This document shows positions 1 to 64,000 of a stretch of DNA of 64,000 nucleotides, one piece after another (positions within the stretch are counted from its first letter, which is position 1; every line of letters begins with the position of its first letter). The notes under the pieces are model-generated. The model was not told the DNA's origin. It ran no database searches and saw only the letters and a program-made list of their open reading frames with translations. Origin of the DNA: Rhizobium sp. Leaf262 (GTDB taxonomy: Bacteria; Pseudomonadota; Alphaproteobacteria; Rhizobiales; Rhizobiaceae); the NCBI RefSeq assembly GCF_001422245.1, contig NZ_LMMM01000018.1, positions 63,088 through 127,087 on the forward strand, written 5' to 3'. The position numbers were made by a program, and so were the translations under genes.

Positions 1-32
1 CTGATTTCATCGCCTGGGGCGCCGCTCCCTAA
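1..32 (+). CDS. 3' end of an upstream gene (partial, tentative)
   Basis: Frame 3 reads D-F-I-A-W-G-A-A-P and stops with TAA at 30-32. Only about ten codons are visible, so family assignment is not possible. In Rhizobiales the DUF2793 gene that follows often lies beside the large GTA/phage baseplate gene, so this could be its C-terminus. That is inference from context only. Confidence 0.3.
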   Translation, partial: DFIAWGAAP

Positions 33-132
33 GGTTGATCGGACAGATCCACACCGACAGAAATTATTTTCATTTTTTTCTCAATGGTCCTCCGCATGGC
101 CGCACAATCTCCGACGCAACGGAGACCGAGAC

Positions 133-1173
133 ATGACGGAACAGACAACGAGACTGGAACTGCCCTATATTCTGCCCTCTCAGGCGCAGAAACACGTCAC
201 TCACAATCAAGCACTGCAAAGACTGGATGCCATCACCCAGATGGTCATCCTCAGTGAGCGCGCAACGGCACCACAGACATCCGATGAGGGAGATTGCTTC
301 CTCATCGCGCAGGCAGCAACCGGAGACTGGGCCGGGAAAAGCGGCAGGCTGGCCTTCCGACAGGATGACGGGTGGACCTACATATCTCCCAGAGAAGGGT
401 GGCTTGCATGGTTTGCGGAAGCCTCGAATCTCAAACTTTTGCAGAACGGCACATGGAAAGCCGTTCCGCTTCCCGAAAACGCAAGTTTCGGGCAGATGGG
501 CGTGAATGCCACGGCAGACGCATCCAATCGGCTCGTCGTCTCCTCCACAGCCAGCCTGTTTACCCATGCGCCCGCCGGTGGCGGTCATCAGATCAAGGTC
601 AACAAGGCTGCAGCTGCTGATACGGCCACCCTGCTCTTCCAGTCCGGCTGGGGCGGACGCGCGGAGATGGGGCTGGCCGGAAACGACAGTTTCTCGATCA
701 AGACCAGTGCCGATGGCGCGACATGGACGACGGCGCTGTCGATTTCGGAGGCCGGACAGGTTTCGACGCCCTCAAAACCGGTTGTACGCGCCGGGAGAGC
801 GGCAGGCAATGTTTCGCACGTTGCCGGATCGGTCTCGGGCTTCACGAACCTTGCTGTCAAACAGGGTGGATTTGCCTTGGGCAACGTCGTCAGCGACACA
901 TTGAAAGAACTGGTCATTCCCGCGACCGGCCTTTACTCGGTAGCCATGTCCCTTGCCGTTGTATCCTCTTCGGGCCACGCGGTTGCGATCAGGCTGAATG
1001 GCACCACGAGTTCCTTTGCGCTGACCGGTACATCAGCATCGGCAGGGAATTTCCAGTCGGCAAACTTCATTATGGCACTCAACGCCAACGACCGCATATC
1101 CCTTGCCCATACCGGCACATGCCAGCTCTCCTATGGTGACGGCAAGACGGAACTGTCTCTGACGATGCTCTGA
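133..1173 (+). CDS. DUF2793 domain protein, phage/GTA-type
   Basis: A 346-residue protein of unknown role. The N-terminal ~120 residues have the DUF2793 look: an L-P-Y-I-L-P-S-Q-A-Q-K-H-V-T-H-N start, then a repeat-poor beta-rich stretch with W-A-G-K and G-W-T-Y-I-S-P-R-E-G-W. DUF2793 proteins are found in prophages and gene transfer agent clusters of alphaproteobacteria, usually near tail genes. The C-terminal ~130 residues are glycine/serine/threonine rich and beta-like, resembling tail-fibre or C1q-like modules. There is no signal peptide. It is preceded by the possible end of another gene and followed by an AT-rich spacer. The family call is good; function and activity are not known. Confidence 0.75.
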   Translation: MTEQTTRLELPYILPSQAQKHVTHNQALQRLDAITQMVILSERATAPQTSDEGDCFLIAQAATGDWAGKSGRLAFRQDDGWTYISPREGWLAWFAEASNLKLLQNGTWKAVPLPENASFGQMGVNATADASNRLVVSSTASLFTHAPAGGGHQIKVNKAAAADTATLLFQSGWGGRAEMGLAGNDSFSIKTSADGATWTTALSISEAGQVSTPSKPVVRAGRAAGNVSHVAGSVSGFTNLAVKQGGFALGNVVSDTLKELVIPATGLYSVAMSLAVVSSSGHAVAIRLNGTTSSFALTGTSASAGNFQSANFIMALNANDRISLAHTGTCQLSYGDGKTELSLTML

Positions 1174-1508
1174 ACGGTTCGCGACCTTGCCCGTCACCGG
1201 CTATAGGTCGGTGGCGGGCAAACGCCACCAAGGATGGGTAATCGATACGAAATAAAACGACGAAAAAGGCTAAATGCCAGCCGGACGCGAATATTATGAA
1301 ATTCCGATATGAATATATTTCACAGAAAATGGCATAAAAAACGACAAATCGAATTTTTCTTTTCGGCACAAGAATCCAGCAAAGCTCGAACAAATCGGGC
1401 GAAACCATTCAAATTCTTAATAAATTGTCTCTGACTGCTTAGGTAATTTTTAAAGGTACGGTCCTAAAGTGCGTCTGCATATGGTCTTGAGTTTGTGTAG
1501 AGTGTCCA
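1174..1508. other. Intergenic region upstream of sciP
   Basis: 335 bp without a gene. It becomes AT-rich from about 1240. It holds one GANTC (GAATC at 1372-1376, the CcrM methylation target) and a TTAATAAATTG stretch near 1417 that only half resembles a CtrA site. It presumably carries the sciP promoter. No convincing terminator hairpin was seen after the DUF2793 gene. Confidence 0.5.
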
Positions 1509-1784
1509 ATGACCGAAATGATACGCCCACGAGTTAAATATGTCATCGGCCCCGATGGCAGCCCTCTGACGATTGCCGACCTGCCTCCTGCGGACACGCG
1601 CCGCTGGGTCATTCGTCGAAAGGCAGAGGTTGTCGCCGCGGTACGAGGAGGACTATTGAGCCTCGAGGAAGCCTGCGAACGATACACGCTGACAGTCGAG
1701 GAATTCCTCTCCTGGCAGTCTTCCATCAGCGACCACGGCCTTGCAGGTCTGCGCACCACGCGTATCCAGCAATACCGCCACTAG
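1509..1784 (+). CDS. sciP: CtrA inhibitor SciP (DUF1153)
   Basis: A 91-residue protein matching SciP in length and in the conserved core (Y-V-I-G-P-D-G-S-P-L-T, L-P-P-A-D-T-R-R-W-V, then a helix-turn-helix-like region with L-S-L-E-E-A-C). In Caulobacter SciP binds DNA-bound CtrA and stops it recruiting RNA polymerase, limiting CtrA-activated transcription to part of the cell cycle. It is a cytoplasmic DNA-associated protein. ctrA itself lies 1.5 kb downstream and chpT 3.5 kb downstream, so the regulator and its target are neighbours. It sits alone, with a spacer on both sides. The family call is firm; that it acts the same way here is inferred. Confidence 0.93.
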   Translation: MTEMIRPRVKYVIGPDGSPLTIADLPPADTRRWVIRRKAEVVAAVRGGLLSLEEACERYTLTVEEFLSWQSSISDHGLAGLRTTRIQQYRH

Positions 1785-1979
1785 TTTGAGCTTTCCCCCT
1801 TCGGGAATTGCACGAATGGATGAAGCGTCACCATCCCCCGTTTTCGGGATGAGTGGCGCTGATTCGTTTTATGCGCCGAATTCGCGCTAGCGTCCAGTGA
1901 CGCCGCGTTCACACGTCAGGCCATTTCCTTTTCCCCGCGACATTCTAGAGTGATGCTAAACGCAACGGGGTTGAGACAC

Positions 1980-2261
1980 ATGCAGATTTCCGCTTCAGAG
2001 ACCGGCTCCAAGGGCCGATATGCCGCAACGCTCGACGGTCACGTCGGCGAAATGACCTATTCCCGCACATCGCCGAAACTCATCATCATCGATCATACCG
2101 GCGTGCCGGATGCGTTGCGGGGCAAGGGCGTGGGTCAGGCGCTCGCCGCTTTTGCCGTTGAGGCAGCGCGTGAGGGAGGCTGGAAAATCATGCCGCTTTG
2201 CCCGTTCTTCAAGGCTCAGTCGCTGAAACACCCCGAGTGGTCCGACGTCATTTCCAACTGA
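1980..2261 (+). CDS. Small GNAT-like N-acetyltransferase (YidJ/Gtn-type)
   Basis: A 93-residue minimal GNAT-fold protein. It has the acetyl-CoA loop R-G-K-G-V-G-Q-A-L preceded by I-I-D-H-T-G-V-P-D-A-L, and ends in the C-P-F-F-K-A-Q-S-L-K-H-P-E-W signature of the single-domain GCN5-related family (bacterial YjdJ-like, COG2388). The substrate is unknown. ATG at 1980 is preferred over 1950 because it aligns with the family start and has a G-rich stretch about 8 nt upstream. It stands alone and is followed by a rho-independent terminator. Confidence 0.85.
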   Translation: MQISASETGSKGRYAATLDGHVGEMTYSRTSPKLIIIDHTGVPDALRGKGVGQALAAFAVEAAREGGWKIMPLCPFFKAQSLKHPEWSDVISN

Positions 2262-2283
2262 CAATCCTTCCAATCCATAAGTC

Positions 2284-2313
2284 AAAAAACCGCCCGAAAA
2301 ATCGGACGGTTTT
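2284..2313 (+). terminator. Rho-independent terminator after the GNAT gene
   Basis: Inverted repeat with arms ACCGCCCGA and TCGGACGGT (one mismatch), an A-rich loop and a following T-run. It lies 23 bp past the stop codon. Confidence 0.75.
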
Positions 2314-2456
2314 CAAATTTCGCTGTGAACCTATGGTGTCGGTGAGGCCTTACCCACCGGTGGCGACCGACAGGCCATGACGTCACGTCATTGAAAGCAG
2401 CCTCCTGATCCACTGGCCACCGTCAATGAGGACGTGTCTTTCCTGCCTTTTAAACG

Positions 2457-2807
2457 TCAGGCGCGGGCCCGTACCGCAACATCACGATTTTCAAGAGCGG
2501 CGGCTCTTTCATACTCGGCCTGAACTTCTTCCAGAACCGCTTCTGCCGCTTCTTCCTGCATCTTCAATTCCCTGATGGAGACCTGAAGATTATCCGCACG
2601 CTGACGTGCCGCTTTCGCAAAAGTCGGATAGGCGAAATGCGTCGGATCGGTGATTCCCGATTTGCTCTCCTCCAGAGAAATCTGATGGACCAACTCCTTG
2701 GCCATTCGTTCGAATTCGGACATCATCATCTGCAATTGCTGCAACTGACGACGTTTTTCGTTGACCTGAAATTCCTTCAGGCGAACTAGGCTGTCACGCG
2801 ACTTCAT
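2457..2807 (-). CDS. fliJ: FliJ-like flagellar export protein
   Basis: A 116-residue, almost wholly alpha-helical coiled-coil protein (K-S-R-D-S-L-V-R-L-K-E-F-Q-V-N-E-K-R-R-Q-L at the N-terminus, heptads throughout). Length and composition match FliJ, the coiled-coil stalk or escort chaperone of the flagellar type III export ATPase FliI. In Brucella and Agrobacterium a fliJ gene sits divergently next to ctrA, as here. ATG 2807 is chosen because GGAG at 2817-2820 is 9 nt upstream; a TTG at 2813 would be too close. It shares its upstream region with ctrA, which contains a CtrA-like site. The rest of the flagellar cluster is not in the window. Confidence 0.78.
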   Translation of the reverse strand: MKSRDSLVRLKEFQVNEKRRQLQQLQMMMSEFERMAKELVHQISLEESKSGITDPTHFAYPTFAKAARQRADNLQVSIRELKMQEEAAEAVLEEVQAEYERAAALENRDVAVRARA

Positions 2808-2922
2808 ACGCAATACTCCGTGGATAGCGAGACCCCGGTCATAACTGGAACCGACCCTTCACCCCGGCATGTGCCGGAATGATTCTGAAAAGTTACCCGA
2901 CGTTAATAAAAAATTGGCGTCG

Positions 2923-2937
2923 TTAACCTTTCGTTTA
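2923..2937. promoter_or_regulatory. Candidate CtrA binding site (fliJ side)
   Basis: TTAA, seven bases, TTTA: one mismatch to the TTAA-N7-TTAA consensus. It lies about 115 bp upstream of the fliJ start codon on the other strand. Confidence 0.5.
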
Positions 2938-3016
2938 CGGGCATCGTTAATGATAAGGCAGATCATTTAAAGGTCGGTAAACGCCAAGTCCGAAAAACAC
3001 GGATACGACGATGTAG

Positions 3017-3080
3017 GAGTCGATTGAGTCACTTAGCGGGATTTGTTCACGTTATGATTCAAGTTTGGTGATGCGGATTC
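3017..3080. promoter_or_regulatory. Cluster of four GANTC (CcrM) sites
   Basis: GAGTC at 3017 and 3026, GATTC at 3056 and 3076. GANTC is expected about once per 256 bp, so four in 64 bp is dense. It is placed 170-235 bp before the ctrA start. Confidence 0.75.
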
Positions 3081-3142
3081 ATGTTTGATAACAGCAAGCT
3101 GGAACCATTATTTAATAAATTCTCCGCACCTTGCCAAAGGTA

Positions 3143-3158
3143 ATTAGAATTTGTTAAC
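3143..3158. promoter_or_regulatory. Candidate CtrA autoregulatory site
   Basis: ATTA, seven bases, TTAAC, one mismatch to consensus, 93 bp upstream of the ctrA ATG. Confidence 0.5.
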
Positions 3159-3250
3159 CATTTGGTGGCAGCCTGCAAATCAGGCAACGACTGGATCCGT
3201 ATCGCGCAAAGGGCAATCATTTACCTTCCGCGGCGGCAAAGGGGATAATT

Positions 3251-3955
3251 ATGCGGGTTCTACTAATCGAAGACGACAGCGCGACAGCTCAGAGCATTGA
3301 GTTGATGCTGAAGTCGGAAAGTTTCAATGTCTATACGACCGACCTCGGAGAGGAAGGCGTAGACCTTGGAAAGCTCTACGATTACGACATCATTCTGCTC
3401 GACCTTAACCTCCCCGACATGTCGGGTTACGAGGTTCTGAGAACGCTTCGCCTGTCCAAGGTAAAGACGCCGATCCTGATTCTTTCAGGCATGGCGGGTA
3501 TCGAAGACAAGGTTCGCGGCCTCGGTTTCGGCGCAGACGACTACATGACGAAGCCTTTCCACAAGGATGAACTCGTCGCTCGCATTCACGCCATCGTGCG
3601 TCGCTCCAAGGGCCATGCCCAGTCGGTCATCTCGACGGGCGAACTGATCGTCAATCTGGATGCAAAGACGGTCGAAGTCGGCGGTCAGCGCGTTCACCTG
3701 ACGGGCAAGGAATACCAGATGCTCGAGCTGCTTTCGCTGCGCAAGGGCACCACGCTCACCAAGGAAATGTTCCTCAACCACCTCTACGGCGGCATGGACG
3801 AGCCTGAACTGAAGATCATCGACGTTTTCATCTGCAAGCTGCGCAAGAAGCTCGCAAATGCTGCAGGCGGCGCGAACTACATCGAAACCGTCTGGGGCCG
3901 TGGCTACGTTCTTCGCGAGCCGGATGGCGCGACGGAATTCCTCGAAACCGCCTGA
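3251..3955 (+). CDS. ctrA: Cell-cycle master response regulator CtrA
   Basis: A 234-residue OmpR-type response regulator. The receiver spans ~1-118 with acidic pocket E7-D8-D9, phosphoacceptor D51 ([10 protein letters not shown]) and the T-K-P-F lysine. The C-terminal winged helix (~125-230) has the CtrA-typical [11 protein letters not shown] and [14 protein letters not shown]. Phosphorylated CtrA controls flagellar, pilus, envelope and division genes and, in some species, replication. Phosphate arrives from CckA through ChpT, encoded 1.3 kb downstream, and SciP upstream restrains it. The promoter region has clustered GANTC sites and CtrA-like boxes, and a strong terminator follows the gene. 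Confidence 0.97.
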
Positions 3956-3981
3956 TATCCTCCCAAGCATACCCGCTAACG

Positions 3982-4011
3982 AAAAAACCGCCCTCCTCCG
4001 GCGGTTTTTTT
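3982..4011 (+). terminator. Terminator after ctrA
   Basis: Perfect 11-bp arms (AAAAAACCGCC / GGCGGTTTTTT) with a 7-nt loop and a T-run. The A-run on the other side makes it bidirectional, so it could also serve the converging gene at 4061. Confidence 0.88.
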
Positions 4012-4060
4012 GTGTTCGCCTGCAGGATTTGGCGATCCCTCCGTGTACAGCGCACACTCA

Positions 4061-4615
4061 TCAATGAGTGCGATGGTGCTCTGCCGTGTTCTGAACCATT
4101 TGGAACACGCGAGGTGCATCAACGATGGCAATGAACTGCGGAACAGGATCGAGTGACGGCACCCAGATCGACAGTCCAGAATTTCCAGTGAACGAACGCG
4201 CCGCTCCAAACCGGATCGTGCCACGCCCGTCTCTGCGCTCTGTCAGGTGTATGTCCGGCAATTGAGCCAGACCGACCGCCGTGAATTTTCTGAATGGTCG
4301 CGATTGGGACACAAGGACACGTCTGTCGGTCAACGCATAGATCGTGGCCTTTCGCACCCACGCATCGAACCAAAACCGCCCGACAACCATGAACAGGCCG
4401 ACGCAAACGAAAATTGAGCCGAATAAAATGAAAAAGGGCGGCGCATTCGTGTTGAGAGCGGAAACCGTCCAGTAAATGGCAAAGCCGCACCACAAAAGAG
4501 TGAACGGAATGAGCAAACCATCGAGCGGCTGAAAGATCACGCCCTGTCCCGGTCGGCCTGACCACATGATTCGCTCCTGCGGCAAAAGCTGTGACCTGAA
4601 AATCTCGTCCTGCAT
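4061..4615 (-). CDS. Two-TM protein with PH-like (bPH) domain, unknown function
   Basis: A 184-residue protein. It begins L-L-P-Q-E-R-I-M-W-S-G-R-P, a motif typical of bacterial PH-domain membrane proteins. Two hydrophobic segments at ~32-52 and ~60-80 are followed by A-T-I-Y-A-L-T-D-R-R-V-L-V, the first strands of the bPH domain, which fills the C-terminal half. There are no catalytic residues. It is likely an inner-membrane protein with a cytoplasmic PH-like domain. It converges on ctrA and shares its terminator region. The role is unknown. Confidence 0.7.
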   Translation of the reverse strand: MQDEIFRSQLLPQERIMWSGRPGQGVIFQPLDGLLIPFTLLWCGFAIYWTVSALNTNAPPFFILFGSIFVCVGLFMVVGRFWFDAWVRKATIYALTDRRVLVSQSRPFRKFTAVGLAQLPDIHLTERRDGRGTIRFGAARSFTGNSGLSIWVPSLDPVPQFIAIVDAPRVFQMVQNTAEHHRTH

Positions 4616-4730
4616 TGAAATATCCTACCTGCAATCTGATTGATAAAATACATGCAATAATTGCAAATTGAAGACGAAAATCCTATTCAGCGAGCAATTG
4701 CTCGATCTATCATGCTTCAGGGTTGCCAGA

Positions 4731-5240
4731 ATGTTGTTCAGAAATGCCGCGCCCACCGATGCCTCCAGCCTCGCGGTCCTATCCATGGAGGTCTGGGTCG
4801 GCACCTACCTGCGCGAAGGCGTGAACGCGTTTTTTGCCGATTACGCGCTTTCCGAATTCACCGCCGCTACGTTCGGGGCGATCATCGCAAATGATGACGA
4901 GCACATCATCGTTTCGGAAAACGAAGACGGTATTGATGGCTTTATCCGACTGTCCGTTAACAGTGCGGCACCGGTTGAGTGCTGCTCAACTACGGAAATC
5001 AAAACGCTTTATATCCAGCCACGACATCACGGCAAGGGACTCGGAAAAGGTCTTCTGGATGAGGGGCTTGGCCAATGCGCAGAAATGGGCATCAACTCGG
5101 TCTGGCTCACGGTAAATTCGCAAAACACGTCAGCGCTTGCATTTTATTCGGCGGTCGATTTCGAGACGATCGGCCAGACGCATTTTCGCATTGGAGACCA
5201 GACCTATCTCAACGAAGTGCTACGGCTTCAGATCGCCTGA
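4731..5240 (+). CDS. GNAT family N-acetyltransferase
   Basis: A 169-residue GNAT protein starting R-N-A-A-P-T-D-A. It has the acetyl-CoA motif A: I-Q-P-R-H-H-G-K-G-L-G-K-G-L (Q/RxxGxG/A), followed by W-L-T-V-N-S-Q-N-T-S-A-L-A-F-Y, the conserved N..A..F-Y of motif B. The substrate cannot be read. ATG 4731 (after AGGG about 11 nt upstream) begins the fold exactly; a longer form from 4668 would add 21 unconserved residues. It is followed by a hairpin terminator and converges on chpT. Confidence 0.85.
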   Translation: MLFRNAAPTDASSLAVLSMEVWVGTYLREGVNAFFADYALSEFTAATFGAIIANDDEHIIVSENEDGIDGFIRLSVNSAAPVECCSTTEIKTLYIQPRHHGKGLGKGLLDEGLGQCAEMGINSVWLTVNSQNTSALAFYSAVDFETIGQTHFRIGDQTYLNEVLRLQIA

Positions 5241-5250
5241 GGCCATGCGG

Positions 5251-5280
5251 AAACGGGCCGCCACAGGGGAAGCCCGTTTT
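5251..5280 (+). terminator. Terminator between the GNAT gene and chpT
   Basis: Arms AAACGGGC and GCCCGTTT around a 13-nt loop, with flanking T and A runs. Probably bidirectional for the two converging genes. Confidence 0.65.
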
Positions 5281-5300
5281 CATGCGTTCCGATTTTCGAA

Positions 5301-5951
5301 TCAGGCCGCTTCGGCCATCGTCGCGGTGAACACGATGCGATCTTCGTGCACTTCGTGCGCGATCTTCATGCCGGCCTCTTCGGCCATTAGCAGCGTGTAG
5401 TATGGCTGGACGGAATGGGCGTCGATCGCCTCTTCTTCCGTGCCTTCCAGAAGTGCTGCGAACTTGGCCGGGAGGCGCATCATGCGGCCTTTGACGGTGA
5501 TTTCAAAGCGCGCGTCCGTTTCCGGATTTTCGAGGACGATATCGACATTTCCGCCGCGCGGAATGGCGCTGTAGGCAACGAGGAACAGGTTGAGCAGCAG
5601 CTTGACCCGGTTTTTCGGAATGATGGCGCGCGGTCCGTTCCAGCTGACCTCCGCCTTCTTCTCGGCCGCCGCAAAATCCTTCGCAGCCTTTTCAGCCTCA
5701 CCCGTGTCGATGGAGGCACCGGCAGAACCCGATGCACCGAAGGCCAGGCGGGCGAATTTGAGACGGACGGAAGCGTTGAGCGCGGAGGTGCGGATCAGGT
5801 CCAGCGCGTCTTCATCCGAACCACCTTCGTCGAGAAGCTCCAGCCCGTTGTTGATGGCACCCACCGGCGAAATGACATCATGGCACACGCGACTGCACAG
5901 AAGCGCCGCCAGATCGGGGCCTGATAGCGTCAGGTTAGGTTTGCTCGTCAT
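5301..5951 (-). CDS. chpT: Histidine phosphotransferase ChpT
   Basis: A 216-residue protein of the ChpT family. The phosphorylated histidine is H24 in C-H-D-V-I-S-P-V-G-A-I-N-N-G-L-E-L-L, within the N-terminal DHp-like helices (~10-80). The C-terminal part (~95-210) is the degenerate, non-ATP-binding CA-like fold (L-L-L-N-L-F-L-V-A-Y-S-A-I-P-R-G-G). ChpT moves phosphate from CckA to CtrA and CpdR in the cytoplasm. GGAGAG lies about 6 nt upstream of the ATG. It is divergent from eipA, sharing a 154-bp control region with a CtrA-like box, and is only 1.3 kb from ctrA. Confidence 0.93.
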   Translation of the reverse strand: MTSKPNLTLSGPDLAALLCSRVCHDVISPVGAINNGLELLDEGGSDEDALDLIRTSALNASVRLKFARLAFGASGSAGASIDTGEAEKAAKDFAAAEKKAEVSWNGPRAIIPKNRVKLLLNLFLVAYSAIPRGGNVDIVLENPETDARFEITVKGRMMRLPAKFAALLEGTEEEAIDAHSVQPYYTLLMAEEAGMKIAHEVHEDRIVFTATMAEAA

Positions 5952-6021
5952 AAAATTCTCTCCTGCGCAAGGCTGCGCGGACCGTGTGGAAGTTATTAAG
6001 CCATAATGACACCATATTTGG

Positions 6022-6036
6022 TAAACCGATTGTTAA
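6022..6036. promoter_or_regulatory. Candidate CtrA site between chpT and eipA
   Basis: TAAA, seven bases, TTAA: one mismatch to TTAA-N7-TTAA. It is 70 bp before the eipA start and about as far from the chpT start on the other strand. eipA of Brucella is reported to be under CtrA control, which agrees. Confidence 0.5.
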
Positions 6037-6105
6037 TATCATGGTTTCAAAATGCCAAATGTCTTAACAGGGCAAAACGAACGAAACAGACGGACGGAAT
6101 TGAAG

Positions 6106-6696
6106 ATGCGACTTACCGAACTCCGCACCATCGCACGCCTCGGACTGGTAAAGATTTTCGTGGTACTCGCGAGCCTTTGCGTGTCTGCTGCGCATGCCTC
6201 GGCCCAAAGCAGCGACCAATATTCCCTTCAGGAAATTGTCGACGCTGGACACGGCTTCTTCGGCGAAACCACCGGAGGACTTGCGAAGGTAGTGGAACGA
6301 GCCTTTCAGCAATATGGCCTGCCAAACGGCTATATTCTCGGACAGGAAGGTTCGGGCGCTTTCGTTGCTGGCCTGACCTATGGCGAAGGCCAACTCTACA
6401 CCAAGAACGCCGGGCAGCATCCGGTTTTCTGGCAGGGGCCGTCTCTCGGTCTCGATTATGGTGGTCAGGGCACACGCGCCATGATGCTGGTCTATAATCT
6501 GCCTGCGGTAAATTCGCTCTATCGTCGTTATGGCGGCGTCAGTGGTTCGGCCTTCATTGTCGCAGGCGTCGGCATGACCGTTTTGAAAAACAGCGACGTC
6601 ACGATTGCTCCGATCAGAACCGGTATCGGCGCACGCCTTGGCATCAATGTCGGCTATCTGAAGCTGACGCCACAGCCAACCTGGAACCCCTTCTGA
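6106..6696 (+). CDS. eipA: Envelope integrity protein EipA (DUF1134)
   Basis: A 196-residue DUF1134 protein. Residues 1-34 are an export signal (basic start, hydrophobic core, A-H-A-S-A-Q cleavage region). The conserved core Y-S-L-Q-E-I-V-D-A-G-H-G-F-F-G-E-T-T-G-G and G-L-D-Y-G-G-Q-G-T-R follows. In Brucella, EipA is a periplasmic beta-barrel-like protein needed for envelope integrity and linked to O-polysaccharide. ATG 6106 is preferred over 6052 because it gives a proper signal peptide. It is divergent from chpT, behind a candidate CtrA box. Confidence 0.88.
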   Translation: MRLTELRTIARLGLVKIFVVLASLCVSAAHASAQSSDQYSLQEIVDAGHGFFGETTGGLAKVVERAFQQYGLPNGYILGQEGSGAFVAGLTYGEGQLYTKNAGQHPVFWQGPSLGLDYGGQGTRAMMLVYNLPAVNSLYRRYGGVSGSAFIVAGVGMTVLKNSDVTIAPIRTGIGARLGINVGYLKLTPQPTWNPF

Positions 6697-6850
6697 TTCG
6701 CAATTCGGAAAAATCGGCGTAAACTCATGCCTTGACGGACTAAGGCCTGGCACAAGATTGGCGTGACACACATCGCGCCTGTGGAATAATCCGCGATACC
6801 AGCGACCTCGATGCGGTCACTTCATCGCATTTCGAGTGGAGACAACCTGC

Positions 6851-7957
6851 GTGATCGAGTACGCTCTTCTTTTCGGCCTGGGTTTTCTCTCTGCGATTTT
6901 GCTGGTTTCGCTGATGGCGCCGGCCATTCATCGCCGCATCGTCGTCTATACGGAAAAACGGCTGCGGGCGACGATGCCTATCAGCCCACAGGAAGTGCGC
7001 GCTCAGAAAGACATGGCACGCGCACTCTATGCTGCTGAAAACGCACGCACCCGACAGGAACTGGATTCCGAGCGCGAAAAAGCTCTCTCTTTAAAGTTCA
7101 GAAACGACAACGCCGTCAGCGATGCCAGCAAGCTTTTGGGCGAGACACGCGAACTGAAATCACAGCTCGAACAATTGATGCTGGAGACGAGCGACCTCCG
7201 CGCCAAGGCCCGTCGCCACGAAGATGCCGCAGCGCGTTTGAAAGCCGCCCTGAATGACGCGGAAGAAACCGCTTTGTCCCGTACGCAGGAAATTTCTGGC
7301 CTGACCAAGCGCGTCAGCGCCATCTCGCGTGAACTGGACGACCTCAAGATTACCTTGTCGGCTCGCGATATCGAGGTGGAACAGGCCAAGCACAAAACCG
7401 CTTCATGGCGCAAGGAGCGTGAAACGCTGACCAAAGAGCTGGAAGACGTGACGGCCAAAAACCGTGAAGCCGCGCAACAGATAACCCGCGACAGCCGCAA
7501 GATCGCGCGGCTTGAAGAACAGCTTGCCACCGAAGCCGCACGCAACGCCGATAATGAGACGCTGCTGGAGCGCCGCGCCCAGGATGTTGCACGGCTCAAG
7601 GAACGCATGTCCGCCAGCGAAGTCGCTGCGCCGGTGCAAAGCACGCTGGTCGCTCCTCCTCCGGAACCGGCGACCACGGTCACGGTCACGCCGGACGTGC
7701 TTGCTCGCGAGATCGAAGATATCCGCAATCAGGGCACGGCGCTGACGGAGCGGCTGCTCAACGGCAAGGGCAACGGAAACGACGAGGCGATTCGCCGCGA
7801 GATCGCGCAGATCGCCGCGCGGATGATCGCCTTGACGGCGGCTCAGGAGGGCAGCGCGTCACCCATTCCTGCGATGATCGCAAAAGCGACAGACGTGACG
7901 GGGCGAAAAAATCTGGCTAACCGCGCCAGCGACGCCATCTCGCAGGCGAGAAACTAA
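6851..7957 (+). CDS. Membrane-anchored coiled-coil protein, unknown function
   Basis: About 368 residues. It has one N-terminal transmembrane helix (L-L-F-G-L-G-F-L-S-A-I-L-L-V-S-L-M-A-P-A) followed by long charged heptad coiled coil over ~45-270, then a Pro/Val linker and a helical tail (I-R-R-E-I-A-Q-I-A-A-R-M-I-A-L-T-A-A-Q). Such a layout resembles RmuC-like or EzrA-like cytoplasmic coiled coils tethered to the inner membrane, but no enzymatic motif is seen. GTG 6851 is preferred because GGAG lies 9 nt upstream; an in-frame GTG at 6836 is possible. It lies downstream of eipA in the same direction. The function is unknown. Confidence 0.75.
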   Translation: MIEYALLFGLGFLSAILLVSLMAPAIHRRIVVYTEKRLRATMPISPQEVRAQKDMARALYAAENARTRQELDSEREKALSLKFRNDNAVSDASKLLGETRELKSQLEQLMLETSDLRAKARRHEDAAARLKAALNDAEETALSRTQEISGLTKRVSAISRELDDLKITLSARDIEVEQAKHKTASWRKERETLTKELEDVTAKNREAAQQITRDSRKIARLEEQLATEAARNADNETLLERRAQDVARLKERMSASEVAAPVQSTLVAPPPEPATTVTVTPDVLAREIEDIRNQGTALTERLLNGKGNGNDEAIRREIAQIAARMIALTAAQEGSASPIPAMIAKATDVTGRKNLANRASDAISQARN

Positions 7958-8162
7958 CCTCCCCTGCTCGCGCTCTTCAAAAAAATCGATAGATCGCATT
8001 AAAAATAAAGACCGATAAAATTGTAGCTATCGGTTTAAAGAGCCCGAAAAGACTGCCCCGTAATGTGATCGTCAATGGCGCCGAACAGAAATGGCACCGC
8101 AAACGACAACGAGCGGAAAGACCGGCGGCAAGCCGGCCATCGCAAAAAAACGGGGTATCGAT

Positions 8163-8402
8163 ATGTTCAAGAAGCTTTTTGCCGCTGCCATCTGCGGTGC
8201 AGTCATTGCCTCCATCGCCAGCCATGCCGACGCAGCGGGTCCGGGCGGATTTGCACGCGGCTTTGCTGTACTCGAACGCGATGCCGTTTCGACGCTGGCA
8301 CCCATGACGAACGCTGACAAAATCGACATATCCCGCCACAAGGCCCTCTCGGCCATGGATCAATATTTCAGCGGCTTCGACCAGTCGCAGCCCGCAGACT
8401 GA
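8163..8402 (+). CDS. Small secreted protein, unknown function
   Basis: A 79-residue protein with a clear signal peptide (M-F-K-K-L-F-A-A-A-I-C-G-A-V-I-A-S-I-A, cleavage near S-H-A-D-A-A). The short mature part is polar and has a single conserved-looking block, I-D-I-S-R-H-K-A-L-S-A-M-D-Q-Y-F. ATG 8163 is chosen because the longer frame from 8091 would bury the signal peptide. It is followed by a terminator. No family recognised. Confidence 0.6.
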   Translation: MFKKLFAAAICGAVIASIASHADAAGPGGFARGFAVLERDAVSTLAPMTNADKIDISRHKALSAMDQYFSGFDQSQPAD

Positions 8403-8431
8403 TAACTGTCTTCCAGATCATGACCAACTTG

Positions 8432-8465
8432 CCGCCGTTTCCTCAGGGAACCGGCGGTTTTTTTC
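8432..8465 (+). terminator. Terminator overlapping the end of the DMT gene
   Basis: CCGCCG-TTTCC / GGGAA-CCGGCGG hairpin followed by a T-run on the + strand, ending the small secreted gene. The hairpin covers the stop codon of the converging transporter gene (8443-8445). Confidence 0.75.
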
Positions 8466-9360
8466 TTTCGGCAACCGCAATGCCACTCAGCGCCAGCAAC
8501 AGGGCGATGACCTGATAGGGATGCAGGACCTCGCCTATGACCAGAACCGACAACAACGTGCCGAAAACCGGAATGAGGTTGATGAAGAGACCGGCCCGGT
8601 TGGGACCGATACGCTCGACGCCGAGAATGAAGAATATCTGTGCGACGAGCGAAGGAAACACGGCAGTGTAAACGGTGATGACCCAACCCTTCGCATCCGG
8701 CCAGACCGCTGTATTTTCATGCATTTCCCACACCATAAGCGGGACCGAGGTGATCATCGCCGCAGCGGCCGGAACGGCCATGAGGGTGCGCCAGTCGACA
8801 GCCGGTTTCCAACGCAGAATCACCGTGTAGACCGCGTAGGACAGAACCGCGAGCAGCATGATCGCGTCGCCGATATTCATTTCCAGATTGATCAGCGACA
8901 GCAGGTCGCCGTGGGAGGCAAGCAGCGCAATGCCAGCGATCGTCAAAAAGAAACCGACGATCTGGCCAATCAGCACCTGTGTGCGAAAGAGGGCGAAATT
9001 CATCGCGAAGATCACCATGGGAATGCCCGCCTGGATAACGGCGACATTGATGGCGGACGTATACCGAAGCGCGGTGTAGAGCGTCGCGTTGAAGCAGGTA
9101 TAGCCCACAGCGCCAAGAACGAAAAAATAGGGCAGACGCTTTTTCACGATCGGCCAGTCGCGCACGAGATACGGCAGGGAAATGGCAGCGATGATCGCCA
9201 CCGCCAGCGTCCAGCGTAGAAAAGTCAACACCATGGGGCTCACATGGCCCACGGCCATCTTCCCTGCCACGGCATTGCCGCCCCAGCACAGGGTTGCGAT
9301 GATCAAAACAAGATATGCTCTGGATGACACGAAATTTCGACTTTCGACTGTAGACGCCAC
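8443..9360 (-). CDS. DMT/EamA family transporter
   Basis: About 305 residues with ten hydrophobic helices in two EamA repeats: the first has L-I-I-A-T-L-C-W-G-G-N-A-V-A-G-K and the second has M-L-L-A-V-L-S-Y-A-V-Y-T-V-I. The end is G-I-A-V-A-E-R-K-K. It is an inner-membrane drug/metabolite exporter of unknown substrate. The start is uncertain: GTG 9360 and GTG 9330 are both in frame and neither has a strong ribosome site. The frame continues far upstream, antisense to purA, which is not real coding. It is divergent from purA. Confidence 0.83.
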   Translation of the reverse strand: MASTVESRNFVSSRAYLVLIIATLCWGGNAVAGKMAVGHVSPMVLTFLRWTLAVAIIAAISLPYLVRDWPIVKKRLPYFFVLGAVGYTCFNATLYTALRYTSAINVAVIQAGIPMVIFAMNFALFRTQVLIGQIVGFFLTIAGIALLASHGDLLSLINLEMNIGDAIMLLAVLSYAVYTVILRWKPAVDWRTLMAVPAAAAMITSVPLMVWEMHENTAVWPDAKGWVITVYTAVFPSLVAQIFFILGVERIGPNRAGLFINLIPVFGTLLSVLVIGEVLHPYQVIALLLALSGIAVAERKKPPVP

Positions 9361-9552
9361 GCAGTTCTGCACCGCCGATTCGTCTTCTGCAAGCGCCGAT
9401 AGTACCCCGGAAATGGCAATGGCATTGAAATGCCGCGGAAAAAGCAAGGTTTCGCCGCATAAACAGGGTCGCTTTCCGCAAAACAACGCAGTATACATTC
9501 GCGGGTTTGAGTTAGGGGCGTTTTTTTGACGCCATGAGCAGGAAAGCAAGAA

Positions 9553-10851
<1,299 letters not shown>

Positions 10852-10921
10852 AGTCCTCGACGATCGAAATTCATAAACCATATCGGGCCAGTACGTCGTT
10901 GGCCTCGACGAGAAAGTGCTT

Positions 10922-13174
10922 ATGGCGGATTTTGTAGCAGTCATTCGCAAGGCCGTGGATGGCTTGGCGAACAATACTCCCGAAAACCGGGCGAAGGTGT
11001 ACGACAAGGCGCGTAGCGCAGTCGTGCGCCAGCTCGAAAACATGAAGCCGCGCCCGCCCGAAGAATTGTTGAAGCGGCAGATTCTCAAACTGGACACGGC
11101 AATTGCCGAAGTCGAGGGTGAATATTCCGAAGCCCTTCCGGCTGCGGAAGAAGACCAGTCCTATGATGCGCCGGTTGCTGCACCCGCCGCACCGGATGTT
11201 TCCTCCCCCTATTACGAGGAAGAGGTTGCCAGGGACCAGCGTCAGGACGAGGAAAACGACGACGTCGCCGCAGAACCTGCTCCCGTAGCGCCGGTCGAAT
11301 ACGATCATGAGCCGCAATACGCTGCGCAGGACGAAGACCAGGAAACGGTTGCACATGAACGCTACGTCGAGCCGGAGCCTGTCGACGCAGCGCCTGTTGA
11401 AGAAGCACCCACCTATTTCACGACGGCCACGGAAGAGCCCCGCCATGTGCCGGAACCTTACGAGACGGTAGAGCACGCCGAGCCTGAAGCTGAGCCGCAA
11501 CAGGCTGAACCGGAAGAGCATGCCCACGAAAACTGGGTCGGTCAGGACACGCCTGCCGAACAGGCCTGGGCTCATCAGGCCGAAGAGCCCGTGCACTATC
11601 CTGCCGAGGTAACGCATGAAGAGCCGGCTCCTCATGCCGACGGCGACGTGTTCCACGAAAACACGCCGCTTCCCTATGCAGCAAGCTACGCAGCACCCTC
11701 ACCCTATTATCAGGACAGCAGCTCCGAGACCGTTCACGACGAACCGCGCCACGACGATGTCCACTTCGGCGATGCGCCGCAATTCGGCGACAATGTCGAC
11801 CATCGCGTGGAAGACGAGCCCAAGTCTGAGGCAAAGCAGCAGTCCCGCGCCATTGTCGAGGACTACTCGACCTATTTCCAGGACACGTCGCTCGATCTGC
11901 CTGCAAAGACCACCCCCGGCCTGCCGCGTGCCGATGACGATCCTTTCGCGCCACAGGCCGGACAAAAGGACGACAAGGAACGCACCCCCTGGGATGATCT
12001 GGAAGAGCTGATCGGTTACGACGGCGCCTCCGGCAACACCTCTGCCAACGGCAACAAGAACGAATTCGACTCCGGAATTTCCTCGGATGGTATTCCGGCA
12101 GCAGCTTACAGAACCAAGAAGAAACCGCGCCGTAATTATGCCGGGCTGGTTCTTTCTCTGTGCGGTGTCGTCCTGCTGGCTGGTGGCGCCTATGCACTCT
12201 GGGTCAACAGAGATGCCTTGAACGACATGGTCGGCGGTCTTGTCCAGTCTGCACAGACGGGGACGACGACGCCATCCACCCCGACCAACACCGCGTCCAA
12301 CACGGCAACCCCACCAGCGACCACCACGCCTGCGCAGCCGAATGCCAATGGTCAGCAGCCAGCAACGCCGACGCAAACGGCAGCGGTCGATGATGGCTCT
12401 GTCAGCGGCACCAAGTTTACCCAGCGACTTCTTGCCGACGGAACGGAAAAGGACGAAGGCGCAGGCCCCGGCGTCAACGGCCAGCCGGTGACGGCAGAGG
12501 GACAGTCAGTCTACGTGCAGAACGAGGAAGCTCCTCCTGCATCGGCGCAGACTGCACCAGCCGGCACCACTGCACCTGCCGGACAGGTGCCCGCCGCGCA
12601 GCAGCCTGCGGCAGCGTCCGGCCATCGCATGTTCCTCTACGAGGAAGTGCTGGGTCAGACGGTCCCGACGGCCATCGAAGGCACGGTATCATGGTCGTTG
12701 CAGAACGAGCAGGACGCCAATGGAAAGCCTTCAGCAACCGTTCAGGGCCAGATCACCATTCCCGGACGGGGCCTCAGCGCGCTCATCACCTTCAAGCGCA
12801 ACACCGATCCGTCGCTTCCTGCAAGCCACCTTGTCGAGATCGTCTTCTCTGTCGGCGCAGGTTTCGAGGGCGGGGCGATCGACAGCGTTCAGCGCATTGC
12901 GATGAAAAGCACTGAGCAGGATCGTGGTAACGCACTCATCGCGGTCCCCGCCAAGATCACCGATGACTTTCACATGATCGCGCTCAATGATTTTCCGGAT
13001 GCGTTGAAGACCAATCTGGAGCTGATGCGGACACGCGACTGGATTGATATTCCGGTGTCATATCGTAACGGTCGCCGCGCCCTGCTGACCCTGCAAAAGG
13101 GTGCAGACGGCAAGGCCGCGTTCGAAACCGCGCTGCGCGAGTGGAGCGCAGCGGTCCCGGCAACGGGTCAATAA
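10922..13174 (+). CDS. Large acidic one-TM protein, unknown function
   Basis: About 750 residues. The N-terminal ~60 residues form a conserved helical block (F-V-A-V-I-R-K-A-V-D-G-L-A, N-R-A-K-V-Y-D-K-A-R-S-A-V). Residues ~65-400 are low-complexity and strongly acidic (Glu/Pro/Ala/His rich) and probably disordered. One transmembrane helix follows a K-K-K-P-R-R-N stop signal near 400 (Y-A-G-L-V-L-S-L-C-G-V-V-L-L-A-G-G-A-Y-A). A Thr/Pro/Ala-rich linker then leads to a folded C-terminal domain (~560-750) predicted outside the membrane. Topology suggests a cytoplasmic acidic arm and a periplasmic domain. It follows purA by 70 bp and ends at a shared terminator with rpoH. Not recognised beyond conserved rhizobial hypothetical. 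Confidence 0.75.
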   Translation: MADFVAVIRKAVDGLANNTPENRAKVYDKARSAVVRQLENMKPRPPEELLKRQILKLDTAIAEVEGEYSEALPAAEEDQSYDAPVAAPAAPDVSSPYYEEEVARDQRQDEENDDVAAEPAPVAPVEYDHEPQYAAQDEDQETVAHERYVEPEPVDAAPVEEAPTYFTTATEEPRHVPEPYETVEHAEPEAEPQQAEPEEHAHENWVGQDTPAEQAWAHQAEEPVHYPAEVTHEEPAPHADGDVFHENTPLPYAASYAAPSPYYQDSSSETVHDEPRHDDVHFGDAPQFGDNVDHRVEDEPKSEAKQQSRAIVEDYSTYFQDTSLDLPAKTTPGLPRADDDPFAPQAGQKDDKERTPWDDLEELIGYDGASGNTSANGNKNEFDSGISSDGIPAAAYRTKKKPRRNYAGLVLSLCGVVLLAGGAYALWVNRDALNDMVGGLVQSAQTGTTTPSTPTNTASNTATPPATTTPAQPNANGQQPATPTQTAAVDDGSVSGTKFTQRLLADGTEKDEGAGPGVNGQPVTAEGQSVYVQNEEAPPASAQTAPAGTTAPAGQVPAAQQPAAASGHRMFLYEEVLGQTVPTAIEGTVSWSLQNEQDANGKPSATVQGQITIPGRGLSALITFKRNTDPSLPASHLVEIVFSVGAGFEGGAIDSVQRIAMKSTEQDRGNALIAVPAKITDDFHMIALNDFPDALKTNLELMRTRDWIDIPVSYRNGRRALLTLQKGADGKAAFETALREWSAAVPATGQ

Positions 13175-13191
13175 TCAGATCGCCTGAATCA

Positions 13192-13225
13192 AAAAAGCCT
13201 CGGATGGAAACATCCGAGGCTTTTT
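13192..13225. terminator. Bidirectional terminator facing rpoH
   Basis: Perfect 15-bp arms (AAAAAGCCTCGGATG and its complement) around a GAAA tetraloop, with A and T runs at either side. It lies between two converging genes. Confidence 0.92.
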
Positions 13226-13248
13226 GCTTAAGCGAACTGTTTAGACGA

Positions 13249-14151
13249 TCAGGCGTCGACTACGCGCAAAGCCTTCGCAGCCTCTAGCGCTTCTTTCTGG
13301 ACAGCTTCCTGAACCTTCTCAAAGGCGCGAACCTCGATCTGACGAACGCGCTCACGGCTGATATCGAATTCCGTCGACAGGTCTTCGAGCGTAACCGGAT
13401 CTTCCGACAGACGTCTTGCTTCGAAGATACGACGCTCACGCTCATTGAGCACGCCCATCGCCTTCGCCAGCATGCGCCGGCGGGTCTCCAACTCGTCCTG
13501 CTCGATTAGCACGGTTTCCTGGCTGTCATGGTCATCGACCAACCAATCCTGCCACTGGCCCGCCTCGCCTTCCGCAGCCTTGATCGGCGCGTTGAGCGAA
13601 GCATCGCCGTGCAGGCGGCGGTTCATGGAAATGACCTCTTCTTCGGACACCTGAAGTTTGGTCGCAATCTCAGACACATGTTCGGGCTTCAGATCACCAT
13701 CATCGATGGCCTGAATTTTCCCCTTCAGACGGCGCAGATTGAAGAACAGACGCTTCTGGTTGGCGGTCGTGCCCATTTTGACCAGCGACCATGACCGCAG
13801 GATATATTCCTGAATGGATGCCTTGATCCACCACATGGCGTAGGTCGCCAGGCGGAAGCCTCGTTCCGGGTCGAACTTTTTGACCGCCTGCATCAGGCCC
13901 ACATTGCCCTCGGATACGACTTCGCCGATGGGTAGGCCGTAACCACGATAACCCATGGCGATCTTTGCCACGAGTCGCAAATGGCTCGTTACCAGACGGT
14001 GGGCAGCGTCGCGGTCACCATGTTCGGCGTAACGCTTGCCGAGCATGTATTCTTCTTGCGGCTCCAGCATCGGGAACTTGCGAATTTCGTCCAGGTAACG
14101 GTTCAGACCGGCTTCACCGGCAGTAATTGAAGGCAAACTATTGCGGGCCAT
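13249..14151 (-). CDS. rpoH: Heat-shock sigma factor RpoH (sigma-32)
   Basis: A 300-residue sigma-70 family factor. Region 2 has G-L-P-I-G-E-V-V-S-E-G-N-V-G-L-M-Q-A-V-K-K-F-D and Y-A-M-W-W-I-K-A-S-I-Q-E-Y-I-L-R-S-W. The RpoH box Q-K-R-L-F-F-N-L-R-R is intact, and region 4 ends R-E-R-V-R-Q-I-E. It directs polymerase to chaperone and protease promoters. ATG 14151 gives the family length; an upstream extension to 14262 is not conserved. A CTTGAA-type promoter lies about 95 bp upstream, which suggests self-activation. It ends at a bidirectional terminator. Confidence 0.96.
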   Translation of the reverse strand: MARNSLPSITAGEAGLNRYLDEIRKFPMLEPQEEYMLGKRYAEHGDRDAAHRLVTSHLRLVAKIAMGYRGYGLPIGEVVSEGNVGLMQAVKKFDPERGFRLATYAMWWIKASIQEYILRSWSLVKMGTTANQKRLFFNLRRLKGKIQAIDDGDLKPEHVSEIATKLQVSEEEVISMNRRLHGDASLNAPIKAAEGEAGQWQDWLVDDHDSQETVLIEQDELETRRRMLAKAMGVLNERERRIFEARRLSEDPVTLEDLSTEFDISRERVRQIEVRAFEKVQEAVQKEALEAAKALRVVDA

Positions 14152-14243
14152 AAAGCACCCCCTTATCTTTGTTCTGGGCTGGCTCCCCTTTCGGGCAAGC
14201 CACTGTCGCGGGTCGGATATCGACCCCGCATGAACCCACATGT

Positions 14244-14274
14244 CCAGATATGTATTGCGCACACTTGATTCAAG
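14244..14274 (-). promoter_or_regulatory. Candidate sigma-32 promoter of rpoH
   Basis: On the minus strand: -35 CTTGAA (14274-14269), a 16-bp spacer, then CATATCTGG (14252-14244). This resembles the alphaproteobacterial heat-shock consensus. The -35 sits in the palindrome CTTGATTCAAG. Autoregulated rpoH transcription is known in Agrobacterium, so the match is plausible. Confidence 0.55.
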
Positions 14275-14332
14275 CGTACGCAGGCATGCGCACGTTATAA
14301 AATAACTCGCTCTCAGTTACCGTGAAAACCTG

Positions 14333-15115
14333 TCAGCGATAAATTCGTTCCGAAAAATTCGTGAAGCCGGAGCGTATCATCAATTCGTAGATCATGCGGC
14401 GGCGCATGGGATTGTGGAGCCGCGTGACCTTGGAGCCCAGAAACTCGGTTTCCACATGGTCGAAAGCCGTCAGTTCAGATGCCTTGTCGATCGCCGCCTC
14501 GTAAAAATCATGATACTCGCGGCGACAGACATAGGTCTTGTACTTTGTCATGCAGAAAGCGCTGAATTTGTCGCCCTGCGCTCGTAGAAAGTCCGCAACG
14601 CCCACTGTCACTTCCGGCCATTGTGGATTGAACGTATCGTCAAAGACGATGACGCCGTGATCGGCCAGCACATTCATGGCAAGGTTGCTGTCCGCCAGCA
14701 CATGGTGCAGCATATGCCCGCCATCGATGCTGAAGAACCGCACCTTTCCGACCTTTTCCAACACGACGTCGGGGTCGAGCTGCGTGCTGTCGCCGCGTAT
14801 CACCAGGTCCTCATCGACCTTGAGGTCCAGTCGCCGACCATTGTCCAGAAACCGCTCATATTGCCGGCGGGTGCCATCGGCGTCTTCGATGTCAAACAGG
14901 TCCACAGCCAGCACGTCGCCATCATTGCCGATGACTTTGCGCAGAAGGAAATAGGATCGTCCATAGAAGATACCGATCTCGGCAACCCCGCCTTTCAGCG
15001 CCTTCCTGTTCTGGGCCTGCAACAATGCGGTAAATACCAACGCATCGGGAGGATCAATATAACCTTCTATTTTCTGGAGATCATGAAAGATAAATTTTCG
15101 GTCGTTCACGTTCAT
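14333..15115 (-). CDS. Class I SAM-dependent methyltransferase
   Basis: A 260-residue protein with the Methyltransf_24 / TylF-like layout. Motif I is G-G-V-A-E-I-G-I-F-Y-G-R-S, the SAM-acidic loop is L-A-V-D-L-F-D, and D-G-G-H is followed by V-I-V-F-D-D-T-F-N. The D-G-G-H and D-D motifs resemble metal-dependent sugar or small-molecule methyltransferases. The substrate is unknown. No biosynthetic partner lies beside it: rpoH is downstream and rluD upstream on the same strand. It has a 295-bp upstream region with a hairpin element. Confidence 0.78.
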   Translation of the reverse strand: MNVNDRKFIFHDLQKIEGYIDPPDALVFTALLQAQNRKALKGGVAEIGIFYGRSYFLLRKVIGNDGDVLAVDLFDIEDADGTRRQYERFLDNGRRLDLKVDEDLVIRGDSTQLDPDVVLEKVGKVRFFSIDGGHMLHHVLADSNLAMNVLADHGVIVFDDTFNPQWPEVTVGVADFLRAQGDKFSAFCMTKYKTYVCRREYHDFYEAAIDKASELTAFDHVETEFLGSKVTRLHNPMRRRMIYELMIRSGFTNFSERIYR

Positions 15116-15348
15116 CGCGCTTCATCCCGTAATTCTTCATGCTGAGGACAGAGAAGAAATGAAATATTTCAACTCAGGATAGCTGGACGCTCGAAGTCTT
15201 GAAGACTCAAAACCCGAAACTTTATTGCAACGCAAAAATTATGGCTCAATAGAGCGAAAATGAGACCAGTAACGGCCTCAGTAATTTCAGAAACTTATTA
15301 TAATCTAATTTATGATGATTTTCTGTTGCTTACATAAGCCATCGGGCA

Positions 15349-15401
15349 AACATCCGCTCCTTCGGGAGGCGCCGCCTCCCAAAGCAACTGTGTCGGATGT
15401 T
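15349..15401. repeat. Nested inverted repeat downstream of rluD
   Basis: Outer arms AACATCCG / CGGATGTT enclose a perfect inner hairpin GGGAGGC-GCC-GCCTCCC (15364-15380). There is no T-run, so it is not a standard terminator. It could be a repeated intergenic element or a processing hairpin of the rluD mRNA. Confidence 0.55.
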
Positions 15402-15410
15402 GGGCATTGA

Positions 15411-16433
15411 TCAGCCTCGAAGGGCCTGCGCCAGCGCGTCCATGTCGTCAGGCATGTCGGTTTCGAATTCCATCACCTCGCCCGTGCGGGGGTGTTCGAA
15501 AGCCAAGAGATAGGCATGCAGGGCCTGTCGTGAAAACCGGTTTACAACCAGCTTCGTTTCTTCGGGCAGCAGATTGGCCTTGGTGCGAAATGCAGCGCCA
15601 TATTCAGGATCGCCGATCAGGGGATGGCCGATATGGGCCATGTGCACGCGAATCTGGTGCGTGCGCCCGGTTTCGAGGCGGCACTCCACCAACGAGGCAA
15701 GCGCCGTGGCATCGGCCTTTTCGTGATAACGTTCGATCACTTCGTAGTGGGTGATCGCTTCGCGCGCATCGTCGGTATCTTCGCGTTTGACGGCCCGCTT
15801 GGTCCGGTCCGCACCGCGCCCCAAGGCTGCATCGATGGTGCCGCGCAGGGTTTTGGGACGACCCCAGACGATCGCCTTATAGGCGCGTTCGAGCGGGCCG
15901 GTGCGGCCATGGTCGGCAAATTGTGCAGCAAGGTGACGGTGGGCATCGTCATTCTTCGCCACCACCATGACGCCGCTGGTTTCCTTGTCCAGGCGATGAA
16001 CGATGCCAGGACGTTTCACCCCGCCAATCCCGGAAAGACTGTCGCCGCAATGGTGGATGAGTGCATTCACCAGCGTCCCGGTCCAGTTACCCGCACCGGG
16101 ATGCACGACGAGACCGGCTGGCTTCATCAGGACGATCAGGTCGTCATCCTCATATTCCACCTGCAGCGGAATATCTTCACCCTTGGGTTCGGGGTCTTCC
16201 GGTTCGGGCATCGTGATTTCGACGCTGTCGCCGACGCGTATCTTTTTCTTCGGCTCGGTGATCGCCGTACCGTTCACAAAGACGGCACCCTGTTCGATCA
16301 GCGCCTTGATGCGACTGCGCGAAAGATCGCCCCCGACTTCGGCAGCGAGCCACGCGTCCAGACGTCCTTCGGCGTCGTCGCCAGCAATCAGGACTTTCCT
16401 TGCGTCTCCGCCTTGTTTAAAGGGGTCGTTCAT
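15411..16433 (-). CDS. rluD: RluD-type 23S rRNA pseudouridine synthase
   Basis: A 340-residue enzyme. The S4 RNA-binding domain is at ~20-75 (R-L-D-A-W-L-A, S-R-S-R-I-K-A-L-I-E-Q-G-A-V-F-V-N-G). The RluA/RluD catalytic domain has the active-site Asp in H-R-L-D-K-E-T-S-G-V-M-V-V-A-K. It modifies uridines in helix 69 of 23S rRNA in well studied species. ATG 16433 is preferred over the TTG at 16451. It is divergent from the small TM protein at 16474, with only 40 bp between start codons. Confidence 0.9.
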   Translation of the reverse strand: MNDPFKQGGDARKVLIAGDDAEGRLDAWLAAEVGGDLSRSRIKALIEQGAVFVNGTAITEPKKKIRVGDSVEITMPEPEDPEPKGEDIPLQVEYEDDDLIVLMKPAGLVVHPGAGNWTGTLVNALIHHCGDSLSGIGGVKRPGIVHRLDKETSGVMVVAKNDDAHRHLAAQFADHGRTGPLERAYKAIVWGRPKTLRGTIDAALGRGADRTKRAVKREDTDDAREAITHYEVIERYHEKADATALASLVECRLETGRTHQIRVHMAHIGHPLIGDPEYGAAFRTKANLLPEETKLVVNRFSRQALHAYLLAFEHPRTGEVMEFETDMPDDMDALAQALRG

Positions 16434-16473
16434 TCTTATGTTTCCGATCAATCAGCAATATCCAAGGATCCCG

Positions 16474-16863
16474 ATGACGCAGATCGAGCAAGACGAACAG
16501 GACGACAAGCCGTTAGACCCGGCCATGGAAAAAGTTCGCCGCAAGATGATCCGTTTGCAGATCGTGTCGGGCTCCGTAATGTTTATCAGCCTTATGGCTG
16601 TCTTCGGTGCCGTTGTCTACAAGGCGATGGGACCATCCAGAACAGCAACGACCGCCACCACGGGCAACGGCCCCACCGTTCCCGCCGACGCGCCCGTTTC
16701 CGCCACAGCAAGCCTGCCGCAGGGGTTCGTCATCGAAAACGTGTCCTTCGCCAATGGCGACATGCTGTTTTATGGGCGGCTCGCCAACGGCACGCGCAAG
16801 GCGCTTGTCTTCAATGTGCAGGCAGGCCGCTTTGTGGCAGACATCACCGTCGATGCCCGGTGA
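16474..16863 (+). CDS. Small one-TM protein, unknown function
   Basis: A 129-residue protein. A charged N-terminus (E-Q-D-E-Q-D-D-K-P) precedes one hydrophobic helix (L-Q-I-V-S-G-S-V-M-F-I-S-L-M-A-V-F-G-A-V-V-Y). A Thr/Ala linker then leads to a C-terminal ~50-residue beta-like domain with N-G-D-M-L-F-Y-G-R-L-A-N-G-T-R-K-A. It is probably anchored in the inner membrane with the small domain outside. Its stop overlaps the start of the RNA methyltransferase gene by 11 bp, so the two are translated from one message. The role is unknown. Confidence 0.75.
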   Translation: MTQIEQDEQDDKPLDPAMEKVRRKMIRLQIVSGSVMFISLMAVFGAVVYKAMGPSRTATTATTGNGPTVPADAPVSATASLPQGFVIENVSFANGDMLFYGRLANGTRKALVFNVQAGRFVADITVDAR

Positions 16864-17686
16864 ATTGGCCCTCACCGTTATAGATGATGCAGACGATCCG
16901 CGCATCGCTGCCTTTCGCGACATTCGCGAGCGCGATCTGACCGGCCGGCAGGGTCGGTTCATCGTGGAAGGCACCGTCGTGCTGCGCATGCTGGCAGCGG
17001 CTCATACGTCAGGCGGAGAATTTGCGGCGGAGAGCATTCTGATACTCGAGAACCGCCTTACGGGCGTTTCCAATATTCTGAGTGCCTTTCCAAGCGATGT
17101 TCCCATCTATGTGGCCAAAGCCGGTGTGCTGGACGCCATCGTCGGCTTTCATCTGCATCGCGGTATATTGGCAGTTGGAAAACGCAACGGTGAAAAGACC
17201 CTGACGGACACGATCCGGCAATTGCCCGCATCTTCGCTGGTGCTGGCGGGTTGCGGTATTTCCAACCACGATAATCTTGGCGCCATGTTTCGCAACGCCG
17301 CCGCCTTTCATGCGGATGCCATGTTTCTGGATTCCACCTGCTGCGATCCACTCTACCGCAAATCGCTGCGGGTTTCCGTCGGGTCGGTCCTCTCAGTGCC
17401 CTACCACCGCGGCGGCGATGCGCTGGGCATGCTGGAAACATTGGCCACGGAAGGCTTCGATATCTGGAGCCTCTCGCCCGCAGGCGATACCGAAATCCGT
17501 CATATCCCGGCTTCCCGGCGTATGGCGCTCGTCATCGGAACAGAAGGTGATGGCCTGCCTGAGCAGGTGCTGTCGCGCTTCCACACCGCCCATATCGCCC
17601 AGTCCAAGCAGCTCGATAGCCTGAATGCAGCCACAGCGGCAGGGCTTGCGCTCTATCAGATGGCGGCATGTATGGAACGGCTTTAA
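16853..17686 (+). CDS. TrmH/SpoU family RNA methyltransferase
   Basis: A 277-residue SPOUT enzyme. The N-terminal substrate-binding part has R-F-I-V-E-G. The knotted SAM domain has the three SpoU motifs: N-H-D-N-L-G-A-M-F-R-N-A-A-A-F (motif 1), A-L-V-I-G-T-E-G-D-G-L (motif 2) and D-S-L-N-A-A-T-A-A-G-L-A-L-Y (motif 3). It should 2'-O-methylate a ribose in tRNA or rRNA; the target cannot be read. It overlaps the preceding membrane protein gene. The start ATG at 16853 lies inside that gene's last codons. Confidence 0.88.
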   Translation: MPGELALTVIDDADDPRIAAFRDIRERDLTGRQGRFIVEGTVVLRMLAAAHTSGGEFAAESILILENRLTGVSNILSAFPSDVPIYVAKAGVLDAIVGFHLHRGILAVGKRNGEKTLTDTIRQLPASSLVLAGCGISNHDNLGAMFRNAAAFHADAMFLDSTCCDPLYRKSLRVSVGSVLSVPYHRGGDALGMLETLATEGFDIWSLSPAGDTEIRHIPASRRMALVIGTEGDGLPEQVLSRFHTAHIAQSKQLDSLNAATAAGLALYQMAACMERL

Positions 17687-17803
17687 CCGCCCTGGAATGA
17701 GCGGCCTAATAAAAGGTTAATAGATCCTATTTGAATTAACCTTGTCTCAAAACCGACCATTAACATTTACAATTTAGTAATGCGCGGAACGAGAGGTTTC
17801 GCG

Positions 17804-18388
17804 ATGCGTGGTGTATTTGTCGTCGTTCTTCTTTTGACTGTTCTGGCAGGTTGCGCGACGGCCCCGTCGCAGATCACCAACGCCTGCGCAATATTCGAAC
17901 AGCGGAACGGCATATTCAACAACTGGAAAAAAGACGCAGAAGCCGCACAACGGGAGTTCGGTGTACCCGTCCCCGTCATGATGGCGACGATCTATACGGA
18001 ATCCAGTTTCCAGCCCTATGCCAGACCGCCGCGCAACAAGCTTTTTGGTTTCATTCCGTGGGGACGCAAATCCACCGCCTATGGCTATGCGCAGGCGCTG
18101 GACGGCACCTGGAAGGTCTATCAGCGTGAAACCGGTCGCTGGAATGCAAGCCGCACCGACTTCACCGATGCCATCCATTTCGTCGGCTGGTATCACGCCA
18201 AAAGCAACCGCCAGAATGGCATTGCGCTGAACGATCCCTATAATCTTTATCTCGCCTACTACTCCGGCCATGCGGGATATTCAAACGGCGTCTGGCGCAA
18301 CAACCGGGCCATCCAGCAGGCGGCCCGCCGCTCTGCCAACATGGCCATCCGCTATGAGAAGCAGTTGCAGGATTGCGGGTACCGGTAA
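17804..18388 (+). CDS. Lytic transglycosylase-like lipoprotein
   Basis: A 194-residue lipoprotein. The signal ends in the lipobox L-A-G-C. The SLT-type catalytic core has V-M-M-A-T-I-Y-T-E-S-S-F-Q-P-Y-A, with the E-S catalytic glutamate. This is followed by a G-Y-A-Q-A-L-D-G-T-W segment and Y-L-A-Y-Y-S-G-H-A-G-Y. It probably cleaves peptidoglycan glycan strands from the outer-membrane or periplasmic face. ATG 17804 is chosen because it starts the lipoprotein signal. Upstream there is an inverted pair GGTTAAT/ATTAACC (~17712-17738) of unknown meaning. Confidence 0.85.
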   Translation: MRGVFVVVLLLTVLAGCATAPSQITNACAIFEQRNGIFNNWKKDAEAAQREFGVPVPVMMATIYTESSFQPYARPPRNKLFGFIPWGRKSTAYGYAQALDGTWKVYQRETGRWNASRTDFTDAIHFVGWYHAKSNRQNGIALNDPYNLYLAYYSGHAGYSNGVWRNNRAIQQAARRSANMAIRYEKQLQDCGYR

Positions 18389-18502
18389 GGGCTTCTTAGC
18401 TTGCATCAGTCCAGGGGACTTCACGCAAGGTCTGCCGTTGGATGGAGGTCACCTACCTCTCCAACGTCATCCTTGGGCTTGGTCAAAGCTTTCTCGAACC
18501 CG

Positions 18503-19114
18503 TCAAACATAAGGCGTCAAAAACGCCTTGGCTGCTTCGATTTCATTCCCACGAATTTCATGCCCGCCAGCATGCCATTCCGTCTCCACCGTACCGCCCT
18601 GCGCCTTGAGGTAACTGGCCAGCGCATTGGTCAACGGCACCGGGCAGATCGGGTCGCTCTCGCCCGCAGTGATCAATACGCGACGAGATGCCGGTGCAGG
18701 TGCGAGCTTTGGCTCGAACGGTATCAGCGGGTGCATCAGCACAGCGGCATCGAACAGGTCAGGACATTCGATCAGAACATTGGCCAGAATATTCGCACCG
18801 TTGGAGAAGCCGAGCCCCAGCACGGGACCTGATTCATGGTCATTGCGGTGGGCCGTCACGAAATCGGCCATCTTTTGCGTGGCACGCTCGAGATCGGCCA
18901 TGTCATAGACACCCTCTGCCGTTCTGCGAAAAAACCGGGCCGCGCCGAACTCCGACACGTCGCCGCGGGGAGAGACAACCGTTGCGTTCGGCAGCAATCG
19001 TGTGCCGAAATCGAAGAACTGGTTCTCGTCACCGCCCGTGCCGTGAAAGACAAAAAAAGCCGGTTGTCCGGGCGCACCGGCCCGAACCTTGTGAAGGTAA
19101 TTATCCTTGGTCAT
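18503..19114 (-). CDS. Alpha/beta hydrolase, MhqD-like carboxylesterase
   Basis: A 203-residue phospholipase/carboxylesterase-family hydrolase. The oxyanion motif F-H-G-T-G-G-D-E-N is present, the nucleophile is in G-L-G-F-S-N-G-A-N, and Asp and His are in A-G-E-S-D-P-I-C-P and W-H-A-G-G-H-E-I. It is like MhqD of Bacillus, which works with the ring-cleaving dioxygenase MhqO. Here an MhqO-like gene lies 52 bp upstream on the same strand, so they form an operon. ATG 19114 is used; a longer frame to 19216 is not conserved. Confidence 0.85.
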   Translation of the reverse strand: MTKDNYLHKVRAGAPGQPAFFVFHGTGGDENQFFDFGTRLLPNATVVSPRGDVSEFGAARFFRRTAEGVYDMADLERATQKMADFVTAHRNDHESGPVLGLGFSNGANILANVLIECPDLFDAAVLMHPLIPFEPKLAPAPASRRVLITAGESDPICPVPLTNALASYLKAQGGTVETEWHAGGHEIRGNEIEAAKAFLTPYV

Positions 19115-19166
19115 GGAAGTCTCCCTGGGACGGCTTGCAGCGGTTGCGCCGCAAGCCTCCAATGAT

Positions 19167-20108
19167 TTAGTTCGCGCCGTCTGCCAACGGCTCAAGATGC
19201 TGCTCCAGCGTGGCACGCAGATGCTCGTGCTGCGAAGGCAGCTTCAATGCCTCGCCCAGATGCGCGGTGTCTTCGTCGCGGTCGAAGCCGGGCTCATTGG
19301 TCGCAACCTCGAACAGGACGCCACCGGGAGTGCGGAAATAGATCGCCCAGAAGTAATCGCGATCGATGACCGGCGTTACCTGATAGCCCGTGTCCAGTAG
19401 CGCCTTGCGGACTTCCAGCTGCTTTTCGCGATTCTCAACCGCAAAGGCGATATGGTGAACCGAACCCGCACCAAGCCGTGCGCCGGAAATATTGGGCATC
19501 GTCTCGATATCGATCACATCGGCACCGTTGCCGCCGGGAATGCCAAGCCGCAGAACGCCGTCCTGACGGTCGATTTCCTGATAGCCCATGAATTTCATTA
19601 GTTCTGCGGTTGCACCTTCATCCTGAAGCCGCAGGGACGCACCCTGAAAGCCGCGGATGGCATGGTCAGCCCCGACCCCATTGTCGGTCCACTGCGCCCG
19701 CTCATCATCCCTGATCTCCACCAGTGCAAAACCATCGCCGTCGGGCCCGGCAAAATGCAGGCGCTTGTTCCCGAAGGCTTCATCCGCTTTCAGGCCGTCG
19801 ACATTGGCCTTGGCCAGACGGTCCTGCCAGTAACCCAGCGAACCCTCAGGAACCGAAAACAGGGTGGTGCCGACCTCGCCCGTGCCTTGACGACCACGAG
19901 CAATGTGGGGAAACGGAAAGTAGGTCATGACGGAGCCGGGAGTACCGACTTCATCTCCGTAGTAGAGATGATAGACATCCGGAGCGTCGAAGTTGACGGT
20001 CTTCTTGACGCGCCGCAGACCCAGCGTGTCTGTGAAAAAATGATTGTTGCCGCTTGCACTCGCGGCCATGGACGTAACGTGGTGCAAACCCTTGATCTGG
20101 TCGATCAT
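19167..20108 (-). CDS. Ring-cleaving dioxygenase, MhqO-like (VOC family)
   Basis: A 313-residue two-module vicinal-oxygen-chelate protein. The first module has G-L-H-H-V-T-S-M-A-A and the second S-V-H-H-I-A-F-A-V. The C-terminal E in G-G-V-L-F-E-V-A-T-N-E-P-G-F completes the 2-His-1-carboxylate iron or manganese site. Homologues cleave hydroquinones or quinone adducts during quinone and diamide stress. It is in an operon with the MhqD-like hydrolase. An inverted repeat CGTTCG-N7-CGAACG lies 78 bp upstream and could be an operator. Confidence 0.87.
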   Translation of the reverse strand: MIDQIKGLHHVTSMAASASGNNHFFTDTLGLRRVKKTVNFDAPDVYHLYYGDEVGTPGSVMTYFPFPHIARGRQGTGEVGTTLFSVPEGSLGYWQDRLAKANVDGLKADEAFGNKRLHFAGPDGDGFALVEIRDDERAQWTDNGVGADHAIRGFQGASLRLQDEGATAELMKFMGYQEIDRQDGVLRLGIPGGNGADVIDIETMPNISGARLGAGSVHHIAFAVENREKQLEVRKALLDTGYQVTPVIDRDYFWAIYFRTPGGVLFEVATNEPGFDRDEDTAHLGEALKLPSQHEHLRATLEQHLEPLADGAN

Positions 20109-20185
20109 CTCAAAACCCCTCTCTTGCTGGGCTCGCGGAAACGCGTCGCCCTTCGTTCATGGGCACAAGATGGTGCAGATCGCCG

Positions 20186-20204
20186 CGTTCGTACAGACCG
20201 AACG
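20186..20204. promoter_or_regulatory. Candidate operator upstream of the mhqO-like gene
   Basis: A perfect inverted repeat CGTTCG-N7-CGAACG, next to further GAACG repeats, 78-96 bp before the dioxygenase start. Quinone-detoxification operons are often controlled by MarR or TetR repressors, but no such gene is in the window. Confidence 0.4.
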
Positions 20205-20272
20205 TTCAGAACGGATTGTTCTCAAATTGGAAACGAACGCGAGAGATCGTTCATTAAATGACGCGACCACTC

Positions 20273-21337
20273 CTAGTGATCGTCATTGGCACCCTTTACC
20301 CAATAACCGGCGCTGTGCAGAACGGATTTCGGCAGCCCGGAATCATCGCCGAGCATCTTCTTGATGGCGCGAGCCTCGTTCTTTTCGCAGCCCACGAAGA
20401 CATGCAACCCTTTGTGACCGTTCCAGGCATGTCGGCGAAGCGATTGCTCCAGAAGGCCGGACGTTCCGGCAGGCTTGCCATGGCGATATAGCCAGTTCCA
20501 ATCGACCTCGGCTTTAGAGGTGAACACCTGGCGCTCTTTTTCATCGTCGATTTCGGCATAGACGGTCAGCGACTTGCCCGCAGGCAGTTCCTGCGCCATG
20601 CGCAACATGGCTGGAAGGGCAGTCTCATCACCTGCAAACACGTAGGTTTCCGCATCGGGCAGCTCGCCTCCAGGTCCAACGATGCCGACGATATCGCCTG
20701 CGCCAGCCGTCGCACCAAAATGCGCGCCGGGCATGGAATCACCCTCATGCATAACGAAATCGAGGTCGATTTCGCCACGGGCTATATCGCCGGAGCGGAT
20801 CGTATAGACGCGGCGTGCCTGTTCGTCCTCGCCCTGCGCCCAGACGATGGCACCGGTCTTGGAAAGATGCGGCCAGACGGGCGCACGCGCCTGATCGGGC
20901 AGGATAAGAATGCGGATATGCAGACCACCGCTCAGCAAGCGCTCGATCCCTTTGTCGATGGCGATGACAACTCGGCGCATCCTTGGTGTCAGATTGTAAG
21001 CCCGCACCACCCGCCCGGTGAACAGGTTGGGCAGTTCCCGCAACTCGGAGCCATGGCCTTCCCAGCGGAAATCCAGAGACGTATCGCCCGTGAACTCGAC
21101 GATATGTTCGGCCACCATGGCCTTGACGGACAGCAGCACATTTTCCGAAACGCAATTGATCCGTGCCGCAAAGCGCCCGTCTTCGGCACCGAACGTGCCA
21201 TTGCCATAATCCGCCTCGAAATGCACCGCCGCGCCGTCACGGGTCATCGTCATATACTCGGCAAAATGCTCGTGAAAAGCATCGACAATGGCGGATGGAT
21301 CGGGAAGAGCGACAGATGTTTGCGCAGACAGAAGCAC
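20273..21337 (-). CDS. Siderophore-interacting protein with N-terminal DUF2218
   Basis: A 354-residue fusion. Residues ~1-95 match DUF2218 (H-F-E-A-D-Y-G-N-G-T-F). Residues ~100-350 are a ferredoxin-reductase-like siderophore-interacting protein with FAD-binding R-R-V-Y-T-I-R and NAD(P)H-binding F-A-G-D-E-T-A-L-P-A-M-L-R. SIP enzymes reduce ferric siderophores or heme-linked iron in the cytoplasm. It ends W-V-K-G-A. The heme genes lie 2.5 kb away, on the same strand as hmuTUV, which suggests an iron theme but not one operon. Confidence 0.88.
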   Translation of the reverse strand: MLLSAQTSVALPDPSAIVDAFHEHFAEYMTMTRDGAAVHFEADYGNGTFGAEDGRFAARINCVSENVLLSVKAMVAEHIVEFTGDTSLDFRWEGHGSELRELPNLFTGRVVRAYNLTPRMRRVVIAIDKGIERLLSGGLHIRILILPDQARAPVWPHLSKTGAIVWAQGEDEQARRVYTIRSGDIARGEIDLDFVMHEGDSMPGAHFGATAGAGDIVGIVGPGGELPDAETYVFAGDETALPAMLRMAQELPAGKSLTVYAEIDDEKERQVFTSKAEVDWNWLYRHGKPAGTSGLLEQSLRRHAWNGHKGLHVFVGCEKNEARAIKKMLGDDSGLPKSVLHSAGYWVKGANDDH

Positions 21338-21552
21338 CGGCTTAAATCCTTCAGATTATAGTCCGGTTATCTTTAAAGCAGTCAATTTAAAAGTGCAAAG
21401 CTGTTTTTGCGCAAGGTCGCGGATTTCGCCTGGCCACCGAGGGCACAGTTTTCCCGCCCCCCTGCACCGAGCCCGTTCCTTACGTTAATTTAACTTGACT
21501 GCCGTTGGCTCGGATCTAGTTTCACATCACAACTTTGCTACTGGAGTGGATC

Positions 21553-21972
21553 GTGAATAGATTTGCGGTTAATGCAGCTTTGGTTTTGACAATTTCAGCG
21601 GCGCTATCGAGTTGCGTCACCACCAACGCCGATGGCGTGAAACAATATTCGTTTCAAAAGACGGCTGTCAGCGGTGATCGTCTCAAAATCAGTCGAGTTG
21701 CCATTGTGAAGCGCGATTGCAACATGCGCACACTTGCGGAAATGCGCGTCATCGATCCTCCTCAACACGGCAGGGTCGATATCGTTCACGAAAAAGTCGA
21801 AGGCAAGTTTTCCGGCGATTACAGGCTTTGCACAGGCAAAGAGGTGATGGGAACCGTTGCCTACTACACGTCTCAAAAGGGATATATCGGTCGAGACAAG
21901 GTCGTTATCCGGGCATCATCCGACGACGGTATCGTTCGCGACTATGTGTCCGAGATCAATGTGGTCAAATAG
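21553..21972 (+). CDS. Small lipoprotein, unknown function
   Basis: A 139-residue protein. A short signal ends in L-S-S-C, a plausible lipobox. The mature part has C-N-M-R-T-L-A-E-M-R-V-I and R-L-C-T-G-K-E, so two further Cys could form a disulfide. GTG 21553 is chosen because GGAG lies about 8 nt upstream. It converges on ung with 21 bp between the stops. The beta-rich fold (G-R-V-D-I-V-H, G-Y-I-G-R-D-K-V-V-I-R) resembles Ig-like repeats, but no family is recognised. Confidence 0.68.
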   Translation: MNRFAVNAALVLTISAALSSCVTTNADGVKQYSFQKTAVSGDRLKISRVAIVKRDCNMRTLAEMRVIDPPQHGRVDIVHEKVEGKFSGDYRLCTGKEVMGTVAYYTSQKGYIGRDKVVIRASSDDGIVRDYVSEINVVK

Positions 21973-21993
21973 GTTGCAGTTGGCGTGAGGGGC

Positions 21994-22686
21994 TCAGACA
22001 TCAGCTGGCAGCTGCCAGTCGATGGGCTCCCGGCCTTTCGAGACCAGAAACGCGTTGACCTTGGAAAAATGGTGGTTCCCGAAAAAGCCGTTATGGGCCG
22101 ATAGCGGCGACGGGTGCGGCGACTTGAGAACCAGATGCTTCGTCTGGTCTACAAAGGCCGCTTTCTTCTGCGCATAGGAGCCCCACAGCAGAAAGACAAC
22201 GCCGTCGCATTCGTCATTGACGGTGCGAATGATGGCATCGGTGAATTTCTCCCAGCCCTGCCCCTGGTGGGACGCCGCACGGGCTTCCTCTACCGTCAGT
22301 ACGCTGTTGAGCAGCAGCACGCCCTGTTTGGCCCAGCTTTCGAGAAAACCGTGCTTGACCGGGGAAATGCCGAGATCGCTCTGCAATTCCTTGTAGATGT
22401 TGACGAGCGACGGCGGAACACGCACACCCGGTTGTACGGAAAAGCACAGGCCATGCGCCTGCCCCGCGCCGTGATAGGGGTCCTGGCCGAGAATCACGAC
22501 CTTCACCTCATCCAGCGGCGTGAGATCCAGAGCGCGGAAATATTCGCTGCCCTTGGGAAAGATGCGTTTGCCGGCCGTTTTCTCAGCCAGCAGAAACTCT
22601 TTGAGCTTGACCATGTAGGGGCTGGCGAATTCCGCGGAAAGAACGTGTTTCCAGCTCTCTCCCAGTTTGACGCCTGTCTCTGCCAT
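21994..22686 (-). CDS. ung: Uracil-DNA glycosylase
   Basis: A 230-residue family-1 UDG. G-Q-D-P-Y-H-G is the water-activating loop with the catalytic Asp, L-L-L-N-S is present, and H-P-S-P-L-S-A-H is the leucine-intercalation loop with the catalytic His. It removes uracil from DNA as the first step of base excision repair. ATG 22686 gives the normal length. The glyoxalase-like gene ends 14 bp upstream of this start, so the two may be cotranscribed. Confidence 0.96.
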
Positions 22687-22699
22687 GGAGAACCTCGTA

Positions 22700-23095
22700 T
22701 TACTTAAAACGGTTGCCGCGCTCGAGCACTTCGATCTTGTACCCATCCGGGTCGCAAATGAAGAAGTATTTCGCGAATGGCGCGCCCTTGTATTCCGCAT
22801 TGACGATCTTGCCGACTGAAAGGCCAAGCTCCGTCAGGCGGGCATGTTCGGCATCTACGTCTTCGACGCTGACGGCGATGTGGCCATAGCCATCGCCCAG
22901 CGCGTAGGGCACTTCGCGGCCTTTGTTGATCGTCAATTCCAGCTCGAAGTCGCCATCGGCATTCTTGAGATAGACCAGCGTGAAGGTTTCGAACTCGAAA
23001 CGCTCTGCCACGTCAAGATCGAAAACCTGCTTGTAAAAACCCACCGAACGCTTCTCGTCCAGCACCCGGACCATAGAGTGAATAAGTTTGGCCAT
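22700..23095 (-). CDS. VOC family protein, lactoylglutathione lyase-like
   Basis: A 131-residue single VOC module of glyoxalase I type ([29 protein letters not shown], and [13 protein letters not shown]). Metal ligands H, E, H and E fall in the expected places, so conversion of methylglyoxal hemithioacetal is plausible. ATG 23095 has a purine-rich site upstream (AAGGAAACACC). It sits immediately before ung on the same strand. Confidence 0.88.
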
Positions 23096-23253
23096 GGTGT
23101 TTCCTTCTTTCTGCATCGTGGTGGCCCGCTTATGCCGCGGGCGTCCGGGCAGGCAGATAACGGCTGAAGCGGAGACTTTCAACCCTTGTCACCGTTCCGG
23201 CCTTCGTGATCGACGTCGTCACGCCACCGAAACCGGGCATGTTTTCCTCTATC

Positions 23254-23640
23254 ATGACGATCAAACTCATGATACCGGCAGCTATGCGCATCCTCTATCT
23301 CTGTCTTGGCTGGCTCATGGTCGCCACCGGCATCGTCGGTGCGTTTCTGCCCGTCTTGCCGACCACGCCGTTTCTGCTTATCGCGCTCTGGTGCTTCTCC
23401 AAATCGTCTCCAAGACTTGAAAACTGGCTTCTGTCGCATCCCAGATTCGGTCCCTCGCTTCGCAACTGGCGTGAAAAGGGGGCTATTCCGCGCAAGGCCA
23501 AGATCGCCGCTGTGTCTTTGATGACAATGAGTTACGCGCTGTTCTGGTTCGGCACCGAACCGAGCGCGCTGAGAGCAACCATTGTTGCCGTTGTCATGCT
23601 GGGTGCGGCACTTTACGTCACCACCCGCCCGGAGCCTTGA
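23254..23640 (+). CDS. YbaN family inner membrane protein (DUF454)
   Basis: About 128 residues with three hydrophobic helices. The family core is G-W-L-M-V-A-T-G-I-V-G-A-F-L-P-V-L-P-T-T-P-F-L-L followed by F-S-K-S-S-P-R. The start is uncertain: the conserved region begins at M-R-I-L-Y-L (23284), and in-frame starts also occur at 23206, 23239 and 23254 without a clear ribosome site. The function is unknown. It lies between ung and the heme operon and converges on hmuV with 15 bp between stops. Confidence 0.82.
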   Translation: MTIKLMIPAAMRILYLCLGWLMVATGIVGAFLPVLPTTPFLLIALWCFSKSSPRLENWLLSHPRFGPSLRNWREKGAIPRKAKIAAVSLMTMSYALFWFGTEPSALRATIVAVVMLGAALYVTTRPEP

Positions 23641-23655
23641 TGCAGCCTTGCGCAG

Positions 23656-24438
23656 TCAGCGATGGCGTGACTGCGGCAGGACATAGGGAATGTGGCTCGC
23701 CGGAATGCGCCCGACGGTTCCGCCGATGCCGTAAACCCGTGCGATCGTTTCGTCGTTGATGGTGTCCCTGGCAGAACCGCAGGCGGTGATCTTGCCGCGA
23801 TGCATGACGATAAGTTGATCTGCGAATTCGGCGGCCAGATTGAGATCGTGCAGTACGGCAAGCGCCGTGCCGCCCCCCATTGCAAAATCACGCGCGGTTT
23901 CCAGCACGGAAATCTGGTGGCCAAGATCGAGGCTCGATGTGGGCTCATCCAGCAGAAGCGCCCTCGCCTCGCCGTTTTCGACGGCAGACGGAACCTGTGC
24001 CAATGCACGCGCGAACTGGACCCGCTGCTGCTCCCCGCCCGACAACATGTTGTAGGCGCGGCCTTCGAACCCGCTCAGCCCGACCTTTGCCAGTGCTGCC
24101 CGCGCCTGCTCTTCCGGTTGAAGGGAACCCTGCGCCACTGCACCCATGCGCACGATTTCCAGTGCGGTGAAGGGAAATGACAGGACCGTGCTTTGCGGCA
24201 ACACGGCGCGAAGACGGGCCAGTTGCGCTGGCTTGAACAGGTTCATGTCGATGCTGCCATAGGCGACATGTCCGGCATCTGCCCGCATCTCGCCGGACAG
24301 AACTTTCATCAAGGTGGATTTGCCAGCGCCATTGGGCCCAATGATGACACTGAAGGTGCCGGGCGTCAGGTTGACGGAGACGTCGTCCAGCAACCGGCGT
24401 CCGGATCTGGTGACGGTAACACCTCGGGTGGAAATCAT
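23656..24438 (-). CDS. hmuV: Heme ABC transporter ATP-binding protein HmuV
   Basis: A 260-residue ABC ATPase. Walker A is G-P-N-G-A-G-K-S-T, the signature is L-S-G-G-E-Q-Q-R-V, Walker B is A-L-L-L-D-E-P-T-S-S-L-D and the switch His is in L-H-D-L-N. It energises heme import with HmuU and HmuT. Its start overlaps the hmuU stop by 4 bp. The order hmuT-hmuU-hmuV is the usual rhizobial one. Confidence 0.95.
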   Translation of the reverse strand: MISTRGVTVTRSGRRLLDDVSVNLTPGTFSVIIGPNGAGKSTLMKVLSGEMRADAGHVAYGSIDMNLFKPAQLARLRAVLPQSTVLSFPFTALEIVRMGAVAQGSLQPEEQARAALAKVGLSGFEGRAYNMLSGGEQQRVQFARALAQVPSAVENGEARALLLDEPTSSLDLGHQISVLETARDFAMGGGTALAVLHDLNLAAEFADQLIVMHRGKITACGSARDTINDETIARVYGIGGTVGRIPASHIPYVLPQSRHR

Positions 24439-25526
24439 GACACGTTCCTCAAACCCAGACCATTGCCTCGGCCCAACAATAAAAACAGAAACACCGGCGC
24501 GCCGATCAGCGCCGTCACCACACCGATGGGAAGCTCGGCAGGGGCGGCCACGGTGCGCGCAAAACTATCCGCCAGTAACAGCAGAGCAGCGCCACCAAGA
24601 GCAGACGCCGGAAGCAGGAACCGATGCGACGAACCGATGACCAGTCGCAGAAGATGCGGCACGACGATGCCGACAAAGCCGATGGAGCCCGCCGCCGCAA
24701 CGCTTGCGCCACAAGCCGCCGCAACCACGACGATGACGACCCGCTTCAGCCGCTGAACCGGAATGCCCATGTGAAACGCAACGGCATCGCCCAGAATCAA
24801 GGCATCGAGCCCCTTGGATACGAAGGGAATGCTGGCTAGGATGACGAGGATGAACGGCAATGTCGTCCATATCTTGAGTGTCGTCGCACCGCCCAGCGAA
24901 CCGAGGCTCCAGAACGTGATGTCCCTCAGAGCCCTGTCATCGGCAACGAACATCATCAGGCCCATCAGGGCCGCACTCAGCGCGGCGATGGCAATTCCGG
25001 CCAGCACGAGAACGGTGGTCGACGTGGAGCCATTGCGGGTGGCGATCATGTAGAGCAGCAACGTGTTGATCAGCCCGCCGAAAAACGCCATCAGCGGCAG
25101 GAAGTGAGCGCCGAAGAAAAGCGCCAGTGGCGCAAGCAGACTCCCGCCCAGCGCCAAAGCGGCCACGGCAAACAGAGCCGCACCGGAGGTGATGCCGATC
25201 AGACCGGGATCAGCCAGGGGGTTGCGAAACAGGCCCTGCATCATGGCGCCGGAAACGGCGAGCCCCCCACCGATCATCAGGCCCAGCCCTGTGCGTGGCA
25301 GGCGTACCGCCTCGAGAATGACCCGGTCGCGGGCATCCATGCTGTCAGCATGCCCAGTGAAATAGAGCCATAATTCATGAAGACCGACGCCGGTAGGCCC
25401 GCTGGCAAGAGAAACGAAGCAGGCAAAGACCAGACACAGGCAAAGCGCCGCCAGCGCAACGACGCCCCTTCGCGAACGGTCGCCTGCGACCTTCTCTGCC
25501 ACCGGCGCTGCGGCCAGCACGCTCAT
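24435..25526 (-). CDS. hmuU: Heme ABC transporter permease HmuU
   Basis: A 363-residue FecCD-type permease with about ten transmembrane helices. It has the conserved R-L-P-R-T-G-L-G-L-M-I-G-G-G-L-A-V-S-G-A-M-M-Q, N-P-L-A-D-P-G-L-I-G-I and G-F-V-G-I-V-V-P-H motifs. It forms the inner-membrane channel for heme. It overlaps hmuT and hmuV by 4 bp at each end, so the three proteins are translationally coupled. Confidence 0.95.
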   Translation of the reverse strand: MSVLAAAPVAEKVAGDRSRRGVVALAALCLCLVFACFVSLASGPTGVGLHELWLYFTGHADSMDARDRVILEAVRLPRTGLGLMIGGGLAVSGAMMQGLFRNPLADPGLIGITSGAALFAVAALALGGSLLAPLALFFGAHFLPLMAFFGGLINTLLLYMIATRNGSTSTTVLVLAGIAIAALSAALMGLMMFVADDRALRDITFWSLGSLGGATTLKIWTTLPFILVILASIPFVSKGLDALILGDAVAFHMGIPVQRLKRVVIVVVAAACGASVAAAGSIGFVGIVVPHLLRLVIGSSHRFLLPASALGGAALLLLADSFARTVAAPAELPIGVVTALIGAPVFLFLLLGRGNGLGLRNVS

Positions 25527-26413
25527 GGCTTGACGATTTCCGGATAGAGCTTGGACGCCAGTTCACGACCTGCCGCGGGTGTACGCGGGCCGAAACCAAT
25601 GAGGTAGAGACCGTCCATGCTGATAAGCGCCTTGGTGGCGGCTGCCGGTGTGGATTGAAACGCGGGCAAACCGAAGACCTCATCCGGGCTGCCGCCATGG
25701 TTGCCGCGCTGCATGGTCAGCACGACATCGGGCGCCGCCGCAATCACGGCTTCATCGGTCAGCGGCTTGTAGCCGGTAATCTCCTGCGCAGCATTGACGC
25801 CACCCGCCATCTCGATGATGGCTGCGGCTTCCGTATCCTTGCCCGCCGCCATGATGCGCCCGCCAGCCGTCGACAGAACGAACAGCACGCGTTTCTTCTT
25901 CTCGCCCACCGCGGCAACGTCGCTCGCCAAAGCATCGAGACCGGCATCCACGTCAGCGGCAATAGCTTTCGCCTTGTCGCTAAGACCCACAGCCGAACCC
26001 ACATCCTCGATTTTCTTGGCGATCGCATTCGGCAAGGGCGGCGTGTCGATCGTCACCATCGGGACTTCGCTGGCTTTGAGAATGCCGATCACATCGGCAG
26101 GCCCGGCACCCTCTTCCGACAAAATGAGGTCTGGCTTCTGCGACAGGATGCCTTCCGAAGACAGCGCACGCATGTAACCGATGTCGGGCTTCGTCAGCGC
26201 TTGTTCCGGAAAAGTGCTGGTCGAATCCCGCGCCACGACGCGGTCACCTGCACCAAGAGCGTAGAGAATTTCGGTAATCGTACCGCCAACCGCCACGATG
26301 CGTTTCGCCTGCGGATTTCCCGCCTCCGAGGCTGTAGAGATGGCAGGAGAAAGCGTCACTGCAACGGGAAGAACGGCAGCGACAGCGAAGGAGCGGAGTG
26401 ATGAAAATGGCAT
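25523..26413 (-). CDS. hmuT: Periplasmic heme-binding protein HmuT
   Basis: A 296-residue cluster-A binding protein. The signal peptide (F-A-V-A-A-V-L-P-V-A-V-T-L-S-P-A) is followed by R-I-V-A-V-G-G-T-I-T-E-I-L-Y-A-L-G and the tyrosine-containing G-Y-M-R-A-L-S-S-E-G-I-L-S loop typical of heme binders. ATG 26413 starts the signal; upstream residues are not conserved. It is first in hmuTUV. The 187-bp region to the divergent heme-oxygenase gene should hold iron-responsive control. Confidence 0.93.
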   Translation of the reverse strand: MPFSSLRSFAVAAVLPVAVTLSPAISTASEAGNPQAKRIVAVGGTITEILYALGAGDRVVARDSTSTFPEQALTKPDIGYMRALSSEGILSQKPDLILSEEGAGPADVIGILKASEVPMVTIDTPPLPNAIAKKIEDVGSAVGLSDKAKAIAADVDAGLDALASDVAAVGEKKKRVLFVLSTAGGRIMAAGKDTEAAAIIEMAGGVNAAQEITGYKPLTDEAVIAAAPDVVLTMQRGNHGGSPDEVFGLPAFQSTPAAATKALISMDGLYLIGFGPRTPAAGRELASKLYPEIVKP

Positions 26414-26458
26414 GACATGATCCTGAACGATGCGGCGTGCCACAGCCTGCACGCCATA

Positions 26459-26470
26459 TAACTTGAGTTA
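26459..26470. promoter_or_regulatory. Inverted repeat between hmuT and hmuQ
   Basis: TAACT-TG-AGTTA in the AT-rich divergent promoter region. It may be part of an iron-regulator site, but it does not match a consensus I can name with confidence. Confidence 0.25.
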
Positions 26471-26600
26471 ATTACACATCTTTAAACACCACACAATCCG
26501 ATAAGTTGACTATTTTTGTTATCTTTAATATCTCCCTCATTCAGGGGTAACGGTGCCCGTACTGGCGCCGGGGTTGCCGCAACGTGAAGGGAGACTATCG

Positions 26601-26954
26601 ATGTTTATTGCCATGAACCGGTTCCGCGTCGTGCCGGGCTTTGAAGATGCTTTTGAAACCATCTGGCGTGAGCGCAAGCGCCATCTGAGCGAGATGCCGG
26701 GTTATCTGGAGTTTCATATGCTCAAGGGTGCCAAGGCGGAAGATCACACACTCTACGCCTCCCATACCGTCTGGGCGACCAAGGACGATTTTACCGCATG
26801 GACAAAGTCCGAGCAGTTTCGCGCCGCACATGCCAATGCCGGCAACAATCGCGGTAAGGTCGAGTATCTCTCCGGCCCGCACTTCGAAGGCTTCGATGTG
26901 ATCATCCACGAAGGCCAGAACGGTGAAGACCTGCCGGTGGCGGCACAGGCATGA
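26601..26954 (+). CDS. hmuQ: Heme-degrading monooxygenase, IsdG/HmuQ-like
   Basis: A 117-residue ABM-fold protein (M-F-I-A-M-N-R-F-R-V-V-P-G-F-E-D-A-F-E, then M-P-G-Y-L-E-F-H-M-L-K-G). The catalytic triad of the IsdG family (Asn, Trp, His) appears as N7, W65-type and H76-type residues (H-T-V-W-A-T, F-R-A-A-H-A-N-A). Bradyrhizobium HmuQ is the rhizobial example; it opens heme in the cytoplasm and releases iron. GGGAG precedes ATG 26601. It overlaps hutX by 4 bp and is divergent from hmuTUV, which delivers its substrate. Confidence 0.85.
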   Translation: MFIAMNRFRVVPGFEDAFETIWRERKRHLSEMPGYLEFHMLKGAKAEDHTLYASHTVWATKDDFTAWTKSEQFRAAHANAGNNRGKVEYLSGPHFEGFDVIIHEGQNGEDLPVAAQA

Positions 26955-27457
26955 GTGACGGGACCGTTGCTGAGCGCGCACGCGCAGCCCTTGCCGAAAA
27001 GCCCGACGGCGTGGTGGAAGCCATTGCGGCCACCGCTGGCGTCACACCGGCAGACGTACTGGCCGTCCTACCTGATGGGGCCGCCGTTTCGTCGCCTGCC
27101 GAACGGTTTCTGGACATCTGGAACGAGCTGCGCTCATGGGGCGAAGTTTTGATGATCGTCCAGACGCCCGACATCGTCTTTGAAGTTCCCGGCCATCTGC
27201 CGGAAGGCACGGAAGGCCATGGCTGGTTCAACATTCATGGCGACAGCCCCATCGGCGGGCATATCAAGAAGGACAATTGCGCATCCATCGCCTTCGTTGA
27301 TCGCAATTTTCACGGACGCCGCTCGCTTTCCGTCTGGTTCATGAATGCAGGCGGCAGCGCCATGTTCAAGCTCTTCGTGCGCCGGGATGACAAGAAGGAG
27401 CTGCTGGCCGACCAGACGGCCAAGTTCGAAACGTTGCGCGACAGCCTTCGCAGCTGA
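26951..27457 (+). CDS. hutX: Heme utilization carrier protein HutX
   Basis: A 168-residue HutX/HugX-family protein. An N-terminal helical region is followed by the split-barrel core with P-D-I-V-F-E-V-P-G, H-G-W-F-N-I-H-G-D-S-P-I-G-G-H-I and F-M-N-A-G-G-S-A-M-F-K-L-F-V-R-R-D. Homologues bind heme in the cytoplasm and pass it to the degrading enzyme. It starts inside the hmuQ stop (ATGA), so the two are coupled. A terminator follows at 27467. Confidence 0.9.
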   Translation: MSDGTVAERARAALAEKPDGVVEAIAATAGVTPADVLAVLPDGAAVSSPAERFLDIWNELRSWGEVLMIVQTPDIVFEVPGHLPEGTEGHGWFNIHGDSPIGGHIKKDNCASIAFVDRNFHGRRSLSVWFMNAGGSAMFKLFVRRDDKKELLADQTAKFETLRDSLRS

Positions 27458-27466
27458 CAAACGGGC

Positions 27467-27500
27467 AAAGCCGCTATCGCAATTCCGGTAGCGGCTTTCC
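27467..27500 (+). terminator. Terminator after hutX
   Basis: Perfect arms AAAGCCGCTA / TAGCGGCTTT with a 12-nt loop, 10 bp past the stop codon. Confidence 0.8.
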
Positions 27501-27655
27501 TTTGAACATCGAATGTCGCTTCCGGCATGGCTCACCCGTCCCGTGATGCCTTATCCTTTCCAAGGTCTTGGTAACGCACAAAGAAAACGCAAGACGCTTT
27601 GCGTCGATCCCGACCTGCGCTATAGGCCGTTGCGACACATGATGAGGGGAAGCCT

Positions 27656-28540
27656 ATGACGACCTATGTTTTAACCGTAGCCTGCACATCCAAGCGTGGC
27701 ATCGTCGCCGCCATATCGGGTTATCTGGCGGGCAAGGGTTGCAACATCGTCGACAGCTCCCAGTTCGATGACCTCGAAACCGGCAAATTCTTCATGCGTG
27801 TCTCCTTCATCTCGGAGGAAGGCGAGAGCATGGAAGCGCTTCGCACTGGCTTTGCGCCTGTCGCCGCAGAGTTCGGCATGGAAGCCAACATTTACAGCGA
27901 CGGTGAGCGCACGAAAACGCTCTTGATGGTCTCGCGCTTCGGCCATTGCCTGAACGACCTGCTCTATCGCTGGAAAATCGGCGCGCTGCCCATCGATATC
28001 GTCGGTGTGGTTTCCAACCATTTCGACTACCAGAAGGTCGTCGTCAATCACGACATTCCCTTCCACCACATCAAGGTGACGAAGGACAACAAGCCGAAAG
28101 CCGAAGCGCAGCTTCTGGAGCTGATCGAAACCAGCGGCACGGAGCTGGTGGTTCTCGCCCGTTACATGCAGGTGCTCTCGGATGAAATGTGCCGCAAGAT
28201 GTCCGGCCGCATCATCAACATCCACCACTCGTTCCTGCCCAGCTTCAAGGGTGCCAACCCTTACAAGCAGGCCTACGAGCGCGGCGTAAAGCTGATCGGC
28301 GCGACAGCGCATTACGTCACCGCCGATCTCGACGAAGGCCCGATCATCGAGCAGGACACGGTGCGCGTCACCCACGCGCAATCTTCGGAAGATTACGTAT
28401 CGCTGGGCCGTGACGTGGAAAGTCAGGTGCTGGCCCGCGCCATCCACGCCCATATCCACCGCCGCACCTTCATCAACGGCAACCGTACCGTCGTCTTCCC
28501 GCCAAGCCCCGGCTCATATGCATCGGAGCGGATGGGGTAG
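27656..28540 (+). CDS. purU: Formyltetrahydrofolate deformylase
   Basis: A 294-residue enzyme. An N-terminal ACT domain (~1-85, L-T-V-A-C-T-S-K-R-G-I-V-A-A) precedes the hydrolytic formyl-transferase fold with S-R-F-G-H-C-L-N-D-L-L, V-S-N-H, the catalytic H-H-S-F-L-P-S-F and the D of L-D-E-G-P-I-I. It splits 10-formyl-THF into formate and THF, balancing one-carbon pools and supplying formate for purine synthesis. It stands alone, with GGGGAAG upstream of the ATG. Confidence 0.95.
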   Translation: MTTYVLTVACTSKRGIVAAISGYLAGKGCNIVDSSQFDDLETGKFFMRVSFISEEGESMEALRTGFAPVAAEFGMEANIYSDGERTKTLLMVSRFGHCLNDLLYRWKIGALPIDIVGVVSNHFDYQKVVVNHDIPFHHIKVTKDNKPKAEAQLLELIETSGTELVVLARYMQVLSDEMCRKMSGRIINIHHSFLPSFKGANPYKQAYERGVKLIGATAHYVTADLDEGPIIEQDTVRVTHAQSSEDYVSLGRDVESQVLARAIHAHIHRRTFINGNRTVVFPPSPGSYASERMG

Positions 28541-28642
28541 GATTACTCGTCCACACAAACCTGGACTTTATTTTCGCAGACCGGCAACCGAGTGGCTTTC
28601 GAGGCCGTTTCTTCTGCGTTGTCAAACACAGAGGTCTCCCTC

Positions 28643-29017
28643 ATGAAAAAGCTGATGATTGCAGGTGCCGCGTTTCTTCTCGCGGCAGGGTCCACGTTTG
28701 CCCAGCAGCCTCCGCCACCGCCTCCGGGCGGACCTGACGCCGGCCAGCAGGCGGATGCACCGCCACCACCCCCGCCGCCGCCAGGTGCCGGGCCAAGGGC
28801 CGACGCACCGCCTCCCCCACCCCCACCGCCGCCTGGACCAGGTGGTCCGAGAGAGGCAGGCCCGCGTGATCGCATGATGATGCCGCCACCGTCGAAGGGC
28901 GCGCATTTCCGCCTGGAACAGGGTGAAACCAAGATCGACATCAAATGTGCCGATGACGAACCCATGAAGGCCTGCTCAGACATATTGATGCAGTTGATCG
29001 ACAAGATTAACGAGTAA
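28643..29017 (+). CDS. Secreted proline-rich protein, unknown function
   Basis: A 124-residue protein. The signal peptide (M-K-K-L-M-I-A-G-A-A-F-L-L-A-A-G-S-T-F-A) is followed by about 60 residues of polyproline blocks separated by Gly, Ala and Asp (three tracts of 6-9 Pro). The C-terminal ~45 residues fold region has F-R-L-E-Q-G-E-T-K-I-D-I-K-C-A-D-D-E-P-M-K-A-C, with two Cys able to pair. It is probably periplasmic or cell-surface. The proline tracts are encoded by C-rich codons. It converges on tctE. Confidence 0.72.
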   Translation: MKKLMIAGAAFLLAAGSTFAQQPPPPPPGGPDAGQQADAPPPPPPPPGAGPRADAPPPPPPPPPGPGGPREAGPRDRMMMPPPSKGAHFRLEQGETKIDIKCADDEPMKACSDILMQLIDKINE

Positions 29018-29055
29018 CACAGCCTAAACCCGGAGGCGGCGCTGCTTGCGCCGCT

Positions 29056-30432
29056 TCACGAAAAAAGGACTGTCGCTTTCAACCCGCGTCCGCCCGCGCC
29101 ATCGGCAAGCAACAGCCGGCCATCGAAAAGCGCAGCGATCTCCTCAACAATGGCAAGCCCAAGACCCGCACCGGGTGCTGCCGTTCCGTCACCCCGCGCA
29201 AAACGTTGGCGGACCATATCGCGGTTCTCTATCGGTATGCCGGGACCATTATCCTCCACCTCCAGAAACACGGCCTCACCCACTCGCCCAACCCTGACAG
29301 TGACCTCAGCCCCTCGCCCGGCATAGGCGATGGCATTGCTGATCAGGTTGCCCAGCAATTCGCCCAGCAACAACGGCTCTCCCGGCAGGCTTGCAGGTTC
29401 CACCAGTTCGAAACCGAGATCGATGCCAGCCTCGCCAGCAATGGGGACATAATCGGCTGTAACCGATTGTGCGAGGGCAGCCAGATCGATCTCGATGCGG
29501 CTCTGCCTTTCTCCCGATCCAGCAGCATCGATATTGGCCATGCGCAGCAACTGCGCCAGAATATGCTCGGCATGGGCAACCGAAGCATCGCCCTTGTGCG
29601 CAGCAGCCTGCGCCTCCTGCAAAGTCTGCGCCCGCGCCGACAAAGCAAGCTGGGTGCGAATGATCGCAAGCGGCGTGCGCAACTGATGGCTGGCATTGCC
29701 GGTAAAGTGCCGAAGCGCATCCAGCGCCGATTGCAGCCGCACCATAAAGGAATTGACGGTCTCCACCAGACTTTCGACCTCCACCGGAACCGACTGGCGA
29801 ATGGGGTGCAGGTCATTGGGGCTTCGTTCATCGATGGCTTCGCTCAGCCGGTAAAGCGGCCGCAGCGAAATCGTCACCGCAATCCACACGATGATAGCGG
29901 CACCGATGATCATGAACAGCAGGCGCAACGCCGAGCGAATGATGATCGCCTGCGCCAGGCGGCTGCGCGCAATCGTGGTCTCGGCCACCGTGACAGTAAA
30001 TGGCACGGAATTGACGCCGGTCGAGGCAAACCGCTCGATGGCTGCGACGCGGATCGGCTCGCCACGGAACTCCGCATCCACGAAAATCGGTGCGTCACTG
30101 CGCGCTTTCTCCACTGAAGGCAGATTCTGGTAGCCTGTTAGAAACTGCCCATTCGGGCCATCGACCCTGTAAAACACCCGGTCCTGCGCCGCCGATGTCA
30201 GCATTTCCAGCGCAACATAGGGAATATCCACCTCCAGCGAGCCGTCTTCGGACACGACGACCCGCTCGGCAATGGCCAGAGCCGAACCCGAAAGTACCCG
30301 ATCCGAAACGATATTGGCCGTGTTGATCGCTTCGCGATAGGTATCGGCCAGCGCGATGCAGCCGATGATCGCCGTGGAAATCAGGAGCCAGCCCAGCAGA
30401 CGCCGCCGCAGCGAATAGGCGGCCTGCTTCAT
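29056..30432 (-). CDS. tctE: Sensor histidine kinase TctE
   Basis: A 458-residue membrane kinase. TM1 is at ~12-30, a periplasmic sensor domain at ~31-160, TM2 at ~165-190 and a HAMP-like linker follows. HisKA has the phosphorylated His in A-S-H-Q-L-R-T-P-L-A-I-I. HATPase_c has N-L-I-S-N-A-I-A-Y and D-N-G-P-G-I-P. It should sense tricarboxylates and phosphorylate TctD. It overlaps tctD by 4 bp and is divergent from the binding-protein and tctCBA genes. Confidence 0.9.
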   Translation of the reverse strand: MKQAAYSLRRRLLGWLLISTAIIGCIALADTYREAINTANIVSDRVLSGSALAIAERVVVSEDGSLEVDIPYVALEMLTSAAQDRVFYRVDGPNGQFLTGYQNLPSVEKARSDAPIFVDAEFRGEPIRVAAIERFASTGVNSVPFTVTVAETTIARSRLAQAIIIRSALRLLFMIIGAAIIVWIAVTISLRPLYRLSEAIDERSPNDLHPIRQSVPVEVESLVETVNSFMVRLQSALDALRHFTGNASHQLRTPLAIIRTQLALSARAQTLQEAQAAAHKGDASVAHAEHILAQLLRMANIDAAGSGERQSRIEIDLAALAQSVTADYVPIAGEAGIDLGFELVEPASLPGEPLLLGELLGNLISNAIAYAGRGAEVTVRVGRVGEAVFLEVEDNGPGIPIENRDMVRQRFARGDGTAAPGAGLGLAIVEEIAALFDGRLLLADGAGGRGLKATVLFS

Positions 30433-31109
30433 TCCGCCATCTCCGGCAGTTTTTCCAGATAATAACCGATGCCCCGCGCCGTCTTCACCGTCAGCCCATG
30501 CGGCGCGAGACGCTTGCGCAGGCGGCTGACATATTGCTCGATGGCATTACCCGAAAGTTCATCGTCAAAGCCCGTCAGCGATTGCACGATGGCCTCTTTC
30601 GCCACCACCTTTCCCGCCCGCATGAACAGCACTTCCAGCAGCGCCACCTCACGCGCGGGAATATCGAGCGGATGGCCGTCTGCCGAAAAAGTGCGCGACG
30701 TCAGATCGAAAGACACTTTGCCGAAACTGACGAGCGAAGAGCGCAGCCCGGCGTTGCGGCGCAAAAGCACCCGCACCCGCGCCTCGAATTCGGTGATATC
30801 GAAGGGCTTGGTCATATAGTCGTCGGCACCGAGATCCAGACCCTTCACCCGCTCTTCCGGTGAACCGCGCGCGGTGAGGATCAGCACGGCCGCCCTGTCC
30901 TGTCGGGCGCGCATGGAACGCAACACGTCGATTCCATCCATTTCCGGCAGGTTGAGATCGAGGATGACGAGATCGAAACTTTCTGCGGCGATGGCGGCAG
31001 ACGCCGAGGCACCATCGGACACCACATCCACGGCATAGCCGCTTCCCCGCAACAGCGCCGACAAGCCCTCCGACAGAACCTGATTGTCCTCCACCAGCAG
31101 AATTCTCAA
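30429..31109 (-). CDS. tctD: Response regulator TctD
   Basis: A 226-residue OmpR-type regulator. The receiver has E-D-N, D-L-V-I-L-D-L-N-L-P-E-M-D and T-K-P-F; the winged helix has I-P-A-R-E-V-A-L-L-E and V-S-R-L-R-K-R-L. The likely start is the TTG at 31109, giving M-R-I-L-L-V-E-D-N directly, with GGGAGGGG a few bases before; ATG 31124 is the alternative. It probably activates the divergent transport genes from the region at 31110-31190. It overlaps tctE. Confidence 0.9.
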   Translation of the reverse strand: MRILLVEDNQVLSEGLSALLRGSGYAVDVVSDGASASAAIAAESFDLVILDLNLPEMDGIDVLRSMRARQDRAAVLILTARGSPEERVKGLDLGADDYMTKPFDITEFEARVRVLLRRNAGLRSSLVSFGKVSFDLTSRTFSADGHPLDIPAREVALLEVLFMRAGKVVAKEAIVQSLTGFDDELSGNAIEQYVSRLRKRLAPHGLTVKTARGIGYYLEKLPEMAE

Positions 31110-31189
31110 CGCCGCCCCTCCCATTTCGGCTAAACTATCCAAGCCTTCCCGTCTTGTGAATGGGCAGTGGCTGCGGCATGATCTTTTCC

Positions 31190-32257
31190 ATGCGTATTCT
31201 TCTGTCTCTCTGTCTTTTCCTGACTGCCGCCACCGCCGTGCAGGCGCAGCAGATGCTGTTCCCCGCCCTCTCCGGCAAGGCGGATGCGCAAACGCTCGTA
31301 GTGTACTCTTCCCTCGACGAGCCGCTGGCCACGCCCATGATCGAAGGCTTCCAGAAGGCCAATCCTGATGTGGCGGTATCCTACGAAGACATGCTGACCG
31401 GCGAGATATACGACCGCATCGTGCGCGAAACGGATGCTGGCCAGAAAACCGCCGACTTCGCCTTTTCGTCTGCCATGGACCTTCAGGTCAAACTCAGCAA
31501 TGACGGTTATGCCCAGCGCTCCGATCTGCCCATGAGTGCGCGCTGGCCCGCCTGGGCCAACTGGCGCAACACGGCCTATGCGCTGACCTTCGAACCCGCC
31601 GTCTTCGTCTATCACAAGCCGAGTTTCCAGACGGAAAAGCCACCGGCCAGCCGCGCCGAATTCGTGGACTATCTGGAACGGCACGCCAAAGAGGTCCACG
31701 GGCGCATCGCGACCTATGATATAGAACGCTCCGGTGTCGGCTTCCTGTTCATGTCGCGAGATCAGGAACAGTTTGGCGATATCTGGAATGTCATCAAGAG
31801 CATGGGCACGGCGGGGGTGAAGGTTTACTCCACCAGTTCCGCCATTCTGGAACGCATCTCCGATGGCCGCTTCGTGCTGGGCTATAACATCCTCGGCTCC
31901 TATGCCGCGGACTGGGCATCCCGCCATCCCGATGTCGGCATCGTGCTGCCGAAGGATTATACCGTCGTCATGTCGCGCATTGGGCTGGTGCCGCAGGCGG
32001 CGCGCAATGCGGAGCTTGGCCGTCGCTATCTGGAATTCTTCATGTCCAAGGAAGGCCAGACCATCATGGCGCGGCAGTTGCAGATACCGGCGGTCAGTCC
32101 AGACGTGGCGGGGGAGAACACCGCCAACATGATGCAGGCCATCCACGGTGCGCAATTGCGGCCCGTGCCGGTCAGTCCGGGGCTGATGGTCTATCTCGAT
32201 CAGGTCAAGCGTGCCCGCATCATCGAGCGGTGGAACGAAGCTTTGCGCGCCCAGTAG
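31190..32257 (+). CDS. Extracellular ABC-type substrate-binding protein
   Basis: A 355-residue periplasmic protein. The signal peptide is M-R-I-L-L-S-L-C-L-F-L-T-A-A-T-A-V-Q-A. Then L-V-V-Y-S-S-L-D-E-P-L-A-T-P-M-I-E-G-F-Q shows the iron(III)/2-aminoethylphosphonate binding-protein fold (SBP_bac family). No ABC permease or ATPase lies nearby. It sits between tctD and tctC, so it may bind a ligand for TctE sensing or serve the Tct transporter rather than an ABC system. ATG 31190 starts the signal; the longer frame from 31160 is not needed. Confidence 0.82.
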   Translation: MRILLSLCLFLTAATAVQAQQMLFPALSGKADAQTLVVYSSLDEPLATPMIEGFQKANPDVAVSYEDMLTGEIYDRIVRETDAGQKTADFAFSSAMDLQVKLSNDGYAQRSDLPMSARWPAWANWRNTAYALTFEPAVFVYHKPSFQTEKPPASRAEFVDYLERHAKEVHGRIATYDIERSGVGFLFMSRDQEQFGDIWNVIKSMGTAGVKVYSTSSAILERISDGRFVLGYNILGSYAADWASRHPDVGIVLPKDYTVVMSRIGLVPQAARNAELGRRYLEFFMSKEGQTIMARQLQIPAVSPDVAGENTANMMQAIHGAQLRPVPVSPGLMVYLDQVKRARIIERWNEALRAQ

Positions 32258-32501
32258 ACGAATTTCAAAAATTAATAGACAGTAAATGCGCTGAGGAGTT
32301 GCCAAGCGTCAGTTAAATGACAGCTTTCTGTGGTGCTGTGCAATTCTTCGTTCATCCGTGGAGGCGGACTGAAGAAGCGGGAGGACAGTCTCAATGGACG
32401 ATCATTCTCGGGCAGCATATGCAGCCCCTGCAATCGTACGTGCGCGTCCCTTCCGCGTCCATGAAAACAATGCCGGAACGGCATATCAAGGAGGGTTTAT
32501 C

Positions 32502-33446
32502 TTGAAGCATTTCTTCATCGCTTCGCTTCTCGCAGGCGCTATCGCACTTCCGGCAGCAGCAGCTGATTACACCATCATCGCACCGGCCAATCCAGGCGGC
32601 GGCTGGGACCAGACGGCACGTTCGCTCCAGTCCGTCCTTCAGGAAGAAGGCATTTCCAAGAGCGTTCAGGTTCAGAACGTTCCAGGTGCTGGCGGCACCA
32701 TCGGCCTCGCGCAGTTCGCCAGCCAGCAGAAGGGCAATCCGAACGCACTCATCGTCGGCGGCTACGTCATGGTCGGCGCGATCCTGACAAACAAGGCACC
32801 GGTCACACTTAAGGAAGTCACGCCGATTGCGCGTCTGACGGGCGAATACGAAGTCATCGTCGTTCCCGCTTCCTCCGAAATCCAGAACATTTCGCAGCTG
32901 ATCGAACAGCTCAAGAAAGATCCGGGCAGCGTGTCCTGGGGCGGCGGTTCGGCTGGCGGCACCGACCACATCACGGCAGGCCTGATTGCCAAGGCTGCGG
33001 GCGTCGATCCAACCAAGATCAACTACATCGCCTATTCCGGCGGCGGTGAGGCTCTGGCTTCCATCCTCGGCGCGCAGGTCACGGCAGGCATTTCCAGCTA
33101 CGGCGAATTCGAAAGCCAGGTTAAGGCCGGAACACTGCGTCTTCTCGCCATTTCAAGCGAACAGAAGATCGAAGGCATCGATGCCCCGACCCTGAAAGAA
33201 AGCGGCCTCGATGTCGTCGTTCAGAACTGGCGCATGGTTGCAGCCCCTCCAGGCCTGACGCCTGAGCAGGAAAAGGTCGTCAACGCCGATGTCGAAAAGC
33301 TGGCAAAGTCCGCCAAGTGGCAGGAAACGCTGAAGACCAAGGGCTGGATGGATACCTATCTCGCGGGCGATGCGTTCAAGGAGCAGCTTGCAAAAGACAC
33401 CGCCTCCACTGAAACCATCCTCAAAGACATCGGACTGGTAAAATGA
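32502..33446 (+). CDS. tctC: Tricarboxylate-binding protein TctC
   Basis: A 314-residue periplasmic TTT-family binding protein. The signal L-K-H-F-F-I-A-S-L-L-A-G-A-I-A-L-P-A-A-A is followed by Y-T-I-I-A-P-A-N-P-G-G-G-W-D-Q-T-A-R and N-V-P-G-A-G-G-T-I-G-L, the Bug-family ligand loops. The start is TTG 32502: it begins the signal and has a strong AAGGAGGG at 32488-32495. It binds citrate-like acids for TctAB. The tctB start overlaps its stop by 4 bp. Confidence 0.92.
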   Translation: MKHFFIASLLAGAIALPAAAADYTIIAPANPGGGWDQTARSLQSVLQEEGISKSVQVQNVPGAGGTIGLAQFASQQKGNPNALIVGGYVMVGAILTNKAPVTLKEVTPIARLTGEYEVIVVPASSEIQNISQLIEQLKKDPGSVSWGGGSAGGTDHITAGLIAKAAGVDPTKINYIAYSGGGEALASILGAQVTAGISSYGEFESQVKAGTLRLLAISSEQKIEGIDAPTLKESGLDVVVQNWRMVAAPPGLTPEQEKVVNADVEKLAKSAKWQETLKTKGWMDTYLAGDAFKEQLAKDTASTETILKDIGLVK

Positions 33447-33937
33447 GCCAGGGTTCATCCCCTTCCCCAACTGAAAAGCGCCGCCCTGATTGGGCGGCGA
33501 TGCTGATCGCGGTTGCTTTGGTTGCCATTGCAGCTGTGATCTTCTGGGACTCCGCACGGCTTGCCAGCGTCACCGGTTACTCGCCGGTCGGCCCGGCAAC
33601 CGTTCCCTACGCGATCGCCTTCTGTCTTATCGGGCTGGCCATCTGGACCGCTTTCGAGGCATGGCGCAACGAATTTCCCGTCCGCGACAAGCAGGAAGCC
33701 GGCCCCGTCGTCTGGGTCATCGCCGGTCTTGCCGCGCAGATGCTGCTATTGAAGATTGCCGGTTTCTCCATTGCGACTGGATTGCTCTTTGCCTTTACAG
33801 CCCGTGCCTTCGGCAAACGGGAGTTGTGGTATTCGATCCCCATCGGCATTGTTTTCAGCTTCGTCATCTGGGTCATCTTCGCGCAGTTCCTGCAATTGTC
33901 ATTGCCTGCCGGACCTCTGGAACGGCTGTTTTTCTGA
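33443..33937 (+). CDS. tctB: Tricarboxylate transporter small subunit TctB
   Basis: A 164-residue protein with four hydrophobic helices (A-A-M-L-I-A-V-A-L-V-A-I-A-A-V-I-F, V-P-Y-A-I-A-F-C-L-I-G-L-A, V-V-W-V-I-A-G-L-A-A-Q-M-L-L, I-G-I-V-F-S-F-V-I-W-V-I-F). It is the small membrane subunit of the sodium-coupled TctABC transporter. It is coupled to tctC by a 4-bp overlap and followed by tctA after 93 bp. Confidence 0.9.
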   Translation: MSQGSSPSPTEKRRPDWAAMLIAVALVAIAAVIFWDSARLASVTGYSPVGPATVPYAIAFCLIGLAIWTAFEAWRNEFPVRDKQEAGPVVWVIAGLAAQMLLLKIAGFSIATGLLFAFTARAFGKRELWYSIPIGIVFSFVIWVIFAQFLQLSLPAGPLERLFF

Positions 33938-34030
33938 CAGCCGGGCCTTTCAATAACCAACGAGACATGAAGCCGCGCGCCTTCGTCAAAATGGCAGCGA
34001 CGGCTTCACCCGACAGGGGAAAATCTGTCC

Positions 34031-35548
34031 ATGAGCACATTTGAATTTCTTCTGCATGGTCTTGAGGTTGCAGCGCAACCCATGAACCTGCTTTACGCGC
34101 TGATCGGCGTCACGCTCGGCACCGCCGTCGGCGTTTTGCCCGGCATCGGCCCTGCGCTGACGGTGGCACTGCTGCTGCCGGTCACCTACAGGCTCGACCC
34201 TGCCGGTTCGCTCATCATGTTCGCCGGTATCTATTACGGCGGCATGTATGGCGGCTCGACGACATCGATCCTTCTGAACACGCCAGGCGAAAGTGCGTCT
34301 ATCGTCACTGCGCTGGAGGGCAACAAGATGGCCCGTGCCGGACGCGGCGGCCCCGCACTGGCGACGGCTGCCATCGGCTCCTTCGTCGCAGGCCTGATTG
34401 CCACGATCGCGCTCGCCTTCGTCGCACCCTACATCGTCAAGCTGGCGCTGGTCTTCGGCCCACGCGAATATTTCGCACTGATGGTGCTGGCCTTCGTCAC
34501 GGTGTCGTCGGCATTCGGCGATTCTGCTCTTCGCGGATTGACATCCCTGTTCATCGGCTTTGCTCTCGCCATTGTCGGCATCGACCAGCTGACCGGCCAG
34601 ACACGCATGAGCTTCGGCATTCCCGATCTGCTTGACGGCGTTGAAGTGACCACGCTTGCCGTTGCCATGTTCGCCATCGGTGAAACACTGTTCATCGTTG
34701 CTCAGGGCCAGAGCGGGCCTGACAAGGTGGAAGCCGTCAAGGGCTCCGTCTGGATGACCGCTCAGGACTGGGCACGCTCGTGGAAAGCCTGGCTGCGCGG
34801 CACGCTCATCGGCTTCCCCATCGGCGCAATGCCGGCAGGCGGCGCTGAAATCGGCACGTTCCTGTCCTACGCGACGGAAAAGAAGCTGTCCAAGCACCCG
34901 GAAGAATTCGGCCACGGCGCCATCGAAGGCGTTGCCGGTCCGGAAGCGGCCAACAACGCATCTGCTGCCGGTACACTGGTACCACTGCTGACGCTGGGCC
35001 TGCCGACGACAGCAACCGCTGCCATCATGCTGGCCGGTTTCCAGCAGTTCGGCCTTCAGCCCGGCCCGCTTCTGTTTGCGACAAACCCGCAGCTCGTCTG
35101 GGGCCTGATTGCCAGCCTGTTCATCGCCAACGTCATGCTGCTGGTTCTCAACCTGCCGCTGATCGGCCTTTGGGTTAAGCTGCTGACCATTCCCAAGCCA
35201 TGGCTCTATGCGGGCATCTTGCTGTTTGCAACGCTCGGCACCATCGGCGCCAACCCATCCGTTTTCGAACTGGGCATGCTTCTGGCCTTCGGTATTCTCG
35301 GCTATATCATGCGCATCTTTGGCTATCCGATTGCACCTGCTGTGGTCGGTCTCATCCTCGGGCCATTGGCGGAACAACAGTTGCGCCGTGCATTGTCCAT
35401 CGGACAGGGCGACCCAACCGTGCTCTTCACGTCGCCTATCGCCGTCGGCCTGTTCATCGTTGCCGCTGCCGCATTCCTCATTCCACTGATCATGCGAATC
35501 CGTGGCCGTGGACAGGTGCTGACCCAGCTTGCGGCCAACGAAGACTAA
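34031..35548 (+). CDS. tctA: Tricarboxylate transporter large subunit TctA
   Basis: A 505-residue membrane protein with about 12 helices. It has the TctA signatures [47 protein letters not shown] and [12 protein letters not shown]. It forms the translocation path. The tctCBA order is normal. A terminator lies 32 bp after the stop. Confidence 0.95.
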
Positions 35549-35579
35549 AAGCTCTTACGACTTCCTCCCAAGGAAACCT

Positions 35580-35612
35580 GCCCCGCACCCGAAAGGATGC
35601 GGGGCTTTTTTA
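35580..35612 (+). terminator. Terminator after tctA
   Basis: Arms GCCCCGCA / TGCGGGGC around a 10-nt loop with a T6 run. Confidence 0.85.
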
Positions 35613-35616
35613 TGCC

Positions 35617-35641
35617 GGAACGGAACGCGGACATCGCCGTT
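35617..35641 (+). promoter_or_regulatory. Sigma-EcfG promoter of the small lipoprotein gene
   Basis: GGAAC (35617-35621), 16 bp, CGTT (35638-35641): an exact match to the general-stress sigma consensus, 34 bp before the gene's start codon. Confidence 0.7.
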
Positions 35642-35674
35642 TCCGCTGCATGGATTGCGTTATTGGGGAATGAG

Positions 35675-35935
35675 ATGCGTAAACTTGCTTTGATATTCGC
35701 CGTCGCCTTGGCGTCATGCACCACCGCGCAAGGTGTGGAGCCCATACCCGGCAGCATAACCTATGGCGGCCAGCCGAGAACGAAACTCACGAAATCACCG
35801 GTGGGAAGCACATTCAGCCACGATTTCACCATGTCCGATGGACGTCTTGCCCTGGAAACCTATCGCATAGAGCCGGACCGGTCACTCACTCTCATCGACC
35901 GCCGGATCGTCAGCGATTTCCCATCGGATAGGTAG
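35675..35935 (+). CDS. Small lipoprotein behind an EcfG promoter
   Basis: An 86-residue protein with a lipoprotein signal ending A-L-A-S-C-T-T. The mature part has [18 protein letters not shown] and [16 protein letters not shown] 35675 starts the signal. The family is unknown, but an exact sigma-EcfG promoter and the dps neighbour (also EcfG-type) suggest a stress-induced envelope role. Confidence 0.7.
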
Positions 35936-35968
35936 AAGGCATTACGCGCTTTGCCAGCGATGGATGAT

Positions 35969-35993
35969 GGAACGACTGTCGCGCCAACTCGTT
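35969..35993 (+). promoter_or_regulatory. Sigma-EcfG promoter of dps
   Basis: GGAAC (35969-35973), 16 bp, CGTT (35990-35993): an exact match, 52 bp before the dps start codon. Confidence 0.72.
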
Positions 35994-36044
35994 GTTTTCC
36001 CGCGTGTTTCGAAAACCCTAGATCGATGTTTCAGGAGAAATGAA

Positions 36045-36533
36045 ATGAGAACCCATAAGACAAGAAACGATTTGCCGTCCAACACCAAAGCCACAGTCAT
36101 CGGACTGTTGAACGAAGCCCTCGCTTCCGTCATCGACCTTTCACTCGTCACCAAGCAGGCGCACTGGAACCTCAAGGGCCCCCAATTCATCGCAGTCCAC
36201 GAATTGCTGGATACCTTCCGCGCACAGCTCGACAAGCATAGCGACACGATTGCAGAGCGCGCCGTCCAACTCGGCGGAACTGCACTGGGCAGCGTCCAGT
36301 CGGTCGGCTCGACCTCAAAGCTGAAAGCTTATCCCACCGACATCTACAGGATTCAGGATCATCTCGACGAGTTGATCGAACGCTACGGCGATGTGGCAAA
36401 TCTGGTTCGCAAATCCATCGATGAAGCAGACGATGCCGGCGATGCCAACACGGCTGACATCTTTACTGCGGCCTCACGCGACCTCGACAAATCGCTATGG
36501 TTCCTGGAAGCACATGTCCAGGAAAAAGCCTGA
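36045..36533 (+). CDS. dps: Dps family DNA-binding ferritin
   Basis: A 162-residue Dps protein. The ferroxidase motif [22 protein letters not shown] is complete and [12 protein letters not shown] follows. It oxidises and stores iron in a 12-mer and protects DNA from peroxide. AGGAG is 8 nt before ATG 36045; the frame extending to 35964 is not conserved. Its promoter matches sigma-EcfG exactly, and a terminator follows. Confidence 0.96.
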
Positions 36534-36542
36534 CACAAAACA

Positions 36543-36570
36543 AAAGCGCCCGGCGAAAACCGGGCGCTTT
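36543..36570. terminator. Terminator after dps
   Basis: Perfect 11-bp arms AAAGCGCCCGG / CCGGGCGCTTT with a 6-nt loop; it can serve the converging small gene too. Confidence 0.82.
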
Positions 36571-36587
36571 CACGTCAATATCATCCG

Positions 36588-36809
36588 TCAGTGGCGGCGC
36601 AAAACCGCCTTGCCAATGTCCCTCAGCATTTCATGATCAAGAATGCCGCGCTGGGCGCTTCTGATCAGAACAGCTGCACATTCATTGGCGACATGGCTGC
36701 TTCGATCTTCGAGGCACTCGAAACATACGCCATCGAATATCGTTTGAAGATCGGTAACCTGCTGGGGCGACAGCTGTGTGCCTACCCGTTGAAACGCTAC
36801 GTACGACAA
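36588..36809 (-). CDS. Small hypothetical protein
   Basis: A 73-residue protein with helical, charged sequence (V-G-T-Q-L-S-P-Q-Q-V-T-D-L-Q-T-I-F-D-G-V-C and I-L-D-H-E-M-L-R-D-I-G-K-A-V-L). It converges on dps across a shared terminator. There is no signal or membrane segment and no family is recognised, but composition fits a real small rhizobial cytoplasmic protein. Confidence 0.5.
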   Translation of the reverse strand: MSYVAFQRVGTQLSPQQVTDLQTIFDGVCFECLEDRSSHVANECAAVLIRSAQRGILDHEMLRDIGKAVLRRH

Positions 36810-36928
36810 GGCTCATCCTCCCAAAGATGCGAATTATCGGTACCCAATTCCGTGAATGGGTTTGTTTTACACCTGATCGAATCACATGTCGAATCAGATT
36901 TTAACGAATTTTCAACGATTATTTTCTT

Positions 36929-36954
36929 GGAACCGCAGGCAGTGGCCAGCCGTT
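36929..36954 (+). promoter_or_regulatory. Sigma-EcfG promoter of csbD
   Basis: GGAAC (36929-36933), 17 bp, CGTT (36951-36954): an exact match with the 17-bp spacer variant, 30 bp before the start codon. Confidence 0.72.
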
Positions 36955-36983
36955 ACTTCTTTGTCACAACGAGGAGAATAGAC

Positions 36984-37187
36984 ATGGACTGGAACCGCGT
37001 AGAAGGCAACTGGAAGCAGGTCAAAGGCAAGATCAAGGAACAGTGGGGAAAACTCACAGATGACGATCTTGATCAAATCGCTGGCAAGCGCGAGCAGCTC
37101 GAAGGCAAGATCCAGGAGCGTTACGGCGTCGAAAAAGACCATGTCCGCAAAGACGTCGACACATGGTATGATCGCCAGACCTGGTAA
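36984..37187 (+). CDS. CsbD family stress protein
   Basis: A 67-residue CsbD-like protein (M-D-W-N-R-V-E-G-N-W-K-Q-V-K-G-K-I-K-E-Q-W-G-K-L-T-D). The family is small, very hydrophilic and induced by general stress in many bacteria; the mechanism is not known. GAGGAG lies 7 nt before the ATG, and an exact sigma-EcfG promoter is upstream. A terminator follows. The longer in-frame extension to 36591 has no support. Confidence 0.9.
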   Translation: MDWNRVEGNWKQVKGKIKEQWGKLTDDDLDQIAGKREQLEGKIQERYGVEKDHVRKDVDTWYDRQTW

Positions 37188-37211
37188 CGGGTCACCAAAG
37201 CAGAATTCACG

Positions 37212-37240
37212 AAAATGCCCGCGAGATGCGGGCATTTTTT
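37212..37240 (+). terminator. Terminator after csbD
   Basis: Perfect 11-bp arms AAAATGCCCGC / GCGGGCATTTT with a T-run. Confidence 0.88.
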
Positions 37241-37263
37241 CGGGCGTCCGTCAGAAAGTCCGA

Positions 37264-37638
37264 TCAGCAAGCCACCAGAAGGCCGACATCCGCCAACGCC
37301 TTTTCGATCAGGTCGGGCGAAACCGGTTTTGTCAGAAAAATCGCACCCGGCGGCAAAACACCTTCAGCGGGATTGTATCGACCCGAAATCACCACCACCC
37401 TGATATCCGGCCACCGGCGATGCGCGACATTGGCAAGGCCCAGTCCGTTGATGGAACCCGGCATGTCGATATCGGTCAGGATAGCCTGAATAGGCTCTTC
37501 CGTTTCCAGCACTTCGACCGCCTCATCGGCAGTGGAAGCCTCCTGCACGGTAAAGCCGAGGTCGGACACCATATCGACGAGATCGAGACGAATAAGTCCG
37601 TCATCTTCGACGATAAGAAGGCGTGGTTGCGATTGCAT
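37264..37638 (-). CDS. Single-domain response regulator
   Basis: A 124-residue stand-alone receiver: E-D-D acidic pocket (R-L-L-I-V-E-D-D), phosphoacceptor D in A-I-L-T-D-I-D-M-P-G, and the T-K-P-V lysine near 105. There is no output domain. It starts 3 bp after the HWE kinase stop, so it is that kinase's likely partner, and may carry phosphate to PhyR or act as a phosphate sink. It converges on csbD. Confidence 0.88.
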   Translation of the reverse strand: MQSQPRLLIVEDDGLIRLDLVDMVSDLGFTVQEASTADEAVEVLETEEPIQAILTDIDMPGSINGLGLANVAHRRWPDIRVVVISGRYNPAEGVLPPGAIFLTKPVSPDLIEKALADVGLLVAC

Positions 37639-37641
37639 CAG

Positions 37642-39105
37642 TCAATGCTCCTGCTGAAAGCTGGAAAGGTCTGCCGAGATCGTGCAGCGCAAGCCACCGG
37701 CATCGTAGGAAATGTCGACACGACTGTCGGCGGCGCCAGCAAGACCGGCTTTGATAAGACGAGAACCGGAACCGACGCGTTGCGGCATGGCAACCGACGG
37801 CCCTCCTGTTTCGGTCCAGACGAGTTCGAATCTGTGTGCGGCTTGACCCACGACGTGCCAACGAATGTCGACGCGCCCGTCAGGCACCGACAAGGCACCA
37901 TATTTCACCGCATTCGTTGCGAGCTCGTGGAGGATCAGCGACAAAGACAGGGAGGGCCGCGACCCAACTCGCATATTAGGCCCCGCGACGGTAAAGCGCG
38001 AGGACATCGGATCATCGTGAACTTCCAGCATCTGATTGACGAGCTTATGTACCTGCGAGGTGCCGAGCCCGCCCTGAATGACCGTGTCATGCGCCGCGCT
38101 TAACACGCCGATGCGGGCCGACAGGGTCTTGCGCGCTGTGTCCAGATCATCCGCCGAGCGCAGCGTCTGCGATGCGATTGCCTGCACCATGGCGAGCTGG
38201 TTCTTCAGCCGGTGACCGAGCTCGTGGGAAATGAGCTCCCGGTGCTTCTGTTCCGCCAGACGTTCCGTCACATCCTGCGCCTGCACCAGAATGCCGGTGA
38301 TTTCGCCGGATGGGTCACGCATGGCCTGATAGACGAGATCGATCATGCGCTTCTGCTTTTCGCCTTCCGGTCCGCGGTTGAGCTCTACAGGCACGCCACG
38401 CGCAGCAAACGGCTCGCCGGTTCTGTAGACGGCGTCGAGAAGATCGATGAAGCCCTGCCCCACGACCTCGGAAACCGCCTCGGCCACCGACCGTCCAATG
38501 ATGTCGCGACCAACACCGATCATCGAATAATATTCTTCGTTGGCGAATTCGAAAACGTGATTGGGGCCGCTCAATGTGGCAATACCCGCTGGCGACATCT
38601 CGAAAATCTGCAGCAGCTTCTCCTGCATGCTCTTCTGTTCGCGTCGCATGATGATTTCACTGGTAATTTCCGTACATGCGCAGAACATTCCAAGGACCAC
38701 GCCGGACTGATCGCGGACTGGAGTGTAGGAAAACGAAAAGTGCGTTTCCTCGGGGTATCCCTTGCGGTGCATGATGAACTGAATGTCGTCCATCGACGTA
38801 CCCTGACCAGCGTAGGCGGCAGAGATGATAGGATCGACAGCATCCCAGATATCGAACCACAAATCACGAAACGGATGTCCAAAGGCGGCAGGATGGCGGT
38901 TGCCGCACATCTGCGCATAACCATCATTATAAAGCGTAATCTGTTGCGGTCCCCAGACGATCAGCATCGGCTGAAGTGAACCCAGCATCACATTGACAAG
39001 CGTCTGGAGTTCCACGGGCCACGCGTCGGGACAGCCTAACGGGCTTTCTTCCCAGGCAAAACCCCGGAACAAATCTCCGCATTCACCGCCGCCTACAAAA
39101 TTCAA
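37642..39105 (-). CDS. PAS-PAS HWE-family histidine kinase
   Basis: A cytoplasmic kinase of about 487 residues. The first PAS (~35-155) has L-Y-N-D-G-Y-A-Q-M-C-G and the second (~165-290) has F-A-N-E-E-Y-Y-S-M-I-G. The HWE kinase core is S-H-E-L-G-H-R-L-K-N-Q-L-A-M-V-Q, then H-E-L-A-T-N-A-V-K-Y-G-A-L and F-E-L-V-W-T-E-T-G-G, the W-x-E motif that names the family. HWE kinases often feed the PhyR/NepR/EcfG general stress pathway. TTG 39105 is preferred because GGGG lies upstream; a TTG at 39141 is in frame too. There are no membrane segments. Confidence 0.9.
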   Translation of the reverse strand: MNFVGGGECGDLFRGFAWEESPLGCPDAWPVELQTLVNVMLGSLQPMLIVWGPQQITLYNDGYAQMCGNRHPAAFGHPFRDLWFDIWDAVDPIISAAYAGQGTSMDDIQFIMHRKGYPEETHFSFSYTPVRDQSGVVLGMFCACTEITSEIIMRREQKSMQEKLLQIFEMSPAGIATLSGPNHVFEFANEEYYSMIGVGRDIIGRSVAEAVSEVVGQGFIDLLDAVYRTGEPFAARGVPVELNRGPEGEKQKRMIDLVYQAMRDPSGEITGILVQAQDVTERLAEQKHRELISHELGHRLKNQLAMVQAIASQTLRSADDLDTARKTLSARIGVLSAAHDTVIQGGLGTSQVHKLVNQMLEVHDDPMSSRFTVAGPNMRVGSRPSLSLSLILHELATNAVKYGALSVPDGRVDIRWHVVGQAAHRFELVWTETGGPSVAMPQRVGSGSRLIKAGLAGAADSRVDISYDAGGLRCTISADLSSFQQEH

Positions 39106-39139
39106 AACTGTCCCCGTACGTCCAACGCCCTGGCATCTC

Positions 39140-39164
39140 AACTAGGTCGGCTTGATTTGGTTCC
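39140..39164 (-). promoter_or_regulatory. Near-EcfG promoter of the HWE kinase
   Basis: Minus strand GGAAC (39164-39160), 16 bp, AGTT (39143-39140), one mismatch at the first -10 base. It fits a start codon at 39105 but not at 39141. Confidence 0.45.
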
Positions 39165-39289
39165 ATGACAAAACGCAACAAAAATCGCAGCCCAAAGAAG
39201 GTCACCGCGACACTCGATTTCTAGCCAGAAACACCATCTCGCACTTCCATTAGAAGAAAAGCAGGGTGAAATTTAAATATCACTAATTT

Positions 39290-39314
39290 GGAACGAATGC
39301 TCCCTCGCACAGTT
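39290..39314 (+). promoter_or_regulatory. Near-EcfG promoter of the PepSY-like gene
   Basis: GGAAC (39290-39294), 16 bp, AGTT (39311-39314). Same -10 variant as the kinase promoter, 51 bp before the start codon. Confidence 0.45.
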
Positions 39315-39364
39315 TGGGATGCACGGAGCTGTCAAAAAAGCGGCCCGCATAAGAGGAAATCACC

Positions 39365-39685
39365 ATGAAGAAGATCATTCTTGCGGCGGCGCTGCTGAGC
39401 GCCACTGCCTTGTCCGCTGCTGCCCAGACATCTGCTCCTGCAACCAGCACAGATGGCAACACACCCGCTGTCGCAACGCCGGAAACGAAAAACCCGACGG
39501 CGCCGGTCGAAGGTGCAAACAGCTTCACCGAAGAGCAGGCCAAGACCCGCATCGAAGAAGCCGGTTATTCCGAGGTCAAGGATCTCAAGAAGGATGACAA
39601 GGGTATCTGGATGGCCTCCGGCATGAAGGATGGCAAGCCTGCCATGATCGCTCTGGATTACCAGGGCAATGTCGTCGCCAAGTAA
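39365..39685 (+). CDS. Secreted PepSY-like small protein
   Basis: A 106-residue protein. The signal peptide is M-K-K-I-I-L-A-A-A-L-L-S-A-T-A-L-S-A-A-A. A Thr/Pro-rich linker precedes a ~50-residue fold with A-K-T-R-I-E-E-A-G-Y-S-E-V-K-D-L-K-K-D-D-K and W-M-A-S-G-M-K-D-G-K, a pattern like short PepSY or YpmB-type domains. It is probably periplasmic. It is followed after 45 bp by the glycine-zipper stress protein, likely as one operon, behind a near-EcfG promoter. Confidence 0.75.
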   Translation: MKKIILAAALLSATALSAAAQTSAPATSTDGNTPAVATPETKNPTAPVEGANSFTEEQAKTRIEEAGYSEVKDLKKDDKGIWMASGMKDGKPAMIALDYQGNVVAK

Positions 39686-39730
39686 CGCGACCACTGCCAA
39701 GCGACGCAACCGAATTTTGAGGATAACGAT

Positions 39731-40336
39731 ATGAAAACCATTACTGGACTTTTCGACGACCATGCTGATGCCCGGTCTGCTGTGACCGAACTGGAAGCCG
39801 CAGGCGTTCCGTCCAAGGACATCAGCATCGTGTCGAACAACGCAAACCACCGCGACCGCGCAGATGAATCCAAAGCAGCCGAAGGCGCTGGAACCGGCGC
39901 AGGCATCGGTGCCGTCGTCGGCGGTGCTGGCGGTCTTCTGACGGGGCTTGGCCTTATGGCTATCCCGGGTGTCGGCCCTGTCGTGGCAGCCGGCTGGCTT
40001 GCCGCAACCGCGGCAGGAGCAGCAGCAGGCGCTGTCGCTGGCGGCGCAGCAGGCGGTATCGTCGGCGCGCTGACGGATTCCGGCGTCTCTGAAGAAGACG
40101 CGCATGTCTATGCAGAAGGCGTACGCCGTGGCGGCACCATCGTCACTGCAAAGGTGGAAGACAGCATGGCACCGGAAGCGGAAGCCATTCTCAAGCGGTC
40201 CAACTGGGTCGATCCCACGGAACGCCGTACAGCCTATAATGAACAGGGCTGGCAGCGTTTCGATGACACGCTCGATCCTTATGATGCCGACCAGATCGAA
40301 AAAGAGCGCACACGCTACAACCGCCCTGCGCTCTGA
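39731..40336 (+). CDS. Glycine-zipper general-stress-like protein
   Basis: A 201-residue protein. The N-terminal part (M-K-T-I-T-G-L-F-D-D-H-A-D-A-R-S-A-V-T-E-L-E-A-A-G-V) matches the general stress protein 17M-like domain. The middle (~55-120) is a glycine/alanine-rich glycine zipper that may insert in a membrane, and the polar tail ends Y-N-R-P-A-L. The function is unknown, but the family and position fit stress induction. No own EcfG motif was seen; it is probably cotranscribed with the gene before it. Confidence 0.78.
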   Translation: MKTITGLFDDHADARSAVTELEAAGVPSKDISIVSNNANHRDRADESKAAEGAGTGAGIGAVVGGAGGLLTGLGLMAIPGVGPVVAAGWLAATAAGAAAGAVAGGAAGGIVGALTDSGVSEEDAHVYAEGVRRGGTIVTAKVEDSMAPEAEAILKRSNWVDPTERRTAYNEQGWQRFDDTLDPYDADQIEKERTRYNRPAL

Positions 40337-40468
40337 CATCCGGTGACCGGCACGCGACGATGGCAACGACTGGCGACATCAGAGCACGCAACGCCTTGTC
40401 CTCATGGCAGAGCGTAACGTGTGACGGACCGTCCAAGTCGAGCATCGAAGCGATGTGACCATGATTGA

Positions 40469-40495
40469 GGCCGCCTGTTTCGGGCGGCCCTTTTT
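40469..40495 (+). terminator. Terminator upstream of katE
   Basis: Arms GGCCGCC / GGCGGCC with a 7-nt loop and a following T-run, 133 bp after the stress protein stop. Confidence 0.7.
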
Positions 40496-40548
40496 CTTTG
40501 CGGGCCGTGTAGGCTCGTTTCAAATCGAATAGATCTGGGAGATCGGGC

Positions 40549-42696
<2,148 letters not shown>

Positions 42697-42709
42697 AGTA
42701 AATGAAATG

Positions 42710-42736
42710 AAGCGCGGCACGTAGTGTCGCGCTTTT
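42710..42736 (+). terminator. Terminator after katE
   Basis: Arms AGCGCGGCAC / GTGTCGCGCT (one mismatch) with a T5 run. The next gene starts only 31 bp later. Confidence 0.72.
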
Positions 42737-42767
42737 TCACGCATGACCGGTGTTATGGGGACATTTC

Positions 42768-43919
42768 ATGGTGCAGCCTTCCACGCCCAGACGGATCGTC
42801 GTCATCAGCGATTTTCAGGATGGCGATGGTTTTGCGCCTGATGTCCCACCCGTCGAAGAATTCGAACGACAATGGCGAAGCGGTGAACGCGGCCAACCGC
42901 TTCAGCACACAGTGAACACCGACGATTTTAAAGTGGAAGGTGGCTACATAGAAAGGCTGCCCCTCGCCTGCATCAAGGCGGGTCTTGTCGATACGGCAGA
43001 AGTCTGGACCCACTGGCGCAACGAAAGCCCCCCACCGCCGGATGAACGGCAAGCTCCTGTCATGATCCGCCGGGCGTTTCAGATGAACGCGCCACAGCCA
43101 CCGTTCAGCTCCAACGATATGCTGGGGCATATCAACGCCTTCGGCGCGCCCGATATACTGTGCGTGTGGGGCCTCGGGGTCGACGAGGCCATCCTTAGCG
43201 CCTGCGAAAAATCCTATAAAATATATAATTCCATCGATCATCCGGCGCTTCGCATACCACCTGACGCCAGCAGGCACTTCGACCTCATCATCACCGGCGC
43301 GGAATGGCAGTCACGGGAGGTGAGAGATCGACACCCCGACATGAAGACAGCGATCATGCCCATCGGCCCGGAATTCGCGTCTGATACCACCTTCTACCCG
43401 ATCGACAGCGAAAAGCCGTACGACATCATCTATGTCGCGGCGGCACAGGCTTATAAACGCCACGACATTCTTTTCGACGCGCTGGCCAAACTTCCTCGGT
43501 CGATCCGTACGCTCTGCGTATTCGGATATGGCGAACTCAGCGACGAACTGCGGGCGCGAGCGCGAAACCTCCGGATCGACGTCGATTTCGTTGGCCCTCC
43601 CGGCGTCCCCTTCGCTGAGGTCAACCGTTTGATGAATCTCGCAAAAATCGGAGTCGTTTGCGGTGTACAGGATGGCGCGCCAGCCATTTTGACCGAATAT
43701 ATGCTGGCCGGTCTACCTGTCCTCGCAAACAGCGAACTCAGCTGCGGCCTGCAATATATCACGCCGCAAACCGGTCTGATGGCATCGGCAGCGCAGTTCC
43801 ACGACGGTATTCTGGCCATGCTGGACAGAGCCTCAACCTTGGCTCCGAGACAGGTGGTGCTGGATCACTGGACATGGCCACACACGGTCGAAAAACTACG
43901 TTTGCTCATGCGAACTTGA
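42768..43919 (+). CDS. Glycosyltransferase (GT-B, GT1/GT4-like)
   Basis: A 383-residue GT-B protein. The N-terminal half is unusual for the family. The C-terminal nucleotide-sugar domain has Y-D-I-I-Y-V-A-A-A-Q-A-Y-K-R-H-D-I-L-F-D-A-L and G-A-P-A-I-L-T-E-Y-M-L-A-G-L-P-V-L-A-N, with the conserved E. It has no signal or TM and is cytosolic. It starts 31 bp after the katE terminator, so it may use read-through or a promoter there. The next transferase follows after 83 bp, with its own candidate promoter. ATG 42768 is preferred to 42750. Confidence 0.8.
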   Translation: MVQPSTPRRIVVISDFQDGDGFAPDVPPVEEFERQWRSGERGQPLQHTVNTDDFKVEGGYIERLPLACIKAGLVDTAEVWTHWRNESPPPPDERQAPVMIRRAFQMNAPQPPFSSNDMLGHINAFGAPDILCVWGLGVDEAILSACEKSYKIYNSIDHPALRIPPDASRHFDLIITGAEWQSREVRDRHPDMKTAIMPIGPEFASDTTFYPIDSEKPYDIIYVAAAQAYKRHDILFDALAKLPRSIRTLCVFGYGELSDELRARARNLRIDVDFVGPPGVPFAEVNRLMNLAKIGVVCGVQDGAPAILTEYMLAGLPVLANSELSCGLQYITPQTGLMASAAQFHDGILAMLDRASTLAPRQVVLDHWTWPHTVEKLRLLMRT

Positions 43920-43946
43920 TAACATTCGAAAGTTTTTTAATAATCA

Positions 43947-43971
43947 GGAACAAAGCCACTTTCATCCGGTT
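43947..43971 (+). promoter_or_regulatory. Near-EcfG promoter before the fusion operon
   Basis: GGAAC (43947-43951), 16 bp, GGTT (43968-43971); GTT is kept and only the first -10 base differs. It lies 32 bp before ATG 44003. Confidence 0.5.
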
Positions 43972-44002
43972 TGGGAGCGCCCTCTCAAACGCGGATCCGC
44001 CA

Positions 44003-45259
44003 ATGAATCTCTCCAGTTCGATTTCCTCGCCTTTACATATCGCAGCAGAGCGCAAAACGCCGCTCATCTGTTTTTCACATCTGCGATGGGATTTCGTTCT
44101 GCAGCGCCCGCAGCATCTGATGGAGCGTTTTGCAAGAGAACGTGCGGTGTTCTTTTTCGAGGAATATATCCCGACAGATCATCATCTGGCCTATCTTGAA
44201 ATCCACCCGTTTGAAGGCACCACCGTCAAATCCGTGCGCCCGCGCGTGCCGCATTGGTGGGGCGAAGCGGAAAGAGAGCGGGCGCTTGCCCGATTGCTGG
44301 ACGATCTTCTGGCCATGTATGGCGCAGCCCGCCCCATCCTGTGGTTCTATACGCCAAGCATGTTCAGCTTTGCAGGCCATGTCGATGCCTCGGCGGTCGT
44401 CTATGACTGCATGGACGAACTGGCGAATTTCAAATTTGCGCCACAGCATATGAGAGAGATGGAGGCGGCACTGATGGCACGGGCCGACGTCGTCTTTACC
44501 GGCGGCTACAGTCTCTATGAGGCAAAGTGCCATCAGCACGACAATATCCATCCCTTCCCTTCGGGCGTGGATGTCGCCCATTTTCACTCGACCCGGAAAA
44601 ACCGGCAGGAACCGGCTGAGCAACTGTCGATAGCAGGCCCTAAACTCGGCTATTACGGGGTCATCGACGAGCGTCTCGATCTGGCCCTGCTGGAGACGGT
44701 TGCGAAGGCCAGACCGCAATTTTCATTCGTCATGATCGGACCGGTCGCCAAAATTGCACCGGAAGATTTGCCGAAAGCGGATAATATCCATTATCTCGGC
44801 CAGAAGCATTATGGCGATTTGCCCGCCTACCTCTCGGGCTGGGACGTGGCGCTCATGCCCTTTGCGCTCAACAGCGCCACACAATTCATCAGCCCCACAA
44901 AGACACCCGAATATCTCGCATCGGGACGCCCGGTAGTCAGCACACCCATTGCCGATGTCGTTCGCCATTATGGTGATGTCGACGGCGTCTTCGTTGCGGC
45001 AGATGCGGATGCCTTCGCAAAGGCCTGCGATGCGGCAATGGCCCTTCGCGACACGAATGCCGACTGGCTTGTGCCGGTGGACGCCATGCTGGAGGGAGCG
45101 TCGTGGGACAAGACGTTTTCCGCGATGAAGGCGTTGATGGATGCTGCGGTTCTGGACAACACCTATCCCACAGTTCCCATATCCAAGGTTCTGGCAAAAC
45201 CGCCCATTCAGCCTGCTGCATTGAGCCGCGGTGACACTGCAGCCGTCACCAGCCTATGA
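44003..45259 (+). CDS. TuaH-like glycosyltransferase
   Basis: A 418-residue GT-B glycosyltransferase. The N-terminal motif L-I-C-F-S-H-L-R-W-D-F-V-L-Q-R-P-Q-H-L-M-E-R resembles TuaH-type transferases of teichuronic acid and polysaccharide clusters. V-V-Y-D-C-M-D-E-L-A and the C-terminal K-T-P-E-Y-L-A-S-G-R-P-V-V-S-T donor-binding motif are intact. ATG 44003 is used; the frame opens at 43658 but overlaps the previous gene. Its stop overlaps the fusion gene by 4 bp (ATGA), so all three downstream proteins are translationally coupled. Confidence 0.85.
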   Translation: MNLSSSISSPLHIAAERKTPLICFSHLRWDFVLQRPQHLMERFARERAVFFFEEYIPTDHHLAYLEIHPFEGTTVKSVRPRVPHWWGEAERERALARLLDDLLAMYGAARPILWFYTPSMFSFAGHVDASAVVYDCMDELANFKFAPQHMREMEAALMARADVVFTGGYSLYEAKCHQHDNIHPFPSGVDVAHFHSTRKNRQEPAEQLSIAGPKLGYYGVIDERLDLALLETVAKARPQFSFVMIGPVAKIAPEDLPKADNIHYLGQKHYGDLPAYLSGWDVALMPFALNSATQFISPTKTPEYLASGRPVVSTPIADVVRHYGDVDGVFVAADADAFAKACDAAMALRDTNADWLVPVDAMLEGASWDKTFSAMKALMDAAVLDNTYPTVPISKVLAKPPIQPAALSRGDTAAVTSL

Positions 45260-48200
45260 TCAGCCAGCGACACCGCATCGTTCTCGCGACCGATAGTCTC
45301 GATCCATCCGGCATGGGTGAACACATGCTGACCCTGGCCGTTACACTGGGCAACGATTGGGACATCACGATTGCAAGCCCCGTCGGCAACGCATCGGACC
45401 TCATGACCAGAGCCGCAAGCCTCGGCCTTTCAGTAAAGACCTATGACGATACGGCATCCTTTGCAGGCTGGCTGAAAACGTCGGGCGTGTCTCTGCTGCA
45501 CGTTCACGCTGGCATTGGCTGGGAAGGTCATGAGGTCGCAAAAGCCGGCATCGCCTGCGGCATCCCCGTCATTCGCACGGAACACCTCCCCTATCTTCTG
45601 ACGGACGAAGATCAGAAGCGGCATTATGCCCGCGAATGCGCAAAACTTGCCCATCGCATCGTCGTCTCCGCAGATTCCAGGGCAAGTTTCGAAGCCAATG
45701 ATGTCAGCGCTGAAGACCTTACTCTTGTTCGAAACGGGATAATTGCCTTGCAGCCGTCGCCCGCTGCCAATCCCGACATCCTGACCGGTCTCGATGACAG
45801 GAAAATATTGATCACCGTTGCCAGATTTTCCCGTCAGAAAGATCACACCACGCTGATCCAGGCGCTCCCGGCCATCCTTGCCGCTCATCCTTCCGTCCTG
45901 CTGCTTCTCGTCGGCAAGGGCGATGAAATAGGGAGGATCGGCGCTTTGGTAGAAACTTTGTCTCTCCAGAACCACGTTATTTTTGCCGGACAGCGCAGCG
46001 ACATCGCCGATCTGATGGCAAAGGCCGATGCGTTCGTGCTGCCCTCGCAATTCGAGGGCCTGCCTATCGCCGTGCTGGAGGCCATGTCGATTGGTTTGCC
46101 CGTGGTTGCGACGCGGATTGGCGGCACTCTCGAAGCGTTGGGAGCTGACCACCCGTACCTCGCGAAATGCGCAGACCCGGCATCCCTGTCCGCCACCGTT
46201 ATCGCCGCGCTTGATGACGAGGCAAAAGCAAGGGCGGTTGGACAAATTGGACGCAAACGATTTGAGACCGAGTTTTCAGCGCAACGCATGGCCAGCGAAA
46301 CTGCCGCCGTCTACGGCCGCGTGCTGTCTACGTCTACCCAGGCTACCATGACACAAGGACATGTTTCCATGAACAAGGCACGTATCGGCTTTATTGGCGT
46401 CGGCGGCATTGCCAATCGGCATCTCGACATTCTGGCCGGTTTCGACGATGTCGAGCTGGTGGCCTTTGCAGACCCTGATTTCGCTCGTGCGGAACAGGCC
46501 GCCTTTCGGTTCGGTGCAAAGGCCTTCGACAATCACCGCGCCATGCTGGACCAGCAGGCTCTCGATGCCGTCTATATCTGCATCCCACCCTTCGCGCATG
46601 GAGATGCCGAGCGGGATTTGATCCGGCGTGGCATCCCCTTTTTCGTCGAAAAACCCATCACGCTGGATCTTGCCCTTGCAGAAGAGCTGAGTAATGCCAT
46701 CGAGACCGCCGGGCTGATCACCGGCGTGGGCTATCACTGGCGATATCTCGATACGGTGGATGAGGCCCGCACTCGTCTGGCCGACAATCCCGCCCAGCTC
46801 CTGTCCGGCTACTGGCTGGACCAGACCCCTCCCCCGCAATGGTGGTGGAAGACGGACGGATCGGGTGGACAGATGGTAGAGCAGGCTACCCATATCATTG
46901 ATCTGGCCCGATACCTCGTCGGCGAGATTAAAGACGTTTATGGCCGCGTCGGCTTCCGCGAACGACCCGAATTTCCGGGTCTCGACGTTCCCGCCGTAAC
47001 CACCGCCAGCCTGACCTTCCAGTCCGGCGTCATCGCCACTATTTCCTCCACCTGCCTGCTGGGCTGGAGCCACCGGGTGGGGCTCAACATTTTCGCGGAT
47101 CGGTTGGCCATTGAGTTGACCGATCACGACATCATGGTCGATGTCGGCGCGGGACGGCCCGTGCGCCATGCCGAAGGCGATCCCGTCTGGCGGGAAGATC
47201 GCGATTTTATCGACGCTGTCAGCGGCGGCGAAAACCACATTCGCTGCACCTATCAGGATGCGCTGGCAACCCACCGGGTGGCGCTTGCGGTCGCCACCTC
47301 TGCCCGGGAAGGTCAACCGGTGCGGCTGGAAGAGCCTGCCGTGCGGCGCAACTCTCCCGCACCTTTGCGGCATTTGCCTCGCGTGGAAGAACCGCAAGGT
47401 CTTTCCCCCGGCCACCGCATCATCCATTCACTCGGCATTGAAGCGCCGGGGCGAGCATACTTGTTCGACTATGAAGAAGGCCCGCCCGGCGATGGTCAGG
47501 TTCGGCTGGAAACGCTCTATACCGGCTTTTCCGCCGGTACCGAATTGACCTTCATGAAAAACACCAACCCCTATTTCCATTCACGCTTCGATGGCGGGCG
47601 CGGTGTTTTCATTGAAAACGATCCGGACCTTCACTATCCCGTTCCCTTTCTTGGCTACATGGAAGTGGCACGCGTTTCGGAATCGCGCGCCGCCGGTTTT
47701 GCCCAGGGCGACATCATCGCCGGGACCTACGGACACAAAAGCGGACACACTGCGGACCCCTTTCATGACGTGATGCTGCCGCTGCCGCAGGATATCGATC
47801 CGGTGTTGGGTGTGCTGGTGGCCCAGATGGGACCGATTGCCGCCAATGGCATTCTGCATGCGGATTCCGACGCGCTCGGCGCACAGGCACCTTCGTTCGG
47901 CGCAGGCATTGCGGGTCGCAATGTCATCGTCATTGGTTCCGGCACCGTGGGGTTGATGACAGCCCTTTTTGCGCAAAATGCTGGAGCATTGGACGTTGTC
48001 CTTGCCGATCCCTCGGCGTTTCGGCGGCAAAAGGCCCATGCGATGGGTATTACGGCCATGACCGAAGCGGATGCATGGCAGCATGCCAAGGCGCGCTGGC
48101 ACAATGGCGGCAGTGACCGCGGCGCAGATATCGTTTTCCAGACCCGCGCCCACGCCGAAAGCCTTCATACGGCGTTGAAAGCTTTGCGCCCTCAAGGAAC

Positions 48201-48504
48201 GGTCATCGACCTCGCTTTCTATCAGGGAGGCGCAGATCATTTGAGGCTCGGAGAAGAGTTTCACCACAACGGGCTCAACATCCGCTGCGCCCAGATCAAC
48301 CGCGTCCCTCGCGGCATGTCGGACCAATGGAACAGACGTCGCCTCGCGCAGGAAACCGTCAGCCTGCTTGAAAGCCATGGCAAGATCATTCGCCAGGAGA
48401 TGATCACCCACATCGTTCCGCTTCGTGATGGTCCCGCCTTCCTTGCCGATCTGGTGACCAACAGGCCGGAATTTCTTCAGATCGTTTTCAAGGCCGACGA
48501 ATGA
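45256..48504 (+). CDS. Trifunctional fusion: GT4 + Gfo/Idh/MocA + MDR dehydrogenase
   Basis: A 1082-residue protein with three enzymes. Residues ~1-360 are a GT4 transferase (L-I-T-V-A-R-F-S-R-Q-K-D-H, F-E-G-L-P-I-A-V-L-E-A-M-S). Residues ~372-720 are a Gfo/Idh/MocA sugar oxidoreductase (I-G-F-I-G-V-G-G-I-A-N-R-H, F-V-E-K-P-I-T, G-V-G-Y-H-W-R-Y). Residues ~724-1082 are an MDR dehydrogenase (F-S-A-G-T-E, V-I-V-I-G-S-G-T-V-G-L-M), but the usual catalytic zinc Cys is replaced by the S-A-G-T-E loop. The first junction looks like an old start: M372 has AAGGA about 11 nt upstream. It is coupled by 4 bp to genes on both sides. Activities are inferred from motifs; the substrate is unknown. Confidence 0.85.
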   Translation: MISQRHRIVLATDSLDPSGMGEHMLTLAVTLGNDWDITIASPVGNASDLMTRAASLGLSVKTYDDTASFAGWLKTSGVSLLHVHAGIGWEGHEVAKAGIACGIPVIRTEHLPYLLTDEDQKRHYARECAKLAHRIVVSADSRASFEANDVSAEDLTLVRNGIIALQPSPAANPDILTGLDDRKILITVARFSRQKDHTTLIQALPAILAAHPSVLLLLVGKGDEIGRIGALVETLSLQNHVIFAGQRSDIADLMAKADAFVLPSQFEGLPIAVLEAMSIGLPVVATRIGGTLEALGADHPYLAKCADPASLSATVIAALDDEAKARAVGQIGRKRFETEFSAQRMASETAAVYGRVLSTSTQATMTQGHVSMNKARIGFIGVGGIANRHLDILAGFDDVELVAFADPDFARAEQAAFRFGAKAFDNHRAMLDQQALDAVYICIPPFAHGDAERDLIRRGIPFFVEKPITLDLALAEELSNAIETAGLITGVGYHWRYLDTVDEARTRLADNPAQLLSGYWLDQTPPPQWWWKTDGSGGQMVEQATHIIDLARYLVGEIKDVYGRVGFRERPEFPGLDVPAVTTASLTFQSGVIATISSTCLLGWSHRVGLNIFADRLAIELTDHDIMVDVGAGRPVRHAEGDPVWREDRDFIDAVSGGENHIRCTYQDALATHRVALAVATSAREGQPVRLEEPAVRRNSPAPLRHLPRVEEPQGLSPGHRIIHSLGIEAPGRAYLFDYEEGPPGDGQVRLETLYTGFSAGTELTFMKNTNPYFHSRFDGGRGVFIENDPDLHYPVPFLGYMEVARVSESRAAGFAQGDIIAGTYGHKSGHTADPFHDVMLPLPQDIDPVLGVLVAQMGPIAANGILHADSDALGAQAPSFGAGIAGRNVIVIGSGTVGLMTALFAQNAGALDVVLADPSAFRRQKAHAMGITAMTEADAWQHAKARWHNGGSDRGADIVFQTRAHAESLHTALKALRPQGTVIDLAFYQGGADHLRLGEEFHHNGLNIRCAQINRVPRGMSDQWNRRRLAQETVSLLESHGKIIRQEMITHIVPLRDGPAFLADLVTNRPEFLQIVFKADE

Positions 48505-50744
48505 TAGAGCAGCAACCGCCCATCCGCATTCTCTTCGTTTTTGCCTGGCTTGTGGTCGGTGGTGAGGAAACGGAAGTTCGGCACTTGGCTCGCAACCTCG
48601 ACCGCAGCCGGTACCGTCTGGATGTCGTGGTCTGTTTCCACAAGGAAAACATGCCACACCAGACCCACGATCAGTTGCGCGACCTGGGCGTGGACGTCGA
48701 CACCACCCCTTACACTCTGTCTTTCGAAGACACGGTCGCCTATCTCTCCAACACGATAGCGGCCTACGACGTCGTCGTTTCCTGCCAGAACGTCGCGGAT
48801 ATCTATCCCGCACTGGAGCGTATGCACTGGCGTCCTCCGCTCATCGAACATGGCGGACTGGTGTCTGAAGCTCTGGCCGGGCCGAAGCACCACACCAGCC
48901 GTTATGTGGGCGTCTGCCGCTCCATCCGCGACGCCGCAGCCAGTGTCATGCCGGGCCGGGAAAGCGACGCCATCGAAATCCCCTCGATGGTGGATATCGC
49001 CGAATTTGATGGCAGTGCCCGCGATGCCACACGCGCGTCCCTCGGCGTTACCGGAGAGAGCATGCTGGTCGGCTGGGTCGGCAGGCTCGATCCGAAAAAG
49101 AACGTCGAAGACTTCATCGAGGCTGCAGCACACGTCCATATCAACAATCCGGACACCCGTTTCGTCATCATCGGTGGCCCGGACGCTTTCCTGCCGGACT
49201 ATGCCGTCGCCCTTCGCAACCTCGTAAGGGAAAGACGTCTCGACAATGTCCTGACATTCCTCGGAGACCGCAAGGACATTCCCGCTCTCCTGTCGGCTCT
49301 GGATATCTTCGTCTGGCTGTCGAAGGGTGAAGGAATGCCCCACGTCATCGCCGAAGCGGGCGCTGCCGGTCTGCCTGTCATTGCCACGCCTGACAATGGC
49401 GCCGCCCAGCAGATAGAGGATGGCACAACCGGCATCTTCGTGCCCTATCACGACCCGGTCTGCGTGGCAGCCGCGATCGAAAGACTGAGCGCCTCCGCCG
49501 AGTTGCGCAGCAGGCTGGGGCTGGCGCTGCGCCAAAAAGTGGTATCGACCTACAGCGTAAATGCCATCGTGCCGCAGTGGGAGCGGCTCATCCATAACGT
49601 CATCAGGGAAAGACAGTCGGCAAAGCCGACAGGCATTTTCCAATCGTTTCTTCAGGGCGGTTTCGAATGTTCCACCCACCGCCTTCGCCCGCGTGACTGC
49701 GAGAGCCGGGGAAAGCGGCTGGATGTCATCGCTGCAACGGGGCACGACCGCCACGCTGTAGAAGATTATCGCCAGCTTGCCACGCACTCTATCACCACCG
49801 TCCGGGATGGATTGCGCTGGTATCTGATCGAGACGACACCGGGCCATTACGACTGGTCCAGCTTCACCCCAATGCTGAAAGCCGCATGCGATACGGGAAC
49901 GCAGGTCATCTGGGATTTGCTGCATTACGGCTGGCCTGATGATATCGACATATGGTCCCCTCAATTCGTCAAACGCTTCGCCCGCTTTGCCGCTGCCGCC
50001 GCACAGCTGGTGAAAGACCAGACCGACGCCATCCCCTTTTATTCGCCCGTCAATGAAATCTCGTTCTTCTCATGGGGCGGTGGGGATGCTGCCTATCTCA
50101 ACCCCTTCGCCCATGGCCGGGGTTTTGAGTTGAAAGTGCAACTGGCCCACGCAGCCATAGCCGCCATGGATGCCATTCTCGACGTCGAACCGAGAGCGCG
50201 CTTCGTCCATTGCGACCCCGTCATCAACGTCATCACCGACCCCTCCCGCCCATGGGAGAGAGGCGTGGCCGAAGGCCACCGCCAATCGCAATTTCAGGGC
50301 TGGGATCTGCTTGCTGGCCGCATGTGGCCGCAGATCGGCGGTGCCGATAAATATCTCGATATCGTCGGCGTCAACTACTACCACAACAACCAATGGATCC
50401 ACGGCGGCCCACCCATCGACATGGACCACCCACTCTACAAACCCTTCCGAACCATCCTCACCGAAACATACGCCCGCTACGGCAAACCCATCTTCATCGC
50501 CGAAACCGGCATAGAAGGCGAGCGCCGCGCCAGCTGGATGTCCTACATCCACCAGGAAGTCACCGCCGCCATGAAACAGGGCGTACCAATAGAAGGCATC
50601 TGCCTCTACCCCATCGTCAACCACCCCGGCTGGGATGACGACCGCGCCTGTGAGAATGGATTGTTGTCAGCAAGGTTTGCTAACGGCAAACGGGATGTTT
50701 ACGAGCCGTTGTCGGATGTTTTGAAAGTGTATTCCGAGAGATAA
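48501..50744 (+). CDS. Fusion: GT4 glycosyltransferase + GH-A (GH1-like) glycosidase
   Basis: A 747-residue bifunctional protein. Residues ~1-375 are GT4 (V-G-W-V-G-R-L-D-P-K-K-N, K-G-E-G-M-P-H-V-I-A-E-A). Residues ~380-745 are a TIM-barrel glycosidase of clan GH-A, closest in look to GH1: acid/base E519 in Y-S-P-V-N-E-I-S-F, nucleophile E668 in F-I-A-E-T-G. There is no signal peptide, so hydrolysis or transglycosylation would be cytosolic. It is coupled by 4 bp to the trifunctional gene and ends 1 bp before the 3' end of a converging tRNA gene. Function is unknown. Confidence 0.85.
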   Translation: MIEQQPPIRILFVFAWLVVGGEETEVRHLARNLDRSRYRLDVVVCFHKENMPHQTHDQLRDLGVDVDTTPYTLSFEDTVAYLSNTIAAYDVVVSCQNVADIYPALERMHWRPPLIEHGGLVSEALAGPKHHTSRYVGVCRSIRDAAASVMPGRESDAIEIPSMVDIAEFDGSARDATRASLGVTGESMLVGWVGRLDPKKNVEDFIEAAAHVHINNPDTRFVIIGGPDAFLPDYAVALRNLVRERRLDNVLTFLGDRKDIPALLSALDIFVWLSKGEGMPHVIAEAGAAGLPVIATPDNGAAQQIEDGTTGIFVPYHDPVCVAAAIERLSASAELRSRLGLALRQKVVSTYSVNAIVPQWERLIHNVIRERQSAKPTGIFQSFLQGGFECSTHRLRPRDCESRGKRLDVIAATGHDRHAVEDYRQLATHSITTVRDGLRWYLIETTPGHYDWSSFTPMLKAACDTGTQVIWDLLHYGWPDDIDIWSPQFVKRFARFAAAAAQLVKDQTDAIPFYSPVNEISFFSWGGGDAAYLNPFAHGRGFELKVQLAHAAIAAMDAILDVEPRARFVHCDPVINVITDPSRPWERGVAEGHRQSQFQGWDLLAGRMWPQIGGADKYLDIVGVNYYHNNQWIHGGPPIDMDHPLYKPFRTILTETYARYGKPIFIAETGIEGERRASWMSYIHQEVTAAMKQGVPIEGICLYPIVNHPGWDDDRACENGLLSARFANGKRDVYEPLSDVLKVYSER

Positions 50745-50745
50745 G

Positions 50746-50822
50746 TGGTAGCGGGAGAGGGACTTGAACCCCCGACACGCGGATTATGATTCCGCTGCTC
50801 TAACCACCTGAGCTACCCCGCC
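50746..50822 (-). tRNA. tRNA-Met (CAT), probably elongator
   Basis: A 77-nt cloverleaf on the minus strand. The anticodon loop A-T-C-A-T-A-A sits between GCGGA and TCCGC, giving anticodon CAT. The T arm has GGGGG-TTCAAGT-CCCTC, and CCA is encoded at the 3' end (50748-50746). The first pair is G-U. The lack of the three-GC initiator stem argues against fMet; a lysidine-type Ile(CAT) is less likely but cannot be excluded. Confidence 0.93.
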
Positions 50823-50957
50823 ACAGAGGGACGTGACAGTTTTGTAACCGTCCGTTCCATCAGGATGAGCGGCTTATAAGGTGCCGCTCCCTTTGGTGTC
50901 AAGCGCAAGATGCGCAAAAACGTCGCTTTCTGTCTTGCGACAAAAAGCTGAATGGTT

Positions 50958-52154
50958 TCAGGCCGCGACCGGGTTTTGCAACAGGGCTTTCAGCGACGCT
51001 TCAGCTTCCGGTGAACGCTCCGAACGCTCTATGAAGCCACCGCCATAGACGCGGGCGTCGGCGCCGGGGGCGGAATAGAGGACGCAGGCCTGGCCGGGGG
51101 CAACGCCTGCTTCACCGATGGAGAGATCGACGTAGACGCCCTTCTCATCCACATGCAATACCGCTTCAGCTGGAGGGCGTGTGGAGCGAACTTTAGCGAA
51201 ACAGGCAAAGCCCTCGCCCGCGTCGCTCGAAAGATCGCCGTCACCCAGCCAGTTCATGTCGCGCAGATAGACGCGGTGCGTTTCCAGCGCCTCGCGGGGG
51301 CCGACGACGACGCGTCGTCCACGGGCATCGAGGTGGACAACATAGAGCGGCTCACCAGTGGCGACACCAATGCCGCGCCGCTGGCCGATGGTGTAATGCA
51401 CGATGCCATCGTGACGGCCAAGCACGCGACCATCGAGATGAACGATATCGCCCACCAGTGCTGCGTTCGGCTTCAGCTTGTTGATGATATCGGTATACTT
51501 GCCCTGCGGCACGAAACAGATGTCCTGGCTGTCGGCCTTCTTGGCAACGACGAGGCCCATCTCTTCGGCAAGCTCACGCGTTTGCGCCTTGGACAGACCA
51601 CCCAGCGGGAAGCGCAGATAATCGATCTGCTCCTGCGTGGTCGCAAACAGGAACCAGCTCTGGTCGCGGTCGCTATCGATAGGGCGGAAGAGCGCACGGC
51701 GATTAGGGTGGCCGGCAACAGGGTTGAGGCGAGAGCGAATATAGTGGCCGGTCGCCAGCGCATCCGCGCCCAGTTCCTGTGCGGTGGCGAGGAGATCGGC
51801 GAACTTGACCGTCTGGTTGCAGGCCACACAGGGAACAGGCGTTTCGCCCATGGCATAGGCTTCGGCGAAGGGATTGATCACGGTTTCGCGGAAGCGGGCT
51901 TCATAATCCAGCACATAGTGCGGAATGCCCAGCGTTTCGCAGACGCGGCGCGCGTCGTCGATATCCTGCCCCGCGCAGCAGGAGCCAGCGCGGTGGACGG
52001 CAGCGCCGTGATCGTAAAGTTGAAGGGTGATGCCGAGGACGTCATAGCCCTCGCGTTTGAGGATTCCCGCCACAACGGAGGAGTCCACGCCGCCGGACAT
52101 GGCGACGACAATCCGGGTGTCTTCCGGCTTCTTATCAAAGTCGAGCGTGTTCAC
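50958..52154 (-). CDS. mnmA: tRNA-specific 2-thiouridylase MnmA
   Basis: A 398-residue enzyme. The PP-loop S-G-G-V-D-S-S is at ~20-26, with catalytic cysteines in P-V-P-C-V-A-C-N and D-I-C-F-V-P-Q-G-K. It thiolates U34 of Lys, Glu and Gln tRNAs. The length matches the alphaproteobacterial form. It lies upstream of and on the same strand as tRNA-Met, 135 bp apart. No partner genes are nearby. Confidence 0.95.
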
Positions 52155-52262
52155 GTGTTTTCCAATCGTCAGTCATACCGGGGGTCAAGGCCCCGCCGCC
52201 TGTCGTCTCCGGCTCAACCGGAATTAAGGTGCTGCATATAGAAAAAATTGGCTGAAAACGCA

Positions 52263-52290
52263 AGTAGAGGGCGGTGGACCGCCCTCTACT
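52263..52290. terminator. Hairpin between opgC and mnmA
   Basis: Perfect 12-bp arms (AGTAGAGGGCGG / CCGCCCTCTACT) with a TGGA loop. Probably ends opgC transcription on the minus strand, though the following T-run is weak. Confidence 0.65.
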
Positions 52291-52313
52291 GCATTGGTTC
52301 TAGATGGATGACT

Positions 52314-53501
52314 TCAGGCGCCGGCGGTCTTTTGACCGTCGCCCAGCCACTTTTCGCGTTCTCTCCACAGTGCAGGGAGCGCCAGCATCGCGACACCGAC
52401 AAGAGCGATGATCGTCTTTTCCACCTGCGTCAGCTCAGCCGTGCGGCCATCGAGATAATAGATGCCGTAGACAATCGCGACGTGCCAGACATAGACCTGA
52501 AGCGAGTGGCGACCCAGAAGCTGCAGGAACTTAAGAGACAGAACCCAGATCACGGCCGCAGCAGCCTTCTGCACCAGCGGATTATGATGCTTGGGACCGG
52601 CGATCAGCAACCATGTCAGACCAACGCCAACAGCGAGGAAGTTGATGAGGTAGACCGGACCGAAGTCAGCACGGATTTCCATGGTCGAGAACTTGCCGAG
52701 CATGAATTCAGGCATCAGGTTCCAAGCCGTTGCAATGCGCAGCGGCACGAAGAACAGGCAGACGATGAGCGCCGCCTTGGCAATCCAGCTGCGCTGCGGC
52801 GAAAAGATCTTCGTCCAGGCGATTTTGTTCTGCGCCGTCATCGCACCCATGACCAGCGCGGAGAAGAACACCAACTGCCAGCCGAACAGGTTGAAGCTGA
52901 CACGAATGCCCTGCTCGTCTGCACCCTTCACCAGTTCATTGACCGGCGTCGTGAACAGCTGCTGCAAGCCGAGCTGACCTGCCATCCACACCAGAAGCGA
53001 ACCGGCCATGACGTACGCCCACTTGCCATCAAGGCACAGCTTGACGAGGAACGGCGCAAAAATCATGTAGACGATATATTGCGGCAGAATGTCCATGAAA
53101 GTCGGCTGGAACAGGAAGGTCGCGATTGCGGCCAGACGCAGCGGATCGTCAAACGACGTCATGCCGAGCCAGTTGTACCAGATGTAAGGTGCATGCGGGA
53201 TGATCATGCGGACAAAGAGCACCGCAATGACGAGGCCCATCGCGTATTTATATAGTTCCAGCGCCCGCGCCCAGATGAGGTCCCGGCCCATCTCGTAGCC
53301 GTACTTCATCATCTTGCGGGCATAGACCATGCCGATCAGAAGACCGGACAGGAACACGAAGCCCTGAGCATCTTCCACGAAGGCGAACTGCCGGTGGTTG
53401 ATCTCCATCAGCCACAGGCCGCCAGCGAAGACGAGGTGGTTGATCAGCATGAAAACGAGAAAATACCCGCGCATCCCATCGATCAGGTCAAAGCGTTTCA
53501 T
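52314..53501 (-). CDS. opgC: OpgC family membrane acyltransferase-like protein
   Basis: A 395-residue inner-membrane protein with about ten helices. It starts M-K-R-F-D-L-I-D-G-M-R-G-Y-F-L-V-F-M-L-I-N-H, the OpgC_C signature (the R-G and N-H motif of the acyltransferase-3 superfamily). OpgC proteins succinylate osmoregulated periplasmic glucans. ATG 53501 gives the family start; the frame reaching 53846 is not conserved. An exact sigma-EcfG promoter lies about 100 bp upstream. Confidence 0.88.
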   Translation of the reverse strand: MKRFDLIDGMRGYFLVFMLINHLVFAGGLWLMEINHRQFAFVEDAQGFVFLSGLLIGMVYARKMMKYGYEMGRDLIWARALELYKYAMGLVIAVLFVRMIIPHAPYIWYNWLGMTSFDDPLRLAAIATFLFQPTFMDILPQYIVYMIFAPFLVKLCLDGKWAYVMAGSLLVWMAGQLGLQQLFTTPVNELVKGADEQGIRVSFNLFGWQLVFFSALVMGAMTAQNKIAWTKIFSPQRSWIAKAALIVCLFFVPLRIATAWNLMPEFMLGKFSTMEIRADFGPVYLINFLAVGVGLTWLLIAGPKHHNPLVQKAAAAVIWVLSLKFLQLLGRHSLQVYVWHVAIVYGIYYLDGRTAELTQVEKTIIALVGVAMLALPALWREREKWLGDGQKTAGA

Positions 53502-53598
53502 CTGGCTTGCTCTCCATAATCGCAGGCATCTCTGAGCGAAGACTGCCTGATCCGAACGACAGGATGGTTCTCGGGGTACCATCCAAACTTGGATCGTG

Positions 53599-53623
53599 AA
53601 CGCGGTTTTAAGGCTGCGGTTCC
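53599..53623 (-). promoter_or_regulatory. Sigma-EcfG promoter of opgC
   Basis: Minus strand GGAAC (53623-53619), 16 bp, CGTT (53602-53599): an exact match, leaving a leader of about 90 nt. Confidence 0.68.
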
Positions 53624-53813
53624 GCCAAAAACAACGTTTTACCGCTCGCGTTGATTTCACATTGCTGTGTTGCGCCCTTGGGTAAAGCTCCCTGACTGAA
53701 CGCCGGATGAATGGAAAGTGGCGATTGCGTGGATGAACTGCGGCGAACCATAACAAGGGCTTAGCGCCCAAAACACCGCGAGCGCCTGAAACACAGGGCC
53801 TCTGGAACGACAA

Positions 53814-53845
53814 TGGCCGGTGCAGAACTTGCTCTGCACCGGCCA
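53814..53845 (-). terminator. Strong hairpin after the Tim44-domain gene
   Basis: Perfect 13-bp arms TGGCCGGTGCAGA / TCTGCACCGGCCA with a 6-nt loop. The T-run after it is poor, so it could also be an mRNA-stabilising element. Confidence 0.6.
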
Positions 53846-53872
53846 CATTTTCATTCAGTTTTTTTCAACCTG

Positions 53873-54952
53873 TCAGGCTGCGGCCTGAATGGCAGCGACC
53901 TGCCACTCCGAACCGTTCTGGCGAACGAATGTCCACAGCTCGGTTGATTCTTCCGGCTCATGCTCGTTGCCTTCAACGATCTTGCCGGTATTGCGATCAC
54001 GCATCACGTCGATGGCGGAGTAGCGCATGGCGACCGTGGCGTAGTCCTTGCCCTCTTCGTGCCAGGCTTCGGCAACATCACCCTGCAACAGGGTCACGTC
54101 GCGCACGTCATTCTTGACACCGCTGGTGGCGTGGTCGCTCAGTTCCTCGGCCAGATAGGACATGGCTTCAGGCGTGGTCAGCTTGCGAAGGGCGCTATAG
54201 TCCTCGGCGGCATAGGCAGCCTGAACGTTCTCCAGCGTCTTCTGGAAGGTTTCCAGATCGACCTGCGTCACGCCGATTTCATCACCTTCCGACATGGCAT
54301 TTTCATGCGGTGTCGGCTTGGCCGCGACAGGAGCAGCAGCAGCCGTTGCTGCGGCGGCGGCACCACCGAAGGAACCGGCCTTGGAGCCCATCTGCGGGAT
54401 CTTGAAGCCACCCATAGAGTTCTGGTTGCCCTGTGGCGCAGAATAGTCACTGCGCGCCGAGCTGTTTCCAGCCGCACCGCCGAAAGCAGGCTTGCCCTGA
54501 CGGCGCGATGCGAAGAAGCGCATGGCCAGCATGATCAGACCACCGATGAGAAGACCCTGCAGCAACATGCCGAAGAAACCGGCCATACCACCGAAGCCGC
54601 CACCCATGAGCATGCCGAACAGGCCACCCATCAGCAAACCACCCATGAGGCCGCCCATCATACCACCGAACATACCGCGGCTCTGCTGCGGCGCCTGTGC
54701 ATTCGGGCGCGCAGGCTGTGCTGCACCCGGCGTTGCCTGGTTGGTATTCGGCGTCATGCTGCGGTTGATCGGAGCTGCCTGACCCGGCGTCGTATTTGTT
54801 GCAGGCGGCGCGGAAAAGGTTCTCGTGCCACGGCTACCGAAACCGCCGCTTGCGCGCCGTGCCTCGGCCATATCCACAGCAATGAATGAAACGGCAATGC
54901 CCAATGCGGCAACCGCAAACAAACCCCTAAAGCGCCTAATGGCAGCAAACAT
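53873..54952 (-). CDS. Tim44-like domain membrane protein
   Basis: A 359-residue protein. An N-terminal hydrophobic helix (F-A-V-A-A-L-G-I-A-V-S-F-I-A-V) is followed by a low-complexity stretch, then a Met/Gly-rich membrane segment (G-M-F-G-G-M-M-G-G-L-M-G-G and G-L-L-I-G-G-L-I-M-L-A). The C-terminal ~150 residues are a Tim44/TimA-like fold (F-Q-K-T-L-E-N-V-Q-A-A-Y-A-A-E-D-Y, W-T-F-V-R-Q-N-G-S-E-W-Q-V-A-A-I-Q). Bacterial members are inner-membrane proteins of uncertain role. ATG 54952 gives a plausible N-terminus. Confidence 0.85.
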   Translation of the reverse strand: MFAAIRRFRGLFAVAALGIAVSFIAVDMAEARRASGGFGSRGTRTFSAPPATNTTPGQAAPINRSMTPNTNQATPGAAQPARPNAQAPQQSRGMFGGMMGGLMGGLLMGGLFGMLMGGGFGGMAGFFGMLLQGLLIGGLIMLAMRFFASRRQGKPAFGGAAGNSSARSDYSAPQGNQNSMGGFKIPQMGSKAGSFGGAAAAATAAAAPVAAKPTPHENAMSEGDEIGVTQVDLETFQKTLENVQAAYAAEDYSALRKLTTPEAMSYLAEELSDHATSGVKNDVRDVTLLQGDVAEAWHEEGKDYATVAMRYSAIDVMRDRNTGKIVEGNEHEPEESTELWTFVRQNGSEWQVAAIQAAA

Positions 54953-55095
54953 CGTCTTCTCCTGTTGCACCGCCCTCCCATTGAGCGGCTCGTCTTTGTC
55001 GATATAGCAACTATGGATCATCATTTTTAGAGGAATGGCATAAAATTTTTCGTGATATGCAACCTTGAGTAAATATATGGTCGTAAATACAAAAA

Positions 55096-55125
55096 ACCCG
55101 GCACGGGATTTCTCCTGTGCCGGGT
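55096..55125 (-). terminator. Terminator after serA
   Basis: On the minus strand, arms ACCCGGCAC / GTGCCGGGT with a 12-nt loop and then a T6 run. It lies 34 bp after the serA stop. Confidence 0.85.
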
Positions 55126-55158
55126 GATTTTCATGTGTCGAAGCTAGCCTGAACCAGC

Positions 55159-56754
55159 TTAGTCGATGTTGAAAGACAGCGACTTGACCTGACGGATGGC
55201 CGGGTTGGCGCGCAGCTTATCCAGCACGTCTTCCGAAACCGGACCATCAACGTAAAGAAGCGCAATCGCGTCGCCGCTTTCCTTTTCGCGACCCAGTTGG
55301 AAGTTGGCGATGTTGACGCCAGCTTCACCCAGCGTCGTACCCATAAAGCCGATCATGCCGGGAACGTCTGTGTTGGTGATATAGATCATGTGCTGACCGA
55401 CATCGGCATCCATGTTGATGTTCTTGATCTGGATGAAACGGGCCTTGCCATCCGAGAACACCGTTCCGGCAACTGAACGAACCTGATTTTCAGTCTTCAC
55501 GGTCAGCTTGATGAAGCCGTCGTAAACGCCGGTCTTGTCGCGCTTGACTTCGGAAAGGATGATGCCCTTTTCCTTGATCATGATGGGCGCGGAAACCATG
55601 TTCACGTCAGCCACCTGTGGGCGGATGAGACCGGCCAGAAGTGCAGAGGTCAGCGCCTTGGTGTTCATGTTGGCGGTCGCACCATCATAAAGGATTTCGA
55701 TTTCCTTGGTGGCGCTTTCCTGCACCTGACCGACGAAGGAGCCGAGAACGTCTGCCAGCTTGATGAAGGGCTTGAGGCGCGGCGCTTCGTCAGCAGTGAT
55801 GGACGGCATGTTGATGGCGTTGGAAACGGCACCCTTGACCAGATAGTCAGACATCTGCTCGGCAACCTGAAGCGCCACGTTCTCCTGTGCTTCCGTGGTC
55901 GATGCGCCAAGGTGCGGCGTGCAGACGACGTTGGGCAGGCCAAACAGAGGGCTTTCCGTTGCGGGCTCGACTTCGAACACGTCGAAACCGGCACCGGCGA
56001 CATGGCCGGACTTGATGGCTTCGGCAAGTGCTGCCTCATCAACCAGACCACCACGGGCGCAGTTGATGATGCGAACGCCGGGCTTGGTCTTGGCAAGGTT
56101 CTCAGCGCCCAGAATGCCGCGCGTCTTGTCGGTCATCGGCACATGCAGGGTGATGAAATCGGCCTGGGCCAGAAGCTCGTCCAGCTCGACCTTGGTCACG
56201 CCCATTTCCTGCGCACGCTCTGGCGACAGGAAGGGGTCGTAGGCCAGAACATTCATCTTGAGACCGAGCGCACGCGAGCAGACGATGCCGCCAATGTTGC
56301 CCGCACCGATGACGCCCAGCGTCTTGCCGGTGATTTCGACGCCCATGAACTTGGACTTTTCCCACTTGCCAGCCTGCGTAGAGGTATCAGCAGCGGGAAG
56401 CTGGCGGGCAACGGCAAACATCAGCGCAATGGCGTGTTCAGCAGTCGTGATGGAGTTACCGAATGGCGTGTTCATAACGATGATACCGCGGCGCGAAGCA
56501 GCGGGAATATCGACATTGTCCACACCGATACCGGCGCGACCGATGACCTTGAGATTGGTCGCAGCTTCGATCAGCTTTTCGGTCGCCTTGGTGGCAGAGC
56601 GAATAGCCAGACCATCGTAATTGCCGATGATTTCGGCCAGCTTGTCCTTGTCCTTGCCGAGTTTCGGCTGGAAATCGACGTCTACGCCGCGATCACGGAA
56701 AATCTGGACGGCGGTTTCCGACAGTTCGTCAGATACGAGTACGCGAGGTGCCAT
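55159..56754 (-). CDS. serA: D-3-phosphoglycerate dehydrogenase
   Basis: A 531-residue long-form enzyme. The catalytic/NAD domain has G-V-I-G-A-G-N-I-G-G, the R/E/H triad region (N-C-A-R-G-G-L-V-D, F-D-V-F-E-V-E-P, C-T-P-H-L-G-A-S-T). An intervening domain precedes the C-terminal ACT domain (I-Y-I-T-N-T-D-V-P-G-M-I-G-F). It starts serine synthesis from 3-phosphoglycerate. serC lies 75 bp upstream on the same strand, so the pair is an operon controlled from the serC leader. Confidence 0.96.
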   Translation of the reverse strand: MAPRVLVSDELSETAVQIFRDRGVDVDFQPKLGKDKDKLAEIIGNYDGLAIRSATKATEKLIEAATNLKVIGRAGIGVDNVDIPAASRRGIIVMNTPFGNSITTAEHAIALMFAVARQLPAADTSTQAGKWEKSKFMGVEITGKTLGVIGAGNIGGIVCSRALGLKMNVLAYDPFLSPERAQEMGVTKVELDELLAQADFITLHVPMTDKTRGILGAENLAKTKPGVRIINCARGGLVDEAALAEAIKSGHVAGAGFDVFEVEPATESPLFGLPNVVCTPHLGASTTEAQENVALQVAEQMSDYLVKGAVSNAINMPSITADEAPRLKPFIKLADVLGSFVGQVQESATKEIEILYDGATANMNTKALTSALLAGLIRPQVADVNMVSAPIMIKEKGIILSEVKRDKTGVYDGFIKLTVKTENQVRSVAGTVFSDGKARFIQIKNINMDADVGQHMIYITNTDVPGMIGFMGTTLGEAGVNIANFQLGREKESGDAIALLYVDGPVSEDVLDKLRANPAIRQVKSLSFNID

Positions 56755-56829
56755 GGTGTGGGCTCCTGAAAAAGGGTTTATTCTTGAAAGCGGAAATGCG
56801 CGGCCCTGCCGAGACAGGGCCGGAATAGA

Positions 56830-58008
56830 TCAGGCAGCAGCCTTGAAAGTCGCAGCCTTCTGCGTTTCGAATGCCCACTTCAGCCAGGGCATGACGGCCT
56901 GCATGTCTGCGGTTTCGATAGTTGCACCGGCCCAGATGCGAAGGCCTGATGGAGCATCGCGATAGGCACCGATATCAAGCGCGACATTTTCCTTTTCGAG
57001 AAGGGCAACCATGCCCTTGGCGAAATCGGCCTGCGCGGCGGCGTCAAGAGCAGCTACGTCCTTGCAGACGATCTTGAGGCAGACGGAGGTGTTGGAGCGC
57101 GTCTCATCGACAACGGCCAGATTGGCAATCCAGTTATGCTCAGCCACGAAGTCGAAAATGACCTTTGCATTTGCATCGGCACGCGCCATCAGAGCCTTCA
57201 GGCCACCGAGGTTCTTCGCCCACAGCAGCGCATCGATATAGTCTTCGACGCAGAGCATGGACGGCGTGTTGATGGTTTCGCCGGTGAAGATGCCTTCGAT
57301 CAGCTTGCCGCCTGAGGTCATGCGGAAAATCTTCGGCAGCGGCCAAGCAGGCACGTAAGTCGTCAGACGCTCGACAGCGCGTGGCGACAGGATAATGACG
57401 CCATGGCCACCCTCGCCGCCCAGAACCTTCTGCCAGGAGAAGGTCACGACGTCGAGCTTGGTAAAGTCCATGTCCTGCGCAAAGGCGGCAGACGTCGCAT
57501 CGCAGATGGTGAGACCCTTGCGGTCGGCCGGAATGAAATCAGCGTTGGGAACGCGAACACCTGAGGTGGTGCCGTTCCAGGTAAAGACCACGTCACGGTC
57601 GAAATCGATCGTGGAAAGGTCAGGAAGAACGCCGTAATCGGCTTCGATTTTGCGCACGTCCTTCAGCTTCAGCTGCTTGACGACGTCGGTCACCCAACCG
57701 GCACCGAAGCTTTCCCACGCAACCATATCGACGCCGCGTTCACCGAGCAGCGACCACAGAGCCATTTCAACGGCGCCGGTGTCGGATGCAGGAACGATAC
57801 CGATGCGATAATCGGCAGGAACGTTCAAAACTTCGCGGGTGAGATCGATGGCCTGCTTTAGCTTGGCTTTGCCAACCTTGGCGCGATGCGAACGACCAAG
57901 CGGTGCATCGGCGAGAGCTTCAAGCGACCAACCGGGACGCTTCGAGCAAGGACCAGAAGAGAAATGCGTATTGCCCGGACGGGTGTCCGGCTTCACTATA
58001 TCTGTCAT
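56830..58008 (-). CDS. serC: Phosphoserine aminotransferase
   Basis: A 392-residue PLP enzyme of the alphaproteobacterial type ([26 protein letters not shown]). The PLP lysine lies in [15 protein letters not shown]. It converts 3-phosphohydroxypyruvate and glutamate to phosphoserine, and may also act on the PdxB-type product in pyridoxal synthesis. The start codon lies 4 bp after a two-hairpin leader that resembles the serC RNA motif of Rhizobiales. It is the first gene of serC-serA. Confidence 0.95.
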
Positions 58009-58012
58009 TTGA

Positions 58013-58061
58013 CTACCCTTTCAGATAGGCGCCCCTCGTTAGGGAGAGGTGTCCTGACGCC
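58013..58061 (-). ncRNA. Candidate serC leader RNA
   Basis: On the minus strand just before serC: a first stem-loop GGCG...CGCC with inner CCTC/GAGG (58061-58028), then a second hairpin CUAUC-UGAAAG-GGUAG (58028-58013) ending 4 nt before the start codon. The U-G pair in the second stem forms only in the minus-strand RNA, which supports a transcript in that direction. Position and shape fit the serC RNA motif reported upstream of serC in Rhizobiales. The ligand, if any, is unknown. Confidence 0.6.
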
Positions 58062-58191
58062 GTTGCTATTCTTCTCGCCCGTCACAGTCAAGCGGAATAT
58101 GTCGCAGCTGACAGGAAACTTGGCCCGTCTGCGTCATCCCCCCGGCACGCGCAGCCAAATCCCAGATGACTCATGCTGTTTTGCGAGCGTC

Positions 58192-58205
58192 TTGACACAG
58201 GTCAA
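58192..58205. promoter_or_regulatory. FNR/FixK-type box, upstream copy
   Basis: TTGAC-ACAG-GTCAA, a perfect dyad of the CRP/FNR type, centred 40 bp before the second box. If activating from -41.5, transcription would start near 58240. Confidence 0.5.
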
Positions 58206-58231
58206 ACAAATCGCATGCCGACGGGTGCAGG

Positions 58232-58245
58232 TTGATGATCATCAA
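58232..58245. promoter_or_regulatory. FNR/FixK-type box, exact consensus
   Basis: TTGAT-GATC-ATCAA, the exact FNR/FixK consensus, inside the 18-bp palindrome 58230-58247. It ends 18 bp before the DoxX start codon. Confidence 0.65.
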
Positions 58246-58263
58246 CCCAGGAAAGATACTGAC

Positions 58264-58845
58264 ATGAATAAAAATGCTCCTTTTTCAAATGATCGCACTG
58301 CCCTCATCATCCCTTTGCTGTCCGGGTTCTATGAAAGATTTGCCCAGCCGCTCGCCTGGACGGCGCTTCGCGTCGCCATTGGTGGCATGCTCGTCGTTGA
58401 GGGATACCCCAAGATCATGGCACCGTTTGCACAGGTCGGCTTTGTTGAAAATCTGGGCTTCTACCCCGGCTGGCTGTGGTCGCCCACGCTGGCGGCCATG
58501 CAGTTTTTCGGCGGAATGTTTCTTGCGGTCGGGCTGTTTACGCGCCCTGTCGCGCTGGCCAATACGGTCATGCTGGCCATCACCCTGTGGTTCCATTTCG
58601 CCAACCCATACGGCCACGCCCTCTTGACGGAAGCCGGCATGGAAGCCTTGAAAGCGGCGGACCAAACGCTGTTCACCCCGCAAGGCCTGCGTCGTCTTGC
58701 CGATGGCGGCACGATCTTTCTGGAGCAGGTCCAGACAAAGGCGGAGCTCGCCTCGCTGTTCTGGACAGGTGGCGCAGCCCTCTTCGCTGCCTTCGGCGGC
58801 GGATATTGGTCGATGGACAGGTCCCTGCTGAAGAAGCAGTTCTGA
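58264..58845 (+). CDS. DoxX family membrane protein
   Basis: A 193-residue protein with four to five hydrophobic helices and the DoxX core (A-L-R-V-A-I-G-G-M-L-V-V-E-G-Y-P-K-I, F-F-G-G-M-F-L-A-V-G-L-F-T-R-P-V-A). The family is linked to quinol oxidase subunits and oxidative stress complexes. ATG 58264 follows an AGGAAAG site; the long upstream frame overlaps the serC leader and is rejected. Two FNR/FixK-type boxes in front suggest control by oxygen or nitric oxide. It converges with the outer membrane protein gene across a shared terminator. Confidence 0.83.
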   Translation: MNKNAPFSNDRTALIIPLLSGFYERFAQPLAWTALRVAIGGMLVVEGYPKIMAPFAQVGFVENLGFYPGWLWSPTLAAMQFFGGMFLAVGLFTRPVALANTVMLAITLWFHFANPYGHALLTEAGMEALKAADQTLFTPQGLRRLADGGTIFLEQVQTKAELASLFWTGGAALFAAFGGGYWSMDRSLLKKQF

Positions 58846-58860
58846 CCGCTGCACAAACGA

Positions 58861-58894
58861 ATACCGCCCGTATCGGTCGCGATACGGGCGGTAT
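58861..58894. terminator. Bidirectional terminator, DoxX and omp
   Basis: Perfect 14-bp arms ATACCGCCCGTATC / GATACGGGCGGTAT with a 6-nt loop between two converging genes. Confidence 0.85.
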
Positions 58895-58913
58895 GTTTTG
58901 TTCGGTGCTCAGC

Positions 58914-59714
58914 TTACTTGTAAACGGTCGGCTGAAGCGGAATGTCGGCTGGCGGAATGTACTGTGCCGTATCGCAACCGTTAAAGACATAACGGCCACC
59001 GACGCGGACTTCATGCGAGGTGATACCCTTGTCGCGACCACCTGACGTCAGGCCGCTGCCGCTGGTGCCGAACATGTCGCCGCTGCCTATCTGGCGGAAG
59101 CGGTAGCCCACATCGGCCTTCAGGTTGCACGTCACGTCGATAGAAGCGCCGGCCATGAGGTTATAGGCAAAACGCCAGTTGTCCTTGCCGCCGAGATCGC
59201 AGCCGCCGCAAGTCGTCAGATCTTTCCATTTCACATTGGCACCACCGATACCGGCACCCAGATAGGGCGTGATGCGTCCGTAGGTTCCAAGATCAACATA
59301 GGCATTGGCCATCAACACATAAGCACGCATCGATGATTCGGCACTGTTGAGGAACGGTGCCTCTCCCTTGAACTTGGATTTCGCCATATAGTCCAGTGTC
59401 AGATCGGTGCGCAGATAGTTGTTGATCTGGTAACCAACGCCGCCGCCGATGACGAAATTGTCCTTCATGGACGTTCTCGAAAAGCTTTGATCGGTCGCTA
59501 CGCCACCGACAACGCGGTTGAAGTCAACACCACGCGATTTATTGAACGAATATCCGACATCGCCGCGCAGATACCAGCCGCTGGCCTGCTGAACCTGAAC
59601 TTCAGGTGCATTGTCAACGAATGCTGGTTGCGGCTCGGCCTGATAGACATCGGCTGCAAAAGCGGTTTGGCATGCCATCAATACGGCAACGATACCGATC
59701 AGGCTCTTTTTCAT
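58914..59714 (-). CDS. Omp25/31-like outer membrane beta-barrel protein
   Basis: A 266-residue protein. The signal peptide is M-K-K-S-L-I-G-I-V-A-V-L-M-A-C-Q-T-A-F-A. The mature part has G-W-Y-L-R-G-D-V-G-Y-S-F-N, G-V-G-Y-Q-I-N-N-Y-L-R-T-D-L-T-L and Y-L-G-A-G-I-G-G-A, the alternating strands of an OmpA-like eight-stranded barrel, as in Brucella Omp25/Omp31. It is likely a surface structural protein. One Cys pair (T-C-G-G-C) sits in a loop. It converges on the DoxX gene. Confidence 0.9.
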   Translation of the reverse strand: MKKSLIGIVAVLMACQTAFAADVYQAEPQPAFVDNAPEVQVQQASGWYLRGDVGYSFNKSRGVDFNRVVGGVATDQSFSRTSMKDNFVIGGGVGYQINNYLRTDLTLDYMAKSKFKGEAPFLNSAESSMRAYVLMANAYVDLGTYGRITPYLGAGIGGANVKWKDLTTCGGCDLGGKDNWRFAYNLMAGASIDVTCNLKADVGYRFRQIGSGDMFGTSGSGLTSGGRDKGITSHEVRVGGRYVFNGCDTAQYIPPADIPLQPTVYK

Positions 59715-60154
59715 AACGGCGGCTCCCTAAGTGGTATCGGCATGGCGAATACCCGTGAATTCTTCATTTACGAAGCCTGAAGGAAATTGGTTAAATCCCT
59801 GTTAAAATCTTCGGAAGCTCTCCCAATTCTGCTAAGAAACTTGGTTAATACTCACTGTATCGAGACATAACCTTCTACACCCTAGAAAAATAAAAATCCC
59901 GCATTGCGTGCGGTTTTAGCATTGAACCGCTCACGCAAGCGCCTGAGCATGTGATGTAGAAATAATATTTTGTTAGCTAATATTATTGTCCTAATCGCAA
60001 CTGTCGTCGGTTAACCTCAGTATTGGCTGGAAGTTTAGTTTCGGCTGATCGATTACAGTCAGACATGATGGGCTGACTTCGAAGGGAATTCCCTCCCTTG
60101 CATCCTGCGGCAGGCTGTCGCGGAACGCTAAAACCATCTCAAGGTTCACCATCG
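59715..60154. other. Intergenic region between omp and the GGDEF-EAL gene
   Basis: 440 bp of AT-rich sequence holding the divergent promoters of the outer membrane protein and the GGDEF-EAL gene. No terminator, motif or small gene could be supported. Confidence 0.5.
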
Positions 60155-62113
60155 TTGAAGACCTCACTGAAGCTCCTGTCTGAACTCGTCAAAATCCCGG
60201 ATCACAATCCTGATCTGCTGATCGCCAAATATCGCGCCTTTTGCAGGCAGATGCCGATCATGTATTTCATCCTGATTTCGAGCACATGGGCTCTGGCAGC
60301 GACACATATGCCTGTCGCGCCGGCGTGGCTGACGCTTGCGATCCCGACGGTTTTCACGGTGATCAGCGCCGCCCGCGTCGTCTTCTGGTGGAAATCGCGC
60401 AAGGAAATTCCCACAGCTGCTTACGCGCTCACTGCCCTGAAGAGAACGCAACGCCTGTCAATCGGCATCGCCAGCGCATTCACGCTGTGGTCTTTCCTGC
60501 TTTATCCTTACGGCGATGCGTATCAGCAGTCCCACATCGCTTTCTATATGGCTATCACGGTCATATCCTGCATCTTCTGTCTGATGCATGTGCGCTCGGC
60601 GGCCTTTTTCGTCGCGGTCATCGTCAACGGCACCTTCATCGTCTTCTTCACAGCAACCGGTCACGCCACGTTCATTGCCATTGCCATCAATATCCTGCTG
60701 GTCAGTTTCGGCATGCTGGCCGTATTGGTCGTGAATTACCGCAATTTCGAACGCATGATCAGCGCCCAGCAGCAAACGCAGGCCCTCAGCAACGAAAACC
60801 TGCGGCTGGCCAATATCGACAGCCTGACCGGCCTGCCCAACAGACGCGCCTTTTTCAACCATCTCGGCGAAGCCTTCCAGACCGCGACCGACAACAGCGC
60901 GCGGCTGGCCATCGGCGTCATCGATCTGGACGGCTTCAAACCCGTCAACGACCTCTATGGGCATTCCTCGGGCGACCGCCTTCTGGTAGAGGTCAGCAAC
61001 CGGTTGAGACGCGAATTTTCATCGGACGATCTCTTCCTGTCCCGGCTGGGTGGCGATGAATTCGCATTCGTCATCTCGGACATTGCCATTGATCGGGACG
61101 TGGTCGGCGAAGGCAACCGGATGTGCGCGCTCCTGCGTTCGCCATTCCATCTTCCCGAAGCCACGATCATGATTTCCGGTTCCATCGGCATCGCCGTCTT
61201 CCCGGATCTCGCCTCCACATCGGAAGAACTGTTTGATCGCGCCGATTACGCGCTCTATCACGGAAAGCGACAGAAACGCGGCAACAGCACTCTCTTCACC
61301 GCCCGCCACGTGGCCGAAATTCACCGGGACGCACGCATCGAACAGACGCTGAAACAGGCCAATCTCGCCGAAGAACTGTCCGTCGTGTTCCAACCCATCG
61401 TCGATGTGCTGCGTCAGCAGACCACCGGCTTCGAGGCGCTCGCCCGCTGGAACAGCAAGGTGCTGGGCACGGTTTCTCCCGCCCAGTTCATTCCCATCGC
61501 CGAGCGTGCCGGCATCATTGGCAGCCTTACGCGACCGCTGCTGAAGAAGGCTTTAAGGGCTGCCAGCAAATGGCCCGGCGACTTGCGGCTGTCATTCAAC
61601 CTGTCGGCACAGGATCTGAACAGCCCGGAAGCGGTGACCGGCATCATAGCGATTATCGAAACAAGCGGTTTCGATGCGGCACGGCTCGATCTTGAAATCA
61701 CCGAAACGGCTTTCATCCACGATACCAGCCAGGCTCGCCGATCCGTCGAAATGCTGAGACAGATCGGCTGCGGCATCTCGCTGGATGACTTCGGGACCGG
61801 CTATTCCAGTCTGACATCGCTCCATTCGCTGCCCCTGACGAAGATCAAGATCGACCACAGCTTCGTCCACGATATTCAGGACAACCCGGCCAGCGAAAAA
61901 ATCGTCCGCTCAGTGCTGACACTCAGTCGCGAAATGGGCCTGGACGCCATTGTCGAAGGCGTGGAATGCGCAGAGGAAATGGCCGTCATCAGGCATCTCG
62001 GCGCGCGGTTCGTGCAGGGTTATCTCTTTTCCAAGCCATTGGAAGAAGCAGCCATCCCCGGCTTTCTCGCCTCCGGGCGAGACGATGGCACATTGCTGAC
62101 GCAGACGGCCTGA
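60155..62113 (+). CDS. Membrane GGDEF-EAL protein (cyclic di-GMP)
   Basis: About 652 residues. The N-terminal part (~1-200) has five or six hydrophobic helices (M-Y-F-I-L-I-S-S-T-W-A-L-A-A, L-A-I-P-T-V-F-T-V-I-S-A-A). A GGDEF domain has an intact R-L-G-G-D-E-F active site, and an EAL domain has F-E-A-L-A-R-W, E-I-T-E and the D-D-F-G-T-G-Y-S-S-L loop. Both could be active, making and breaking cyclic di-GMP. The allosteric I-site (RxxD) before GGDEF is not seen. TTG 60155 with AAGG upstream is preferred over TTG 60098. Confidence 0.88.
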   Translation: MKTSLKLLSELVKIPDHNPDLLIAKYRAFCRQMPIMYFILISSTWALAATHMPVAPAWLTLAIPTVFTVISAARVVFWWKSRKEIPTAAYALTALKRTQRLSIGIASAFTLWSFLLYPYGDAYQQSHIAFYMAITVISCIFCLMHVRSAAFFVAVIVNGTFIVFFTATGHATFIAIAINILLVSFGMLAVLVVNYRNFERMISAQQQTQALSNENLRLANIDSLTGLPNRRAFFNHLGEAFQTATDNSARLAIGVIDLDGFKPVNDLYGHSSGDRLLVEVSNRLRREFSSDDLFLSRLGGDEFAFVISDIAIDRDVVGEGNRMCALLRSPFHLPEATIMISGSIGIAVFPDLASTSEELFDRADYALYHGKRQKRGNSTLFTARHVAEIHRDARIEQTLKQANLAEELSVVFQPIVDVLRQQTTGFEALARWNSKVLGTVSPAQFIPIAERAGIIGSLTRPLLKKALRAASKWPGDLRLSFNLSAQDLNSPEAVTGIIAIIETSGFDAARLDLEITETAFIHDTSQARRSVEMLRQIGCGISLDDFGTGYSSLTSLHSLPLTKIKIDHSFVHDIQDNPASEKIVRSVLTLSREMGLDAIVEGVECAEEMAVIRHLGARFVQGYLFSKPLEEAAIPGFLASGRDDGTLLTQTA

Positions 62114-62170
62114 GGCATCGCCGCACGGTATAGAAGGCCGGCATCGCCAGCCTTCTTCAAACGTCAGATA

Positions 62171-63523
62171 TCAGGCTGCCGATCTGGCATTGGAAATGAC
62201 GCCGACGAGATCATTGACGATCCGCTCGACCTGCGCGCTGTCGTCGCCTTCCGCCATCACCCGGATCAACGGCTCCGTTCCAGACGGGCGAATGACCAGC
62301 CGACCATTGTTGGCCAAGGCGCTTTCCGCATCGGCGATCGCCTGCTGAACCACAGGGTTTTCCAGCGGCTTTCCACCGGTCGTGCGAACATTTTTCAACA
62401 GTTGCGGCACCGGCTCGAATTTGCGGCAAACCTCACTGACCGTGCGACCCGAACGCTTGACGCGGGCGAGCACCTGAAGCGCCGCCACCAGGCCGTCACC
62501 CGTGGTGCCGTAGTCGGACAGAACGATATGACCGGACTGTTCTCCACCCACGTTGAAGTCGTGGTTGCGCATATGCTCGACGACATAGCGGTCGCCCACC
62601 TTGGTGCGCGCAAGCGTCATTCCCTTGTCAGTCAGGAACCGTTCAAGGCCCAGATTGGACATGACGGTCGCGACGATGCCGCCGCCGCGCAGGATCTTGT
62701 CGTCGGCCCAGCTATGGGCGATCGTCGCCATCAACTGGTCGCCATCAACGATCTGACCCTGCTCGTCCACGATGATCACGCGGTCCGCATCGCCATCGAG
62801 CGCAATACCGATATCGGCGCGAACCTCATGCACCTTCTTCTGCAAGGTTTCGGGATAGGTGGAACCGCACTCGAAATTGATGTTGGTGCCGTTAGGCTCA
62901 TTGCCGATGGTCACCACTTCTGCACCCAACTCCCACAGTGCTGCGGGTGCCACCTTGTATGCCGCACCGTTGGCGCAATCGATCGCGATCCGCAGACCGC
63001 TCAGCGTCACATCACGCGGCAGGGTACGCTTGACGAACTCGATATAGCGGTAGATGTCGCCATCCACGCGCTTGGCGCGACCGATCTCATGCGGCTTGGC
63101 CAGCTGCGCATAGATATCCTTGTCGAGCAAATCTTCGATTTCGAGCTCCAGTTCGTCGGAAAGCTTGTATCCATCCGGCCCGAAGAGCTTGATACCATTG
63201 TCGGCAAACGGATTGTGCGACGCCGAGATCATCACGCCGATATCGGCACGCAGAGACCGCGTCAACATAGCCACGGCAGGCGTCGGGATCGGTCCCAGCA
63301 GGAACACGTCCAGCCCGGCTGCGGTAAAACCGGCAACGAGCGCGTTTTCCAGCATGTAACCTGACAGACGTGTGTCCTTACCGATCACCACGCGGTGGCG
63401 GTGATGTCCGCGACGGAAAATCGTACCAACGGCAATGCCCAGCCGCATGGCCAGATCCGGCGTCATCGGGAAAACGTTGGATTGCCCGCGAATACCATCG
63501 GTTCCGAAATAGCGACGTGTCAT
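62171..63523 (-). CDS. glmM: Phosphoglucosamine mutase GlmM
   Basis: A 450-residue alpha-phosphohexomutase. Y-F-G-T-D-G-I-R-G starts it, the phosphorylated Ser is in I-S-A-S-H-N-P, the metal loop is D-G-D-A-D-R, and the sugar loop is G-G-E-Q-S-G-H. It makes glucosamine-1-phosphate for peptidoglycan and LPS. ATG 63523 gives the family length. It lies downstream of ftsH on the same strand, the common rhizobial order, with a repeat element and terminator between. Confidence 0.96.
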
Positions 63524-63713
63524 GTGAACTCCAGAATTTGTCCCGCGCGCAGCCTCCACAACCGGGATGCACCACGCCCTTTCTGGCTAAATGCCACAAA
63601 AGCATGCGTACAGCACGTAAATTACGGCAAAAACCCAATATATGTCGTTACCACACGGGCTTTTCCCCAGCGAAATACTTACCCGCTGCGTCCATCGTAA
63701 TGGTGGTGGGTGG

Positions 63714-63878
63714 GGCTCACCCCCCTCTGCCCTGCCGGGCATCTCCCCACAAGGAGGGAGATTGGCTGGGCTCACGAACCCCGTCCTATCCGCAGCGTTT
63801 GAGATGAGCGAGACCTCTCAGCGAGTCGATCTCCCCACCTGTGGGGGAGATGCCCGGCAGGGCAGAGGGGGGTGAGCC
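63714..63878. repeat. RIME-like palindromic intergenic element
   Basis: Two perfect 35-bp inverted arms (63714-63748 and 63844-63878) enclose 95 bp. Each arm also forms an inner hairpin: ATCTCCC/GGGAGAT at 63741-63762 and ATCTCCCCAC/GTGGGGGAGAT at 63830-63851. The GC-rich arms and layout resemble the rhizobial intergenic mosaic elements, which occur many times per genome. Confidence 0.75.
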
Positions 63879-63917
63879 ACACCCACAACGCCACTCGTCG
63901 TTCACCAAAACAAAAAC

Positions 63918-63939
63918 GGCCGCCCCTTTCGGAGCGGCC
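63918..63939 (-). terminator. Terminator after ftsH
   Basis: On the minus strand, perfect 9-bp stem GGCCGCTCC-GAAA-GGGGCGGCC then a T5 run, 25 bp after the ftsH stop. Confidence 0.88.
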
Positions 63940-63963
63940 TTGTATCTTCATATTCCACAAACC

Positions 63964-64000
63964 TTAGTGCGGCTGGGGTTCCATGCCGCCCTCGGCCTCA
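63964..64000 (-). CDS. ftsH: C-terminal end of FtsH protease (partial)
   Basis: Twelve codons, reading E-A-E-G-G-M-E-P-Q-P-H and TAA on the minus strand, cut by the window edge. FtsH of Rhizobiaceae ends in a similar low-complexity tail and lies just upstream of glmM. Identification rests on that position and tail, not on a domain. Confidence 0.7.
   Translation of the reverse strand, partial: EAEGGMEPQPH

Follow-up and report, generated by a model that had tools for sequence, protein, structure and literature searches.

Galactofuranose is mostly known from the cell surfaces of pathogens (PMC3624792 in part, and general background), and the available text of the same paper treats the UDP-galactopyranose mutase (UGM, encoded by glf) of Deinococcus radiodurans (DrUGM) as a prokaryotic UGM. 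For the general stress sigma factor EcfG, the accessible parts of two reports give the motif GGAAC-N16-CGTT in Rhizobium etli (PMC3892343) and GGAAC-N17-20-GTT in Sphingomonas melonis (PMC6599016). The subsite -1 residues of the enzyme SGR_2426 are given in the consulted section of PMC12369401 as Gln29, His123, Asn167, Tyr267, Gln363, and Trp364. Here, we describe a gene cluster from a window of 64,000 nucleotides of Rhizobium sp. Leaf262, the window being the whole stretch of DNA that was analysed. A literature search of open-licence PMC papers returned no description of this cluster, in agreement with an earlier note on this DNA, which knew of no described system with such an architecture, and the gene set is widespread and apparently undescribed. 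According to our preferred reading, to which we give an even chance, the locus is the form taken in Rhizobiaceae by a conserved sugar-assembly pathway with a core of gtA, Glf, and a GH1-like glycosidase, which is stress-induced in rhizobia and makes a small galactofuranose-type glycoconjugate. The cluster and its surroundings in the window are as follows:

39731-40336, + strand: gene of a general stress protein with a YflT domain, flanking the block on the left (PF11181, 2.6e-09)
40549-42696, + strand: catalase of HPII/KatE type, 715 aa, upstream of the cluster (Pfam Catalase, 1.6e-178)
42750-43919, + strand: gtD, stand-alone GT-B glycosyltransferase (PF00534, 3e-11)
43947-43971, + strand: EcfG-type promoter motif GGAAC-N16-GGTT, 31 bp before the gtA start codon
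44003-45259, + strand: gtA, GT-B glycosyltransferase, 418 aa (PF13692 over cut-off)
45256-46329, + strand: gtB, GT4-like domain of gene 2, residues 1-358 (PF00534, 2.1e-35; EX7E at 267)
46372-47370, + strand: Gfo/Idh/MocA oxidoreductase domain, gene 2 residues 373-705 (PF01408, 2.4e-27; EKP at 465)
47410-48504, + strand: MDR (alcohol-dehydrogenase-like) domain, gene 2 residues 719-1082 (PF00107, ADH_zinc_N, 4.8e-13)
48501-49616, + strand: gtC, GT4-like domain of gene 3 (PF00534, 2.1e-30; EX7E at 277)
49617-50744, + strand: GH, divergent GH1-fold glycosidase domain of gene 3 (profile match to GH1 enzymes and fold of the model)
50746-50822, - strand: tRNA-Met, right flank (homology with 18 genomes of the genus that have no cluster at this site starts at the tRNA 3' end)

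The three cluster genes occupy the open reading frames 44003-45259, which is nested within a longer one (43658-45259), 45256-48504, and 48501-50744, and an ATGA with a 4-bp overlap stands at both junctions, just as the earlier note had read them. Its assignment of a glycosyltransferase (GT), a GT joined to Gfo and MDR, and a GT joined to a glycosidase was borne out by the Pfam domains and by the GH1 fold of the gene 3 model. The gene gtD lies 83 bp upstream of gtA on the same strand; this fourth GT (42750-43919), the catalase (40549-42696), the promoter motif (43947-43971), the Glf of relatives, and the core in distant taxa all go beyond that note. Residues 390-418 of gtA are predicted to be disordered. 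With signal peptides judged by hydrophobicity and not by a predictor, the top 19-residue Kyte-Doolittle means of genes 1, 2, and 3 were 1.06, 1.93, and 1.26, the 1.93 stretch lying within the GT domain of gene 2 (from residue 201) and the 1.26 stretch being the start of gene 3. The catalase is probably part of the same acquired block as the cluster. In the relative L132, neither catalase nor cluster is present between the flanking genes, and the YflT homologue stands about 185-205 bp from tRNA-Met, while no repeat of the tRNA 3' end of at least 10 nt was found in 33001-50740.

The fusions are genuine and the locus is conserved among relatives. Both fusions (GT-Gfo-MDR and GT-glycosidase) are intact in 37/81 loci, by which an assembly error as their source, raised in the earlier note, was ruled out, and the order gtD-gtA(-glf)-gtB-gfo-mdr-gtC-gh recurs in 61/81 loci. 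The 4-bp overlap of the MDR stop with the gtC start seen in the window is shared by 33 of the 37 loci with both fusions. In other loci the parts are separate genes, namely gfo and mdr in 27 of the 66 loci having both, and gtA and glf in 12 of the 57 having both, the fused or separate state being a scripted call from match coordinates and stops. Because domains fused here are separate neighbouring genes elsewhere, the fusions unite steps of one pathway, which upholds the proposal of one coupled, probably cytosolic sugar-assembly unit. The gene gtA is present in 75/81 loci, the other six being loci in which the contig is short or ends close to the glycosidase, and also in 10/10 plasmid loci picked from the 60 listed of 117 records. 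These locus counts ignore relatedness, and the 80 genome loci were taken as the top scorers among at least 549, so the sample leans towards close relatives.

Chromosomes as well as plasmids of at least four phyla carry the cluster or its core. Rhizobium, Sinorhizobium, Devosia, Sphingomonas, and Paracoccus have the cluster, which is thus no speciality of Agrobacterium, and its core extends to Deinococcota, Cyanobacteria, and Bacteroidota. In the distant taxa (Stutzerimonas, Deinococcus, cyanobacteria, and Chryseobacterium), the core consists of a GT, Glf, and a glycosidase. The genes galT and/or galK adjoin the core in four cyanobacterial loci and in Methylomagnum, and in Stutzerimonas, Azospirillum, and Skermanella the glycosidase has an ABC exporter as its neighbour; in the genome G040, too, an ABC exporter stands beside it.

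Glf is found in 58/81 loci (45 fused to gtA, 12 separate, and one without gtA in view); thus, among the 75 loci with gtA, it is fused or close by in 57 and fused in 45. It was also detected in 7/10 plasmid loci examined (E <= 1e-4). A Pfam domain search of the proteins of 42750-50744 found no Glf in the window cluster, and the sole PF03275 match of the window genome lies elsewhere (G000:C12). The window lineage has lost the cluster Glf and retains a different, stand-alone Glf of another type (41% identity), which by our reading adjoins an OGT-like gene. A stand-alone Glf is present in 14/14 cluster-bearing genomes of the genus versus 12/23 cluster-free ones (0.0016, with no phylogenetic correction). 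In Pantoea and Methylomagnum, an amine-oxidase-type flavoprotein occupies the place expected for Glf, and a Paracoccus plasmid cluster (L129) shows neither.

The C-terminal half of gene 3 has no Pfam match over cut-off, and PF00232 is not among its matches at E <= 1, but it matches profiles of GH1 enzymes. Its model (pLDDT 93.3) has the GH1 (beta/alpha)8 fold (1np2: Z 36.7, rmsd 2.9, 350 aligned), with Z of 35.1-36.7 across the 50 structure entries listed. Residues E147 (nt 50055-50057) and E296 (nt 50502-50504), which are invariant in 46/46 sequences, align in GH1 chains with the motifs NE and E-N-G, that is, with the acid/base and the nucleophile.

Among the other domains, gtB and gtC conform to the GT4 pattern, having PF00534 over cut-off and EX7E at 267 and 277, respectively. 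The protein gtA has PF13692 over cut-off and a modelled GT-B fold like that of GT4 entries, and its two EX7E strings, located elsewhere in the protein, were counted as chance. The Gfo domain carries PF01408 and an EKP motif that is identical in at least 95% of 60 rows. On sequence inspection, the MDR domain shows SAGTE and GYME where the motifs that we take to be the zinc-ADH ligand motifs usually stand, and so appears to lack the usual zinc-ligand motifs of zinc-dependent alcohol dehydrogenases. In all 14 of its PDB matches, the best stretch starts at residue 128 or later.

A strict EcfG-type motif is present within 150 nt upstream of gtA in 21/75 loci (expected 0.6), and a loose one in 40/75 (expected 1.4); 18 and 33 of these, respectively, stand at 51-56 nt, measured to the start of the protein match and not to the start codon, while 35/75 loci have no loose motif. 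A chance match was rejected, as shuffles gave 0.66 expected versus 33/93 observed in the redundant set. Nearly all of the 33 fixed-distance loci are rhizobial, and with taxa assigned by record title, the loose motif precedes gtA in 25/27 Rhizobiaceae, 0/14 sphingomonads, and 0/5 Devosiaceae; a stress promoter common to the whole family was thus not borne out, and the motif before gtA is a rhizobial feature. These patterns strongly suggest stress control of the cluster in rhizobia. The catalase and YflT genes had no EcfG-type motif upstream (0/21 and 0/17, redundant set). As a candidate for this MDR, we also considered gene #2499 (a Zn-dependent alcohol dehydrogenase) of the EcfG table of S. 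melonis Fr1, which was rejected since its motif was unmatched in the loci at up to five mismatches; among seven motifs taken from that table, single matches with 4-5 mismatches were obtained for three. A katE-like catalase lies inside the locus in 11/80 genome loci, and Dps, Mn-catalase, or Ku/LigD stand beside single plasmid clusters. Seven stress-marker queries found none nearby in 69/90 loci, the queries having been derived from L122, L124, and L129, which are three of the 21 positive loci.

According to the proposed pathway, Glf would make UDP-Galf for gtA, and both sit in one chain in most relatives; such a chain would pull the unfavourable equilibrium of the mutase. In the window, the mutase would have to act in trans. 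The glycan might then be extended by gtB, gtC, and gtD, while Gfo and the zinc-less MDR may oxidise or reduce the sugar attached or passed on by gtB, and the GH1-like domain may trim or transglycosylate the glycan fresh from gtC. The product is probably a small glycoconjugate and not a long polymer, which in some lineages could be exported via the neighbouring ABC exporter. In Alphaproteobacteria, three more GTs and the Gfo/MDR pair are presumed to have joined the core and to have been progressively fused, and in rhizobia EcfG would turn on the three-gene operon. We infer the galactofuranose chemistry, the order of steps, the product, the trimming role of the glycosidase, and the stress protection from the genes and their arrangement.

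The strongest competitor of this pathway, although an unlikely one, is a donor switch, in which clusters without Glf, the window included, use a pyranose donor (UDP-Gal or other) and make no furanoside, though the ancestral product was one. Glf is absent in 18/73 scorable loci and its presence changed at least eight times on the GH tree, from which L078 and L084 were left out (stop inside the merged span) and in which L077 is a long branch, the count being a minimum on that tree because it is a quick one with many weak forks. Since it is also missing from the window cluster, the pathway may use another donor here, and gtA is well conserved in the absence of Glf (82% identity to L040 and L042), so the pathway was kept. 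However, all 12 genomes of the genus whose cluster is Glf-less have another Glf gene, so supply in trans is possible. A conventional surface polysaccharide cluster (EPS, capsule, or LPS) appears slightly less probable still. Glf is frequent in such clusters, and the GT domains match EPS, teichuronic acid, and PEP-CTERM glycosyltransferase profiles below cut-offs, but the PLSDB gene tables of three plasmid loci, which are incomplete, show no flippase, polymerase, chain-length, or priming gene within 14 kb, the core is three proteins only, and the glycosidase sits in one chain with a GT and has no evident signal peptide.

It is improbable that Gfo and MDR produce a 3-keto-glycoside as an intermediate on the way to a soluble stress glycoside, as had been guessed in the earlier note. 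The Gfo domain is intact (EKP) and has a sugar 3-ketoreductase and DgpA, an enzyme with 3-keto chemistry, among its PDB matches, and some GT-B neighbours of the gtA model are small-glycoside enzymes, for example sucrose-phosphate synthase and MshA. Nevertheless, the partner conserved across phyla is UDP-galactopyranose mutase, a Pfam domain search found no glucoside-3-dehydrogenase among the cluster genes, the MDR is without zinc motifs, and orthologous Gfo and MDR were not found in distant clusters, in which the only Gfo matches were distant ones (26%) near L104 and L123. The position specificity of Gfo is not readable from sequence, and apart from the Gfo family itself nothing supports the 3-keto-glycoside idea. 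Least credible of all is a salvage or degradation unit, whose function would be the release of sugar by the glycosidases and in which the GTs would be incidental. Such a unit would fit the GH2, galT, and galK genes that adjoin the Methylomagnum core and the GH2 and/or galT genes that do so in cyanobacterial loci, but L128, the sole locus with galT and galK that is annotated, lists no sugar importer, a set of up to four GTs plus a mutase is biosynthetic, and the ABC genes that adjoin the core are of exporter type (ABC_membrane + ABC_tran) in L114 and L039.

Returning to the galactofuranose-type pathway, we tentatively put forward a wider and more doubtful generalization: that it may be an intracellular assembly line, found in at least four phyla on chromosomes and plasmids, for an undescribed galactofuranose-type stress glycoconjugate, with a trio of GT-B, mutase, and an altered-pocket GH1-fold enzyme acting during synthesis (trimming or transglycosylation), to which GT-oxidoreductase and GT-glycosidase fusions were added in Alphaproteobacteria and general stress control in rhizobia. 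If true, the occurrence of a galactofuranose-type, stress-linked cluster across bacteria of soil and plants, Deinococcus, cyanobacteria, and Bacteroidota would imply a common molecule that has not been named. The recurring fusions offer a direct test of which steps follow one another, and the altered pocket of the GH1-like enzyme poses a new substrate question.

Compared with the UGM family, the cluster Glf is distinguished by its fusion behind a glycosyltransferase in 45/57 loci with both, and by its absence from the window cluster, while DrUGM (3hdq) is closest to the cluster Glf of L021 (551.8 bits over 362 residues; next 296.2). The best NCBIfam matches of gtA, gtB, and gtC include the GT4-like TuaH/TuaC, EpsE, and PEP-CTERM glycosyltransferases, below the curated cut-offs, with gtA reaching 91.5 against a cut-off of 550 bits for TuaH, and gtB 129.1 against 409 for TIGR03088. 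With glycoside hydrolase family 1 (beta-glucosidases, SGR_2426 among them), the GH domain has in common the fold and the two catalytic glutamates and differs in having no Pfam GH1 match. Measured against the residues given in the consulted section on SGR_2426 of Streptomyces griseus (PDB 8kap), two of the six at subsite -1 seem to be replaced, Gln29 by Glu17 (according to our motif alignment) and Gln363 by Gly338, where other GH1 chains align Glu and once Asp; Glu17 and Gly338 are each invariant in 46/46 sequences, in which His103, Asn146, Tyr255, and Trp339 are also kept. Finally, as regards the EcfG/RpoE2 regulon, GTT is preceded by G in 20 of the 21 strict gtA sites and by C in the R. etli motif as given in the accessible text, and the gtA motif is close to the published EcfG motifs, as far as those texts give them, and stands at a fixed place in rhizobial loci.

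The three open reading frames (ORFs) sit where the earlier note placed them, with 4 bp shared by each adjoining pair, and its domain assignments agree with Pfam: a glycosyltransferase (GT) in gene 1, a GT followed by Gfo/Idh/MocA and zinc-type MDR domains in gene 2, and a GT in gene 3. Over the last 375 residues of gene 3, Pfam returned nothing above the cut-off. The glycosidase claimed for this part is nevertheless upheld, since its profile matched GH1 enzymes in PDB (best E 1.2e-09) and its AlphaFold2 model (pLDDT 93.3) has a GH1 fold (Z 36.7, rmsd 2.9 and 350 aligned residues against 1np2). The features of the cluster and its surroundings are as follows, with gtD, gtA, gtB and gtC as our own labels for the successive GT domains (gtA in gene 1, gtB in gene 2, gtC in gene 3).

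40340-50822: block of catalase and four GT genes, between a YflT gene and tRNA-Met, absent whole in L132 (the corresponding site of genome G002)
40549-42696, + strand (that of the operon): HPII-type catalase, upstream of the three ORFs
42750-43919, + strand (that of the operon): gtD, a fourth GT, upstream of the three ORFs
43947-43971: GGAAC-N16-GGTT, 31 bp 5' of the gtA start
50746-50822, - strand: tRNA-Met, at the cluster's end, adjoining a gene resembling mnmA

Both catalytic glutamates of the glycosidase are kept in 46/46 sequences. The sugar on which it acts is unlikely to be an ordinary glucoside, because Gly338 takes the position of a Glu or Asp in the printed GH1 chains, and Glu17 is opposite the GH1 Gln in our own motif alignment. 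Fusion to a transferase and the lack of an evident signal peptide suggest that the glycosidase most likely acts during synthesis. EX7E motifs are present in gtB and gtC. Gfo/MDR is likely to oxidise, reduce or isomerise a sugar, because the Gfo domain keeps its EKP motif and the MDR domain has SAGTE and GYME at the metal-ligand places of zinc ADH.

When 84,980 species genomes were scanned once with the glycosidase alignment, at least 549 related stretches were found; the best 80 of these, together with the window, made up the 81 loci examined. The order gtD-gtA(-glf)-gtB-gfo-mdr-gtC-gh was found in 61 of these 81 loci, and the gtC-glycosidase, gtB-Gfo and Gfo-MDR fusions in 67 of the 70 loci having both domains, 55/66 and 39/66 loci, respectively. 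An artefact as the origin of the fusions is rejected, as both recur in exactly the window's arrangement in 37 of the 81 loci, and in 33 of them the end of MDR and the beginning of gtC share 4 bp. Elsewhere the domains occur as separate neighbouring genes, and therefore the steps brought together by fusion belong to one pathway. With the window's genome counted, the full-length GT-glycosidase fusion is present in 14/37 genus genomes, and the glycosidase domain in 29/297, 4/385 and 13/398 genomes sampled from the family, class and phylum, respectively; these samples were drawn evenly over sub-groups, and the shares are not frequencies in nature.

In more distant taxa (Stutzerimonas, cyanobacteria, Azospirillum, Skermanella, Mesorhizobium, Deinococcus, Comamonas and Chryseobacterium), gtA, UDP-galactopyranose mutase (Glf) and the glycosidase are retained; gtB, MDR and gtC were not detected in these clusters, and two weak Gfo matches (26% identity) lie near L104 (a Devosia MAG) and L123 (Deinococcus actinosclerus). 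At L123:4155-6594, adjoining the core and on the opposite strand, a further GH1 gene is neighbour to a stand-alone gfo, perhaps pairing these two activities independently. gtA is present in 10/10 plasmid loci (picked from 60 of 117 records) and in 75/81 genome loci, the remaining six having the glycosidase close to the end of a contig or on a short one. Cluster neighbours vary by lineage: an ABC exporter is found 3' of the glycosidase in Stutzerimonas, Azospirillum and Skermanella and beside it in genome G040, and GH2, galT and/or galK occur near the core in cyanobacterial loci and Methylomagnum. The Methylomagnum plasmid carries a single run of a gtA-flavoprotein fusion, GH2, galT, galK and the glycosidase (L128:2392-10143), a self-contained galactose supply. 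Deinococcus sp. AJ005 has the glycosidase joined to a domain of acyl-CoA dehydrogenase type (L122:8935-11298), and beside this fusion lie a catalase, Dps genes and a further GH1-type gene. On a Pantoea soli plasmid (L125:8992-12720), a single 1242-aa chain carries the glycosidase together with gtA and a flavoprotein of amine-oxidase type.

Among the 75 loci with gtA, Glf is fused to gtA in 45 and a separate gene in 12, and 18 show none in view. The best match for Glf from a Pararhizobium cluster (L021) is the D. radiodurans mutase 3hdq (551.8 bits), followed by 1wam (296.2 bits). On a tree of 73 loci, 18 of them without Glf, the window cluster included, the presence of Glf changed at least 8 times. 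In the window protein, a predicted disordered gtA tail (residues 390-418) stands at the mutase's place, and elsewhere the window genome has one Glf of another type (41% identity). Stand-alone Glf is found in 12/12 genus genomes with a Glf-less cluster and 2/2 with a fused Glf, versus 12 of 23 cluster-free ones (in one of these 12, G010, the match is broken in two), with a probability of 0.0016, uncorrected and from related genomes; this fits a supply in trans for Glf-less clusters but does not prove it. The window genome's own copy adjoins a gene that we read as resembling an O-GlcNAc-transferase-type protein (L024:1393-3600), and so belongs to another glycosylation locus. Counting against galactofuranose, Glf was not detected in three of the ten plasmid loci, those of Pantoea (L125), Methylomagnum (L128) and Paracoccus (L129), the first two having the amine-oxidase-type flavoprotein at its place. 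Agrobacterium phage Atu_ph04 is reported (PMC6630229) to encode UDP-galactopyranose mutase, so galactofuranose may matter in phage-host relations of Agrobacterium.

The motif upstream of gtA resembles those of the general stress sigma factor EcfG, given as GGAAC-N16-CGTT for R. etli (PMC3892343) and GGAAC-N17-20-GTT for S. melonis (PMC6599016). A strict form, GGAAC-N16/18-[CG]GTT, lies within 150 nt upstream of gtA in 21/75 loci (0.6 expected), with 18 sites at 51-56 nt from the gtA match start, and a loose form, GGAAC-N18/19-TT, in 40/75 (1.4 expected), 33 of them at that distance; expected counts derive from the loci as a whole. Spacer letters vary among loci and the ends and distance are constant. 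Before gtB, gtC and gtD the strict form occurs in 0/66, 1/70 and 5/63 loci, respectively. Grouped by record title, the loose form is present in 25/27 Rhizobiaceae, 0/14 sphingomonad and 0/5 Devosiaceae loci, and the fixed promoter is thus a rhizobial feature. Four more strict EcfG-like motifs (GGAAC-N16/17-CGTT) lie in the window, at 35617, 35969 and 36929 (+) and 53623 (-).

A katE-like catalase lies inside 11/80 genome loci, in several arrangements. Because catalase-family matches number 0 to 4 per genome in 31 relatives (mean about 1), the chance of one in a 21-kb stretch is estimated at roughly 0.5%, for relatives only and with loci that are not independent. No EcfG-type motif was found upstream of catalase (0/21) or YflT genes (0/17) in a redundant set, so the catalase linkage is positional, with no shared promoter type. 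Ku or LigD lie near 6/90 loci, Mn-catalase near 2/90 and Dps near 1/90; Ku alone is without weight, because each genus genome shows from 2 to 8 matches to it. At least one of the seven stress-marker queries was found near 21/90 loci, three of which (L122, L124, L129) were sources of queries, and none near 69/90.

The cluster is not beside tRNA-Met in 18 of 22 other genus genomes examined, where window homology starts at 50736-50746, the tRNA 3' end; it lies near this tRNA in the other four (G009, G016, G017, G020). In G002, one of the 18, about 185-205 bp separate the YflT gene from the tRNA, and both the catalase and the cluster are missing from this interval; the catalase and four GT genes, about 10.4 kb, are thus the differing unit in that comparison and appear to be a movable block. 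A search of 33001-50740 for repeats of the tRNA 3' end, 10 nt or longer, found none. An A. larrymoorei plasmid (L023) has the same run YflT-catalase-gtD-gtA-gtB-gtC.

Taken together, strong motif evidence suggests that stress would turn on the operon in rhizobia, to which the stress claim is confined. As the fusion and gene order suggest, gtA may use UDP-galactofuranose from Glf, fused or in trans, and gtB, gtC and gtD would attach further sugars. Galactofuranose may plausibly be linked to stress. A small product is more likely than a polymeric one, because three annotated loci, whose gene tables are incomplete, list neither a polymerase nor a flippase. The cluster is real and conserved, is probably different from the 3-keto-glycoside system guessed in the earlier note, and is apparently undescribed in the open literature searched; it brings known parts together in a new, conserved combination.
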